DNA of 64,000 nucleotides, taken from NCBI GenBank assembly GCA_963576725.1, contig OY755241.1:26200449-26264448 (forward strand), given 5' to 3'. This DNA comes from Azorinus chamasolen (Eukaryota; Mollusca; Bivalvia; Cardiida; Solecurtidae). Position 1 is the first letter of the stretch. Each line of letters begins with the position of its first letter. Position numbers and translations under genes: made by a program. This document shows, piece by piece, positions 1 to 64,000 of the stretch. A model generated the notes under the pieces. The model made no database searches. It was not told where the DNA came from and saw nothing but the letters and a program-made list of their open reading frames with translations.

Positions 1-1007
1 TTTTCAATAGAAACATATAGTAAAACTTTGAAAATCTTCTCCTCTGAAACCAGAAGCTTCCTATCTTTCATAATTGGCACATAGCATCATGTTCAGGTCC
101 TCTACAAAAGTTATATAAATTATGGCCCTGGGGTCAAATTGGCCCCGCCCCAGGGGTGGGCAGTTTTCAATAGAATCATATAGTGCAAACTTTGAAAATC
201 TTTTCTCTGAAACTGGAAGGCTCTCAGCTTTCATATTTGGCACATAGCATCATGTTCAGGTCCTCTACAAAAGTTATATAAATTATGGCCCCTGGGTCAA
301 AATTGGCCCCGCCCCAGGGGTGGGCAGGTTTCAAAAGAAACAAATAGTGAAATCTTTGAAAATCTTCTCCTCTGAAACTGGAAGGTTCTCAGCTTTCATA
401 TTTGGCACATAGCATCATGTTCAGGTCCTCTACAAAAGGTATATTATTAATGGCCCCGGGGTCAAAATTGGCCCTGCCCCAGGGGTGGGCAGTTTTCAAT
501 AGAAACAAATAGTGAAATCTTTGAAAATCTTCTTGTCTGAAACTGGAAGGTTCTCAGCTTTCATATTTGGCATAGAGCATCATGTTCAGGTCCTCTACAA
601 AAGTTATATAAATTATGGCCCTGGGGTCAAAATTGGCCCCGCCCCAGGGGTGGGCAGTTTTCAATAGAAACAAATAGTGAAATCCTTGAAAATCTTTTCC
701 TCTGAAACTGGATGGTTCTCAGCTTTCATGTTTGGCACATAGCATCATGTTCAGATCTTTTACAAAAATTATATAAAGTATGGCCCCTGGGTCAAAATTG
801 GCCCCACCCCAGGGGTGGGCAGTTTTCAATAGAAACAAATTGTGAAATCTTTGAAAATCTTCTTCTCTGAAACTGGAAGGCTCTCAGCTCTCATATTTGG
901 CACATAGCATCATGTTCAGGTCTTCTACAAAAGTTATATAAAGTATGGCCCCGGGGTCAAAATTGGCCCCACCTCAGGGGTGGGCAGTTTTCAATAGAAA
1001 CAAATAG

Positions 1008-1630
1008 AATGAATGAATGAATGAATGGTGTTTTACGGCCCATCGACACTGATGGTCATATAGAGCCGAATAAATAATGTAAATAAAACTATATAATGAA
1101 ATCAAATAAAGACAATCTCACTAGATTATGTAAATGTCAGTCCAGATCAACAGGATTGTAAATAAAATAAGGACAAAACATAATCGACATTCTAAAAATA
1201 AACCTTTTAAATTTTAGAATATATATTAATGGCTTTTAAAAAACCAAATATTTTTGGTATTTCTACCAGCTCAAACAGTTCCCTCAGGGAATCTGCTTGA
1301 AAGAACCTATCTCTGATTAAGATTAAATCAGGACATTCAATGAGAATGTGCTGAATTGTATAAGGCTCAAAACAAAATAAACATTCAGGTTGAACTTCAC
1401 CTTTCAGTAAAAATGAATGAGTTAAAAAAGAATGTCCAATTCTTATTCTCGCCAATACGACCTCATCACGCCGAATTGGCAAGCATGAACAAAAATGTTC
1501 ACCTAAAATAGGTTTAACAGCATGGAGCTTGTTATGAATTTCCTCATTCCAAGACTCCTGCCATTTATATAGAATATGTCTAGTAATTTGTGGTTTGAAA
1601 TCCGAATACGGTAATCTCATATCAGATTCA
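1008..1630 (-). mobile_element. 5'-truncated LINE family B insertion
   Basis: The insertion starts at its (GAAT)n tail and the family-B 3' end (complement of GGCCGTAAAACACCATTC). It is flanked by a 15-bp target-site duplication, AATAGAAACAAATAG, at 993-1007 and 1631-1645. It is homologous to the longer B copy at 19625-21008. Confidence 0.9.
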
Positions 1631-1641
1631 AATAGAAACAA
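1207..1641 (-). pseudogene. LINE-B ORF2 C-terminus (post-RNase H region)
   Basis: This is the last ~140 residues of a non-LTR retrotransposon polyprotein. A region containing KWQESWNEEIHNK leads to RRDEVVLARIRIGHS and then to the zinc-knuckle-like CLFC...H...C (CLFCFEPYTIQHILIECP), typical of the tail of RNase H-bearing I-superfamily elements. The first few residues come from host repeat sequence at the insertion junction. It lacks RT and RNase H and is a dead 5' truncation. The same stretch occurs, frameshifted, near 20450-20833. Confidence 0.85.
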
Positions 1642-2211
1642 ATAGTGAAATCTTTGAAAATCTTCTCCTCTGAAACTGGAAGGCTCTCAGCTTTCATATT
1701 TGGCACAAAGCATCATGTTCAGGTCCTCTACAAAAGGTATATAAATAATGGCCCCAGGGTCAAAATTGGCCCCGCCCCAGGGGTGGGCAGGTTTCAAAAG
1801 AAACAAATAGTGAAATCTTTGAAAATCTTCTTCTCTGAAACTGGAAGGCTCTCAGCTTTCATATTTGGCACAGAGCATCATGTTTAGGTCCTCTGCAAAT
1901 TGTTTATAAATTATGACCTTGGGGTCAAAATTGGCCCTGCCACAGGGGTAGTAGACAGTTTTCAATAGAAACATATTGAGAAAACTTTGAAAAACGTCTT
2001 CTCTGAAACTGGAAGGTTAATCTCAGCTCTCATATTTGGCTCATAGCATCGTGTTCAGGTCCCCTACAAGCTTTTCTAAATTATTTCCCTGGGGTCAAAA
2101 TTGGCCTGCCCCAGGGCCGGCTAGTTCTCTATAGAAACATATAGTGAAAACTTTGAAAATCTTCTCCTGATTGTCTGGTGAGCGCTTCAGGGCCATTCTG
2201 GCCCTCTTTTT

Positions 2212-2865
2212 AATAAAAGCATCACGAATAAATGATTCTAAACGGACAAGGTGATCGTTTGTACTGCGTTGATTTCTAAAACCACTTTGAAAGTTAGTTA
2301 TAAGATTGTTGGATTCCAGAAACCAAACAAGACGTGCATTAATCATTCTTTCAAGTGTTTTACAGACACAACTAGTAAGAGCGATAGGGCGATAATTAGT
2401 AGGATTAGAAGCATCCTTACCTGGCTTTGCAACAGGGACAACAATGGCCTCCTTCCATGAAGGTGGAAGGACACCAGAATCCCAGATATGGTTAAAAATT
2501 GATAAAAGATATTGCAAAGATACATCGGGTAAATGTTTTAAAAGCTGATAATGTATGTCGTCTGGTCCTGTAGCAGTATCAGTTGACTTGCTCAAAGAAT
2601 CCCTGAGCTCTAATAAAGAGAACGGTTTGTTATAATTTTCATCATTATTTGATTTGAAATTTAGTTTCGATCTTTCTTCTTTTCTTTTAAATGATTGGAA
2701 AGTTTCTGAATAGTGAGATGACGATGAATTTTTAGAAAATGTTTTAGCCAAAGTGTTAGCAATATCTTTTTTGTCAGTTATTGTATCATTATTCTGCTTC
2801 AGATGAGAAACTGTTGAAGATTTATTTTTGCCGTTAATTTTCCTTACCATTTCCCAAACATTCAA
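2212..2865 (-). pseudogene. LINE-A reverse transcriptase, N-terminal part
   Basis: About 215 residues of a non-LTR reverse transcriptase. The sequence shows TATGPDDIHYQLLKHLP, then LPPSWKEAIVVPVAKPGK, NYRPIALTSCVCKTLERMI and the fingers motif FQSGFRNQRSTNDHL. These match RT motifs upstream of the catalytic palm, which this copy lacks. Translation past about 2200 runs into TR-165 sequence and is spurious. It lies inverted relative to the 3' part of the same insertion. Confidence 0.85.
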
Positions 2866-2866
2866 C

Positions 2867-3376
2867 TAACTTCATGCCATCAAACCAACTATTGGTGATT
2901 CTCTGTTAAATTATAGAGCTGTTCGAAGAGATGAGGTGGTCGTAGCTCGCTGTCGCATCGGACACTCTCATATTACTCATTCCTATTTACTAAAGCGCAA
3001 AATTCAACCAGAATGTGTCTTCTGTCAAGAGCCATACACAGTAAAACATTTTTTGATTGAATGTATTGACCTTTCTATAATAAGACAAATACTTTTCTGT
3101 TGATTCTATGCAACAGTTATTTAATACAGTTCCCTACGAGAATATAATTTCGTTTTTGAAAGAGACTGGTCTTTATTCTAAAATATAAATAACCAGTTAT
3201 ATTATTTTATTTCTGTATTCCTTTCTACATTTTCATCTTCGTATATTTTAATGATTTACATACTTGTTGAACGAGATTTTTTATTGATTTTCATCGTTTC
3301 ATCATAATTTTCGTCATTGGCGCTATATGACCTACTTTGTGTCGCGGTGCCGTAAAACCCAACTCACTCACTCACT
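2867..3376 (+). pseudogene. LINE-A 3' end (C-terminus and 3' UTR)
   Basis: The sense segment matches the end of the family-A reading frame: RAVRRDEVVVARCRIGHSHITHS, the zinc-binding tail CVFCQEPYTVKHFLIEC, then a degraded end. The 3' UTR and the (CACT)n tail follow. Compared with the copies near 6780 and 12460, a base is missing at about 3090 (ATAAGACAAATAC against ATAAGACATAAATAC), which shifts the frame. Confidence 0.8.
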
Positions 3377-3432
3377 CTCTTTTTGTGTTGCAATTTCTGC
3401 TCTCAGGGGATCACCTCCCTTCAGAATTTATT

Positions 3433-3705
3433 TCACCTTTCAGTAAAAATGAATGAGTTAAAAAGGTATGTCCAATTCTTATTCTGGCCAATACGACCTC
3501 ATCACGTCGAATTGGCAAGCATGAACAAAAATGTTCACCTAAAATAGGTTTAACAGCAATGTTAACAATAAACGTCATGCCGTCAAACCAACCATTTGTG
3601 ATTCTCTTTTAAATTAAAGATCTGTACGAAGAGATGAGGTGGTCGTAGCTCGCTGTCGCATCGGACACTCTCATATTACTCATTCCTATTTATTAAAGCG
3701 CGAAA
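3433..3705. mobile_element. Chimeric LINE-B/LINE-A fragment left of the Naiad element
   Basis: 3433-3560 is antisense family B (post-RNase H coding region). It passes directly into sense family A from about 3559. The two share the junction bases ACAGCA, as expected for a microhomology-guided template switch. The A segment is cut at 3705, where the Naiad pseudo-LTR begins. More antisense B sequence (10293-10348) lies right of the Naiad, so that element interrupts or was captured with this mosaic. Confidence 0.7.
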
Positions 3706-3921
3706 TTGGGCGCCCATAAACCGGTTTAACCCCCCGGTGACTTTTGTTACTGACCGTTCCAAGGCGGTACTTCCATCTTCCTTCTATTGTATGTTTGTTT
3801 TGTCTGTGCGTCTCTTGTTGTTTTTTCTACTTATGTACTTTTGCTGTTTCCTTGTGTTGCTGTTCGGGCGAGTGTTTGTTCTGTATGTGGTGTTTCCTGC
3901 ATGACTCATTTTTGTACTTTT
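3706..3921 (+). repeat. Left pseudo-LTR of the Naiad element
   Basis: It starts TTGGGCGCCCATAAACCGG and ends at ...TTTTTGTACTTTT. It is nearly identical to 10075-10292, with a 2-bp indel in a GTCT run and a few substitutions. Penelope-like elements commonly carry such direct repeats because of tandem or partial-tandem integration. Confidence 0.9.
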
Positions 3922-4169
3922 ATCATCACAACAGTGTTGCTTGTGCCGTGTGGTGGCCGTAAAGTCTCCCCGTACACGTAATCGAAATTCTCTTGCAGGA
4001 TATGCAAGTAACATACACAACTCTCATTCGCCTCTTACATCATCATAAGTATGTCATGCACCTCGTGGTAGGTGTTATGTTCACCAACAATCGATGCACT
4101 TGGTAGCTACACTAATGTAATTGACGTGTTGATGAACACAATACAGGTGCCCCTCTATCACTTTCCAAT

Positions 4170-4971
4170 ATGAATAAAGTTAAAATACCTCGAATAGAAC
4201 TAAGAGCTTTAAATATGCAATCCGTGTCGTCTGTACAAGTACCCAGAAATATTTCTAATTTCTCTTCTCTTCAACCTTTTGTTCGTTTAAAACAACTTAA
4301 TCTTCAGTCGGCATCATCTTTTCACATACCATCTCTTTCTATAAGTAAATGTTTTTTCAATGGACCAAGAGTTGTACTTTCACCTTTAAAATCTGTTAGC
4401 CAAAATGTTTCTTCTATTCGTAAACGGTCCTTATGCAGGCGACACAGAGTGTATCCAATTATCCAAAAGTGCTTTGCTAAGAGGTGCATATGTTGTAGTA
4501 ACATTTCTTGTAATTCCACTATAAAATCTACAGTTAATGGTAGAACATTTAATGTCAAGATAAACTCAGACGTTGATTGTACTACTACTAACGTTATTTA
4601 TGTTTTAACTTGAAACGCGCCTAGTTGCGGTATACAATACGTAGGACAAACAGGACGTGCTTTGAAAACTCGATTTCGTGAGCATGCATTTCAGTGTCGA
4701 AATCGTAAACTAAACAATTTTTTATACCAACACTTTCGGAAATCTGGCCATTCTTTTAAAGATGTTTTAGTACAAATTGTTGAGCATATAACATATGATA
4801 AGGAGGCGACTAGTAGCTTTAAATCGAAAGCTAGATTTATATCTGAATTAAATTGGATCAAAAAATTGCAAACACCTTTTCCTTTAGGACTGAATGATAA
4901 TATTTACCAGACTGGAAATATTTCAAAAGAACCAGATATAGATATTTTTTCAATTTTCTCTATTTGAAAAC
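4170..4971 (+). pseudogene. Naiad N-terminal GIY-YIG endonuclease region
   Basis: The frame opens with MNKVKIPRIEL, has a cysteine cluster CICCSNISC (about residues 110-120), and then the endonuclease core: NVIYVLT, a TGA (4611-4613), and APSCGIQYVGQTGRALKTRF followed by REH. The spaced IYV...YVGQT plus R...H is the GIY-YIG signature; it continues through QHFRKSGHSFKDV to ELNWIKKLQTPFPLGLN. The frame is open across the TGA, which sits where relatives have the cysteine after IYVL. This fits selenocysteine recoding rather than decay. A second TGA (4965-4967) precedes a basic stretch that resumes after the LINE insertion (KRKSRSHGIRKNGNIKRKSR, from 7102). The endonuclease would nick target DNA for integration. 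The start codon is chosen as the first ATG of the frame and is not certain. Confidence 0.85.
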
Positions 4972-7093
4972 ATGATACGACATGGAAGTACGGAATTATG
5001 AAAGACCTGAAAGATCTAGGTCTGAAAGGTAGACTACCTACTTTCATTGCGGATTTCCTTTCTGACAGAAATTTTAAAGTGCGAGTTGGGGCGACACTCT
5101 CTGACACACAACAGCAGGAAGAGGGTGTCCCTCAAGGAAGCATTTTATCTGTAACTTTATTTGGTTTAAAAATTAATAATATTGTCAAATGTTTAAATTC
5201 AGGTGTTGACTGTTCTTTGTATGTAGATGATTTTTTAATATGTTATCGCTCCAAAAATATGCATACTATTGAAAGACAACTTCAACAATGTCTCAACAAA
5301 CTTGAAACATGGAATAATGAGAATGGCTTTAAATTTTCAACGTCAAAAACGCAATGTGTTCATTTTTGTCAGTTACGAAATTGTCACCAAGACCCCGTTT
5401 TAAATCTTAATAATATTCAAATCCCTGTGGTTGATCAAGCCAAATTTTTAGGACTTATATTTGACAAAAAGTTAACATTCATACCTCATATTAAGCATTT
5501 GAAAACAAAATGTCTTAAATCTCTTAATCTTCTTCGAGTTTTAGCTCACACTGACTGGGGAGCTGATCGGAAAGTGCTGCTGCGCCTTTACCGATCATTA
5601 ATTCGCTCTAAACTGGACTATGGAAGCATTGTATATGGATCAGCTAGAAAGTCTTACCTGAAGATTCTTGACCCAATTCACCATCAAGGACTTCGGCTTT
5701 CCCTTGGTGCTTTTAAAACCTCACCAATCGAAAGTATTTGAGTAGAAGCAAATGAACCATCTTTATACATTCGAAGAGAGCAACTAGCTCTTAATTATGT
5801 CACTAAAGTGAAGGCAAATCCTACCAATCCTGCTAATGAAATAATTTTTGAACCCAAATATGAAATGCTTTATGAAAGGAAACCTAATGCTATTAAGCCT
5901 ATCGGTCTCCGTCTTAGATCGGCAATTGACGAGGCGGGTCTGAGAATGGACTCTGTTAGGCAACATAAAGTTTCAAACATTGCGCCATGGACTATCAAAC
6001 AACCTAATGTTTTCTTACATCTGGCTTCAAAAAAAAGTCTTCTACAGATGCACTGGAATTTCAATCCGAATTCGAAGAACTTAAATCACAGTATCCTGAC
6101 CATATTCCCATATACACTGATGGTTCTAAAGATGAAAACAAAGTCGGTTGTGCATCTGTCAGTAAATTTCATACCTCTAAAGTAAGACTACCCGACAAAT
6201 CTTCCATATTTACAGCTGAAGTTCAAGCAATTGACCTTGCCCTTCGATTCATATCGGTGCACAATATGAACAAATACATAATTTTTTCAGACTCGCTCTC
6301 TGTTCTTCAAGCGTTGAACAACAGAAATATGAATAATCCATTAGTTCAGCAAATTCTTCTTAAACACCATAAATTATCTCTGTCAAACAATATTGTTTTC
6401 TGTTGGCTACCTAGTCATGTTGGAATTCGGGGAAATGAAGAGGCAGATAAAACGGCCAAGTCATCCCTGAATCTGAATGAGGCAGTTTTCAAAATACCAT
6501 ATACTGATTTTAAACCATTGATTAAACAGCATACATGTTCCAAATGGCAGGTTTCTTGGGACAGCAATGTTAACAATAAACTTCATGCCATCAAACCAAC
6601 CATTGGTGATTCTCTGTTAAATTATAGAGCTGTTCGAAGAGATGAGGTGGTCCTTGCTCGCTGTCGCATTTGACACTCTCATATTACTCATTCCTATTTA
6701 CTGAAGCGCGAAATTCAGCCAGAATGTGTCTTCTGTCAAGAGCCATACACAGTAAAACATTTTTTGATTGAATGTATTGACCTTTCTATAATAAGACATA
6801 AATACTTTTCTGTTGATTCTATGCAACAGTTATTTAATACAGTTCCGTACGATAATATAATTTCGTTTTTGAAAGAGACTGGTCTTTATTCTAAAATATA
6901 AATCTGTTTAACCAGTTCTATCATTTTATTTCCGTATTCCTTTCTAAATTTTCATCTTCGTATATTTTAATGATTTACATACTCGTTGATCGAGATTTTT
7001 TATTGATTTTCATCGTTTCATTATAATTTTCGTCATTGGCGCTATATGACCTACTTAGTGTCGCGGTGCCGTAAAACCCAACTCACTCACTCA
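4972..7093 (+). mobile_element. LINE family A, 5'-truncated 2.1-kb insertion in the Naiad
   Basis: The 12-bp direct repeat CTATTTGAAAAC at 4960-4971 and 7094-7105 brackets the insertion. It runs from within the RT palm to the family 3' end, GGTGCCGTAAAACCCAACTC followed by (ACTC)n. This is the longest A copy in the window and serves as reference for the shorter ones. It lies exactly between the endonuclease and RT domains of the host Naiad. Confidence 0.95.
4998..6901 (+). pseudogene. LINE-A ORF2: RT palm, RNase H, zinc tail
   Basis: The RT palm shows EEGVPQGSILSVTLF and the catalytic box LYVDDF. The RNase H domain shows YTDGSK, IFTAEVQAIDLAL, IIFSDSLSVLQ and WLPSHVGIRGNEEAD, which supply the four acidic metal ligands. 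The tail has CVFCQEPYTVKHFLIEC and the frame ends at TAA 6899-6901. RNase H plus this tail suggests the I superfamily (Nimb-like); that clade name is an inference. Lesions: TGA at 5739-5741, a poly-A frameshift near 6035, and TGA at 6671-6673 where other copies (e.g. near 12345) read GGA. The APE endonuclease and any ORF1 are absent through 5' truncation. Confidence 0.9.
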
Positions 7094-9786
7094 CTATTTG
7101 AAAACGCAAATCTCGATCGCATGGCATTCGCAAAAATGGTAATATTAAACGAAAATCTCGTTTGAAAATGACTCTTCTTGATCTACATACTTTACGCCTA
7201 ACTTCGGGTAAACATGCCATGCTTTCTAGACGTTCCTCCTTATCTATATGTTCATTATAAGAAATTGACGAGCAAGCCGATAAAATTATTTTTCTATCAG
7301 ATCCTCTCATAGGAACGGCTAGCTTGATACAAAGCTTTACTTTACATGTTCTCAGATCGCACATCGACAAATTATCTGAACACCAAAGATTCTTCTTGAA
7401 AATTCCTTTTATTAATAAAGGTATTGATTTTATTGACCTCCAAAGTATTTTTAGAGACAAAAATGTAATTGACACTATTCCTAAATACGTTAAAAATACA
7501 GAACCACCTATCATCTGCTACAAATATAACAAACCCATCAGAAATACAATTTTCAACTATAATAAATATTAATGATAATATTCCTGATAATTGAGATTGC
7601 GCCACCTCAAAATGTTGCTATTCTCCGGCTGGTCATGTGATTACTGGTAATTTTGAGATAATTAAAGATAAACGTCTACGATCTCTTTTGAATAAAGGTC
7701 CCAAATATAGAATACCATCCTTGATAGATTTTAACTCTTGTCGAGTTCAGATTGCGGAGGCTTTACAAAATTTTAGTATTAAATGGTGTCGAAGAGAACA
7801 TGTTGAGTCTAATGCCCTTTCTTGTTGGAAAAAACTAATTTTTGATATAATTGATAAACGCATTTCCTTTTACAGCTCTAATAAACACCTTCTTCCACCT
7901 AAACCTAGAACTTCTTTTAGACATCTTAAAAAGGGTTTACAGGATTTCCATTCAAAATACGTTTTTGTTCCTGCTGATAAGGCATCAAATAATGTGATTA
8001 TTATTTGACGATTACATTATATCGATGTCTTGAAGCAGGAAATTATTAATACCAAGTCATACATTTCAGTTACCACTGACGAAAAGACCAACATTTCAGA
8101 CCATGTCAAAAAGTGTGAACAATTTGGAACCGATATTAAAATTACACAACAATGTATTGGTTACCAAAACTACATAAAAAACCATATAAAGCGCGTTTCA
8201 TTGCAAATTCTAGTTCATGTACAACTACTAAATTGTCTATACTTTTGACTTCTTGTTTAACGAAGGTAAAGGAACATGTAAAATTCTACTGTGATAAGAC
8301 ATGAAAATTCTGGAATAAATCTCTTCTGGTCTATTAAGAACTCTTCAGAAGTCTTAAACAAACTTAAGAACAAAAGGTATCTTGCATCCACTGTAAGCAC
8401 GTACGATTTTTCTACTCTGTACACAACTCTTCCTCATATTTTGATTAAGGATAAGCTTACTAATTTGATCCAGAAAGTATTTGCCCGAGAAAAACCATTA
8501 TTCTTGGCATGTAATGCTGAAAAAGCTTTCTTTACTGACGAGCAAATGAAATATTACACCAATTGGACTTGCTCAGAAGTTTGCGAAACACTAACCTTTC
8601 TTTTGGATAACATATTTGTACGTTATGGGAATGCTATATACCGTCAGGTAATTGGTATTCCTATGGGTACGAATTGTGCACCACTTGTCGCAGATTTGTT
8701 TTTGTACTGCTATGAGAGAGATTTCAAGTTAAGTTTGAATCCTCAATCACAAGATGTTATAAAAGCCTTCAATGAAACTTGTCGATATTTGGATGATATT
8801 TTTAACTTAGATAACCCTTTCTTCGATGCTCTGATTCCTACAATTTATCCTAAAGAACTCAAATTGAATAAAGCTAACCCGTCCGACAATTATGGAGCGT
8901 TTCTTGACCTAGACCTTAAAATTAATTATGGACTGATTTCTTCTAAAATATATGACAAAAGAGACGATTTTGATTTTAATATTGTAAATTTTCTCATCTT
9001 GACGGGGATGTTCCCTGCACTCCATCTTACGGAGTTTATATATCTCAACCGATTCGTTTTGCTAGAGCTTGTTCATCTATTGACGATTTTAACAGTCGAA
9101 ATCTCATTTTAACTGAAAAACTGCTTAAACAAGGATATAGATACCATAAACTAAGAAAAACATTCTCTAAATTTTACTATCGAAATCTCTCGCTTATTGG
9201 CAATTACAAATGTAATCTCAAGGTGCTTCTGCGACATGGTATTTCACATCCTGAATTTTATGGTGATGTGATTTACAAACTTCGTAAAATTATTGGACAT
9301 ACCCATTTTCTCACTTTGTTCATCAAATATATAAAACAATTCATTAAAAAGTGAGTGAGTGAGTTGGGTTTAACGTCCGACCAACAGTATTTCAGTTATT
9401 TGCAGACGGCACCCGCATGAGACAAGTTATAGTGCTGCCTCACTGAAATACCCCTGCCGCGGGCACATGGCAAGGGCATCCCACCCAGTCACATTATCCT
9501 GACACCGGGCCGACCAGTCCTAGAACTACACCTTTTAATGTCGAGCACAGACAAGGGAGCTACTAGTACCAACTTTTAACGACTTTTGGTCTGTGGCGGC
9601 CGGAGATCGAACCCACGACCTTCCGTACCGCAGGCGGACGCTCTACCACTGAGCCATGCGGTCGGTTTCATTAAAAAGGGATATGATCCTGTAGTACTAC
9701 AACATACTGCATGTTTGGTTGTGAACCCTTTTACAGTTAGCAATCACGCTGGCCTCTTTGCATGTACGCCGACAAGAAAGGTTTAG
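7094..9786 (+). pseudogene. Naiad CxC linker and reverse transcriptase
   Basis: After the second TSD copy the frame continues as KRKSRSHG..., then HQRFFLKIPFINKGIDFIDL and PIICYKYNKPIRNTIFNYNK. The CxC region follows (TGA-GAT-TGC at 7592-7600, where Cys-Asp-Cys is expected) with AGHVITGNFEI, KGPKYRIPSLIDF and FVPADKASNNVIII. A TGA at 8006-8008 precedes RLHYIDVLKQE, where relatives read Cys-Arg-Leu-His. Next come WLPKLHKKPYKARFIANSSS, motif A (TYDFSTLYTTLPH), motif B (IGIPMGTNCAPLVADLFLYC), the catalytic YLDD and the thumb. The frame ends as ...CTPTRKV at TAG 9784-9786. Lesions: TAA at 7258-7260 and frameshifts near 7572, 8160, 8290 and 9000. The SINE at 9352-9666 splits IKQFIKK from GYDPVVLQHTACLV. 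Confidence 0.88.
9352..9666 (-). mobile_element. tRNA-derived SINE with LINE-A-like tail
   Basis: On the minus strand the element begins with a tRNA-like head. Box A (GGCTCAGTGGTAGAGC) lies at about 9640-9656 and box B (GGTCGTGGGTTCGATCTC) at 9603-9620. It ends in GTTAAACCCAACTCACTCAC. The 12-bp TSD TTCATTAAAAAG occurs at 9340-9351 and 9667-9678. The terminal AAACCCAACTCACTC matches the LINE-A 3' end, which suggests LINE-A enzymes mobilise it. A 47-bp fragment of the same SINE lies at 30239-30285. Confidence 0.9.
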
Positions 9787-9849
9787 TACTCTATGAAGGC
9801 GACCTCTTGAATCCAAAAATGGAAGGAGAACGTCGGATATCTGTACTAT
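9782..9849 (+). promoter_or_regulatory. SECIS-like hairpin (type II) after the Naiad stop codon
   Basis: Helix I pairs TAGTAC (9784-9789) with GTACTA (9843-9848). The core has ATGA at 9793-9796 opposite GGAT at 9835-9838, giving the U.U, G.A and A.G non-Watson-Crick quartet of eukaryotic SECIS elements. Helix II pairs GGCG (9798-9801) with CGTC (9831-9834), and CTCTT (9804-9808) with AGGAG (9824-9828), around a 2x2 mismatch. The conserved AA is at 9810-9811, 13 nt after ATGA. A small helix III, TCC/GGA, caps the loop AAAAAT, which is the type II arrangement. The TAG stop codon lies inside helix I. Function: it would recruit SBP2 to decode upstream in-frame UGA as selenocysteine. Confidence 0.8.
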
Positions 9850-10074
9850 TTCATTTTTGTCGTACCCTTTATTACTTTTCTACAGTTACTCTGTTTGCAG
9901 CTCAATCATTGATTACACTAGCGATAGGTGGATACAGTATGTTCAATTAAATGTTTTTTTTGTTATACATGCACTTTACCACTGTATTTGCTGTCGCGGT
10001 TGTTGTAGATTAGTCGGAGAGGGGATACGTTTATTTACACTGTCTTTTAGGATGGGGATGGAATAAGTGTGAGG

Positions 10075-10292
10075 TTGGGCGCCCATAAACCGGTTTAACC
10101 CCCCGGTGACTTTTGTTACTGACCGTTCCAAGGCGGTACTTCCATCTTCCTCCTATTGTATGTTTGTTTTGTCTTTGTGCGTCTCTTGTTGTTTTTTATA
10201 GTTATGTACCTTTGCTGTTTCCTTGTGTTGCTGTTCGGGCGAGTGTTTGTTCTGTATGTGGTGTTTCCTGCATGACTCATTTTTGTACTTTT
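10075..10292 (+). repeat. Right pseudo-LTR of the Naiad element
   Basis: Near-identical to 3706-3921. It begins TTGGGCGCCCATAAACCGG after a 3' untranslated stretch (about 9850-10074) with no recognisable gene. Right of it lie 56 bp of antisense LINE-B (10293-10348) and a scrap of TR-165. Confidence 0.88.
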
Positions 10293-10385
10293 GTTATGAA
10301 TTTCCTCATTCCAAGACTCCTGCCATTTATATAGAATATGTCTAGTAACTTTTGTAGAGGACCTGAACATGATGCTGAAAGAATG

Positions 10386-10646
10386 TGAGTGAGTGAGTGA
10401 GTTGGGTTTTACGGCACCGCGACACTAAGTAGGTCATATAGCGCCAATTACGAAAATTATGATGAAACGATGAAAATCAATAAAAAATCTCGATCAATGA
10501 GTATGTAAATCATTAAAATATACGAAGATGAAAATGTAGAAAGGAATACAGAAATAAAATAATAATAATAATAATAATAGAACTGGTTAAACAGATTTAT
10601 ATTTAAGAATAACGACCAGTCTCTTTCAAAAACGGAATGAATGTAG
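10386..10646 (-). mobile_element. LINE family A 3'-end insertion
   Basis: An antisense copy of the 3' UTR and (CACT)n tail of LINE-A, with a (AAT)n run at about 10558-10578. The 10-bp TSD TGAAAGAATG occurs at 10376-10385 and 10647-10656. Only the last few codons of the ORF are included. Confidence 0.85.
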
Positions 10647-10734
10647 TGAAAGAATGAATAGAGCATAGACCACTGGAACTTGTATTAATTCTTTGGATGC
10701 TAGAGGCAGATTCTCCCACCACTAATGACCTATG

Positions 10735-10802
10735 CAAACAGTTTGGATTCAGATCAGGGACCACATAATGTGGGGCCTGATCTGATATCCAAATTGTTTG
10801 TA
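10735..10802. repeat. Foldback hairpin (MITE-like)
   Basis: An imperfect inverted repeat: CAAACAGTTTGGATTCAGAT is mirrored by ATCTGATATCCAAATTGTTTG around a loop containing CACATAATGTG. It resembles the palindromic core of the TAACCCTTTCC MITE but is a diverged version. The rest of 10657-11120 shows no gene. 10950-11090 is similar to 60950-61095, another dispersed repeat. Confidence 0.7.
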
Positions 10803-11126
10803 AATGAGACTGAACTTCTGAAAAACTTGGAAAGTGTGTAGTGGGATTATATAAGAACTCACTCTGACTGGTCTGAGCTCTGCGGCTGATATATTAAGGA
10901 GAAACCTTTAGGCTGTCGTTTCTGACGTGAAGAAGACTGTACACACAGTGCAGGGCTAATTTTAACCAAAGAACTATGATACTTATAAAACCCATAAAGT
11001 TATGCTAAGTAAATCTATACACCAAATATCTAAGCTCTGGGACATGTAGTTTCTGACCAGAATACTTTTAAAGTTTTTCCTATGCAGAACTAGTGATCCT
11101 ATGGGCTGTTTAAGTAGTCAGCTTAA

Positions 11127-11515
11127 AAAAACTGGCAATCCCTGGGGTGAGACAAATTTTTACCCTAGGGGCATAATTTATATAACTTTTGTAGAAGCCC
11201 TGAAGTTGAAGCTATGTGCCAAATATGAAAGCTGAGGACCTTCTAGTTTTAGAGGAGATGATGTTAAAAGTTTTCACTATATGTTTCTATTGAAAACTGA
11301 AAACCCCTGGGGCAGGGCCAATTTTGACCCCAGGGGTATAGTTTATATTACTTTTGTAGAGGACCAACAGATGATGCTATGAGCCAAAGATGAAAGCTGA
11401 GAACCCTGTAGATTCAGAGGAGAAGATTTTTAAAGGTTCAAATTGTTGACGACTGACGAAGCACGCCGATGGACGACGGACATCAGGCAATCACAAAAGC
11501 TCACTCTGTGCCCCG
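11127..11515 (+). mobile_element. Truncated TR-165 element, right end
   Basis: One and a half diverged core units, then the typical end block: TTCAAATTGTTGACGACTGACG, a GAC-rich run, CATCAGGCAATCACAAAAGCTCAC. It is cut before the terminal hairpin is completed, near 11505. Confidence 0.75.
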
Positions 11516-11601
11516 GATCTATACTGGTTTCAAGTTTGGGTGTTTTTTTCCATATTTGCGGTATTGTTATGACAAATTCAGTACCATTTGGCTTTACTTT
11601 T

Positions 11602-13693
11602 TAGCTCACCAGAGCACAAAGTGCTCAGGCTGAGCTTTTGTGATCACCTGTTGTCCGTCGGCGTGCGTCGTTGGTCGTCAACAATTTGAACCTTTAAAAA
11701 TCTTCTCCTCTGAATCTACAGTAATCTCAACTTTCATCTTGGGCACATAGCATCATATTCAGGTCCTCTACAAAAGTTATATAAATTATGTCCCTGGGGT
11801 CAAAATTGACCCCGCCCCAGGGGTGCCTTGTTTTCAATAGAAACATATAGTAAAACTTTGAAAATGTTTTATTCTGAAACCAGAAGGTTCTCAGCTTTCA
11901 TAATTGGCACATAGCATCATGTTCAGGTGCTCTACTAAAGTTATATAAATTATGGCCCTGGGGTCAAAATTGGCCCCGCCCCAGGGGTGGGCAGTTTTCA
12001 ATAGAATCATATTGTGCAAACTTTGAAAATCTTCTCTGAAACCGGAAGGTTTTTAGCTTTCATATTTAGCACATATCATCATGTTCAGGGTCATGTTGGA
12101 ATTCGGGGAAATGAAGAGGCAGATAAAACGGCCAAGTCATCCCTGAATCTGAATGAGGCAGTTTTCAAAATACCATATACTGATTTTAAACCATTGATTA
12201 AACAGCATACATGTTCCAAATGGCAGGTTTCTTGGGACAGCAATGTTAACAATAAACTTCATGCCATCAAACCAACCATTGGTGATTCTCTGTTAAATTA
12301 TAGAGCTGTTCGAAGAGATGTGGTGGTCCTTGCTCGCTGTCGCATTGGACACTCTCATATTACTCATTCCTATTTACTAAAGCGCGAAATTCAGCCAGAA
12401 TGTGTCTTCTGTCAAGAGCCATACACAGTAAAACATTTTTTGATTGAATGTATTGACCTTTCTATAATAAGACATAAATACTTTTCTGTTGATTCTATGC
12501 AACAGTTATTTAATACAGTTCCGTACGATAATATAATTTCGTTTTTGAAAGAGACTGGTCTTTATTCTAAAATATAAATCTGTTTAACCAGTTCTATCAT
12601 TTTATTTCCGTATTCCTTTCTACATTTTCATCTTCGTATATTTTAATGATTTACATACTCGTTGATCGAGATTTTTTATTGATTTTCATCGTTTCATTAT
12701 AATTTTCGTCATTGGCGCTATATGACCTACTTAGTGTCGCGGTGCCGTAAAACCCTACTCACTCACTCACTCACTCATGTTCAGGTCCTCTACTAAAGTT
12801 ATATATATTATGGCACTGGGGTCAAAATTGGCCCCGCCCCAGGGGTGGGCAGTTTTCAATAGAATAATATTGTGCAAATTTTGAAAATCTTCTCCTCTGA
12901 AACCGGAAGGTTTTCAGCTTTCATATTTAGCACATAGCATCATGTTTAGGTCCTCCACAAAAGTTATATAAATTATGGCCCCGGGGTCAAAATTGGCCCC
13001 GCCCAAGGGGTGGCCAGTTTTCAATAGAAACAAATCGTGAAATCTTTGAAAATCGTCTTCTCTGAAACTATGTACATGTTCAGGTCCTATACAAAAGTTA
13101 TATAATGTATGGCCCCGGGGTCAAAATTGGCCCAACCTCAGGGGTGGGCAGCTTTCAATAGAAACAAACAGTGAAATCTTTGAAAATCTTCTTATCTGAA
13201 ACTGGAAGGCTCTCAGCTTTCATATTTGGCACAAAGCATCATGTTCAGGTCTTCAACTAAAGTTGTATTAATTATGGTCTCGGGTCAAAATTGTCCCCGC
13301 CCCAGGGGTGGAGTTTTCAATAGAAACAAATAGTGAAATCTTTGAAAATCGTCTTCTCTGAAACTGGAAGGCTCTCAGCTTTCATATTTGGCAGGGCATC
13401 ATGTTCAGATCCTCTTTAAAAGTTATATAAATTATGGCCCTAGGGTCAAAATTGGCCCTGCCACAGGGGTGGGCAGTTTACAATAGAAACATATTGAGAA
13501 AACTTTGAAAATCTTCTTCTCTGAAACTGGAAGGTTAGTCTCAGCTTTTATATTTGGCACATAGCATCATGTTCAGGTCCCCTACAAGTTTTTCCCAGGG
13601 CCGGCTAGTTTTCTTTAGAAACATAGTGAAAACTTTGAAAATCTTCTCCTCTGGTTGTCTGGTGAGCGCTTCAGGGCCATTCTGGCCCTCTTG
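11602..13693 (-). mobile_element. TR-165 element, complete ends, interrupted
   Basis: In plus orientation it opens with TAGCTCACC and the hairpin GAGCAC/GTGCTC, then the GTCGT-rich block. A 165-bp tandem core follows, and it closes with GGTGAGCGC and GGGCCATTCTGGCCC before CTCTTGT. A LINE-A fragment sits inside at 12090-12774. The ORF-like frame at 12014-12577 is part host repeat and part LINE. Confidence 0.85.
12090..12774 (+). mobile_element. LINE family A, 5'-truncated insertion
   Basis: The 11-bp TSD TCATGTTCAGG is at 12079-12089 and 12775-12785, taken from the host repeat unit. Coding sequence runs from the end of RNase H (HVGIRGNEEADKTAK) through the zinc tail to TAA at 12575-12577, then the 3' UTR and (ACTC)n tail. 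The coding part is intact here and keeps GGA at the site mutated to TGA at 6671. Confidence 0.92.
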
Positions 13694-13762
13694 TTTCTTT
13701 CATTTACGCAACGTCATTACCGAAAGGTTTTTCATTCATTTTTTGGCAATTTTTTGCCATTT

Positions 13763-14016
13763 TTAGCTCACCAGAGCACAAAGTGCTCAGGGTGAGCTTT
13801 TGTGATCGCCTGATGTCCTTCGTCGTGCGGTGTGCGTCGTGCATCGTTCCTCGTCAACAATTTGAACCTTTAAAAATCTTCTCCTTTGAATCTATAGAGT
13901 TCTCAGCTTTCATATTTGGCACATAGCATCATGTGAAGGTCCTCTACAAAAGTTATATAAATTATGCCCCTTGGGTGAAAATTGGCCCCACCCCAGAGAT
14001 GGACAGTTTCTTAGAG
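13763..14016 (-). mobile_element. Truncated TR-165 element
   Basis: The hairpin end block (TAGCTCACCAGAGCAC, GTCGT-rich stretch, ACAATTTGAACC) is followed by one core unit that breaks off after CCCCACCCCAGAGATGG. It lies about 70 bp from the previous element in the same orientation. Confidence 0.75.
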
Positions 14017-14308
14017 CAGGCTGCTGTTTCAGCTAATTCAGACTGACCATTATTTACTGGGAGACTACTAGTACACACTCCAGAAAAATGCAGCTGCAAT
14101 ATTTTTCACTGTGCTGAATTAGCCTCGCGTATGCCCAGGACCTCTTTGCTGTTTGATGTGTTGTAAACATCATGCAGGTTATTATGGAGGTCAATTGGTG
14201 TCTAGCATAATTTTCTCCAGTCCCCTTTGCACTCTGAGCAATTACTGTCTGCAAATAATGTTATCTGCTGCAAAAGTTGTTTCCTTCCATATTTTTAAAA
14301 AAAACAAG

Positions 14309-14345
14309 AGGGCCCAGAAGGCCCTATATCGCTCACCTGAGAATG
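14309..14345 (+). mobile_element. Solo TR-165 left end
   Basis: Only the terminal hairpin AGGGCC-CAGAA-GGCCCT and CGCTCACC are present. The loop differs from other copies while the stem is conserved. Confidence 0.6.
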
Positions 14346-14918
14346 TGGGGTATTAGGCATTGAATTTTATAATTGAACACGAATGGGCTATTGTGGCTCT
14401 TCATTGCTGATTTGAACCAAATGTTTTAACGGCATTAGTTTGTAGGAATCATAAATTTTGTTATCAAGACAATCATGAGAAGTATGTATAGTATATATAA
14501 GATTAATGGTTGAGGAAATATTTTCATGACAGGCATTGTTTTGAAAGAACACGTTACAAAGAGTTATGGAGATTGTGCAAAACTTTTTTGCTTTCATTGC
14601 ACTACTGAAATTACAAATATGGTTCAGACAGAATGTAGGGTCTTTGAGAAACAGTACAAACAAGTGAAAGGAAATCAGCCGACCTATAGTTCTTTTCAGC
14701 GCATACTAGTATGGGACAAACCGACCTAATATTGTGCAATATTCCTTCAGGTCTGGGCAGCGACTCTTGGATATTGTTTGAAAATGTGATCGATAGATTA
14801 GTCCACAATATAACATCTTAACCCTTTATCTCATAGATTATTTTAGATCCAATCACTTTAAATGCTACTGAAAAAGGAGCATTAACTAGAGGAAAGGGGA
14901 AATTTTGAATTTTGAAGG

Positions 14919-14976
14919 CATTGTGATAAATAGAGCGGTTGCTTGTTTAGGAGCAAATGCTCTATTTATCACAATG
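14919..14976. repeat. Palindromic MITE-A copy
   Basis: CATTGTGATAAATAGAGC is mirrored by GCTCTATTTATCACAATG, an 18-bp perfect stem around a loop of about 20 bp. Related copies are at 28136, 32099 and clustered at 59335-60785. Confidence 0.85.
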
Positions 14977-15727
14977 GTTTCAACAGGATTTTTTTACAGA
15001 GGCTAGTAAAGATGAATTTATTATGGGCTATAAAAATTATTGAACAACAGTGTCAAATCAGGTATTTTTTTTTCACAAACTGTGGCAAAAGTAAACAATC
15101 AGTGACAAAACAAAACATCCATAAACATTGCAAGAAATCAATAAGAGCAAAAATTTGAAAAAATACATTGACTATACTGTGTCTATATTGGTATGATTTA
15201 TTTTAAGCATAACATAGTGAGCAAGATTTGTTTGTGAAACACCATGTTTTTTATGTTAATATACACCTAAAAATGTTTGTTTCCAAAAGTTGCACATAGA
15301 TGCCAAGTTTGAAGTATGTCAAATGGTGACAAAATTAATGATAATTTGAATTTGACCTGTAAATTGACATTGACGTTGATGATTAATTTGGAAATTAATA
15401 GGTAAGTCACTCCGAAAAAGTATGCTTCCTGAAAATGCACATGTATGATAAGTGTGATGCAATGGGTACAACATTGTTGCCAACGTTCAACAAAAACCAA
15501 TTAACAAACAGACAGGGCAAAAACAATATCTCCTCCTCCCTCCTTGAAAAGGTGGAGGGTTGGGGGTGGGATGTTAAACATTTAAAAAAAGAAAATTATT
15601 CATTTCAAAGTGTGTTTTTTCCATAGATGATATAGCAGAAGCATTCATTATAAATCACATTGGATGTGTTTCAAAATTAGAGGCGATAGTAGTCAAAAGT
15701 ATGAAGTTATTGAAACATGAAAACTGT

Positions 15728-15972
15728 CAACCCTTTACCTGTTCTATGTTTATTCCAAATTTCAATACCTACTGAATATTAATTTTTTTCTGTTATAAAG
15801 AAGTATGGAAGGTGGAACATTGTAGACATTTTAGAAAGCAAATTAATAGATCTATCAATTTCTTTTAGCAAACAGAGTAGACCCCGATCAGATGGTTCCT
15901 GTAGGAGCCATCTGATCTGGGTCTTCTCTGTTTGCAAATGTGGAAGAAACGTTTATATGAGGGAAAGGGTTA
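15728..15972 (-). mobile_element. MITE-B (TAACCCTTTCC-ended)
   Basis: The ends are CAACCCTTTACC and GGGAAAGGGTTA. Inside, near 15870-15940, is the palindrome GCAAACAGAGTAGACCCC...CTGTTTGC with a GATCAGATGG/CCATCTGATC core. It is the same element as 27769-28000, in reverse. Confidence 0.75.
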
Positions 15973-16837
15973 AAGAATTTTACATTTTATCTCTGATAGT
16001 GATGACATACATTATATGGGTTGGTTTATTTTTTTAAATAATTTGGAATTGTCTTCTCTAAAACTACAAGACACAGGTTAAACTGATGCACACCAAAATC
16101 AGCTTGTTGTTAATGATGATCATTAATTGGGCTCTATGATCTGAGCTAGAAATTGGTTTCACAAGATATATATTTTCACATGTTAAAGGTTTTGAAGAAG
16201 GATATTTTTATAAAGTGAAAAGAAATTCCAGTTGAAATCTACCTATTACATTTCATATGCAAAAAACTTACTAAGAACTTAACTAAGTTACTAACAGTGT
16301 TGTTTCAATATTACCGTTCGATGGTTATTGGACTCCTCAGAGTCTTTAAAGTTAAAATGAAATCAGTAAGTTCGAACAGGAGCTATTCCTTAATATCAGA
16401 AATGAATGCAAAAAACCCCAATGCAGCACAGTTTTTACTTTACATTAATCGAGCTGGGTTTTAAGGCACAATACTTTATATGTTATATGGCGTAGAGACA
16501 AGAGAAAAGTTGCTGGATCTATATCTCAATTACTCTGAGATAAAAATAAGGGATATGAATGTAGGAAATTAATATTTGCTGTATTATTTTAGATTCAGAA
16601 ACTAAAGTTTACATTAAGGTCTAATTTGAAGATGTCTTGAATGAGTATTGTTAAATGTTATTTACATGGTTATCAAACTTGACCAAGGTGAAATGGTGAC
16701 AAACATGCTGAGAAATTTGGTGTAGCTATCACAAATACTTTCCAAGACGGTCAGACAATTTTTTCTAGATGTGTGTCCGGAAATACAGACAAGGACAACC
16801 ATATATGCCAGTACTATGTGGTACTATGTATTAAAGT

Positions 16838-18930
16838 TTATGAATGTATATGCAGGGCAAATTTGATAGAAAATCCAAGTTTGTAACACCTACTACTCAT
16901 GTAACAGGACCAAAACACATAAGTACTCAAAGTGAAAGAGGTGACGAGTCTGTAATGCTTGCCTACAAAATACATGACATAACATCTGTTTTTTGTGTTT
17001 TTATCTATGGCAAGTATCAATTCCAAAAATTTAAATGGAAGGATTTGCAATACCAACTTTATGTTTCATGCCGAAATGACTGAAGAAAATCCAGAAAAAA
17101 AGGAGATAATTCTGCAATGCCTAGTGCTTAACACATGACAATTACAGCTTGTACATCATTTACTCATGGTTATTATGTACACTAAACATGAATTGAATGA
17201 ACTTTCAAACTAAATGAGGAGTTAGTGACACAGGGTGTGTACAGGGTACAGACTTCCAGCACTAAAAGTTTATAACTGTTCCATGATAAATATCAATTAT
17301 CCATGATAACAAAATGTAACTGATGTTCCAGTAATTGAAAGCTATGTAGTAGTGATTTATTATCGGAGTCAATGTAAACAAAATATCGTCCTTAAAATTA
17401 ATGACACCACTGAAAAAGCGACAGACATTTTTTAACCGAAAAAATTGTACTGAATTTCATTTTGAAGCGCAATATTTCTGTTATTTCATTGTTTTTAAGG
17501 TTATTTCTCAGAATTCCAGTAATATTTCCGGAATTTTCCATGATTGCTCCTTTAAAAATTGCCATTTCAAAATTCCATTGACTATTTGATATTTTCCCGG
17601 AACAGGATTTTTTCTCTATGATGTTTCAGGTCTGTACGCACCTTGTGACACCAACTCCCCAGGTTTGTGCAAAAATGACAAAAAATACTCAAAATGCAAT
17701 GCAAAAAACTAAACACATGTGTCTTGCACATATACCATTTTTCGTTATTACAATGTGAAGCAGTAAACATGAAAATTGCATCATGCACATTATTCATTGT
17801 TATTATGTATGGCAAGTACCAATTCAATAACTTTCTAATTGAAGGAGAAGTGTGCAAAACCAACCTTACGTTTCAAACCAAAAGTATGAGGGGATATGAT
17901 TCTGATGCCAAGCACTAAATACATAAAAAAATTATCTTCTAATCGTGGTTATCATGTATTCAAAATATAAACTTGAATCATTTTTAGAATGAAGGATGAG
18001 TTCACAACAGCAACTTCTAATGTTTTGTGTGATTATAAATGTTGACAGGGTTGCCACAAATTAGAGGAAACCAAATTCTGTGACAATTACCCGTCATAAT
18101 TTCAAATTTCCCAGACGCATTACATTGGAAAAGTTGGTGTTTCCATCATAATTTCTGTAAAACATGAGACTTTAAAATATATCACTTTCATTCACAAGTT
18201 TTTTTTCAAATTCCCTGACAATTTCCAGGCATTTGCCTAGGGCTTTGCCATTTAAATGTGTATGGGGTGCAGAACGCATTTTTAAATTCGACCACCCACC
18301 AATAGAATTTTTTTACTAATGCAAAAGACAACTAGTACTAGTTGTGCAGCGAAACACACCCATGCATAGCTGTTTTTAAAAGTGCTCTCCTGATCCTAGA
18401 TACACATTTAAATGGAACAGCCCTTATATTTAAAATTTCCGACAGTTCCCAACAATTCCCCACTGACTTTGAAAAAAATTGTCGCTGTCTTTTCCCCTCC
18501 TCATGTGTGGCAACCCTGATATTGTATAACAAATATAAGTTAAATAACTTGGACACCAACTCTCTAAGTTTGATGCCCAAATGAGCAACATTTCCAAAGT
18601 TCCTGGGAAGACAATTCTGCAATGCTTGACCTCATGGTAAAAATATGAAAAATTATTCATGCACATTTACCATTTGTGAGTAATATGCATGGCAAGTAAC
18701 GTTGCCCATGTTTCATGCTAAAATAACAAATTCAAGCAGTGGTAAGGACATGGAAATTGTGTCTTTCGCATGTACTATTTGTGATTATTATGTATACGGA
18801 ATATAAAAGCAATAATGTTGATACTGAAAGAGGGATTTGTGAAACATACTACCCATGTTTCATTGTGATTGGATGGACAGACGGATTGACCAACTGTCAG
18901 CTAACCAGAGCGATACCAGTATACTCCTCA
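16838..18930 (+). repeat. Degenerate ~200-bp tandem-repeat element
   Basis: Diverged units share a core like TTATTATGTATGGCAAGTA followed by CCAATTC, seen near 17000, 17800, 18520 and 18790. The right end (about 18870-18930) has GGATGGACAGACGGA and then ACCAACTGTCAGCTAACC, the same GAC-rich end block that closes the other tandem-repeat elements. Open frames here (16838-17083, 17582-17918, 18338-18666) are chance frames. Confidence 0.55.
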
Positions 18931-19465
18931 ATAGAGTTTGCGAGGATATATTATTTTAAAACATCATATCACGTCTGTTTTATCTTTTGGTATTTCAGTG
19001 GAAAATGGTTGTAACTGAGGTTGCAACAGTTTTGCACTGTAATCAATATGCCAATTTCAGAAAAGACTTTAATAAATGCCAATATACTTTTTTATGCGTA
19101 AAATATTAAAAATATTGCAAAACATGTCAACATTGGATGCACTGAGGTAAAATATAACCAACAATGTAAAAAAGAAAATATACAGTTACAAATGTTTTAC
19201 ATTTAGTCTTTTAACCCTTTCCTTGTTGAATAGGTATTTGTAATTTCAATACCTACTGAATAGTTATGGTCAAAATCGTTATAATGGAATATGGCTGGTG
19301 AATACTGTAGCTGATTTAGAAAGTAAAGAAACAGAACTATTGCAAGTTCATGCCACCAGGGGAAAAAGATAATTTCTAATACTGATCTATGAAAGGGATA
19401 GTGTAAAAATTTCAATGTACATGCATTTGGCACTAAATGATAAAAGCTACATTAATAAACAGTTT
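18931..19465. other. No gene recognised
   Basis: AT-rich sequence. A fragment of MITE-B (TTAACCCTTTCC plus AATACCTACTGAATA) lies at about 19212-19270. Nothing else is recognisable. Confidence 0.5.
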
Positions 19466-19624
19466 AACAAGAGCACCGCAAGACGGGGCAATATACGCCC
19501 GAAGGCCGTTCTATAAAATTATGTTGAAAAATAAAGGAGGAGTTAGTTGCACAAGAAATTGCTACCCAAAACTATCAAAGGGCAATAACTCCAGAATGAA
19601 AAATGATATGAGTTATCTCACTGA

Positions 19625-21008
19625 GTTTAGCTTTGGGTGCCTTTAGGACATCCCCTGCTAAAAGTTTATATGTTGAGGCGAATGAGCCATCACTTTACTC
19701 TCGTCGTGAAAAACTATCCATGCAGTATACCTCTAAATTAGCTTCAACCCCATCAAATCCCGCTCATAGAAATGTTTTTAGACCTAAATATCAACGTTTA
19801 TTTGAATCTAAGGAAAAGGTAATTCCACCTTTCGGAATACGTATGAAAAACTGTTTTCAAAATAGTGATATAGATTTGTCTTTAGTTGAAAAGACTAAAG
19901 TTGAATCTATACCACCTTGGACTATTAAACCACCAAAAGTTATTTTTGAACTAACACGGCATAAAAAGTCTGAAACAAGCTCGCTTGAATTCAGTTCTTT
20001 TTTAAATGAAATAATTTCAAGATTTGAAGATTATGAACAACTTTATACTGATGGTTCAAAAGATGATGAGAGAGTCGCAGCTGCCTTTGTGGCTGATGAC
20101 ACAGAGACAAAATTTCGGCTTCCTGATAATGCCTCCATTTTTTCAGCAGAGATCAAAGCTATTGACTTAGCTCTTGATTATATTGCTGGAAAATCATATA
20201 GTAAACATATAATATTTTCGGATTCTCTTTCTGTTTTACAATCTCTGAGTAAATGTTCTTCAAAAAATGTTCTTATTAAAAAACTTGTTTTAAAATACCA
20301 TGAAATGTCTAATTCAAAAGATGTAATATTTTGTTGGATACCTAGTCATTGTGGAATACAGGGCAACGAGAGGGCGGACGTTGCAGCGAAGTCTGCCCTT
20401 GAATTGCCTGAATCTGATATGAGAATACCGTATTCGGATTTCAAACCACAAATTACTAGACATATTCTATATAAATGGCAGGAGTCTTGGAATGAGGAAA
20501 TTCATAACAAGCTCCATGCTGTTAAACCTATTTTAGGTGAACATTTTTGTTCATGCTTGCCAATTCAACGTGATGAGGTCGTATTGGCCAGAATAAGAAT
20601 TGGACATTCTTTTTTAACTCATTCCATTTTTACTGAAAGGTGAAGTTCAACCTGAATGTTTATTTTGTTTTGAGCCGTATACAATTCAGCACATTCTCAT
20701 TGAATGTCCTGATTTAATTTTAATCAGAGATAGGTTCTTTCAAGCAGATTCCCTGAGGGAACTGTTTGAGCTGGTAGAAATACCCAAAATATTTGATTTC
20801 TTAAAAGCCATTAATATATATTCTAAAATTTAAAAGGTATATTTTTAGAATGTCGATTATGTTTTGTCCTTATTTTAGTTACAATCCTGTTGATCTAGTG
20901 AGATTGTCTTTATTTGTTTTCATCATAGAGTTTTATTTACATTATTTATTCGGCTCTATATGACCATCAGTGTCGATGGGCCGTAAAACACCATTCATTC
21001 ATTCATTC
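19625..21008 (+). mobile_element. LINE family B, longest copy
   Basis: A 5'-truncated insertion running from just after the RT palm to the 3' end GGGCCGTAAAACACC and the tail (ATTC)n. The flanks share ATGATATGAG..TTATCTCACTGA (a TSD of about 20 bp with a 2-bp indel, ending at 19624 and starting again near 21009), taken from the TR-150 core. Confidence 0.88.
19633..20833 (+). pseudogene. LINE-B ORF2: RNase H and zinc tail
   Basis: The sequence begins at GAFRTSPAKSLYVEANEPSL, just after the RT domain. RNase H shows YTDGSKDDERVAAAF, IFSAEIKAIDLAL, IIFSDSLSVLQ and WIPSHCGIQGNERAD, so all four acidic residues are present. The zinc tail CLFCFEPYTIQHILIEC continues only after a +1 frameshift near 20630 (SIFTER against SFLLKGEVQ). 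The end is TAA at 20831-20833. Roughly half the residues match family A, so A and B are sister families. Confidence 0.88.
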
Positions 21009-21319
21009 ATGATATGAGAGTTATCTCACTGATATGCACAATTACACATCAGTATCTATCATTGCTGAAAGTTTGAAGAAATTATGTTGAAAAATAAAGG
21101 AGGAGTTAGTTGCACAAGAAATTGTTACCCGAAACTATCAAAGGGCGATTACTCCAAAATGAAAACTGATATGTGGGTTATCTCACTGATATGCACAACT
21201 ACACACCAGTATCTATCATTCCTGAAAGTTTGAAGAAATTAGGTTGAAAAATAAAGGAGGAGTTAGTTGCACAAGAAATTGCTACCCAAAACTATCAAAG
21301 GGCAATAACTCCAGAATGA

Positions 21320-23451
21320 ACAAGAGGGCCAGAATGGCCCTGAAGCGCTCACCAGACAATAAGAGTAGAAGATTTTCAAAGTTTTCACTATATGTTTTTA
21401 TAGAAAACTAGCCAGTCCTGGGGCGGGCCAATTTTGACCCAAGAGACATAATTTAAAAAACTTTTGTAGAGGACCTGAACATGATGCTCTGTGCCAAATA
21501 TGAAAGCTGTTAGCCTTCCAGTTTCAGAGGAAAAGATTTTCAAAGATTTCACTATTTGTTTCTCTTCAAAACTGCCCACCCCTGGGGCAGGGCCTATTTT
21601 GACCCCACGGCCATTATTTATATAACTTTTGTAGAGGAACTGAACATGCTGCTCTGTGCCAAATATGAAAGATGAGAGCCTTTCAGTTTCAGAGGAGAAG
21701 ATTTTCAAAGATTTCATTATTTGTTTCTATTCAAAACTGCCCACCCCTGGGGCGGGGCCAATTTTGACCCCAGGGTCATAATTTATATAGCTTTTGTAGA
21801 GGACCTGAACATGATGCTATGTGCCAAATATGAAAGCTGAGAGCCTTCCAGTTTCAGAGGAGAAGATTTTCAAAGTTTTACTATATGTTTCTATTGAAAA
21901 CTTCCCATCCCTGGGGCGGGACCAATTTTGACCCCAGGGGCATAATTTATATAACTTTTGTAGAGGACCTGAACATGATGCTATGTGCCAAATATGAAAG
22001 CTGAGAACCCTGTAGATTCAGAGGAGAAGATTTTCAAAGTTGTCACTATATGTTTCTATTCAAAACTGGCTACCCCTGGGGCGGGGCCAATTTTGACCCC
22101 AGGGGCATAATTTATATAACTTTTGTAGAGGACCTGAACATGATGCTATGTGCCAAATATGAAAGCTGAGAGCCTTTCAGTTTCAGAGGAGAAGATTTTC
22201 AAAGATTTCATTATTTGTTTCTATTGAAAACTGCCCATCCCAGGGGCGGGGCCAATTTTGACCCCAGGGTCATAATTTATATAACTATTGTAGAGGACCT
22301 GAACATGATGCTATGTGCCAAATATGAAAGCTGAGCGCCTTCTGGTTTCAGAGGAGAAGATTTTCAAAGTTTTACTATATGTTTCAATTGAAAACTTCCC
22401 ATCCCTGGGGGGCGGGACCAATTTTGACCCCAGGGGCATAATTTATATAACTTTTGTAGAGGACCTGAACATGATGCTATGTGCCAAATATGAAAGCTGA
22501 GAACCCTGTAGATTCAGAGGAGAAGATTTTCAAAGTTGTCACTATATGTTTCTATTCAAAACTGGCTACCCCTGGGGCGTGGCCAATTTTGACCCCAGGG
22601 GCATAATTTATATAACTTTTGTAGAGGACCTGAACATGATGCTATGTGCCAAATATGAAAGCTGAGAGCCTTTCAGTTTCAGAGGAGAAGATTTTCAAAG
22701 ATTTCATTATTTGTTTCTATTGAAAACTGCCCATCCCAGGGGCGGGGCCAATTTTGACCCCAGGGTCATAATTTATATAACTATTGTAGAGGACCTGAAC
22801 ATGATGCTATGTGCCAAATATGAAAGCTGAGCGCCTTCTGGTTTCAGAGGAGAAGATTTTCAAAGTTTTACTATATGTTTCTATTGAAAACTTCCCACCC
22901 CTGGGGCGGGGCCAATTTTGACCCCAGGGGCATAATTTATATAACTTTTGTAGAGGACCTGAACATGATGCTCTGTACCAAATATGAAAGATGAGAGCCT
23001 TTCAGTTTCAGAGAAGATTTTCAAAGATTTCATTATTTGTTTCTTTTGAAAACTGCCCACCCCTGGGGCGGGGCCAATTTTGACCCCAGGGTCATAATTT
23101 ATATAACTTTTGTAGAGGACCTGAACATGATGCTATGTGCCAAATATGAAAGCTGAGAGCCTTCTGGTTTCAGAGGAGAAGATTTTCAAAGTTTTACTAT
23201 ATGTTTCTATTGAAAACTTCCCACCCCAGGGGCGGGGCCAATTTTGACCCCAGTGGCAACATTTATATAACTTTTGTAGAGGACCTAAAGATGATGCTAT
23301 GTACCAAAGATGAAAGCTGAGAACCCTGTAGATTAAGAGGAGAAGATTTTTAAAGGTTCAAATTGTTGACGCCCGACGACGCACGACGACGGACGACGGA
23401 CATCAAGTGATCACAAAAGCTCACCCTGAGCACAAAAGTGCTCTGGTGAGC
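21320..23451 (+). mobile_element. Complete TR-165 element
   Basis: It starts ACAAGAGGGCCAGAATGGCC with CGCTCACCAGA and contains about a dozen 165-bp units. It ends with the GACGACGGAC block, GCTCACCCTGAGCACAAAAG and TGCTCTGGTGAGCTA. Compared with the uninterrupted TR-150 core (CCAGAATGAAAAATGATATG), the insertion point lies within the A run. If the element is taken as ACAAG...GAGCTA there is no target duplication, which is Helitron-like behaviour. Confidence 0.88.
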
Positions 23452-23752
23452 TAAAAATGATATGAGAGTTATCTCACTGATATGCACAACTACACATCAG
23501 TATCTATCATTCCTGAAAGTTTGAAGAAGTTATGTTGAAAAAAAAGGAGGAGTTAGTTGCACAAGAAATTGCTAATGGACGGACGGACAGACGGACGGAC
23601 GACATACGCCATACCATAATACGTCCCTTCGGGTGTATAAAAAAAATGCAAAACAATACAAGGAAGATGTGTAACACAGGACTAGATGGTATGGAAACTA
23701 GTTGTCAGAGGTTCTTTAGTGTTCCCTGAGATAATGCCAGACATAATTGAAC

Positions 23753-24265
23753 TTATAAGGAATCTAAAGTGTCATCATCACTGTTGTGTATGATTTCTTC
23801 ATTTTCAGCAGCAGTCTCCGTAAACAGTGTTATTTCATGGACAATGTCACTGTTGTGATGGTACTTTACTTTCACTGCATCAGTGAGTAAAAGGTAATTT
23901 TCAATTTCATCTTTGCTCAAGTGTGTAGAGTTGTAATTTTGCAGAAAGGTTTTGATCGTGTTTTCAAAGGCCACAAATTTTTTTGGTACATCATTCTGTG
24001 AAATTTTGAAAGTTAAGGTTCTTGAGAGTTGTTCAGCAGATAGCTTTTGTTTGTTGTTGCAATAATTGCACCTTGCAATTTTGTCAAGGTCTTTGTCTTC
24101 CATTGCCTTTCCACAGTTTATGCAAGCAATAGTTTGTTTCAATGAGCAGCACAAAACAGTGCCAATGTACTCTGCTTCTTTACACTGGGACGATTGTTCT
24201 GTGACGAGAAATGGATCAGCTACTTCAATTGTTGTGCTGGCGGTAGTGCTCAACTGAAGTTGCCC
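23753..24265 (-). CDS. RPA70-like gene, exon 3
   Basis: 171 codons including TAA at 23753-23755, after acceptor TTTTTTTGTTTCAG. It completes the OB fold (GQLQLSTTASTTIEVADPFL), then the zinc ribbon CINC-x16-CNYC. It ends in an acidic serine-rich tail (HNSDDDTLDSL). The exon sequence is free of stops and clearly coding. Confidence 0.7.
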   Translation of the reverse strand, partial: GQLQLSTTASTTIEVADPFLVTEQSSQCKEAEYIGTVLCCSLKQTIACINCGKAMEDKDLDKIARCNYCNNKQKLSAEQLSRTLTFKISQNDVPKKFVAFENTIKTFLQNYNSTHLSKDEIENYLLLTDAVKVKYHHNSDIVHEITLFTETAAENEEIIHNSDDDTLDSL

Positions 24266-27200
24266 CTGAAACAAAAAAAGTTCATTCTAGAATTGTAATT
24301 ATTTGTTATGAGATGATCTGAAATAATATTTGTAACATATTGTTCATAATATTTTTAAACAATTTGGAAGTATTACACATCATGTACACAACTGCTGTTT
24401 GATATGTTTATTTTGGCATTTAATTTCCTATCAAATTTTAAAAAGCTTTCATTATTTCATAATGTAAAAGATTTTTTGAACAGATAGCTAAAGTTGCCAT
24501 CACAGCGTTTTTTTCCTTCTTTGAACAGTTCCGAGGACAGATCCGTTCCCAATTCAACACGAACCCTTCCCAATCAAGAAAAATTCAAAGAACAGACCCA
24601 TTCCCAATCAAAATAAACACATTTCCAAACATGTCAAATCATTTTCTCTTAATTCATAGCAAACTATCCAAATTCAAACTTATCTTTTGCCATAATGTAG
24701 GTCTACAACGAACGGAAACAAAGGTACGTAACCACTGACATGTTTGGGGTATGTGTACAACCATACCACTGAATACGACCGCATTCCGGAAACGGTCCTG
24801 ACATTGTTACTATTTTTGTCAGACCAAATCGTCCCGCAAAATTTTTTCGCTACATGAATTTTTTTGCCCAGATTTTTTTTTTTAACTGATCAATATGAAA
24901 ATGGGTCAATATGTTGAAGCAGCCGACTCGGTCTATTTAGCGAGTAAATTTAATACTTCAGATGATTTATGTCTGAATATTCATTATTTCAAGATAAATA
25001 AATGTTTTCAAATATTACTATGCACAAAAAAAACATTTGGAAGGCACAACTGCCATACTCGTAAGATAATTTACAATATAAGAACCCACAAATCCACAGG
25101 AAAACAGCATACATGCCCCTTCATCGAGACTGGTTTACGTCCAGTGATATTAAATCTACAAATATTGTCAAGAGTTTACAATTCCCAATCTGAAGGGTAC
25201 CACACCTGTTCCCAATTGGGTGAAAATAAAACGCTGCATCAAAATCATAAAGGAATCCTGTGAGTAGTTTTATGTATATTTTATGTTTGTGGTATAGTTG
25301 TAATAACTAGGAAATTGACCGAGTAAGAGAGGGCGCTGCAGATGATCTTTTGTCAAATATAATATTTTTGATAAATGAAAGACAGATAACTCTGACAATG
25401 ATCTGATTCAACCCATAAACTATGGACGTCTTCCTTTGATAGTACTAAACATATGCTTTTATTAATATGAAGTCAATATATATGTAAATTAGTATTTGTT
25501 ATCTTGTTAAATCTAAGGTGTTGACTAAAGCTGATGACACTTTCGATGAATCAGGGGCAGATAACTGTAGACAGTTATGTGATACAACACAAAAACTATT
25601 GGCATCTATCATTCCTGAAAGTTTGAAGAAATTATGTTAGTTGAACAAGGAATTGCTACTCGAAACTATCAAAGGGCAATAACTCCACAATGAAAAATGA
25701 TATGAGTTATCTCACTGATATGCACAACTACACATCAACATCTATCATTCCTGAAAGTTTGAAGAAATTATGTTGAAAAATAAAGGAGGAGTTAGTTGCA
25801 CAAGAAATTGCTACTCGAAACTATCAAAGGGCAATAACTCCACAATGAAAAATGATATGAGAGTTATCTCACTGATATGCACAACTAAACATCAGTATCT
25901 ATCATTCCTGAAAGTTTGAAGAAATTATGTTGAAAAATAAAGGAGGAGTTAGTTGCACAAGATATTGCTACCCGAAACTATCAAAGGGCAATAACTCCAG
26001 AATGAACAAGAGATGTCACAGTCACGTGACAAATGCCCCTAAAAATTGTACCCTGTGACCTTGGACCAGGGAGTTGACACATCGTCTTTGTGTGGTGAAC
26101 ATTTGTGCCAGGTTCCTTTGAAATCCATTCACAGATAAACAAGTAATTGTACCCTGTGACCTTGACCTTTGACATATGGACCAGGGAGCTGAACGCGACA
26201 CATCGTCTTTTGAAGAAATTATGTTGAAAAATATAGGAGGAGTTAGTTGCACAAGAAATTGCTAACGGACGGACAGACAGACGACATGCGCCGTCCCATA
26301 ATAAGCCCTTCGTGCGTATACAAAGGGGAATAACTCCAAAAATATTGATGCTAGAGTTCTGGCCCTTTTGGATAACACTTCCTCTCATCATTCATGTTTC
26401 AAGTGTGAAATTTGAAAGCTATATAATGATTAGTTTAGAAAAGACAGCCAAAAAAAAGGTGTGATGGACAGACAGACGGACGATGGAAAAGTGATCCCTA
26501 AGTGACATACTGTTTCTCGACAGGTGGCACAAAAAGTACCTAGTTATAGTAGACGTTCAGTCCAATGACTGCTCAGCTGACTGTACATTTACTCGCCTAG
26601 TCATTAAGTCATACACCTACAATGTTGAGCACTGCTAACATATGGCGGAATCGTGCAACCGCAGTACAGACGAGTGACCCATAATTTCATAAAGGAAAAT
26701 ACTAGGATTTGTACTGTCCATACAAACTATATAAAAATTTCCATTTTATGAAAACATTATTAACCAGTATGGTATACATTAAACTGACATAATTGCATAT
26801 TAAACTGAATTAGTTCAAGAATCTTTCAAATATAAGAGCAATGTACAAAATCAGAAGAAACAAATTTTCATAAATGAATTTGCAATGCCTATTCCAGACT
26901 TTTACCTAGTACCCTGCATTCAATGTAGATGCTTGAAATTGGATGTATTGTTCACATTATAGATCGGACTATTTCCGATTGTTACCTTGTGATACTAAAT
27001 AAATGCAAACAAATTATTTTTAAATGCATACTTGATGGACACAAATGTTTTTTGTTTAATGTAGTCATTTCACTGGTATTTTGTAAACTGTGTGACAGTT
27101 GCAATAATTACCAAGCATGTAAACGAACTGGATCTGGATAAAAACAAGTATGTTTGGAAATTCTTTAGAAGATTTCCAAGTGCAAGTATGCAATAAGTTA

Positions 27201-29647
27201 CAAACCTTTAAGAAATATAGTCAGTGGATAGGTATTTATTTGTTGTCCATTTGTATCAACATTTTGAAACTGGTATCGACATCATATCAATTGATGTGTA
27301 TTTATCATACATCAATACTGTTCCTATCAATGACACCTGTAAGTTTTGGGAAGATAAATGAAGGACATAATAGTACCTGGTATGATGAAGTGACAAGGTT
27401 CCTCATAGTGTAGAACTGTCCAGGTTCAATTGATTTTGTTTGGTTTTGCCACACACACAGCATCATGGTAGATGTGGAGTCTGCAATCTGAAGTTTTTTC
27501 AGTTGTCTAGGTCCATATATTTGGTCTCAATTTGTTCAGTAGGTTGTGCTGAAATAACCTTGATCTGCACAGAGCACTGCAAAAGAAAGCAAACATTTTG
27601 CTAAATGATTTAGAATGGTTCATTAAAGACATTTTTGTACAAAATTTACGTTGGATAAAACGCTTATTATGGAAGGATTTTATTTGCATAGGACTGCTGT
27701 TACATTATATTGAACCATCCTATTACAAGCAGCAATTTGTTATATATTTAACAGCACTGCAACAAAATTAACCCTTTCCTTCAAAAAAGCGTGTTTTGCC
27801 GCATTTGCAAACAAAGTAGACCAAGATCAGACGGTTTCTAGAGAATCTGATCAGGGTCTACTCAGTTTGCTTATGGAATTTGAAAGATGTGTGTGTTTAC
27901 TGTACATGTACAACCTTCCATATTTGATTATAATTGTTTTGTTCATGAATATTCAATGGGTATTAAGATTTGGACTAAACATAGAACAGGGAAAGGGTTA
28001 GGGTTAAGGTTATATGGGAGCCGTTCTACACAGAAAGGTTCTTATTAACATCTACCTTTTCACATGTTTTCACATGACCTCGGCCAATTTTTGACTCAAC
28101 CTATTCGAATAAATTAAGGTTTTGTAGTTTGAAACCATTGTGATAAATAGGGCATTTGTTCCTTTTGAAGCAAATGGTCTATATTTCACAATAGTTTCAA
28201 CAGGTGATTTTTACAGATGTTATCTCATTACATCTATGCCATGGCAAACAGAGCACACCAAGATTAAGCTAAATGATCAGCAAATCATGAAATGGTTAGA
28301 TTCTAAACTATTTCCGATCAAACAGTGATCAAATGGGTCATAAACACATCAATTGCTTTCAGTTATGATCTTAATAACTGTAAATAGCACACTCTATACA
28401 CTTGCCAGTTTGACGAAACCACTACGCATTTTGTTCATGTATCGTAGATTCAACTTCTATCGAATTTCACCTGTTTATCGAACCTTTCATTTTTTGTGTC
28501 TTTACGCATTTACAAGTGAATACTACCTCATAAAATCATGAGTACCGTTGCTTTGTCTGTAAACAATGCCTCGTAGCTTTAAAAACGAAATATACGCCAT
28601 AAACACGTCGTCAATACAGTTTATCCTTCAACTATGCTGAACATGAGAAAACTTTTAATACGTTATAGAATATCGACATAAATTGAAAAGAGTACCACAT
28701 TAAAAATGTTTGCCAGCTCTGACTCCTTCAGTTTATGCAAAGGTGGCGTGCTCATGATGAAATCACAGGATTGTGAGTGTTATATATTACAGTAAACAGT
28801 ATCTAAAATAAAGGTTCGACAAGCAGGTGATATTTTTCTGGCAGCCATTTGTTTTGTTATGCGGGTGGTGGGGAACAGTGGATTGTTTGGGGATTAATAG
28901 ATGAGAATGAAATTACTTAATTGTTTCAAGTTATATATAAAAGATTATTTTGAACTGCTGATTTTTTTTTCAATATTCACAGTAAACGTTTTCTGTTCCT
29001 AGTCAAATGTTAAGAGGTTCCATAGACGGTGAGACCATGCTAGTCGAGTTTGTACTTTGACGAAACGACGACAATCTGTTGTACATGTATTCAATGAAAA
29101 TTCTATTTACGTTAATACCTCGTATACATTTCGAGTAATGAGCTAAATTAAATTTTGTGCACGCAGACGTCAACGTCTACGACTTAGTGGTCACAATAGT
29201 TCGAGGTTTCATCTTAACAGACGAGCTAAAAATGAAGTCAAACAGAAAATGAAACGAGGAACTTACAGGTGTGGAAGCCGAGTCTATTTCAGCAAGAGTC
29301 TTCATTTTTGACATCGTTTCAGTTGTCGTTGATCTCGAGAAGTCAAGTTTCTTAATCACAGAAACGTGTGACTGTTTCCTGATTATTACTTCTTTCCCAG
29401 TTCCTCTTGGTTTCACAATACAGTCTGAGATTTTAACTGGTGTGTGAGCAGTTTGAGCAGACTTCAATGCTGGTTGTTTCTCTGGTGAGAAACTAACAAA
29501 CCTCAAGAACTGATCATGTTCAACTTGGATGGTTCCATTAAAATATCTTGTGTTTGATTTGGCAGCGGTTGTTACATCTGTAACGTTGTGCACAAACCCT
29601 ACAACACTTTCAGAATCTTCTTCAGCGTACTTTCGTTTGGAGGCCAT
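23753..29647 (-). CDS. OB-fold / zinc-ribbon protein, RPA70-like (three exons, frameshifted)
   Basis: A spliced gene: exon 1 29267-29647, exon 2 27377-27576, exon 3 23753-24265. All junctions are phase 0, with GTAAGT and GTACTA donors and pyrimidine-rich CAG acceptors. The product would be about 363 residues. It has an N-terminal OB-like part (VGFVHNVTDVTTAAKSNTRY), a second OB fold spanning exons 2-3 (LKKLQIADSTSTMMLCVW, then SIEPGQFYTMRNLV, TSSYQ/GQLQLSTTAS) and a zinc ribbon CINCGKAM...CNYC. This order resembles the DNA-binding part of replication protein A large subunits, so single-strand DNA binding is an inference. Exon 2 holds an extra AT dinucleotide in an ATATAT run (near 27525) that breaks the frame; without it exon 2 is exactly 66 codons. 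It could be a host gene, a recent pseudogene, or part of a mobile family. Confidence 0.65.
24266..27376 (-). other. Intron 2 of the RPA70-like gene
   Basis: It holds AT-rich DNA, a chance frame at 24895-25263 with no recognised motif, and a TR-150 array with its end block at about 25590-26330. A further tandem-repeat end lies near 26460-26540. No exon-like sequence was found in 26541-27376. Confidence 0.5.
25590..26330 (+). mobile_element. TR-150 array copy in intron
   Basis: Three to four core units (TATCATTCCTGAAAGTTTGA, AAAGGAGGAGTTAGTTGCAC, GGCAATAACTCCACAATG) are followed by the end block GGACGGACAGACAGACGACATG and CCCTTCGTGCGTATA. A different left end (ACAAGAGATGTCACAGTCACGTGAC-type, from 26007) is spliced into it, so this is a mosaic of two element families. 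Confidence 0.65.
27377..27576 (-). CDS. RPA70-like gene, exon 2 (2-bp frameshift)
   Basis: 200 bp between acceptor CTTTCTTTTGCAG and donor GTACTATT. It reads CSVQIKVISAQPTEQIETKY, then, after skipping AT, GPRQLKKLQIADSTSTMMLC and VWQNQTKSIEPGQFYTMRN. The strand pattern ADST...MML.VW is characteristic of RPA-type OB folds. Confidence 0.65.
27769..28000 (+). mobile_element. MITE-B with perfect 11-bp terminal inverted repeats
   Basis: TAACCCTTTCC at 27769-27779 and GGAAAGGGTTA at 27990-28000. An internal palindrome is GCAAACAAAGTAGACC...GGTCTACTCAGTTTGC. A TA target duplication is possible at the ends. The right half CATGAATATTCAATGGGTAT recurs in the other copies. There is no transposase. Confidence 0.8.
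28136..28194. repeat. Palindromic MITE-A copy
   Basis: CCATTGTGATAAATAGGGC pairs imperfectly with GGTCTATATTTCACAATAG. It is followed by TTTCAACAGGTGATTTTTAC, the same flank as at 14977-15000, so the repeat is longer than the hairpin. Confidence 0.75.
29267..29647 (-). CDS. RPA70-like gene, exon 1
   Basis: 127 codons from MASKRKYAEEDSESVV to ...AEIDSASTP, then donor GTAAGT at 29261-29266. It contains KSNTRYFNGTIQVEHDQFLR and VRFVSF-like strands typical of an OB fold. The start is the only ATG before the first conserved strand. No TATA box is evident upstream. A tandem-repeat element begins 75 bp away at 29723. Confidence 0.7.
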
Positions 29648-29820
29648 TGTTGTTTATGTTTTAGAACAGTCACGTGACTTAAACACTTCAGTGACAGATT
29701 TGAATTAGAACATAAATTGTAAACAAGAGGGCCATGAGGGCCTGAAGCGCTCACCAGACATAACCCCAGGGGCGGGCCATATTTGACCACAAGAAATCAT
29801 GTGTACACCCTTGGTGGAGA

Positions 29821-29873
29821 ATGAATGAATGAATGAATGGTGTTTTACGGCCCATCGACACTGATGGTCATAT
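29821..29873 (-). mobile_element. 53-bp LINE-B tail insertion
   Basis: Only the (ATGA)n tail and the last ~35 bp of the 3' UTR are present. The TSD ACCCTTGGTGGAGA / ACCCTTGGTAGAGA flanks it at 29807-29820 and 29874-29887. It is an extreme 5' truncation. Confidence 0.88.
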
Positions 29874-30238
29874 ACCCTTGGTAGAGAACCACAAGGCAAA
29901 GCAATATGCCATTAATTAAAGGTCTAAGTCTTATGGTTTCAGAGAAAGATAATATTTATATTTTTCCCATGAAAAACTGATAAGCCCTGAGGCAGGGCCA
30001 AGTTTCGCCCAGTGGTCAGGGTCGTAAGTTAAACATTCTTGGCAGAGGACCACAAGCCACAGCTACATATTTGTAGAGGATCATTAGATCATGTTACATA
30101 CCAAATATCAAAGGTCTAGGCCTTACAGTTTCAGTAGATTTTTAAATATTTTCCTATGAAAAACTGATAAGCCCTTGGGCGGGGCCATTTTTGGCTTGGG
30201 GGTCATAATTTGAACAATATTTGTAGAGGACCATAAGA

Positions 30239-30285
30239 GTGAGTGAGTGAGTTGGGTTTAACGTCCGACCAACAGTATTTCAGTT
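30239..30285 (-). mobile_element. 47-bp SINE tail insertion
   Basis: GTGAGTGAGTGAGTTGGG plus the last bases of the SINE seen at 9352-9666. The 12-bp TSD AGGACCATAAGA is at 30227-30238 and 30286-30297. Confidence 0.88.
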
Positions 30286-31388
30286 AGGACCATAAGATCA
30301 TGCTACATACTAAATATCAAAGGTCTAGGCCTTACAGTTTCAGAGTAGAAGATTTTTAAAGATTTTCCTATGAAAAACTGATAAGCCCTTGGGCGGGGCC
30401 ATTTTTGGCCCGAGGATCACAATTTGAACAACTTTTGTAGAGGACCATGAGATCATGCTACATACGAAATATCAAAAGTCTAGGCCTTACAGTTTCAGAA
30501 AAGAAGATTTTTAAAGATTTTCCTATGGAAAACTGATAAGCCTTTGGGCGGGGCCATTTTTGGCCCCGGGGTCATAATTTGAACAACTTTAGTAGAGGAC
30601 CATAAGATCATGCTACATACGAAATATCAAAGGTCTAGGCCTTACAGTTTCAGAGAAGAAGATTTTTAAAGATTTTCCTATGAAAAACTGATAAACCCTT
30701 GGGCGGGGCCATTTTTGGCCCAGGGGTCATTATTTGAACATTCTTTGTAGAGGACCATAATATCATGCTACATACCAAATATCAAAGTTCTAGGCCTTAC
30801 AGTTTTAGAGAAGAAGATTTTTAAAGATTTTCCAATGAAAAACTGATAAGCCCTTGGGCGGGGCCAACTTTGGCCCGGGGGTCATAATTTGAACAATCTT
30901 TGTAGAGGACCATAATATCATGCTACATACCAAATATCAATGGTCTAGGACAGAATGGTTTCAGAGAAGAAGATTTTTAAAGATTTTCATATATTACCAT
31001 ATATGGAAAAAATGACCACGCCCTCTGGCGGCCATGTTTTTTGCCGGATCAAAATTCTTTTAACAACTTGTAAAGTCTATCAACTGAGAAACATTTTGGT
31101 GAAAACTATATTCAAATCGGACAAGTCATTCTGGAGAAGAAGATTTTTCTAGATATTGCGTACAGTTGCCATGGCAACAAGACCGATGGCCCCGCCCACT
31201 ATCTTTTAACAACGTTTGAAGCACCAACCCACAGTATGTATCTGACCAAGTTTGGTTACAAATAGGCAGTCGGTTTCAGAAAAGTCGTTTGAAATTGTTG
31301 ACGGACAGACAGACGGACAGACTGACAGACGGACGACGGGGTATCACAATAGCTCACCTTGAGCACTTTGTGCTCTGGTGAGCTAAAA

Positions 31389-31798
31389 AATGAATGAACG
31401 TAATGGTGGCAATCATGTGCATATGATAATTCAACTATGTACAATAAATTAAATACAAACATAAAACAATGAATTATACATATTTCTGGCGCACTATTTG
31501 ATGGACTATAATTTATGCATGTATTGATGCGCATTTTGGCGGGAAAACATTCGCACCCTGTAAAGTAGTTCTTTGAAGTTGTATAGGGTGAACACTCACC
31601 TGGCCCGACACAGTTAAGACACATATTTTGCTGAAAAATAACCAGTGGATGCGATGTGAATGGTAATAGCGCATAAGAATAATGTTAACAAATTTGCAAA
31701 CAAATCGCAACAGATGCATTGATGAAAATGTCCCCAAAGAAGCAATTATAATACAAATACTTGAATACGTCTGATTTAATATTTCCACCACTAAATTA
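31389..31798. other. No gene recognised
   Basis: AT-rich interval with overlapping chance frames on the minus strand (31256-31812). No motif supports a gene. Confidence 0.5.
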
Positions 31799-31915
31799 AG
31801 GGCCTTTTTCAAAGCTGTTCATGTCAAAAAACACGTCATGACGTGTAATTTGACATGAAAATCTTTGAAAACGTCATGACGTGTATTTTGACATGAACAT
31901 GTTTGAAAAAGACCC
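31799..31915. repeat. Foldback element with two ACGTCATGACGT cores
   Basis: GGGCCTTTTTCAAAGCTGTT is mirrored by AACATGTTTGAAAAAGACCC. Inside, TTCATGTCAAAAAACACG pairs with CGTGTATTTTGACATGAA. The palindrome CGTCATGACG occurs in each arm. A half copy (GGGCCTTTTTCAAAGATTAT) is at about 58975. Confidence 0.8.
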
Positions 31916-32098
31916 TAAGTTGTCAAAATATTAAATATGAACCAGTAAAGTATTTATGTAAAAAAACACAAATTTATATTTATGATTAAACTAACTAAAC
32001 TTGAAATAACAAATATAGAATATTGAAAAACGGAATAATTTTTTACCAATGCATTTCAACTGGAGGAAAATAAAAATTTAGAAAGCTCAATTCTGAAA

Positions 32099-32155
32099 TA
32101 ATTGTGATAAATAGAGGATTTGCTCCTATGGAGTTAATGCTCAATTTATTACAAT
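32099..32155. repeat. Palindromic MITE-A copy (diverged)
   Basis: ATTGTGATAAATAGAGGATT pairs imperfectly with AATGCTCAATTTATTACAAT. Confidence 0.7.
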
Positions 32156-32163
32156 GGTTTAAA

Positions 32164-32438
32164 ACAATTAAGGGCACCGCAAGTGGGTGCAAACGCTTAC
32201 AAGTCTGTCATCATTGTTAAAAAATATAAAGGGCCATAACTCCAAAATTTTGAAATCAAGAGTTATGGTTCTTATGTAGTGGCCTTCCCCTCAATGAGAT
32301 CTACTAACCTATGAAGTCTCATGTTGATGCCTCTTATACTTCTCTAGTAATGGTCAATGTTAAAATTAAAATTTCAGAAGACGACGACGACGCGGACGCC
32401 GGAGTTACGACATTAGCTTGTGTCAAGACAAGCTAAAA
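32164..32438 (+). mobile_element. Single-unit element with GAC-rich, hairpin-closed end
   Basis: It starts near AAGGGCACCGCAAGTGGGTG, has one unit with GGGCCATAACTCC, then GACGACGACGACGCGGACGC and a terminal hairpin AGCTTGT-GTCAAG-ACAAGCT before AAAAA. It has the same end design as the TR elements but another sequence. It abuts the 3' side of the Helentron. Confidence 0.6.
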
Positions 32439-33023
32439 ATGACATTTACAAATGTGTAATGTGTTAAATGCTGAAGACTTCAGTTAGTGGTGCTCACCCT
32501 TCCTGACTTCTAGTACATAAGTACTAGGTGGGTGATAACTTGAACCATATATCTATTTTGTGGGTACCGTTTATAACATAATTGTAATTCCAATAGTTTA
32601 GTGATCAGGCAAGCAGAAATAAATTAGCTTATGATCTGACCAGTATGCTTCAACTGTATCAAAAGTGCCAGTGCAATTTGCAAATATCAAATCAAGAATG
32701 GGCCCATAATCTGTTGTCATTTTCTGCATCAACTGTGAACAATGAAACTCACTGTCCATGAACTGGCAAAGAGTCCTATCAGATTTTGAAATATCAATAT
32801 TGAAGTCACCAATAAAAATAACATCTTTTGATGTGTCAATCCGTTTTTTCAACTCTGTTGTTATAGCTGTCTTAAATGATTGAAATGAACATGATGGGGA
32901 TTTATAAAGAACAACTATTTGTTTGTCTGTGGAATTCTTTCTGACATCTGGGAAAGTAAATTCAATGTCTGTGGTGTTGTAAGGAAAGCACTAATTTACA
33001 ATAATATTATCTTTGACATACAC

Positions 33024-33624
33024 TGACATATACTGATTTTAAACCATTGATTAAACAGCATACATGTTCCAAATGGCAGGTTTCTTGGGACAGCAATGTT
33101 AACAATAAACTTCATGCCATCAAACCAACCATTGGTGATTCTCTGTTAAATTATAGAGCTGTTCGAAGAGATGAGGTGGTCCTAGCTAGCTGTCGCATTG
33201 GACACTCTCATATTACTCATTCCTATTTACTAAAGCGCGAAATTCAGCCAGAATGTGTCTTCTGTCAAGAGCCATACACAGTAAAACATTTTTTGATTGA
33301 ATGTATTGACCTTTCTATAATAAGACATAAATACTTTTCTGTTGATTCTATGCAACAGTTATTTAATACAGTTCCGTACGATAATATAATTTCGTTTTTT
33401 AAAGAGACTGGTCTTTATTCTAAAATATAAATCTGTTTAACCAGTTCTATCATTTTATTTCCGTATTCCTTTCTACATTTTCATCTTCGTATATTTTAAT
33501 GATTTACATACTCGTTGATCGAGATTTTTTATTGATTTTCATCGTTTCATTATAATTTTCGTCATTGGCGCTATATGACATACTTAGTGTCGCGGTGCCG
33601 TAAAACCCAACTCACTCACTCACT
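33024..33624 (+). mobile_element. LINE family A insertion 1 in the Helentron
   Basis: The 13-bp TSD CTTTGACATACAC is at 33011-33023 and 33625-33637. It contains an intact LINE-A C-terminus (frame 33047-33430, with the CVFC...H...C tail), the 3' UTR and the (ACTC)n tail. It carries a few bases of unmatched DNA (TGACAT) at its 5' junction. Confidence 0.95.
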
Positions 33625-33841
33625 CTTTGACATACACAGCCAAACCATATGGCGGTCTTACTCCAGGTTTGCTTTGTTTCTGATCATTTCGAAGAAGTGT
33701 GAAACCATCAACTGAATACTGTCTGCTACTATCAGTGCCGTGTAATCTGGATTCTGCAAATGCCACCACATCAGCAAATTTGAAATTTTGGTCTGCACAT
33801 ATGTCTTCAAAATGTTTATGTAAAGATCTACAGTTGTTGAA

Positions 33842-34103
33842 AAGTTCCGTACGAGAATATAATTTCGTTTTTGAAAGAGACTGGTCTTTATTCTAAAATA
33901 TAAATCTGTTTAACCAGTTCTATTATTATAATTATTTTATTTCTGTATTCCTTTCTACACTTTCATCTTCGTATATTTTAATGATTTACATACTCGTTGA
34001 TCGAGATTTTTTATTGATTTTCATCGTTTCATCATAATTTTCGTCATTGGCGCTATATGACCTATTTAGTGTCGCGGTGCCGTAAAACCCAACTCACTCA
34101 CTC
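33842..34103 (+). mobile_element. LINE family A insertion 2 in the Helentron
   Basis: 262 bp, 5'-truncated, covering the last codons (NIISFLKETGLYSKI-like) and the 3' UTR. The 12-bp TSD ACAGTTGTTGAA is at 33830-33841 and 34104-34115. Removing it rejoins the helicase C-terminus to the endonuclease in frame (NNC/RSL). Confidence 0.95.
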
Positions 34104-34115
34104 ACAGTTGTTGAA

Positions 34116-36302
34116 TATAATAGTAAACCTGTTATTCAAATCAAGTTCACAGAGAGGAACATAACACAGTTCTAACCTTGATTGGCATAAACGTTGCATT
34201 TCTTGCACAACATTTTCATCTACCATAAGGGCGTTCTCATTAAAGTTCAAAATATGAAGATTTTTCATCGACCTGACCCTGCTGAGAGCCACATAATGAA
34301 GGTGGGGAATTTTTCGTGTTTTTCTTTGAGACAAATCAATAACAAGTTCATCGACAGTTGTTCCTTGCGCTCGGTACACAGTTTTTCCAGCTGATGCTTG
34401 AAGTGGAAACTGAATTCGTTTTATAGTATTTCTGAATGAGCAAAATGAACGCTCAACATCAAAAATTGGCGTCCACATTTGATCGATTGCATCATGGTAA
34501 AAAGCTTTCTTTTTATATTTATTTCTTCTGTTTTTACCACACTTATCATCATCAAACGTGACCCAAATAATACTAGGCCTTGTTGTTTCTGTTTGTTTGT
34601 ATTCTATATATTTTGCAATACATGGACTGCAATACATGCAACTCACTCACTCACTCACTCACATGGACTGCCATTGTTTAATCCATTTTCAGTGTCCAAG
34701 TTAATGGTTAAATCATATATCATCCCGAGAACAACAGTTAGAGACAGCTGAAGACCCATGGTGTGTGATATATCTAAAGACTTTACCCTGTTTAAAATTT
34801 GCTCTTGTTTTTTGGCAGATATATTATCACCAACCACAGAATCATGACATTCAATGGACACTTTGGGTGCATTGAAACTCATCAGCATTTTGTCATTAAA
34901 ACTATGCATAAATGCATTTTCAGCAAAAATATGTGGTGCTGTTTTAGGATAAGACTGAATCTTGTTGAACAGTGCAGCCTGCAATCGTTATTTTGTCCTG
35001 TTCTGTTAATTTATTAATTCTTAGTTTATTGAGCATCTGAGCAAAGTTAAAATCATCTTTTTGTCTCATTATTTCTGTAAGCTCAAACATTTGGAAATGT
35101 TCTTTCCATAAGTTTGGTGATAATGCAGATGCATTTCTACACAAATCCTGAAAAATCCAGGAGTCTGCAACAGGTTTGAGTTGAAAAAGGTCCCCTACTG
35201 CTATAATGCTTATTCCACCAAATGGAATTTTCCGGCCAGTCAATTGCTGCAACCTTTGGTCAATGAAAGACAATTTATTATTACTGACCATTGATATTTC
35301 ATCAACTATAACTACAGAAAGACTTTTATATTTAGATCGAAATGTATTCAGCTGTTCACTACCTAATGTCTGGTTACTTTGTTTGAATTTTTCCATAAAT
35401 GCAGATGATACAGTTGAGCCATTTATATTGTAAGCTGCTTTTCCTGTAAATGCACATAAAATCCGCTTATCATCTGGATCTTCTCCATCTTTCAAATTAA
35501 GCATCCTGTATAATGTCTGATATAAACATCTAATCACCACACTTTTACCTACACCTCCAGCCAGAAAAGCACAATTGGGTTTATCCTTTGTCTTCACCCA
35601 ATGGATGACATGATTATAGAATTGCCTTTGTTTGTTATTGAGAGATCTTAAAAGTGATAAATAATCTTCATCTGACAAAACATTCTCAGTTTGCTCTACA
35701 GTTGCTGCAGATCCACACCCACTGCCAAGTTCAATACCAATATCATACTCTCTAGGTCCTCCTACCTTATCAGGATTGAAAAATACAAATTCCTCTGACT
35801 CAACAGGCTCTTCTTGTAATGCTTCAGATTCTTGTTCCTGAGTTCCTGGAGCAATCTCATTATAGGCATTATAATCATTTTCTGCAAGTTCTCTTGCCTG
35901 ATCTAATTCTTGAACATGGTGTTCATATACCTGTACTTTTGCATCAATAAAGTTTTTGCGCTGTTTGTAATGAGCCTCAAATGTGTCATGATCACCTAAT
36001 AAATCTGACTGTTCATTTCTCCACGGGTGGAACAAAAGAAGTCTTTCCCTGTAGTAATTTTCTCTGTCATTGCTCTTGTTGAATCTGACATATCTAATTA
36101 CTCTCTTAGATTTTCGTCTTCTGACCATAATACCACTTTTCAACTTAATAACTGTTTTATCATCATCATCAAACAGTTCTATTTCAGTCTCAGCTGTGTC
36201 ATCATCATTGATTTCATCATCATATGCTTCTGAGGATTTATCTTTTGGATATATAATATCAAGCTCTGATGCATAATCAGCAGACAGAAATGTTGTATAC
36301 AA
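34116..36302 (-). pseudogene. Helentron PIF1-type helicase
   Basis: Motif I is FLAGGVGKS (35541-35567), two residues shorter than the usual GGAGVGKS form. Motif II is VVIVDEISMV, motif III GGISIIAVGDLFQLKPV and motif IV ELTEIMRQKD. After a frameshift near 34980, QAALFNKIQSYPKTAPHIFA follows. Motif V is SAGKTVYRAQGTTVDELVID and motif VI HYVALSRVRS. The helicase would unwind the donor strand during rolling-circle transposition. The 30-bp LINE tail at 34631-34660 splits NNGSPC from IAKYIEYKQ. The N-terminal 150 residues are acidic and charged. The short P-loop and the frameshifts indicate a dead copy. Confidence 0.88.
34631..34660 (+). mobile_element. 30-bp LINE-A tail-only insertion in the Helentron
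   Basis: AATACATGC followed by AACTCACTCACTCACTCACTC, between an 11-bp TSD ACATGGACTGC (34620-34630 and 34661-34671). Removing the insert plus one TSD restores the helicase frame. The leading AATACATGC copies the local sequence at 34617-34625, which looks like filler templated next to the nick. Confidence 0.88.
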
Positions 36303-37893
36303 TGTGGTCGTTTGGAGTATCTGTTGATTAAATTGTCTGCAATGATATTAGTAGATTCAGCTGGTAATGCTTCTAAAGCATCTTTGCTTTTCAGTAAATT
36401 AACCGTTTTACCAGCCATTGATGTGTTTAAGAATACAACATCCCGAGTGCTTCTTGTTAATGGCATTTGAAAGACGAGAAACACTGCTTCTTGAGCACTG
36501 ACTTCCACACAGTTGGAAAACACATTGCCTACATGCCGGACCTGTCTTTTGATATCCATATTGCCAGCTTTTGCCTCTTTTACTGCAGCATGCATTAAAT
36601 TACTCATTCCTCTCTGAGATTTACTTATATATGATACTATATACATTGCACAGGCATACGGATCTAAAACAAACTGCATATCCATATTAGCTTTCCAGGC
36701 ACGCAATACAGTTTCATTGTAAAGATTCACACGAATATCTTTTGGACTTCGTTTCAAGAAAACTTTCGAAGCTTTTAGAGAACTTCTGATGCACTTGATA
36801 TATTCCTGTTCATTCATTTGTGCAACATTCAACAAGAATTCCTCATAAGACATTTCAAATCCCTCTTTCTCAGAGTTCATTCTCTTCTGTAATTTACTAT
36901 ACACCTTTTTATATTTATCTGTGTCTGAATCAAGTGGTTCCAATACCATAGTTTTTGCAAGAGGGGGTAATGGATATCCAAATTGACAGATATTATCTTC
37001 TTTTTTCCGACATGTCCGTGAATGCTTGTGAACTTGCAACTGTATTAGGTCATTAATAGCATCATGATCAGAACAGCATTTTAAATACTGATCCACGAAA
37101 CTTGATTTCTTCATGTGAATTGGACATAAGCTTTGGGGCTCCATCAACCCATACAATCATGTGAATATGTGGAGAACCTCTCTGTTGAAACTCAACTCGA
37201 TAAAAATAGTCGGCAACTTTACCAATAGGGTTATGATCACTTTTCAAAACTGTCTTTATAAATTCTTGTACCCTGTGATCAAAATATCTAGAGCATGTAA
37301 CAGGATCTTTCTATACAAGTTTTGTCTTTTCTTCCCAAGTCATGGCATTAATCTGGTCATCTGTATGAGAAGCTCCATAATTTAAATTTGCAAGCATTTT
37401 CAACAAATCATTCCAACGTGTGTCAGCTGATGACAATGACATAAACCATGTTGGTAAACCAAGTTGTCGAATCATAGGCTGATGACAATGACATAAACCA
37501 TGTTGGTAAACCAAGTTGTCGAATCATAGCAAATTTATCTTTTTTCCGAGACTCTAGATATGCTGGAGAGTTTCGCAACTGCTTAAAAACAAAATACCCT
37601 TGATCCTTCCTAACAAATCCTTCAATGTGATTTTCATCTCGTGCTTGGGAAGCTGTTAATCTTCTATCACCAAATTGACATTGTCTTACTACAAGATTTA
37701 CTCTGTCATTCAACTGTTTCATTTGGATCTTTTTTAGCTTAAAAAAGATATTAGGAACACTATTAGCTGCTCTCCGGTCAACACTTCGTAACTCCCATTT
37801 TGCAATATCACTATATTTAACAGAAACTGATCTTTCGTGATTGTCTTTGCGTCTTTGTCCACAAAAAAATTGCAGGGAAGCATAAATATTCAA
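36179..37893 (-). pseudogene. Helentron HUH replication initiator (Rep, Helitron_like_N)
   Basis: In order: SVSVKYSDIAKWELRSVDRR, the motif LGLPTWFMSLSSAD, WNDLLKMLANLNYG, then a TAG (37311-37313) and KDPVTCSRYFDHRVQEFIKT. The HUH box is RGSPHIHMIVWVDG (PHIHM at 37158-37172). After a frameshift near 37110, ICQFGYPLPP, NMDMQFVLDPYACA and the catalytic pair YIVSYISK (two tyrosines three residues apart, about 36629-36643) follow. HUH plus two tyrosines is the nicking and joining centre of Helitron rolling-circle transposases. A 52-bp duplication breaks the frame at 37426-37529. Confidence 0.88.
37426..37529 (-). repeat. 52-bp tandem duplication inside Rep
   Basis: The unit GCTGATGACAATGACATAAA... 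occurs at 37426-37477 and again, identical, at 37478-37529. 52 is not divisible by 3, so it shifts the Rep frame within LGLPTWFMSLSSAD. The identity of the copies suggests a recent event or an assembly error. Confidence 0.92.
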
Positions 37894-39167
37894 TAGTCAA
37901 CATCATAGTATATGCTCAAAGGCTTTTGGCCTTCACCTGGTGCAAATGTGAATGTTTCTGTTCTGTTTTCCAGATCTGAATAATCCACTAGAGTGTCAAT
38001 ATTCCCAACATTTGACTGATCAGTTTCCTCTGATTCAGAATCAGACAAATCAACATCATCATTTTCATTAATTTTGTGAGCAATTTCTTGAATATTCAAA
38101 ACATGGCTGTCATTTGTTTCTTCACTTTCTGTTTGTGGCTTTACATATTCTTGCAAAATATCTTTACTCTGTTGTGTCACATCTTGAACCCATTTTTCAT
38201 GAACTTGAACATTTGAATCTTTATACAGCTAACTGTGTCGCATTAACCAGTGCAAAGCCACTAGAACATGCAAAGGCCTTATATTCTCTGTAAAAGCACA
38301 TGATGAGTATGACAATTTCCTCTTTAGTTTTACTGCAACAACAGCATTCTCATCTAAAGGTCTTGGCAAAGCATCAACAACAGGCTGCAGTTCTGTTGGC
38401 ACATTTACTATATTTCCCTTCACAGAATACTGTCGCCCCCTTGGCAATTCTCGTATCTGCATGAAAGGTATCCTAAGTGAAATAAGTCGTTCCTCTAGTG
38501 GATACAATTCTAATTCTTTTGGTTTTTCTGGCCATTTCATACCATTGATTACCGAAAGCTTTGGAATTTTATGCAGCAATATACTGTTTTTACATGTCAA
38601 ACATATCCATTCTTTATCATCTACAGACATCTGCTGTGTTAAGTACTTTACTCGCTGTCCATTTGATAAGGTATTTGCTTCTGATACACTCTGTTTGAAC
38701 CATGTTTGGTGACAACAGCTACATATGTAGACCGGTCCTATCGATACATTTTTATGAAACACATCAATGCACTTACTGATATCAGAACCATATTTTCTGC
38801 GCTTTGACAACAATTTTTCATCTGCAGTAAAAGATTGGTCTTTTCGCTTAGAAGCTTTTTGTGCAGAGTCATGCATCCTTTCAACACGTTTGTTATTTCT
38901 ATTACATCTTAATTGTTGTTGTTTAATTCTTTCTTTTTCTAAGTTAATTGGATCTGACCTTGCTTTCTTTTTAGACATGCGTTCATGCTCAAGTTCCCAT
39001 TGTCTGTATTCTTCTACCAACCTAGCTCTCCTCTTTGACTGTTTTTCCTTGTTTTTATAATCAAATGACTGCCTAGCTTTAGCCATTGACTTCAAAGTGC
39101 GCTGTCTTTCTTTGACCATTGCCTCATCTGAGTCTTGTTTTTCTCTTTGCCTCAGTCTCCTTTTCAT
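37890..39167 (-). pseudogene. Helentron zinc-cluster region upstream of Rep (DUF6570-like)
   Basis: It begins with a basic coiled segment, then NVSIGPVYICSCCHQTWFKQ, EWICLTCKNSILLHKIPKLS and LYPLEERLISLRIPFMQIRE, followed by LPRGRQYSVKGNIVNVPTEL and LKRKLSYSSCAFTENIRP. The CxxC pairs and the PFMQIRELPRG and GNIVNVP strings match the block I know to precede Helitron_like_N in animal Helitrons. A TAG at 38229-38231 (in ...LMRHS*LYKDSNV) interrupts it. The frame then continues as an acidic linker (DVDLSDSESEETDQ) to 37890 and shifts into Rep (DYEYLCFPAIF). Confidence 0.8.
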
Positions 39168-39535
39168 TAAAGCTCTTTGACTGTCGTGCTATAGTCATGG
39201 ACTTTAAAGTGCGTCTTTTTTCTTCAACCATTAGTTCATTTGACTGTCTTGCTTCTCTCTTTGCCTTTCTTTCTTTTTCCTTAAAGATCTCAGACTGTCT
39301 TGCTTTAGTCATGGACTTTAAAGTGCGTTTCTTTTCTTCAATCATTACTTCACTTGACTGTCTTGATTCTCTCTTTACCTTTCTTTCTTTTTCCTTAAAG
39401 CTGTCAGACTGTCTTGCTTTAGTCATGGACTTTGAAGTGCGTCTCTTTTCTTCAATCATTACTCCACTTGACTGTCTTGCTTGTCTCTTTGCCTCTTTTT
39501 CTTTCTCTTTAAAGCTTCCTGATTGCCTCTGTAAT
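39081..39535 (-). repeat. 38-residue coding tandem repeat in the Helentron
   Basis: Four copies of a lysine/arginine/glutamate-rich unit (EEKRRTLKSMTKARQS, then FKEKERKAKREARQS) with anchors at 39081, 39193, 39307 and 39421. The spacing is 114 bp (38 codons) between the right-hand copies and 112 bp before the last, which marks a 2-bp deletion that shifts frame. It is likely a long charged helix or coiled coil. Confidence 0.85.
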
Positions 39536-39612
39536 TGTTTATAGAATCGTAAGTAATTTTTTCTCATCTGTTCTTTTTCTAGGTCCACTTGTTTCTTTTT
39601 GCTCTTTTGCAC
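39124..39612 (-). pseudogene. Helentron charged-repeat segment
   Basis: The frame QKSKKKQVDLEKEQMRKNYL joins the peptidase-like domain upstream by a frameshift near 39600 and runs through three of the 38-residue repeats. It is highly basic with no hydrophobic core, so probably helical or nucleic-acid binding. It is part of the single ancestral polyprotein rather than a separate gene. Confidence 0.75.
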
Positions 39613-40955
39613 TTGATCCAGACAATAAGTGTCACGTCTTCCTCATCACTTGAAATAATAGCATAACCTTTTACCACTTTCTTCAGCTTTGCTTTTGTTT
39701 CGACTCGTTTTGTTTCATCTTGATGGATACTTTTTGATACTACTTTTGGTTTCTTCTGTAAATTTTTGGCTGCTTTTCTCCCTTTTGTAACATTTTTCCA
39801 TTTATTACAGCTAGACTTACAGTTCATTTTCTCATGTGCATCCACTTGACAGTTGTATGCAGTTACCAATGTATCAAACTCATGACGGGAAACTGTACTA
39901 TCCATTTCAGTGAAGATCAATGGTTGTAACTCAAACTGAGATGTCAAGTCAATCAGCATGCTATTGTACACAGCATACATAAAACCAGCCAGATCGTCAA
40001 TACTATCAAATGATGCAAGCACTGAAAACCCATCAACAGTGGACAAGCCAGTATGGTCATGTGAATGTGAGTCAAAGAAATAATATAAGCCATCTTTCAT
40101 GTACACTGCTGAACAAACTGCACCAATTATGACAAGGATGTGTTTAGCACTCTGTAAAGCTGTATGTAGTGCCTGATGCAATGTTGGTAGCTGCATATCA
40201 CCAAACTGTTCAACAGCAACACCAGATATAACATTTGACTTTTTGATATTAACTTTTCTAGTACCCATGTCTAAAACATTTGGCAATTCATCAAAGCTCA
40301 GTAACTTGCTCTCTAGCTTTTGTTTTGCTTTCAATCCAAAATTGATTCTGTGATACAACTGATCACCCGCCACCAACACATTGTCTATATCTTGTGAAGA
40401 GATGAGTTCTGAATACTTTCCATATGCTAATGCACACAAAGAATTAGCAACACACTGATTTCCTCGGGATTCACTGCTGAATTGATTATCTCCTTGATGA
40501 AAAGAGCCAAAAATGAAATTCCTCGTATTTGAATTTCCATGACTGTGAAAATCATCATTCAATATATCGTTTGTTACATCATTCAACAGGTGATTTGAGG
40601 TATTTGATGTTTGCACAAGAAACATATCCTCTAACATATCTGTAGGAATCTTTTCAGCAATATATTCTGGACAGTTTTTAGGCAATTCATAAAGCAAATC
40701 TTTTGTCAAATCTTTGGCATTTTTCACATAGTCAGATGGCCTAGAAGGCTTGTAAGGGTGGGCATGTACCCCCATCTGATAACAAGTGCCCTGTGCAGAT
40801 GAGTATATATGCTCATCTGATTCATTTGAGGTCTGTAGAGGACTGCAATCATCAATGTCAAAATCTGTCTGCACATCAACTGTTCGTCTTGTTCTCATGA
40901 ACTCACGACGGCTAGATTTACGTTGGTCAGTAGACTTTCTCTTTAACCTCGGCAT
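39579..40955 (-). pseudogene. Helentron N-terminal cysteine-peptidase-like domain
   Basis: The start MPRLKRKSTDQRKSSRREFM is the first Met after a stop-rich region and opens with a basic stretch. Around residues 160-330 the frame has SRGNQCVANSLCALAYG (putative catalytic Cys), DIDNVLVAGDQLYHRI, FDELPNVLDMG, HILVIIGAVCSAVYMKDGLY and YFFDSHSHDHTG (putative Asp/His). This spacing resembles the papain-fold deubiquitinase class of the Pfam Peptidase_C76 family, also met in large viral tegument proteins; an OTU-like peptidase is the alternative. A role in processing the polyprotein or removing ubiquitin is inference. A KSSCNKW cysteine patch follows. The last 17 residues are out of frame. Confidence 0.65.
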
Positions 40956-40974
40956 TGTTCTGGAACAGAAATAA

Positions 40975-41289
40975 ATTGGAAAAAGTCAGATGCAATGTAA
41001 CCTATTCAATAAAAATATAAAAGAACTATATGTAATGTAAATTAATTCAGTCAACCCTTTCTAATTTAAGTGTGAATGGAATAAATGGATCACAAACACA
41101 GAATAAAGTTATAGAAAACTCATGCAAAAAACTCCGAATGGGTGATCCTACATACATGTACTTTTTTCTATTTGAAATGAACAATTATTTCACAAATACA
41201 GTTCATGAAGGTTTTTACTATATATATCCTGTATTCAGACAGCAGTAATGAAACTTCCCTGTGAGAAATAAAAAATATTCATGACTGGT
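40975..41289. other. Region 5' of the Helentron ORF
   Basis: No gene. It presumably holds the 5' end of the Helentron, but I cannot identify a terminus or promoter by eye. Confidence 0.4.
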
Positions 41290-41630
41290 TTTCAAACTAT
41301 TTGACATAGACATACCTAGTGACCAATGTCCACAGCAAGTTTGAAAACCCTTAGACAAACCCTTGAGCAGATATTGATATGGACACTAATTAAGGTCAAA
41401 GTCACTGACCTTTGACCAAGTGACCTCAAAAACAATAGGCGTAATTAAATGGTTATTATTAACAACAGCAACAAGTTTAATGATTCTATACCACACCATT
41501 TATCAGTTAATGATGGGAAATTGTTCGAACTACCGAGAGACCAACCACACAACAGACAGACCGATCGTCCACCCGATCAACTTGTGCAAAGCAATATACC
41601 CCCATTTGTTTAAAAGGGGAGTATAAAAAG
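41290..41630 (+). mobile_element. Tandem-repeat-type element end
   Basis: Unit fragments (GACCTTTGACCAAGTGACCT) lead to a block with ACAGACAGACCGATCG and then the hairpin ATACCCCC...AAGGGGAGTAT before AAAAAG (about 41600-41628). It has the same end plan as the other TR families. Confidence 0.5.
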
Positions 41631-42052
41631 AAACCTAAATCAGCAATTTCATTGAAAAAGATACTGTTCATTGATAGCAATGACACATACAAATCTGTCA
41701 AACCCCCTAGTAATGTACGAAATAAATACAAAGACCTACTCCAGGTTATTATTCAGATATATCGATGGAAACAACTGGAATTCAAAGCTAATAATCTTTT
41801 TTTTTTAGTTTTTGTTTGAGTTATATCTTAAACATTGGTATATGTCTGTTGTTTTTATACATCCATGAAATAGTGTATTAGCTTTACTGGAGAGTTGATC
41901 TAACAGATGTTGTTTCAAATCAACACTGTACTTACCACACCTTCCAATATCTGTATGTTTCAACACTGGTCTCCTAATACTCCTTCGCTCAAAATCCTTC
42001 ACACTACACAAGTTAACTATTTAATCCCTGAAGTGTCCATGAACTATCACTA

Positions 42053-43225
42053 TGAACTAATTCCACAGCACTTATCACTTCACTATATGTCTTTAAAGTC
42101 ACAAAGAAATAAACAAGAGGGCCAGAATGGCCCTGACATCGCTCACCAGCCAATCAGAGGAGTTTTCACTATATGTTTCTAGAGAAAACTGGCACCCCTG
42201 GGGCGGGGTCAATTTTGAACCCAGGGGCATAATGTATGTAACTTTTGTAGAGGACCTGAACATGCTGCTATGTGCCAAATATGAAAGCTGAGAACCGTGT
42301 AGATTCAGAGGAGAAGATTTTCAAAGTTGTCACTATATGTTTCTAATGAAATCTGGCTACCCCTTGGGCCGGGCCAATTTTGACCCTGGGGCCATAATTT
42401 ATATAACTTTTGTAGAGGACCTGAACATGATGCTATGTGCCAAATATGAAAGCTGAGAACCCTGTAGATTCAGAGGAGAAGATTTTCAAAGTTGTCACTA
42501 TATGTTTCTATTCAAAACTGGCTACCCCTGGGGCGGGGCCAATTTTGACCCCAGGGGCATAATTTATATAACTTTTGTAGAGGACCTGAACATGATGCTA
42601 TGTGCCAAATATGAAAGCTGAGAACCCTGTAGATTCAGAGGAGAAGATTTTCAAAGTTGTCACTATATGTTTCTATTCAAAACTGGCTACCCCTGGGGCG
42701 GGGCCAATTTTGACCCCAGGGGCATAATTTATATAACTTTTGTAGAGGACCTAAACATGATGCTTTGTGCCAAATATGAAAGCTGAGAACCCTGTAGATT
42801 CAGAGGAGAAGATTTTCAAAGTTTTACTATATATTTCAATAGAAAACAAGACACCCTGGGGCGGGGCCAATTTTGACCCCAGGGGCAAAATTTATATAAC
42901 TTTTGTAGAGGACCTAAAGATGATGCTATGTAACAAAGATGAAAGCTGAGAACCCTGTAGATTCAGAGGAGAAGATTTTTAAAGGTTCAAATTGTTGACG
43001 CCCGACGACGGACATCAAGTGATCACAAAAGCTCACCCTGAGCACAAAAGTGCTCTGGTGAGCTAAAAAAAAACAGGCACAAAACTAGTTCCACGGCACT
43101 TATCACTTCACTATATATGTATTTCAAAGTCACAAAGAAATATAGAACTGGCACAGGACTAGTTTCACTGCACTTATCACTTCACTCTATACGTCTTTTA
43201 AAGTCACAAAGAAATATATTCTTAT
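42053..43225 (+). repeat. Short tandem repeat hosting a TR-165 element
   Basis: CACTTATCACTTCACTATATG ... AAAGTCACAAAGAAAT (about 75-80 bp) occurs at about 42066, 43095 and 43170. A TR-165 copy (42112-43066) sits between the first and second units. Confidence 0.65.
42112..43066 (+). mobile_element. TR-165 element, complete
   Basis: ACAAGAGGGCCAGAATGGCC at the left, five to six core units, then GACGCCCGACGACGGACATC and GCTCACC..GAGCACAAAAGTGCTC..GGTGAGCTA at the right. Adjacent units are almost identical (42470-42740), which suggests recent homogenisation. Confidence 0.88.
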
Positions 43226-44230
43226 TTTGATACTAAAAAAAAGAAAGAGACATTAGGTACATGTATATTGTCATAATTTTTGACAATATAGTTCAAAGGT
43301 TACAACCTCTCCTGTTTTTTTTATATAATGGCGAATGTTTAGCAACAGGAGCCAAAACAATTTGTTATAATGTTTCACTTGGTACTTCAGTGATATATGT
43401 GCAATAGATCTACTTAGAACACCATGTATCCTTGCATAGATATATATTAGAAACAAAAAGAAGAATAGTTGCTATATGGAGCACAATGGCATTACAGAAA
43501 GCTCCTACAGGAACTTTCTTCAATCCAACTGTGTTCCATTTAAAAAACCACCAGTCTTAATCACCCTCATATTTGTTTGTTAATTGTCGACTTTCCAGAG
43601 ATGTTACTGTATACACTTTGTTACTGCAGTTGCATCTGGTTCAGGAAGTTTCATTGTGGAATACAAACCCTTTATTAGTTTCTGTATAATCAGAAAGAAA
43701 AATCAATGGGTTTCTGATTATGAAAATAGCAGAGGTTATCACCTTTACATTATAGCGTCAAAAATTATGACAATATAAAGAATGAAGCAACATCTATAAT
43801 GTTTAGAATTTAAAGATAATGAAATCCATACTTATATACGTATTCTATTATTATACTGACGCCAATGTGTCAATACATGTTTAATAATCAACTAATTACA
43901 AGATTCGATCGGATAACTTTCAAAAAAATATAATGATATCTATATTTATATGTCAATGTTATTATACTAATATCAATGTGTCATTACATATTTACTAATG
44001 TTTTTCTAAGATAACACAATGAAAACTTTCAAAACACTTAAAATGAAATAAAACAAAAAGGATAAAAATCCGTGTTATATCAACCACGCGGTTTCCATAT
44101 GGCAGAGGCTCTTCCTAAGTCAAGTGTGATGCATAAGGTCGGCTTTCAAGCAAATGACACACAATGTGAGTGTATGTAAAAGACATTGGGTTTTTATCCA
44201 TTTTTTCTACATGCATTTCAAAGTTCACAA
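43226..44230. other. No gene recognised
   Basis: AT-rich. Short frames at 43271-43456 and 43584-43778 lack recognisable motifs. Confidence 0.5.
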
Positions 44231-44232
44231 AG

Positions 44233-45888
44233 ACAAGAGGGCCAGAATGGCCCTAAAGCGCTCACCAGACTATCAGAGTAGAAGATTTTCAAAGTTTTCA
44301 CTATATGTTCCATTGAAAACTGCCCACCCCTGGGGCAGGGCCAATTTTGACCCCAGGCCCATAATTTATAAAAAAATTTGTAGAGGACCTGAACATGATG
44401 GTCTGTGACAAATATGAAAGCCGTGAACCTTCCAGTTTCAGAGGAGAAGATTTTCAAAGATTTCACTATTTGTTTCTATTCAAAACTACCCACCCCTGGG
44501 GCGGGGCCAATTTTGACCCCAGGGCCATAATTTATATAACTTTTGTAGAGGACCTGAACATGATGCTCTGTGCCAAATATGAAAGCTGTGAGCCTTCCAG
44601 TTTCAGAGGAGAAGATTTTCAAAGATTTCAATATTTGTTTCTATTGATAACTGCCCACCCCTGGGGTGGGGCCAATTTGAACCCCGGGGCCATAATTTAT
44701 ATAACTTCTGTAGAGGACCTGAACATGATGCTATATGCCAAATATGAAAGCTGAGAACCTTCCAGTTTCAGAGAAGAAGATTTCAAAGTTTTCACTATTT
44801 GTTTCTATTGAAAACTGCCCAGCCCTGGGGCGGGGCCAATTTTGACCCCAGGGCCATTATTTATATAACTTTTGTAGAGGAACTGAACATGATGCTCTGT
44901 GCCAAATATGAAAGCTGAGAGCCTTCCAGTTTCAGAGGAGAAGATTTTCAAAGAGTTCACTATATGTTTCTATTGAAAATTGCCCAACCCTGGGGCAGGG
45001 CCAATTTTGACCCCAGGGGCATAATTTATGTATTTTTTGTAGAGGACCTGAACATAATGCTCTGTGCCAAATATGAAAGCTATGAGCCTTCTAGTTTCAG
45101 AGAAGAAGATTTTCAAAGATTTCACTATTGGTTTCTATTGAAAACTGCCCACCCCTGGGGCGGGGCCAATTTTGACCCCAGGGCCATAATTTATATAACT
45201 TTTGTAGAGGACCTGAACATGATGTTCTGTGCCAAATATGAAAGCTGAAAGCCTTCCAGTTTCAGAGGAGAAGATTTTCAAAGATTTCACTTTTTGTTTC
45301 TACTGAAAACTGCCCACCCCTGGGGCGGGGCAAATTTTAACCCCAGGGCCATAATTTATATAACTTTTGTAGAGGACCTGAACATAATGCTCTGTGCCAA
45401 ATATGAAAGCTGAGAGCCTTCTAGTTTCAGAGAAGAAGATTTTCAAAGTTTTCACTATTGGTTTCTATTGAAAACTGCCCACCCCTGGGGCGGAGCCAAT
45501 TTTGACCCCAGGGCCATAATTTATATAACTTTTGTAGAGGACCTGAACATGATGTTATGTGCCAAATATTAAAGCTGAGAGCCTTCCAGTTTCAGAGGAG
45601 AAGATTTTCAAAGTATTACTATAATTTATGTTTCTATTGAAAACTTCCCACCCCTGGGGCGGGGCCAATTTTGACCCCAGGGGCATAATTTATATAACTT
45701 TTGTAGAGGACCTAAGGGTGAAGCTATGTGCCAAAGATGAAAGCTGAGAACCCTGTAGATTCAGAGGAGAAGATTTTTAAAGGTTCAAATTGTTGACGAC
45801 GGACGACGCACGACACAGGACGCACGACGACGGACATCAGGCGATCACAAAAGCTCACCCTGAGCACTTTGTGCTCTGGTGAGCTAAA
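44233..45888 (+). mobile_element. TR-165 element, complete
   Basis: Left end ACAAGAGGGCCAGAATGGCC, about ten units, right end with CGACGCACGACACAGGACGC and the hairpin GAGCACTTTGTGCTC. Its right 99% is included in the 3.1-kb duplication. Confidence 0.88.
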
Positions 45889-47398
45889 AAGTAATGAATT
45901 ATTATTTTTTTGACATCACACTTGGCACATCATATAATACAAGTACCTAGTATACTTTACCTGGTACATGTCGGAGCTAACGCCTGCATTGCGTACACAA
46001 TGCAGAAGGGTACATGTGTACAATTGTAAATATTTTTATGTGAAGGACTATTACTGACATCAATTTATAACAATTGAAATTCCAAATACATTATAGGCTT
46101 TCCTTAACCGGAACAAGCAAATTCTTGCCAGTATATATGTATAACTGAGCACCATGAAACGGAAATCAAAATCTCTGACCTGAAACAGAACCATAATAAC
46201 AGTATTCAACAGATTATTACCACAAAAAGAAACAAATTTATGAAATACAAAAATATTTATAGGCAATATTTATATTAAAAAATTGTTCAAACCTATGCTT
46301 TTTCTTATTAAATTCAAATCCACATTTACTTTAACACTTTAAACTCTACTAAATCGTAAATATCTGAATCCACACTTATATCTAAAATTCCAGCAATGTA
46401 ACAGATTTATGTAATACCCTAAACTCTTATCATAAATACTTTTGCCACAGTTGCTCTGACTATGTGCTACATATGAACATAAGATTACTTTAGAAGCAAA
46501 CCTTAGATTCAAAACAGTTTTAACCATCAGAATAGTAATTTGTAATAACAAAACATTGTGTAATATGAAAAAACAGAATGCTTACCTACTTCATGTCCCA
46601 AAAAACAAACTTCACAAAAATATCATAAAGGCAAAAATGGTCGAATTGTCCAAAATATTTGATTAAGATTGGGTCACAATTTTTGGTCAACGTGTATGCT
46701 GAAAATGTGACCTCTAGTCTGTTCACATAGTTTTCAATGACCTAGTTTTTAATCCCATATAACCCACTTTCGAACTCGTTTGAAATTTTATCAAGACAAT
46801 CATTATGACCAAGTTTCATGAAGATTGGACAAAAAATGTGACTACTAGAGTGTTCACAAGGTTTTCCTACTATTTGACCTAGTGACCTAGTTCTCAACCC
46901 CACTTGACCCACTTTCGAACTCGTCCGATATTTTATCAAGACATTTGTTCTGACCAAGTTTCATGAAGATTGGACAAAAAAATGTGACCACTAGTGTTCA
47001 CAAGGTTTTTCTACTGTTTGACCTAGTCACCTACTTTTTAACTCCACTTAACCGTCTTTCGAACTCGTCCGAGATTTTATCAAGACATTCGTTCTGACCC
47101 AGTTTCATGAAGATTGGACTAAAATTGCGACTACTAGAGTGTTCACTAGGGTTTTCTACTGTTTGACCTAGTGACCTAGTTTTAAACCCCACTTGACCCA
47201 CTTTTGAACTTGTACGAGATTTTATCAAGACATTCGTTCTGACCAAGTTTCATGAAGATTGGACAAGAAAATGTGACCACTAGAGTGTTCACAAGGTTTT
47301 TCTACTGTTTGACCTAGTGACCTAGTTTTTAACCCAACTTGACCCTCTTCCGAACTCGTCCGAGATTTTATCAAGACAATTGGTCTGATCAAGTTTCA
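44268..47398 (+). repeat. 3.1-kb tandem duplication, copy 1
   Basis: It is nearly identical to 47399-50518. Offsets are 3131 bp at the left and 3120 bp after an 11-bp deletion in copy 2 near 47728. It contains the TR-165 element, about 700 bp of unique AT-rich DNA (45889-46605, no gene) and part of a TR-144 array. Confidence 0.92.
46605..47398 (-). repeat. TR-144 tandem array (copy 1)
   Basis: A unit of about 144 bp with GACCTAGTGACCTAGTTTTT, ACTCGTCCGAGATTTTATCA and AAGTTTCATGAAGATTGGAC. 144 is a multiple of 3, so ~71-residue frames recur (46742, 47031) that are not genes. Confidence 0.88.
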
Positions 47399-50300
47399 GA
47401 CTATCAGAGTAGAAGATTTTCAAAGTTTTCACTATATGTTCCATTGAAAACTGCCCACCCCTGGGGCAGGGCCAATTTTGACCCCAGGCCCATAATTTAT
47501 AAAAAAAATTGTAGAGGACCTGAACATGATGGTCTGTGACAAATATGAAAGCCGTGAACCTTCCAGTTTCAGAGGAGAAGATTTTCAAAGATTTCACTAT
47601 TTGTTTCTATTCAAAACTACCCACCCCTGGGGCGGGGCCAATTTTGACCCCAGGGCCATAATTTATATAACTTTTGTAGAGGACCTGAACATGATGCTCT
47701 GTGCCAAATATGAAAGCTGTGAGCCTTCGAGAAGATTTTCAAAGATTTCAATATTTGTTTCTATTGATAACTGCCCACCCCTGGGGTGGGGCCAATTTGA
47801 ACCCCAGGGCCATAATTTATATAACTTCTGTAGAGGACCTGAACATGATGCTATATGCCAAATATGAAAGCTGAGAACCTTCCAGTTTCAGAGAAGAAGA
47901 TTTCAAAGTTTTCACTATTTGTTTCTATTGAAAACTGCCCAGCCCTGGGGCGGGGCCAATTTTGACCCCAGGGCCATTATTTATATAACTTTTGTAGAGG
48001 AACTGAACATGATGCTCTGTGCCAAATATGAAAGCTGAGAGCCTTCCAGTTTCAGAGGAGAAGATTTTCAAAGAGTTCACTATATGTTTCTATTGAAAAT
48101 TGCCCAACCCTGGGGCAGGGCCAATTTTGACCCCAGGGGCATAATTTATGTATTTTTTGTAGAGGACCTGAACATAATGCTCTGTGCCAAATATGAAAGC
48201 TATGAGCCTTCTAGTTTCAGAGAAGAAGATTTTCAAAGATTTCACTATTGGTTTCTATTGAAAACTGCCCACCCCTGGGGCGGGGCCAATTTTGACCCCA
48301 GGGCCATAATTTATATAACTTTTGTAGAGGACCTGAACATGATGTTCTGTGCCAAATATGAAAGCTGAAAGCCTTCCAGTTTCAGAGGAGAAGATTTTCA
48401 AAGATTTCACTATTTGTTTCTACTGAAAACTGCCCACCCCTGGGGCGGGGCAAATTTTAACCCCAGGGCCATAATTTATATAACTTTTGTAGAGGACCTG
48501 AACATAATGCTCTGTGCCAAATATGAAAGCTGAGAGCCTTCTAGTTTCAGAGAAGAAGATTTTCAAAGTTTTCACTATTGGTTTCTATTGAAAACTGCCC
48601 ACCCCTGGGGCGGAGCCAATTTTGACCCCAGGGCCATAATTTATATAACTTTTGTAGAGGACCTGAACATGATGTTATGTGCCAAATATGAAAGCTGAGA
48701 GCCTTCCAGTTTCAGAGGAGAAGATTTTCAAAGTATTACTATAATTTATGTTTCTATTGAAAACTTCCCACCCCTGGGGCGGGGCCAATTTTGACCCCAG
48801 GGGCATAATTTATATAACTTTTGTAGAGGACCTAAGGGTGAAGCTATGTGCCAAAGATGAAAGCTGAGAACCCTGTAGATTCAGAGGAGAAGATTTTTAA
48901 AGGTTCAAATTGTTGACGACGGACGACGCACGACACAGGACGCACGACGACGGACATCAGGCGATCACAAAAGCTCACCCTGAGCACTTTGTGCTCTGGT
49001 GAGCTAAAAAGTAATGAATTATTATTTTTTTGACATCACACTTGGCACATCATATAATACAAGTACCTAGTATACTTTACCTGGTACATGTCGGAGCTAA
49101 CGCCTGCATTGCGTACACAATGCAGAAGGGTACATGTGTACAATTGTAAATATTTTTATGTGAAGGACTATTACTGACATCAATTTATAACAATTGAAAT
49201 TCCAAATACATTATAGGCTTTCCTTAACCGGAACAAGCAAATTCTTGCCAGTATATATGTATAACTGAGCACCATGAAACGGAAATCAAAATCTCTGACC
49301 TGAAACAGAACCATAATAACAGTATTCAACAGATTATTACCACAAAAAGAAACAAATTTATGAAATACAAAAATATTTATAGGCAATATTTATATTAAAA
49401 AATTGTTCAAACCTATGCTTTTTCTTATTAAATTCAAATCCACATTTACTTTAACACTTTAAACTCTACTAAATCGTAAATATCTGAATCCACACTTATA
49501 TCTAAAATTCCAGCAATGTAACAGATTTATGTAATACCCTAAACTCTTATCATAAATACTTTTGCCACAGTTGCTCTGACTATGTGCTACATATGAACAT
49601 AAGATTACTTTAGAAGCAAACCTTAGATTCAAAACAGTTTTAACCATCAGAATAGTAATTTGTAATAACAAAACATTGTGTAATATGAAAAAACAGAATG
49701 CTTACCTACTTCATGTCCCAAAAAACAAACTTCACAAAAATATCATAAAGGCAAAAATGGTCGAATTGTCCAAAATATTTGATTAAGATTGGGTCACAAT
49801 TTTTGGTCAACGTGTATGCTGAAAATGTGACCTCTAGTCTGTTCACATAGTTTTCAATGACCTAGTTTTTAATCCCATATAACCCACTTTCGAACTCGTT
49901 TGAAATTTTATCAAGACAATCATTATGACCAAGTTTCATGAAGATTGGACAAAAAATGTGACTACTAGAGTGTTCACAAGGTTTTCCTACTGTTTGACCT
50001 AGTGACCTAGTTCTCAACCCCACTTGACCCACTTTCGAACTCGTCCGATATTTTATCAAGACATTTGTTCTGACCAAGTTTCATGAAGATTGGACAAAAA
50101 AATGTGACCACTAGTGTTCACAAGGTTTTTCTACTGTTTGACCTAGTCACCTACTTTTTAACTCCACTTAACCGTCTTTCGAACTCGTCCGAGATTTTAT
50201 CAAGACATTCGTTCTGACCCAGTTTCATGAAGATTGGACTAAAATTGCGACTACTAGAGTGTTCACTAGGGTTTTCTACTGTTTGACCTAGTGACCTAGT

Positions 50301-50518
50301 TTTTAACCCCACTTGACCCACTTTTGAACTTGTACGAGATTTTATCAAGACATTCGTTCTGACCAAGTTTCATGAAGATTGGACAAGAAAATGTGACCAC
50401 TAGAGTGTTCACAAGGTTTTTCTACTGTTTGACCTAGTGACCTAGTTTTTAACCCAACTTGACCCTCTTCCGAACTCGTCCGAGATTTTATCAAGACAAT
50501 TGGTCTGATCAAGTTTCA
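47399..50518 (+). repeat. 3.1-kb tandem duplication, copy 2
   Basis: The junction at 47396-47401 joins AAGTTTCA of a TR-144 unit to GACTATCAGAG of the TR-165 left end, with only a base or two shared. Few differences from copy 1 are visible (for example near 45284/48410 and 46863/49990). Confidence 0.92.
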
Positions 50519-51500
50519 TGAAGATTTGACTGAAATTGTGACTACTAGAGTGTTCACAAGGTTTTTCTGTTTGACCTAGTGACCTAGTTTTTTATCCCAC
50601 GTAACCCACTTTTCAAACTCCTCCGAGATTTTATCAAGACAATCATTCTGACCAAGTTTCATGAAAATTGGGCAAAAAATGTGACCACTAGAGGCTTCAC
50701 AAGGTTTTCCTACTATTTGACCTAGTGACCTAGTTTTTAACCCAACTTGACCCACTTTCGAACTCGTCCGATATTTTATCAAGACATTTGTTCTGACCAA
50801 GTTTCATGAAGATTGGACAAAAAAATGTGACCACTAGTGTTCACAAGGTTTTTCTACTGTTTGACCTAGTCACCTATTTTTTAACTCCACTTAACCGTCT
50901 TTCGAACTCGTCCGAGATTTTATCAAGACATTCGTTCTGACCCAGTTTCATGAAGATTGGACTAAAATTGCGACTACTAGAGTGTTCACTAGGGTTTTCT
51001 ACTGTTTGACCTAGTGACCTAGTTTTTAACCCAACTTGACCCACTTCCGAACTCGTCCGAGATTTTATCAAGACAATTGGTCTGATCAAGTTTCATGAAG
51101 ATTTGACTGAAATTGTGACTACTAGAGTGTTCACAAGGTTTTTCTGTTTGACCTAGTGACCTAGTTTTTTATCCCACGTAACCCACTTTTCAAACTCCTC
51201 CGAGATTTTATCAAGACAATCATTCTGACCAAGTTTCATGAAAATTGGGCAAAAAATGTGACCACTAGAGGCTTCACAAGGTTTTCCTACTATTTGACCT
51301 AGTGACCTAGTTTTTAACCCAACTTGACCCACTTTCGAACTCGTCCGAGATTTTATCAAGACATTCATTCAGACCAAGTTTCATAAATATTGGACTAAAA
51401 TTGTGACCACTAGAGTGTTCACAAGTAAATTGTTGACGACGCACGACGGACATTCAAGTCTCCCAAAAGCTCACCCTGAGCTTTGCTCAGGTGAGCTAAC
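49720..51500 (+). mobile_element. TR-144 element, right end present
   Basis: The array continues past the duplication with a higher-order repeat of 577 bp (50576-50800 against 51153-51368). It ends with AAATTGTTGACGACGCACGACG and a long hairpin AGCTCACCCTGAGC-TTT-GCTCAGGTGAGCT at 51471-51500 (one bulged C). Confidence 0.85.
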
Positions 51501-51609
51501 AAATGTCATAGTGAAAGATAGTTTGGACCCTGATGAGATGCTAAGTTACTTTGTATCTCATCTGGATCCAGACTTGATCAAGACTGTTTTCAAAGGCTAT
51601 TATAAATGA
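51501..51609 (+). other. Possible coding fragment (terminal exon?)
   Basis: Immediately after the TR-144 end the frame reads NVIVKDSLDPDEMLSYFVSH then LDPDLIKTVFKGYYK and a TGA at 51607-51609. The composition looks protein-like and unlike the repeats, but it is short, I do not recognise it, and no clear splice acceptor is visible. Confidence 0.3.
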
Positions 51610-51610
51610 A

Positions 51611-52660
51611 AACAAGAGGGCTAGAATGGCCCTGAAGCGCTCATCAGACAACCAGAGGAGAAAATTTTCAAAGTTTTCACTATATGTTTCTATAGAAAAC
51701 TAGCCGGCCCTGGGGCCGGGCCAATTTTGACAACAGGGGAATAATTTAGAAAAACTTGTGGGGACCTGAACATGATGCTATGAGCCAAATATGTTCTCAA
51801 TATGTTTCTATTGAAAACTGCCCACCCCTGTGGCAGAGCCAATTTTGACCCCAGGGCCATAATTTATATAACTTGTGTAGAGGACCTGAACATGATGCTA
51901 TGTGCCAAATATGAAAGCTGAGAGCCTTCAAGTTTCAGAGAAGAAGATTTTCAAAGATTTCACTATTTGTTTCTGTTAAAAACTGCCCACCCCTGGGGCG
52001 GGGCCAATTTTGACCCTGGGGCCATATTTTATATAAGTTTTGCAGAGGACCTGAACATGATGCTATGTGCCAAATATGAAAGCTGAGAACCTTCCAGTTT
52101 CAGAGGAAAAGATTTTCAAAGATTTCACTATTTGTTTCTATTGAAAACTGCCCACCCCTGGGGCGGGGCCAATTTTGACCCCGGGGCCATAATTTATATA
52201 ACTTTTGTAGAGGACCTGAACATGATGCTATGTGTCAAATATGAAAGCTGAGAGCCTTCCAGTTTCAGAGAAGAAGATTTTTAAAGATTTCACTATTTGT
52301 TTCTATTGAAACCTGCCCACCCCTGGGGCGGGGCCAATTTTGACCCCGGGCCATGATTTATATAATTTTGTAGAATGAATGAATGAATGAATGAATGAAT
52401 GGTGTTTTACGGCCCATCGACACTATGTTTCTATTGAAAACCAGGCACCCTTGGGGCGGGGTCAATTTTGACCCCAGGGGCATAATTTATATAACTTTTG
52501 TAGAGGACCTGAATATGATGCTATGTGCCAAAGATGAAAGTTGAGATCCCCATAGATTCAAAGATTTTTAAAGGTTCAAATTGTTGACGACGGACGACGC
52601 ACGCCGACAATGGGCGATCACAAAAGCTCACCCTGAGCACTTTGTGCTCTGGTGAGCTAA
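51611..52660 (+). mobile_element. TR-165 element, first of a head-to-tail pair
   Basis: From ACAAGAGGGCTAGAATGGCC to GGTGAGCTAA, with about five units. A LINE-B tail sits in the last full unit (52373-52425). Confidence 0.85.
52373..52425 (-). mobile_element. LINE-B tail fragment without TSD
   Basis: (AATG)n, then GGTGTTTTACGGCCCATCGA and CACTA. No flanking duplication is seen. The host unit resumes at ATGTTTCTATTG, so about 115 bp of the repeat unit is missing. Confidence 0.8.
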
Positions 52661-53975
52661 AACAAGAGGGCCAGAATGGCCCTGAAGCGCTCACCAGACA
52701 ATCAGAGGAGAAGATTTTCAAAGTCTTCACTATATGTTTTTATAGAAAACTACCCGGCCCTGGGGCGGGCCAATTTTGACCCCAGGGACATAATTTATAT
52801 AACTTTTGTAGAGGACTTGAACATGATGCTATGAGCCAAATATGAAAGCTGAGAACCTTTCAGTTTCAGAGGAGAAGATTTTCAAAGTTTTCTCTATATG
52901 TTTCTACTGAAAACTACCCACCACTGGGGCGGGGCCAATTTTGACCCCAGGGCCATAATTAATACAACTTTTGTAGAGGACCTGCACATGATGCTCTGTG
53001 CCAAATATGAAAGCTGAGAGCCTTCCAGTTTCAGAGGAGAAGATTTTCAAAGATTTCACTATTTGTTTCTATTGAAAACTGCCCAACCCTGGGGCGGGGC
53101 CAATTTTAACCCCAGGGCCATAATTTATATAACTTTTGTAGAGGACCTGAGCATGATTCTCTGTGCCAAATATGAAAGATGAGAGCCTTTCAGTTTCAGA
53201 GGAGAAGATTTTCAAAGATTTCACTATTGTTTCTATTCTGAAAAGTACCCACCCCTGGGGCGGGGCCAATTTTGACCCCAGGGCCAAAATTGATATAGCT
53301 TTTGTAGAGGACCTGAACATGATGCTCTGTGCCAAATATGAAAGCTGAGCGCCTTCCAGTTTCAGAGGAGAAGATTTTCAAAGATTTCACTATTTGTTTC
53401 TATTGAAAACTTCCCACCCCTGGGGCGGGCCCAATTTTGACCCCAGGGGCATAATTTATATAACTTTTGTAGAGGACCTGAACATGATGCTCTGTGCCAA
53501 ATATGAAAGCTGAGAGCCTTCCAGTTTCAGAGGAGAAGATTTTCAAAGATTTCATTATTTGTTTCCATTGAAAACTGCCCACCACTGGGGCGGGGCCAAT
53601 TTTGACCCCAGGGCCATAATTAATATAACTTTTGTAGAGGACCTGAACATGATGCTATGTGCCAAATATGAAAGCTGAGAACCTTCTGGTTTCAGAGGAG
53701 AAGATTTTCAAAGTTTTACTATATGTTTCTATTGAAAACTTCCAACCCCTGGGGCGGGGCCAATTTTGACCCCAGGGGCATAATTTATATAACTTTTGTA
53801 GAGGACCTATAGGTGATGTTATGTACCAAAGATGAAAGCTGAGAACCCTGTAGATTCAGAGGAGAAGATTTTTAAAGGTTCAAATTGTTGACGCACGACG
53901 CACGCCGACGGACGACAGACATCTGGCGATCACAAAAGCTCACCCTGAGCACTTTGTGCTCTGGTGAGCTAAAAA
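52661..53975 (+). mobile_element. TR-165 element, second of a head-to-tail pair
   Basis: It begins directly at the end of the previous copy: ...GGTGAGCTAAAACAAGAGGG. About seven units follow, then the right-end block and hairpin GAGCACTTTGTGCTC. Confidence 0.88.
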
Positions 53976-55047
53976 CAACAAAGCAAGTAGCTGGTGTGAT
54001 ATTAGCAGGCTAAAGGTATTGGACCTTTGAAGAGTGAGTGACCAGCCATAAGCATATTGGCTAGGGATAATTGCAGATCACTTATGCATATGGATTGGTT
54101 ATCTTGGTTCACTTAACTTGTATATAACCAGGGCTAAGTGCTAGCTAACCCAACCCTAAATCGCAAGCTCATTTTGGCTAGGATTAAGTTTGCAACAGGC
54201 TTGCAGTTGCAAGCCAATTAAGGGACACTGGCATATCTCTAGTTAAACATTTACTGGTGTCTATTTTTAGCATACATTTAAAGGTAGGTTATCTCCCTTT
54301 TTGATAACAACTGGATTGCCTCCTTTGTTGGTAGTAGATCTGCAGTAATATTGCTGACCCAAACAAAGAACATTGTTATAGTTAGATGTCGCCTGTTGCA
54401 CATTAATTAGGACAATTAACCATTTACTCCATAAATAGGCCTTTCTACACCTTTGCAAACAGAGTAGACCCTGATTACATGGCTTATATTGTAGCCATCT
54501 GATAAATCTGCTGTTTGCTTATGATATGATATAGTGCAAATTGCATTACATTATTTTCATTTTGTGTACAATATACTTATAGTATGTTTACTAACCCGTT
54601 CACGCATGTTAACACCTTTTCACACATTTGCAAACAGAGCAGACCCAGATCAGATGGCTCCTATAGCGGCTGTCTGATCAGGGTCTGTTCTGTTTGTCAA
54701 TGGAATTTGAAAGACGTTTCTTTACTTTCTTAAATGGCTACACTGTCCCACCTTCCATATTTCATTATAACTATTTTGTCTATGAATATTCAGTAGGTAT
54801 TTAAATTTTGAATAAACATAGAACAGGGGAAGGGTTGAAAATAAATTAAGATATGAATAATAATAACTCATGAAGGTGTAAATGAAAATATCTGAAATTT
54901 TGAATATAAGTACATGTATAGATTAATTTATTCTTTCTGAAATTCAACCAATTTGCCCAGGGAGAGGGTTTACATACTTTTGTACATGCCCTTCTATAGA
55001 TTGACATTGTTATATGTTTTCATTTTCTTCAATTTTTTTCACTTGAG
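53976..55047. other. No gene; MITE fragments
   Basis: AT-rich. It holds a MITE-B fragment (about 54453-54515) and a fuller MITE-B copy (54592-54838). No coding sequence is recognised. Confidence 0.5.
54592..54838 (+). mobile_element. MITE-B copy
   Basis: TAACCCGTTCACGC at the left, palindrome GCAAACAGAGCAGACCC...GGGTCTGTTCTGTTTG, CATAGAACAGGGGAAGGGTTG at the right. The terminal repeats have diverged from the 27769 copy. Confidence 0.75.
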
Positions 55048-55204
55048 GTCCTCTACAAAAGTTACATAAATTATGCCCCATTGGGTCAAAATTTGCCCGC
55101 CCCAGGGCCGGATAGTTTTCTATAGAAACACATAGTGAAAACTTTGAAACCTTCTCCTCTGTTTGTCTGGTGAGCGATGTCAGGGCCTTTCAGGCCCTCT
55201 TGTT
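55048..55204 (-). mobile_element. Truncated TR-165 element, left end
   Basis: One partial unit and the terminal block TCTGGTGAGCGATGTCAGGGCC/GGCCCTCTTGT. The loop and flank are diverged. Confidence 0.7.
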
Positions 55205-56076
55205 TAAAAGTTGAGCAATGGAAATGTTTGAACTGTATACTTTTACGATAAATAAGTCCTAAAGCTAGTATAAAGCATGCTTTTAGTTAATTAAAAGAAA
55301 TTTAGCAACACTTTGGAGACAATTTCGATAATCAAAATCTTAAAACGTAGCCATTTCATCACCATTCATTCATTCATCACCTTAAGAGACAATTTTTGAT
55401 ATTGCAAGATGTATTACTAAAAGAAACAGAATTAAGTTATTCATATTTATAATTTACACACATCTTGAACAATAAACACCCTTTAACTAAATATTTAGAT
55501 AAAACGAGGTCCAATTTTACATCGTTGCGGTAACGACATTTTCAGGTCATTGGCAATTTATAAAATGTAAAATATATTTTTTCTATTGAAATATTTTTTC
55601 TATTGAACAATCAGCACGGACATTACTCTTTATAAGTCAAAGATAGTTCATAGTTATGGTATACGTGTTAAGCAAACGATTTTATAAGCAAAAAGTTTTT
55701 GAAAAATTTGTAGGCAAAATTACCAATTTTTGAAGAATCACCCTGCAATTTCTCTATAATAAGAAATTGTGAATTTCTAACACTTCCCCCTCTGTAAAAG
55801 AAAATAGCTCTCCTCAAATTTGGACCATCAATGAAGCTTTTGAGAAACTATTGACTGGGTGTCAAACAAGTTAGATAAGACGTCGAGCTACATAGCGTCT
55901 CACCAGCATCCAAGCTATTTGCAACTGCCAGTCAGGTAACACTTAGCCTTTTCCCTGGTCTGTGATAATTCAAAATTTCAAAAACTAATGAATATTCATG
56001 GACTTAAAAAGAATTTTGAAGTGTAGATGTGGTAAATAGTAGTCATTTAAACTAGAGGTTTTTGTCAAAAAAACGG
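55205..56076. other. No gene recognised
   Basis: AT-rich sequence with no repeat or coding signal that I can support, apart from a CATTCATTCATTCA run near 55360 that may be a worn LINE-B tail. Confidence 0.45.
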
Positions 56077-57357
56077 ATGTCTCCCCTCTAAGAAAAACAA
56101 TATGTAAAGGGAAATCACTAAAAATGTTATGGTCTTGATGAATGATACTTCCCCTCATTATGCGTTTTCCACACTACATTTTTCAAGAAGAAAATGATAA
56201 CAGCTAATAACTCCAAAAATACTGATACCAGATTTATCGCCCTTGTGCATGGCACTTACTTTCATCATGCTCTTTCCAAAAATAAAATGTCATTCCAATA
56301 GCATCAGTCGAACAGGAGTTATTGATCGGCCAAAAAATGTAACAAAGGGCAATAACTCCAAAAATATTGAAGCCAGAATTATGGCCCCTGTTCATGACAC
56401 TTTGTCTCATCATGCTCTTTCCATGTATGAAGTTTCAATACGATGGCAAGAGCCATGTAGGAGTTATCGTCCGGACAAGAAAGAATTAAACAAATGTACA
56501 AGGGGCAATAACTCTAAAATTTATTGAAGCTCGAGTTAAGGATCTTATGCATGACACTTTCTCTTATCATGATCGTTACATGTATGAAGTTTCACTCCAA
56601 TGGCATGTGTCACATAGGAGTAATCATCCGGACAAAAAATTGTGATTTTTTTTACAAAGGGCAATAACTCCAATATTAGTGAAGCCAGAGTTATGGACCT
56701 TGTGCATGACACTTCCTCTCGTTATGATCTTTCCATATATGAAGTTTCAATTCAATGGCATGAGCCATATAGAAGTTATCGTCCGGACAAAAAAGCGTGA
56801 TTTTTTTACAAAGGGCAATAACTCCTATATTAGTGAAGCCAGAGTTATGTAACTTCTGCATGACACTTCCTCTCATTATGCTCTTTCCATATATGAAGTT
56901 TCAATCAACTGGCATCAGGCATATTGAAGTTATTGTCCGGATAAGAAATTATGATATTTTTTACAAAGGGCAATAACTCCAATATTAGTGAAGCCAGAGT
57001 TATGGACCTTGTGCATGACACTTCCTCTCGTCATGATCTTTCCATATATGAAGTTTCAATCCAATGGCATGAGCCATATAGGAGTTATCGTCCGGACAAA
57101 AAAGTGTGATTTTTTTTTACAAAGGGCAATAACTATAATATTAGTGAAGCCAGAGTTATGGACCTTGTGCATGACACTTCCTCTCATTATGCTCTTTCCA
57201 TATATGAAGTTTCAATCAACTGGCATCAGGCATATTGAAGTTATCGTCCGGACAAAAAGTTTGACAGACAGACAGACGGACAGACAGACAGACGGACAGA
57301 CAGACAACTCTCACGAAAACAATATGTCTCCCCCATATAAATATGGGGGGAGACATA
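56077..57357 (+). mobile_element. TR-155b element (GGGCAATAACTCC core)
   Basis: The left end has GGATGTCTCCCC (about 56085). Core units of about 155 bp begin with AAAGGGCAATAACTCC near 56345, 56500, 56659, 56810, 56969 and 57124. The right end has a run of GACAGACAGACGGACAGAC and a hairpin ATGTCTCCCCCATA-TAAA-TATGGGGGGAGACAT (57324-57356). ATGTCTCCCC appears at both ends. The frames at 56243-56527 and 56988-57506 are repeat-derived. Confidence 0.8.
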
Positions 57358-58118
57358 ATAATAAGATATTTGAAATTCTATTAGCAAAGAGAGCAGACCC
57401 TGATCAGACGGCTCAAATAGGAGACGTCTGGTCTGGGTCTACTGTTTGCAGATGCGTGAAAACACGTTTATATGAAGGGTTAACAGGAGAAGGCTTAACC
57501 CTTTAGTCCATAAATACTCCTTTCTACGACTTTGCAAACAGTGTAGACCCATATCAGACGGCCCTGTAGGATCTATCTTATCAGCGTCTGCTCTGTTTAT
57601 TTCTATTACATTGATGTGAACAAAAATCCCAGATTTTTTTAGTTCACTTTTAAATGTTATTTTTTGGTATTTTGACAATGTTTTGACATTTTTTTGATTA
57701 TTTTGGCCAATATTCAATATTTTTTGGTGTCGTTACAGACGGGAGGGGGAAGGGAATATGACCGGGTAGTGGGGTAGCACACGACAAACACCTATGATTA
57801 TATCATGCTGCACTTCCTGTCATGGGCAATATTTTATGTGCCGATGTGATAATTATAATTAATATCCATGGAGTCATTATTTCTTATATAAATATTCATA
57901 GAATAAACGGTTATACAGTCGGACAAGTATTTCATATCAGGGAATGTTACCGTTATTTATGCAAATATAAAAACACTGCGAGTACTGTGAGCAAATAAAT
58001 GGATATAAGTTTGTATTATAGATTTACTTTCTGTACTCTGTCCATTTTTACTCTTTGTACTTTCCTCTGAAAAAAATGTTATCTATTACAAGTTTTCAAA
58101 GTTCAATTTCCCTACCTT
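57358..58118. other. MITE-B-like palindromes, otherwise no gene
   Basis: Two diverged palindromes lie at about 57383-57452 and 57533-57600 (GCAAA..GAGCAGACCCTGATCAGACG ... GTCTGGTCTGGGTC). The rest is AT-rich without a recognisable gene. Confidence 0.55.
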
Positions 58119-58890
58119 TTATACGCCCGTTTGAAAAAACGGGACGTATTATGGAATGGCGCTGTCTGTCCGTCTGGCTGTCTGTCCGTCTGTAACATCT
58201 CTAACTCAAGTTCCGATTGGTGGATCCTTCCCAAATTTAACCAATGTTTATCTAGACATGCTACAGTAGCCTGCCAAGTCCCGGCTCATTTATCCAAGGT
58301 CAATGTCGCTTAATTGGACTTAGAATTTGCGTTTAGCATTTGCGTTGAGCAAAAATGTTAACCTCAATTCATGTGGAACTAGTCCACTTATTTACATAAC
58401 ACTTGTGGTAAAGCTTTGAAACTTGCAACACTTGTTCACCGTCACAACCTTCACATGTAGGCAAGAGTAAATAACTCTGTCAAGCATTTTTACTGAATTA
58501 TGCCCCTTTTTAACTTATTTCTTGTTAAGGCTTTGTTAAAGTCCATTTATTTACATAACCCTTTGAGGTACAGCTTTTAAACTTAAAACACTTGTACACC
58601 GTCACAACCTTCACCTGTAGGCAAGAGAAAATAACTCTGTCAAGCATTTTGACCGAATTATGCCTCTTTTTAACTTAGAATGTTTGGTTTTCACCGAATT
58701 ATGCCCCTTTTTAACTTAGAATGTTTGGTTAGGGCTTTGTTAAAGTCCATTTATTTACATTACCCTTTGAGATAAAGCTTTTAAACTTGGAACACTTGTT
58801 CACCATCACAAGCTTTACCTGTAGGCAAGAGCACATTACTCTATCCAACATTTTGACAGAATTATGCCCCCTTTTAACTTAGAAATTTTG
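58119..58890 (-). mobile_element. Tandem-repeat element with CCCGTTT hairpin end
   Basis: The plus strand opens with TATACGCCCGTTTGAAAAAACG then GGACGTATTATGG, a CCCGTTT/AAACGGG hairpin, and GTCTGTCCGTCTGGCTGTCTG. Three units follow with CATTTATTTACATAACCCTT and GCAAGAG.AAATAACTCTGTCA. The hairpin-plus-GAC-rich order equals the right ends of the other TR families, read in reverse. Confidence 0.7.
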
Positions 58891-58998
58891 CAATGAGGAA
58901 AATATTCCAAAATAAGGAAATAATATAATACATGAATACTTGAACCGCTTTGATCTAATATTTCGACCACTGTGGGCCTTTTTCAAAGATTATCATGT

Positions 58999-59110
58999 CA
59001 CAAGAGGGCCATGATGGCCCTGAAATCGCTCACCAGAGGGAAAGATTTTTCAAGTTTCAACTACATGTATGTTTCTAAACAAAACTGGACACCTGTTTTG
59101 TGGGGTGTTA
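58999..59110 (+). mobile_element. Truncated TR-165 left end
   Basis: ACAAGAGGGCCATGATGGCC, CTGAAATCGCTCACC and a worn partial unit. It is fused to half of the CGTCATGACG foldback at 58975. Confidence 0.65.
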
Positions 59111-59334
59111 TTTGACCCTTTCTCTGTATAATTATAATGGCAAGCTTTCTGGGATGATTTGCTTTATTATAAATATTTTCTAAGTCCAATACCGAACGTT
59201 TACCGACCGTTAACTTGGAAAGCATATATCGCACAAAAAATATGTGGAAAAGTTTCATTTTCCATTACATATTACTACGCATAACCTAACAACTCCTTGA
59301 TATATTGCATATTTAGAAACGAACGACAACTCTT

Positions 59335-60785
59335 GTAGAGCACGTTTCGTATTTATCACAATGGTTTCAAATCTACACAATTCTGAAATTTTCCTTTTCT
59401 CTAATTAACCCTTTTCCTCATATAAACATGTTTTCACGCATTTGCAAACAGAGTAGACCCAGATTTACCTCTTTGAATAAGCATACAACATTTCTAACAT
59501 ATGACAACCCTATCACAGCTTAGCAGGACTTAACCAAAATTAGCGCACAGTTTGAACTCAGATCTGACACATACCGGTATGTAACTTTATATGTGGTTTG
59601 TATATGAGTTAATTTACTCCTATGGAGCAAATGCTCTATTTATCACAATGGTTTGAAATCTACACAATTCTGAAATTTTCATCTTCTCTAATTAATGCTC
59701 CTTATCAGTAGATTTATTCAAAGAGGTAGGATCTGAAAAAAGCCTTTGTGATAAATAGAGCATTTGCCAACCATTGTGATAAATAGAGCAAAAGCTCCAT
59801 AGGAGTAAATGTTCTATTTATCACAAAAGTTTCAAATCAACACAATTCTGAAATGTTCCTTTTCTATAATTAATGCTCCTTATCAGTAGATTTAATTATT
59901 CAAAGAGGTATAATAGTCACTTTCTGAAACCATTGTTATAAATAGAGCATTTGCCTTTGTGATAAATAGAGCATTTGCTCCATAGGAGTAAATGCACAAT
60001 TTATCACAATGGTTTCAAATGTAAACAATTCTGAAATTTTCCTTTTTTCTAATTAACCCTTTTCCTCATATAAACACGTTTTCACACATTTGCAAATAGA
60101 GTAGACCCAGATTTACCTCTTTGAATAAGCGGACAACATTTCTAACAGATGACAACCCTATCACTGCTTAGCATGACTTGACCAAAATTAGCACACAGTT
60201 TGGATTCTGATCTGACACAGACCGGTATGTAACTTTATATGTGGTTTGTATATGAGTTAATTTACTCCTATAAAGCAAATGCTCTATTTATCACAATGGT
60301 TTGAAATCTATACAATTCTGAAATTTTCCTTATCAGTAGATTTATTCAAAGAGGTAGGATCTGAAAAAGGCCTTTGTGAGAAATAGAGCATTTGCCAACC
60401 ATTGTGATAAATAGAGCAAAAGCTCCATAGGAGTAAATGTTCTATTTGTCACAATGGTGTCAAATCTACACAATTCTGAAATTTTCCTTTTCTATAATTA
60501 ATGCTCCTTATCAGTAGATTTATTCAAAGAGGTAGGATCTGAAAAAAGCCTTTGTGATAAATAGAGCATTTGCTCCATAGGCGTAAATACTCTAATAATC
60601 ACCATGGTTTCAAATCTACACAATTCTGAAATTTTCCTTTTCTCTAATGAATGCTCCTAATCAGTAGATTTATTCAAAGAGGTAAAATAGTCACTTTATG
60701 AAACCATTGTGATAAAAAGAGCATTTTCTCCATAGGAGTAAATGCTCTATTTATCACAATGGTTTCAAATCTACACAATTCTGAA
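59335..60785. repeat. Cluster of palindromic MITE-A copies
   Basis: The hairpin motif (CCATTGTGATAAATAGAGCA ... TGCTCTATTTATCACAATGG, often around CTCCATAGGAGTAAA) recurs at least seven times. The copies are linked by a conserved spacer TCTACACAATTCTGAAATTT then TCCTTATCAGTAGATTTATT and AAAGAGGTAGGATCTGAAAA. Blocks near 59430-59680 and 60080-60330 are duplicates of each other and include MITE-B-like GCAAACAGAGTAGACCCAGA. Confidence 0.85.
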
Positions 60786-60949
60786 ATTGAGCAAACAGAG
60801 ACTAATTCTGAAGCAGACAACTTGATAGAGTTTTGACAAGGAACTTGACCTATTCAGTGATTATGCAACACAGATGGAGTGACCTCAATCCCTCTAGTTC
60901 AGAGGAACCTTTATAGTGTAAAATAATATTTTAAAGTATAACCAACAGG

Positions 60950-61387
60950 ACAGGGCCAATTTTAACCTCAGAACTATGATATTTACCAATGTCAATAAGG
61001 AATACTAAGTAAATCTATACACCAAATATCTAAGCTCTGTGACATGTGGTTTTTGACAAAAAGATTTTTGAAGTTTTCCCCATGCCTAACCTAAGTGAGC
61101 CCAGCATTCTGCTACTGTAACTTGTACAGAAAACAACAGTCAGCTAGAAAAAATTGGCCACCCCTGGGGCCGTGGCGGGGCCAATTTTGACCCCAGGGGC
61201 ATAATTTATATACCTTTTGTAGAGGACCTATAGGTGATGCTATGTGCCAAAGATGAAAGCTGAGAACCCTGTAGATTCAGAGAAGAAGACTTTTAAAGTT
61301 TAAATTGTTGACGCGGGACGACGGACGACGGACATCAGGCGATCACAAAAGCTCACCCTGAGCACTTGTGCTCTGGTGAGCTAAAAA
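60950..61387 (+). mobile_element. Worn repeat plus truncated TR-165 right end
   Basis: 60950-61095 resembles 10950-11090. From 61145 one TR-165 unit leads to the GACGACGGACGACGG block, GATCACAAAAGCTCACC and the hairpin GAGCACTTGTGCTC with GGTGAGCTA. Confidence 0.75.
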
Positions 61388-61599
61388 TACACGTCACATT
61401 TTTGTTACATGCATTCAGCCATAAAATCAAAGAGAATACTGTTTATCCAGCGTCATTGTGACATTGGGTTGTTTTTTAAAATGTCATGACGTCATCAAAA
61501 TGACGTCATGGGTGCAACGACGTCATGCATGCATAAGCGCATTATCCTCTTTGATGTTAAAGCCAAATGGTCTTAAATGGTTAAGCGTATATGCGAAAG
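61388..61599. other. Short unassigned interval
   Basis: It contains a CGTCATGACG-like tract (ATGTCATGACGTCATC, near 61480). No gene. Confidence 0.4.
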
Positions 61600-62450
61600 A
61601 GAATCGGACTATATTAGAGAAAGAAATAAACTCAAGGGTCATTTAAGGAAGAGAGGATATAGTGGCAGGATGATAGAAAATCAGTTGGTAAGGGTGGGTA
61701 AACTTGGGTGGGTAAACTTGACAGATCTGCCACATTAGTAAAGTAACAAACAGTTAGATCTAATAAGAAAATGAATAGGGTACCTTTAGTTTTGACGTAT
61801 TCAAATCTGCTACCGAATATACATGACATTGTAAAAAAACATTCAAAAGTTTTTCATCAATCAGACCGGCTTAAAGTAGTATTTCAACAACTGCCAATTG
61901 TAGCATTCAGGCGTGATAAAAAATCTATGTGACACACTGGTGCATTCAAAAACTAACAGGATTGTTAGACCAAGCAATACAGTCTGTTCACAGGGTTGCT
62001 ACTTGCAGTATTCTTGAATTGTCAAGTATAAGTGACACATATAGGCAATCAGTTTACAATGTGTCTACCAATATTAACTGTAGAGAAAGAAATGTAGTAT
62101 ATGCAATTAAATGCAGTAAATGCGATATAATGGTGTATGTCGGTGAAACTGAGAGAGAAATTCGGGAGAGAATCAAAGAACATTTGAGTGATGTGAGGCA
62201 TGAGAGAGAGAAGCCAATGAACATACATTTTGGAATTGATGGTCATAGCAGTGATTATGTGAGATTTGTAGTTTTGAAACGGATGTTCCATGCATGTAGA
62301 ACTGAAAGATAGATCCATGAAATTGGTTGGATATGGAGGATGAGAACGTACAAACCATTTGGCTGTAACATCAAGGAGGATAATGCGCTAATGCATGCAA
62401 ACCATACCACAAATAGCCTATGAACCTACAGGTCTGTGGAACCTACCAAC
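61600..62450 (+). pseudogene. 3' end of a canonical Penelope-like element (C-terminal GIY-YIG)
   Basis: Pieces in different frames read NKLKGHLRKRGYSGRMIENQ (RT C-terminus), VPLVLTYSNLLPNIHDIVKK, FQQLPIVAFRRDK, then NINCRERNVVYAIKCSKC, MVYVGETEREIRERIKEHLS, GHSSDYVRFVVLKRM and, past a stop, IHEIGWIWRM. VVYAIKC...VYVGET with R...H is the GIY-YIG endonuclease core, here after the RT as in canonical Penelope-type elements and unlike the Naiad at 3706-10292. The catalytic RT palm is missing. It is a worn fragment. Confidence 0.75.
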
Positions 62451-62604
62451 CCACGACTAAAAATAGTCCACCGCGGAAACCCATATACCTAAAAATAGTA
62501 TGAGTATAAAAATAGTATGGGTTTTCCACGGTGGGTTAATTTTAGTCGTGGGTTGATAAGTTTCAGAGACCTGTAGGTTCATAGGCTATTTGCGATATGG
62601 TTCA
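62399..62604. repeat. Long foldback (~95-bp arms)
   Basis: The left arm reads AACCATACCACAAATAGCCT, ATGAACCTACAGGTCTGTGG, CCCACGACTAAAAATAGTCC, ACC. The right arm returns GGTGGGTTAATTTTAGTCGT, CCTGTAGGTTCATAGGCTAT and ATATGGTT. The loop is about 12 bp with AAAAATAGTATG repeated. Some mismatches suggest moderate age. It lies directly after the Penelope-like 3' end. Confidence 0.85.
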
Positions 62605-63472
62605 CCTCAACAGAGCTTTCTATATTACTTTATCTTCTATTAAGCCACCACCTTTTACAAGAGTATTCGATAGAGAACTTCTACTGTAAGTTTTGAAGAT
62701 TAATTTTAAATGACGCTGAAATTTTTACTGCATAAATGATCCACTATTGAGACGTAACGCTGCATATAAAAGTCGATTACATTATCTTCCCTAAATGCAT
62801 AGCAAACCCTAATCATAGTGACTCTACAAAAAAAATCAGGTCAGTGTGTCTTTCTCACTTATGGTGAACATGATGTATAATTTATATAATAGATAAATTT
62901 ATATAATATATAAATTTATCTAGTATACAACTATTATAGTGACACAGATGATAACCTTGAGAGGTTATACTGCATAAAGGTCTGTTAATGTGACCTATAA
63001 TCTCCTAAATGTATTACAAACCCTGGTCGCAATGACATTACAAAAAAAATCAGGTTAGTATGTATTTCTCTCTTATGGTGAACCTAGTGCATAATTTACA
63101 AAAGTGTCAAATTTATCTAGTACCCCTCACCTATAATGATACAGCTTATAATCTAACATACTATGAGTGAACTTTAAACTTCAATTGGCCTTCAAATGAC
63201 CTTACAGTTTGGATCCAGATTAGATCCTAAGAAAATCACAATACTAGCATTCAATTTATATATCCTTCTTACTTATGTGTTGTGAATAAATCACAGAAAA
63301 TAATGCGAGCATCATTGCACACCACTTTTTTCAGACATTTTCCAAGCAGACTACACATCACAACTGTGCAATATACATATAATCTAGATAGTAAATTCTC
63401 TCTATAAATCAAATACTCTTTAAAGACAAGATGACAACCTTTAAGCATAGGACGCAGCTTAATGCAAAACAA
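62605..63472. repeat. Two diverged repeat units; no gene
   Basis: ACTTATGGTGAACATGATGT and CTCTTATGGTGAACCTAGTG mark two related units about 210 bp apart (62790-62960 and 62990-63160), each with ACAAAAAAAATCAGGT and AAATTTATCTAGTA. The rest is featureless. Confidence 0.6.
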
Positions 63473-63831
63473 AACAAGAGGGCCATGAGGCCCTGAAGCG
63501 CTCTCCTGAGATAACCCCAGGGGCAGGGCCATTTTTGACCACATGAAATCATGTGGACAACCTTGGTAGAGAACCACAAGGCAAAGTAGTATGCCATTAA
63601 TTAAAGGTCTAAGCCTTATGGTTTCAGAGAAAAATAATATTTCATATTTTTCCCATGAAAAACTGATAAGTCCTGAGGCAGGGCCAAGTTTCGCCCAGTG
63701 GTCAGGGTCGTAAGCTAAATATTCTTGGCAGAGGACCACAAGCCACAGCTACATATATATAGAGGACCATTAGATTATATTAGTCATACCAAATATCAAT
63801 GGTCTAGGCCTTATAATTTCAGTAGATTTTT
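63473..63831 (+). mobile_element. TR-155 subfamily left end, truncated
   Basis: ACAAGAGGGCCATGAGGCCC, then CAGGGGCAGGGCCATTTTTG and units like those of 29723-31388. It breaks off into the next, oppositely oriented element. Confidence 0.75.
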
Positions 63832-63832
63832 A

Positions 63833-64000
63833 GCTCACCTGGCACAAAGTGAGGGGGCAGTGTCCGGCGTCCGTCGTCGACAACAATTTACTTAAACATC
63901 TTCTTCTCTGAAACCACAAAGCCTAGAGCTTAGTTATTTGGTATGTAGAATCATCTAATGGTCCTCTACAAAGATTGTTCAAATTATGTTCCCTGGACCA
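63833..64000 (-). mobile_element. TR-type element, runs off the window
   Basis: TAGCTCACCTGGCACAAAGTG, a GTCCGTCGTCGACAAC block and a TR-155-like unit in reverse (GGTCCTCTACAAAGATTG). Together with the previous feature it forms two elements of opposite orientation joined with almost no spacer. Confidence 0.7.

Follow-up and report, generated by a model that had tools for sequence, protein, structure and literature searches.

The window (the whole 64,000-nucleotide stretch of clam DNA that was analysed) contains a dead copy, broken by a nested LINE, a nested SINE and frameshifts, of an abundant Naiad retroelement whose family very probably encodes an endonuclease-reverse transcriptase selenoprotein, with three UGA codons read as selenocysteine (Sec) by way of a single SECIS. 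The host is probably a tellinoid clam, its COX1 matching a Macoma balthica record at 94%. The family product would be about 1063 residues long. The three UGA codons, in the GIY-YIG endonuclease (148), in a CxC-type linker motif (436) and at the start of the reverse transcriptase, RT (574), would be translated as Sec by machinery of the host, which a single SECIS would recruit; the first helix of this SECIS begins at the UAG stop codon, and Sec would substitute for Cys ligands or thiols at the three sites. A likely selenoprotein had been proposed from the letters of this copy (the sequence-only reading), and that proposal gains support from the retention of TGA in other copies and in a diverged subfamily, and from a SECIS-like element located after the stop codon.

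The three codons lie on the + strand, at the coordinates and in the frame that the sequence-only reading gave them: codon 148 (4611..4613) at an endonuclease Cys position, codon 436 (7592..7594) at the first residue of the CxC-type motif, which reads U-D-C, and codon 574 (8006..8008) directly after ADKASNNVIII. Their conservation was followed in 21 copies, the window's own and 20 fetched from the same 1.72-Gb genome, with blastn pieces shorter than 150 bases or below 95% identity left out of the codon counts; codon 148 is absent from nine of these copies and codon 266 from four, their 5' ends being missing or unaligned. With the window included, TGA occupies codon 148 in 12 of 12 readable copies and codons 436 and 574 in 21 of 21 each. 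The check that the sequence-only reading had set for its own refutation, a search of the 20 fetched copies for TGT or TGC at these codons, returned TGA at every readable site; two diverged fragments depart at codon 574 (TGT in L013, GGA in L016). The remaining in-frame stops across the copies are singletons, at seven codons, and three copies that span all 1064 codons have no frameshift and no stop beyond the three TGAs, as expected of TGA retained in an otherwise stop-free frame. A frame with TGAs 414 bases apart is open in all 20 fetched copies and is the longest TAA/TAG-free frame in 19. A genome protein search (136 copies scored of 8458 first-look candidates) found a frame of 287 aa, which equals the spacing between stops 148 and 436, in 129 of the 136, the kinds of flanking stop not being displayed. 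The same ORF has 31 Cys codons spelled TGT or TGC and three TGA; a crude estimate of the chance that three random codons would all fall on Cys/Sec columns is ~3e-5. These alignments establish the conservation of TGA.

Comparison with public protein relatives likewise establishes that the sites are homologous to Cys. Among the 233 relatives listed, each counted as far as it reaches a site (the rest begin past the site or fall short), codon 148 corresponds to Cys in 5, Trp in 14 and a gap in 1, with 7 ending just before it; codon 436 to Cys in 29, Trp in 5 and Asn in 1, with 34 ending at or near it; and codon 574 to Cys in 9 and Trp in 3, with 29 ending at or near it. The Trp residues, known from protein records alone, are presumed to be TGA read by table 4; Trp also stands at some non-Cys residues (columns 669, 684 and 735). 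At the TGA sites, then, the public relatives mostly show Cys, an interruption, or a Trp presumed to stand for TGA. Within the linker motif, all 35 relatives that have a residue at codon 438 show C, as do 29 of the 35 that have one at codon 436. The position of codon 148 is Cys in canonical-looking endonuclease fragments of the same genome (window 62112, L018 461 and L023 5666). At the RT-core Cys columns no Trp was found among 120 of 3691 relatives, which is weak evidence, the length rule of the search favouring unbroken RT pieces. A search of viral contigs for the relatives' DNA found none; genome contigs yielded L029 and L030, which are distant or short.

A second subfamily in the same genome, with about 73% amino-acid identity to the window's, retains the three sites and adds a fourth. 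In 12 fetched copies (a non-random choice from the plus-strand rows of the 136 scored), TGA is found at codon 137 in 12/12, at codon 148 in 12/12, at codon 436 in 11/12 (the lone exception is TTA) and at codon 574 in 10/10 readable; codon 574 is unreadable in L031 (frameshift) and L037 (foreign sequence), and L033 was counted despite a two-codon deletion just upstream. Codon 137 is Cys in the window's subfamily. Between the subfamilies, with one copy taken from each, the differences at first, second and third codon positions number 116/60/232 over 468 codons, and this distribution shows that the reading frame has been under selection.

The SECIS-like element (9785..9847, + strand) begins at the stop codon and is degraded in the window's copy, with G for one base of the apical AAA. 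The sequence-only reading had ended the feature at 9786; the ORF does end there, with TAG at 9784-9786, but the feature has to include the SECIS at 9785-9847 and so runs on past that point. The features of a eukaryotic selenoprotein's 3' UTR element (AUGA, apical AA(A) and GA on the 3' side) are present, with the ATGA core in 21/21 copies and AAA intact in 19/21. The Rfam model SECIS_1 scores 19.9 bits in the window's copy and 26.0 in L028, and matches in both subfamilies, at scores (19.9-26) that are all under the Rfam gathering score of 35. The window's SECIS was absent from the matches in an Rfam search of 20 kb at E <= 5 and appeared in a shorter search only; chance-level matches to other families attain comparable scores, ceN44 with 20.2 bits over the bases of the window's SECIS and tsr26 with 24.7. 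Searching 45 kb around five copies gave six SECIS_1 matches, each directly after a Naiad stop. Of eight loci fetched for the 3' ends of the second subfamily, five had a SECIS_1 match listed; L047, without a listing, has the same SECIS sequence by eye and fewer pairs in the fold, and in L046 and L048 the longest frame covers other parts of the element. Pairing is kept in 97.4% of cells, and five pairs carry two-sided changes between the subfamilies, as against 0-1 when the alignment is slid; five such pairs were reached in 25 of 500 shuffles, and the two-sided changes in effect record one split, that between the two subfamilies. Folding energy is mildly better than that of shuffles (z -1.4 to -2.9). 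An element of this kind, placed after the stop, offers independent support for Sec.

One alternative is that the UGAs are leaky stops, at which translation mostly yields short products and occasionally, by inserting a near-cognate amino acid and no selenium, a restricted quantity of the full-length enzyme. Readthrough of that kind would likewise preserve TGA, and three gates ahead of the RT core could restrict the full-length enzyme; that the sites are Cys columns, and that SECIS architecture is found at the expected place in the 3' UTR of both subfamilies, makes it an improbable account. Hardly any weight can be given to ordinary inactivating mutation of an old copy, or to amplification in trans of a dead master copy: the window's copy does have a private TGA and TAA, frameshifts and two nested insertions, but the three TGAs are common to all readable family copies examined and to the diverged subfamily, public relatives show breaks or Trp at these Cys columns, selection acts on the remainder of the frame, and the stop codon is followed by a SECIS-like element. 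Reassignment of TGA to Cys or Trp in the host's nuclear code, which would account for in-frame TGA at Cys positions, can be dismissed with near certainty, since TGA occupies a few specific Cys columns while the other Cys codons are TGT or TGC, the other TGAs in the copies (and that at 6671-6673 in the LINE) are private lesions, and bivalves use the standard nuclear code.

The element that would encode this selenoprotein is, on its sequence architecture, a Naiad-type (N-terminal EN+) Penelope-like element, with the RT placed by homology alone. Within a single ORF it has a GIY-YIG domain that precedes the RT and a CxC-type motif between the two (U-D-C, codons 436-438), and it carries a pseudo-LTR. 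The pseudo-LTR (3706..3924) comes from the 3' UTR of a partial copy that lies upstream, head to tail with the element (95.9-96.8% over 219-221 bases by blastn against the 3' ends of L014, L022 and L028); the same arrangement precedes the element in L012, L016, L022, L024 and L028, and other fetched copies have none or are 5'-truncated. A 5' leader follows (3925..4169; L022 matches at 97% across 3706-4971, as does L028 across 3783-4971). The ORF, on the + strand like the rest of the element, is in three parts: the N-terminal region and GIY-YIG endonuclease (4170..4971); the linker with its CxC-type motif and the RT, with several frameshifts (7094..9350, 96.3-96.8% identical to three other copies); and a last part (9667..9786) whose terminal codon 1064 is TAG in 20/21 copies, all the readable ones. 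The rest of the 3' UTR, to the element's 3' end, occupies 9848..10297, and other copies align to 10292-10297.

The endonuclease is recognized by Pfam GIY-YIG at residues 142-235 (25.3 bits, cut-off 22.6; E 1.9e-5), and its model matches I-TevI (1ln0) with Foldseek probability 1.00 and E 6.5e-3; a PDB sequence search with the endonuclease gave three weak matches (best E 0.3) and no GIY-YIG protein. Pfam RVT_1 scores 20.1 bits on the Naiad RT, under the cut-off of 29.6, and the RT model is of low confidence (mean pLDDT 52); of 8000 candidates scored, 3691 are relatives over residues 575-1063 at E <= 1e-3. Six columns at which Cys and TGA may exchange among families (taken up below) are spread over the N-terminal part, which is rich in Cys, the endonuclease, the motif of the linker and the entry to the RT. 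Naiad-type elements have an insertion-in-fingers domain in the RT and a microsatellite insertion bias, and are not known to carry a hammerhead ribozyme motif; no hammerhead family was among the Rfam matches in positions 1-20000 of the window (E <= 5) or in five loci (E <= 10).

Naiad Penelope-like elements that encode Sec were reportedly described in clams and spiders by Craig et al. (2021, Mol Biol Evol 38:5005), and the window's element is a well-supported further case of these rather than a new kind. Likened by description only, the two share an N-terminal GIY-YIG domain, a CxC-type linker, a C-terminal RT, a pseudo-LTR, several in-frame TGAs at Cys positions and a clam host. Documented here are three-site and four-site subfamilies side by side, the Cys/Sec exchange at codon 137 and the two-sided changes in the SECIS. 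A literature search for Naiad or Penelope-like elements with selenocysteine gave no paper on Sec in such elements among the matches listed. Canonical Penelope/Poseidon-type elements also carry RT and a GIY-YIG endonuclease in one ORF, but the domain order is permuted in the window's element, and its endonuclease site is TGA where the canonical-looking fragments of the same genome have Cys. Selenoprotein P is comparable in having several UGAs served by 3'-UTR SECIS; the available text of PMC5133445 gives ten UGAs and two SECIS for human and mouse. Selenoprotein P is a host protein, whereas the window's element is mobile, with one SECIS-like element found for three or four UGAs.

Animal genomes encode few selenoproteins; in this family, a selfish element whose first-look candidates run into the thousands (8458, partly scored) would have three or four Sec codons together with a SECIS of its own. 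The existence of two subfamilies in one genome, with Cys or Sec at one site, makes the question of why Cys becomes Sec directly testable. It is conceivable, if rather doubtful, that Sec use is an evolving trait, with as many as six Cys columns (106, 108, 137, 148, 436 and 574) switching between Cys and TGA among families, one SECIS serving all of them and the element selenium-gated. If so, dependence of every site on one SECIS would link the yield of full-length enzyme, and with it transposition, to the selenium status of the clam. Since protein records of relatives often break or show Trp at the TGA sites, such elements are easily mis-annotated.

The window's copy has lesions of its own. A fourth TGA, at codon 266 (4965..4967, + strand), is at the position and in the frame first reported; as a Sec site it is ruled out, being an ordinary private mutation with AGA in 16/16 other covering copies. 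It recurs at 7099-7101, duplicated by the LINE's 12-bp target-site duplication (4960-4971 / 7094-7105). The sole TAA in the frame, codon 319, is likewise private, and frame-breaking indels occur at seven codons of the window's whole copy, matching the original description of its other lesions as frameshifts and one TAA. The nested LINE is a 5'-truncated non-LTR retrotransposon encoding RT and RNase H (4972..7093, + strand; Pfam RVT_1 and RNase_H) with other copies within the window. It contains TGAs at 5739-5741 and 6671-6673; the latter is ruled out as recoding, two further copies of the LINE within the window having GGA there. The second insertion, a tRNA-derived SINE with a GTGAG tail (9351..9666, - strand), is flanked by an 11-bp target-site duplication (9340-9350 / 9667-9677), and its tRNA-like match (9594-9663, minus strand) scores 27.3 bits against a gathering score of 29.

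The element is a Naiad-type Penelope-like retrotransposon, as the sequence-only reading had claimed for 4170-9786: it begins with a pseudo-LTR piece (3706-3924) followed by a leader, its ORF runs from the ATG at 4170 to the TAG at 9784-9786, and its 3' end lies near 10292-10297. Two nested insertions interrupt the ORF: a non-LTR element, truncated at its 5' end and carrying RT and RNase H domains (4972-7093), and a SINE of tRNA origin (9351-9666). Target-site duplications flank both, of 12 bp and 11 bp respectively. Further copies (90-99%) of the nested LINE's 3' part, with a TCAC-repeat tail in common, are found at 2868-3374, 12090-12769, 33027-33622, 33830-34104 and 10390-10638. The first part of the Naiad ORF holds a GIY-YIG domain; the endonuclease model (300 residues, mean pLDDT 70, by blocks about 80-97 over residues 91-230) matches the I-TevI catalytic domain (Foldseek probability 1.00, E 6.5e-3, TM 0.74 by target length). 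The second part, a reverse transcriptase, carries frameshifts, and the window's copy is dead. The in-frame TGAs that had been placed at cysteine positions are present in the element's frame at 4611-4613, 7592-7594 and 8006-8008 (codons 148, 436 and 574).

The genome comprises 137 contigs and 1,723,440,353 bases. Searched at the DNA level, it yielded 40 scored matches, counting the window's copy, out of 1366 first-look candidates; these numbers are lower bounds. Twenty of the 39 other matches were fetched, and with the window's copy they make a set of 21. Looking to other copies, as the earlier reading had proposed, bears it out: codon 148 is TGA in all 12 copies that have it, and codons 436 and 574 are TGA in all 21. 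No further in-frame stop was seen more than once; the single ones are at codons 253, 266, 297, 319, 410, 814 and 1027. The fourth TGA of that reading (4965-4967) is real and in frame; it is a single-copy stop at codon 266, where the other 16 copies that include this codon read AGA, and is rejected as a selenocysteine site. A site-blind scan finds, in each of the 20 fetched copies, an open frame holding two TGAs exactly 414 bases apart (the longest TAA/TAG-free frame in 19, the second longest in one); in seven copies this frame also has a third TGA, 864 bases upstream. Because the copies are young and closely similar, what this agreement demonstrates by itself is descent from a common source rather than retention in each copy independently. 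At two fetched loci, L024 (7647-8581) and L022 (5830-6057, in the element's orientation), young copies have further, more diverged Naiad fragments (81-84% identical in DNA) next to them, perhaps through clustered insertion or as tandem arrays.

With a public relative, protein P0071, as query, the genome gave 8458 candidates, of which 136 copies were scored; by eye, on frames displayed without the type of their flanking stops, 129 of the 136 have an open frame of 287 residues, the distance from codon 148 to codon 436. Twelve copies of this second subfamily, all from plus-strand rows, were fetched. Codons 137 and 148 are TGA in 12 of 12, codon 436 in 11 of 12 (TTA in one) and codon 574 in all 10 that are readable. 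The window has Cys at codon 137, and so does L028 (TGT), which stood for the window's subfamily in a comparison over 468 codons with one copy of the second. The two are 72.6% identical in amino acids and differ at 116, 60 and 232 sites at the three codon positions, the pattern that a selected coding sequence would be expected to give. Diverged fragments in the fetched loci fit the TGA pattern in part: L013 has TGA at 137, 148 and 436, L016 at 436, L026 at 436 and 574, and L023 at 574, but codon 574 is TGT in L013 and GGA in L016.

The tally of public relatives comprises 233 proteins, 113 matching the endonuclease part and 120 of the 3691 matching the RT part; many begin past a site or stop short of it. 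Those that reach a site have Cys, Trp or a break there, except for a single gap (148) and a single Asn (436). Trp against Cys/Sec columns occurs at 106 (2), 108 (1), 137 (15), 148 (14), 436 (5), 574 (3) and 982 (1); none was found at the RT-core Cys columns 649-813 among the relatives listed, which were picked by a length rule biased towards unbroken RT pieces. Residues other than Cys are replaced by Trp as well, at columns 669 (10), 735 (9) and 684 (5) among others, so that Trp as such is no proof of TGA. From these protein records, Trp at the sites is taken as TGA read by table 4; TGA at 137 is seen directly in the DNA of L013 and of the second subfamily. In a canonical-looking Penelope element, a GIY-YIG piece at 62022-62402 (+), 29% identical to the Naiad endonuclease, has Cys (TGC, 62112) where codon 148 falls.

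Rfam (E <= 10) reports six SECIS_1 matches in 45 kb of sequence surrounding five copies. Each lies directly 3' of the stop codon of a Naiad ORF, and one belongs to a tandem upstream copy in L022. They score 23.1-26.0 bits, the window's SECIS-like element (9785-9847, +) 19.9 and second-subfamily elements 20.8-23.2 (five of eight loci), all below the gathering score, which is 35. Similar scores are reached by other families (20.2 for ceN44 over the window's element, 24.7 for tsr26 nearby), so that the Rfam score would be insufficient by itself for the identification. The core holds across the 21 copies: ATGA in 21, the 3' GA in 21 and AAA in 19, with AAA lost to a 12-base deletion in L012 and changed in the window. 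Helix I of the fold begins at the stop codon and is followed by an internal loop in which AUGA lies opposite a GA-containing strand, then by helix II, a bulged AAA and a short stem at the apex; folding z-scores are -1.4 to -2.9. Taking both subfamilies together (seven sequences, of which six are distinct), 97.4% of cells are paired and two-sided changes occur at five pairs, versus zero or one when the partners are slid; of 500 shuffles none reaches the pairing or covariation score, and 25 reach five two-sided pairs. The two-sided changes amount to one split between two subfamilies, good evidence if not deep.

TGA conserved at Cys columns, a frame that is open and selected, and the SECIS-like element make it very probable that the three TGAs are decoded as selenocysteine via SECIS in an endonuclease-RT, with confidence slightly lowered by the like-scoring chance matches and by Trp at non-Cys columns. 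That the UGAs are instead leaky stops, read through with a near-cognate amino acid and no selenium, is highly improbable. With selenocysteine decoding, the host machinery would yield a product with Sec at 148 in the endonuclease, at 436 as first residue of a CxC-type motif and at 574 at the RT start. Sec might serve as a metal ligand, in redox control or in near-neutral exchange with Cys; a Cys-equivalent ligand or thiol is favoured. Naiads, and multiple Sec in those of clams and spiders, were reportedly described by Craig et al. 2021, so the present element would be a further member, not a new kind. No earlier description of coexisting three- and four-site subfamilies or of the SECIS changes was found among the papers listed from one open-access library; the original paper may well contain either.

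COX1 on contig C137 matches one Macoma balthica-labelled record at 94% and another at 69%, Donax variegatus at 91% and Nuttallia olivacea at 80%; at locus L051 (65-1783) it has 572 codons (table 5) and is followed on the same strand by an ORF that reads as ND4-like. These identities are read as those of a tellinoid clam, going by the lineage of Macoma balthica. The disparate Macoma records may, as a guess, reflect sex-linked mitochondrial lineages. Long hairpins in the window at 10737-10798 and 15865-15938, weak microRNA-family matches (32.4 bits each, far under gathering), are likely inverted-repeat elements. At 34098-40985 (-), several long ORFs look like a Helitron-type element: as labelled by reading their translations, one is a Pif1-like helicase in which AGGVGKS forms a Walker-type motif, and ORFs upstream of it are Rep-like and OTU-like.
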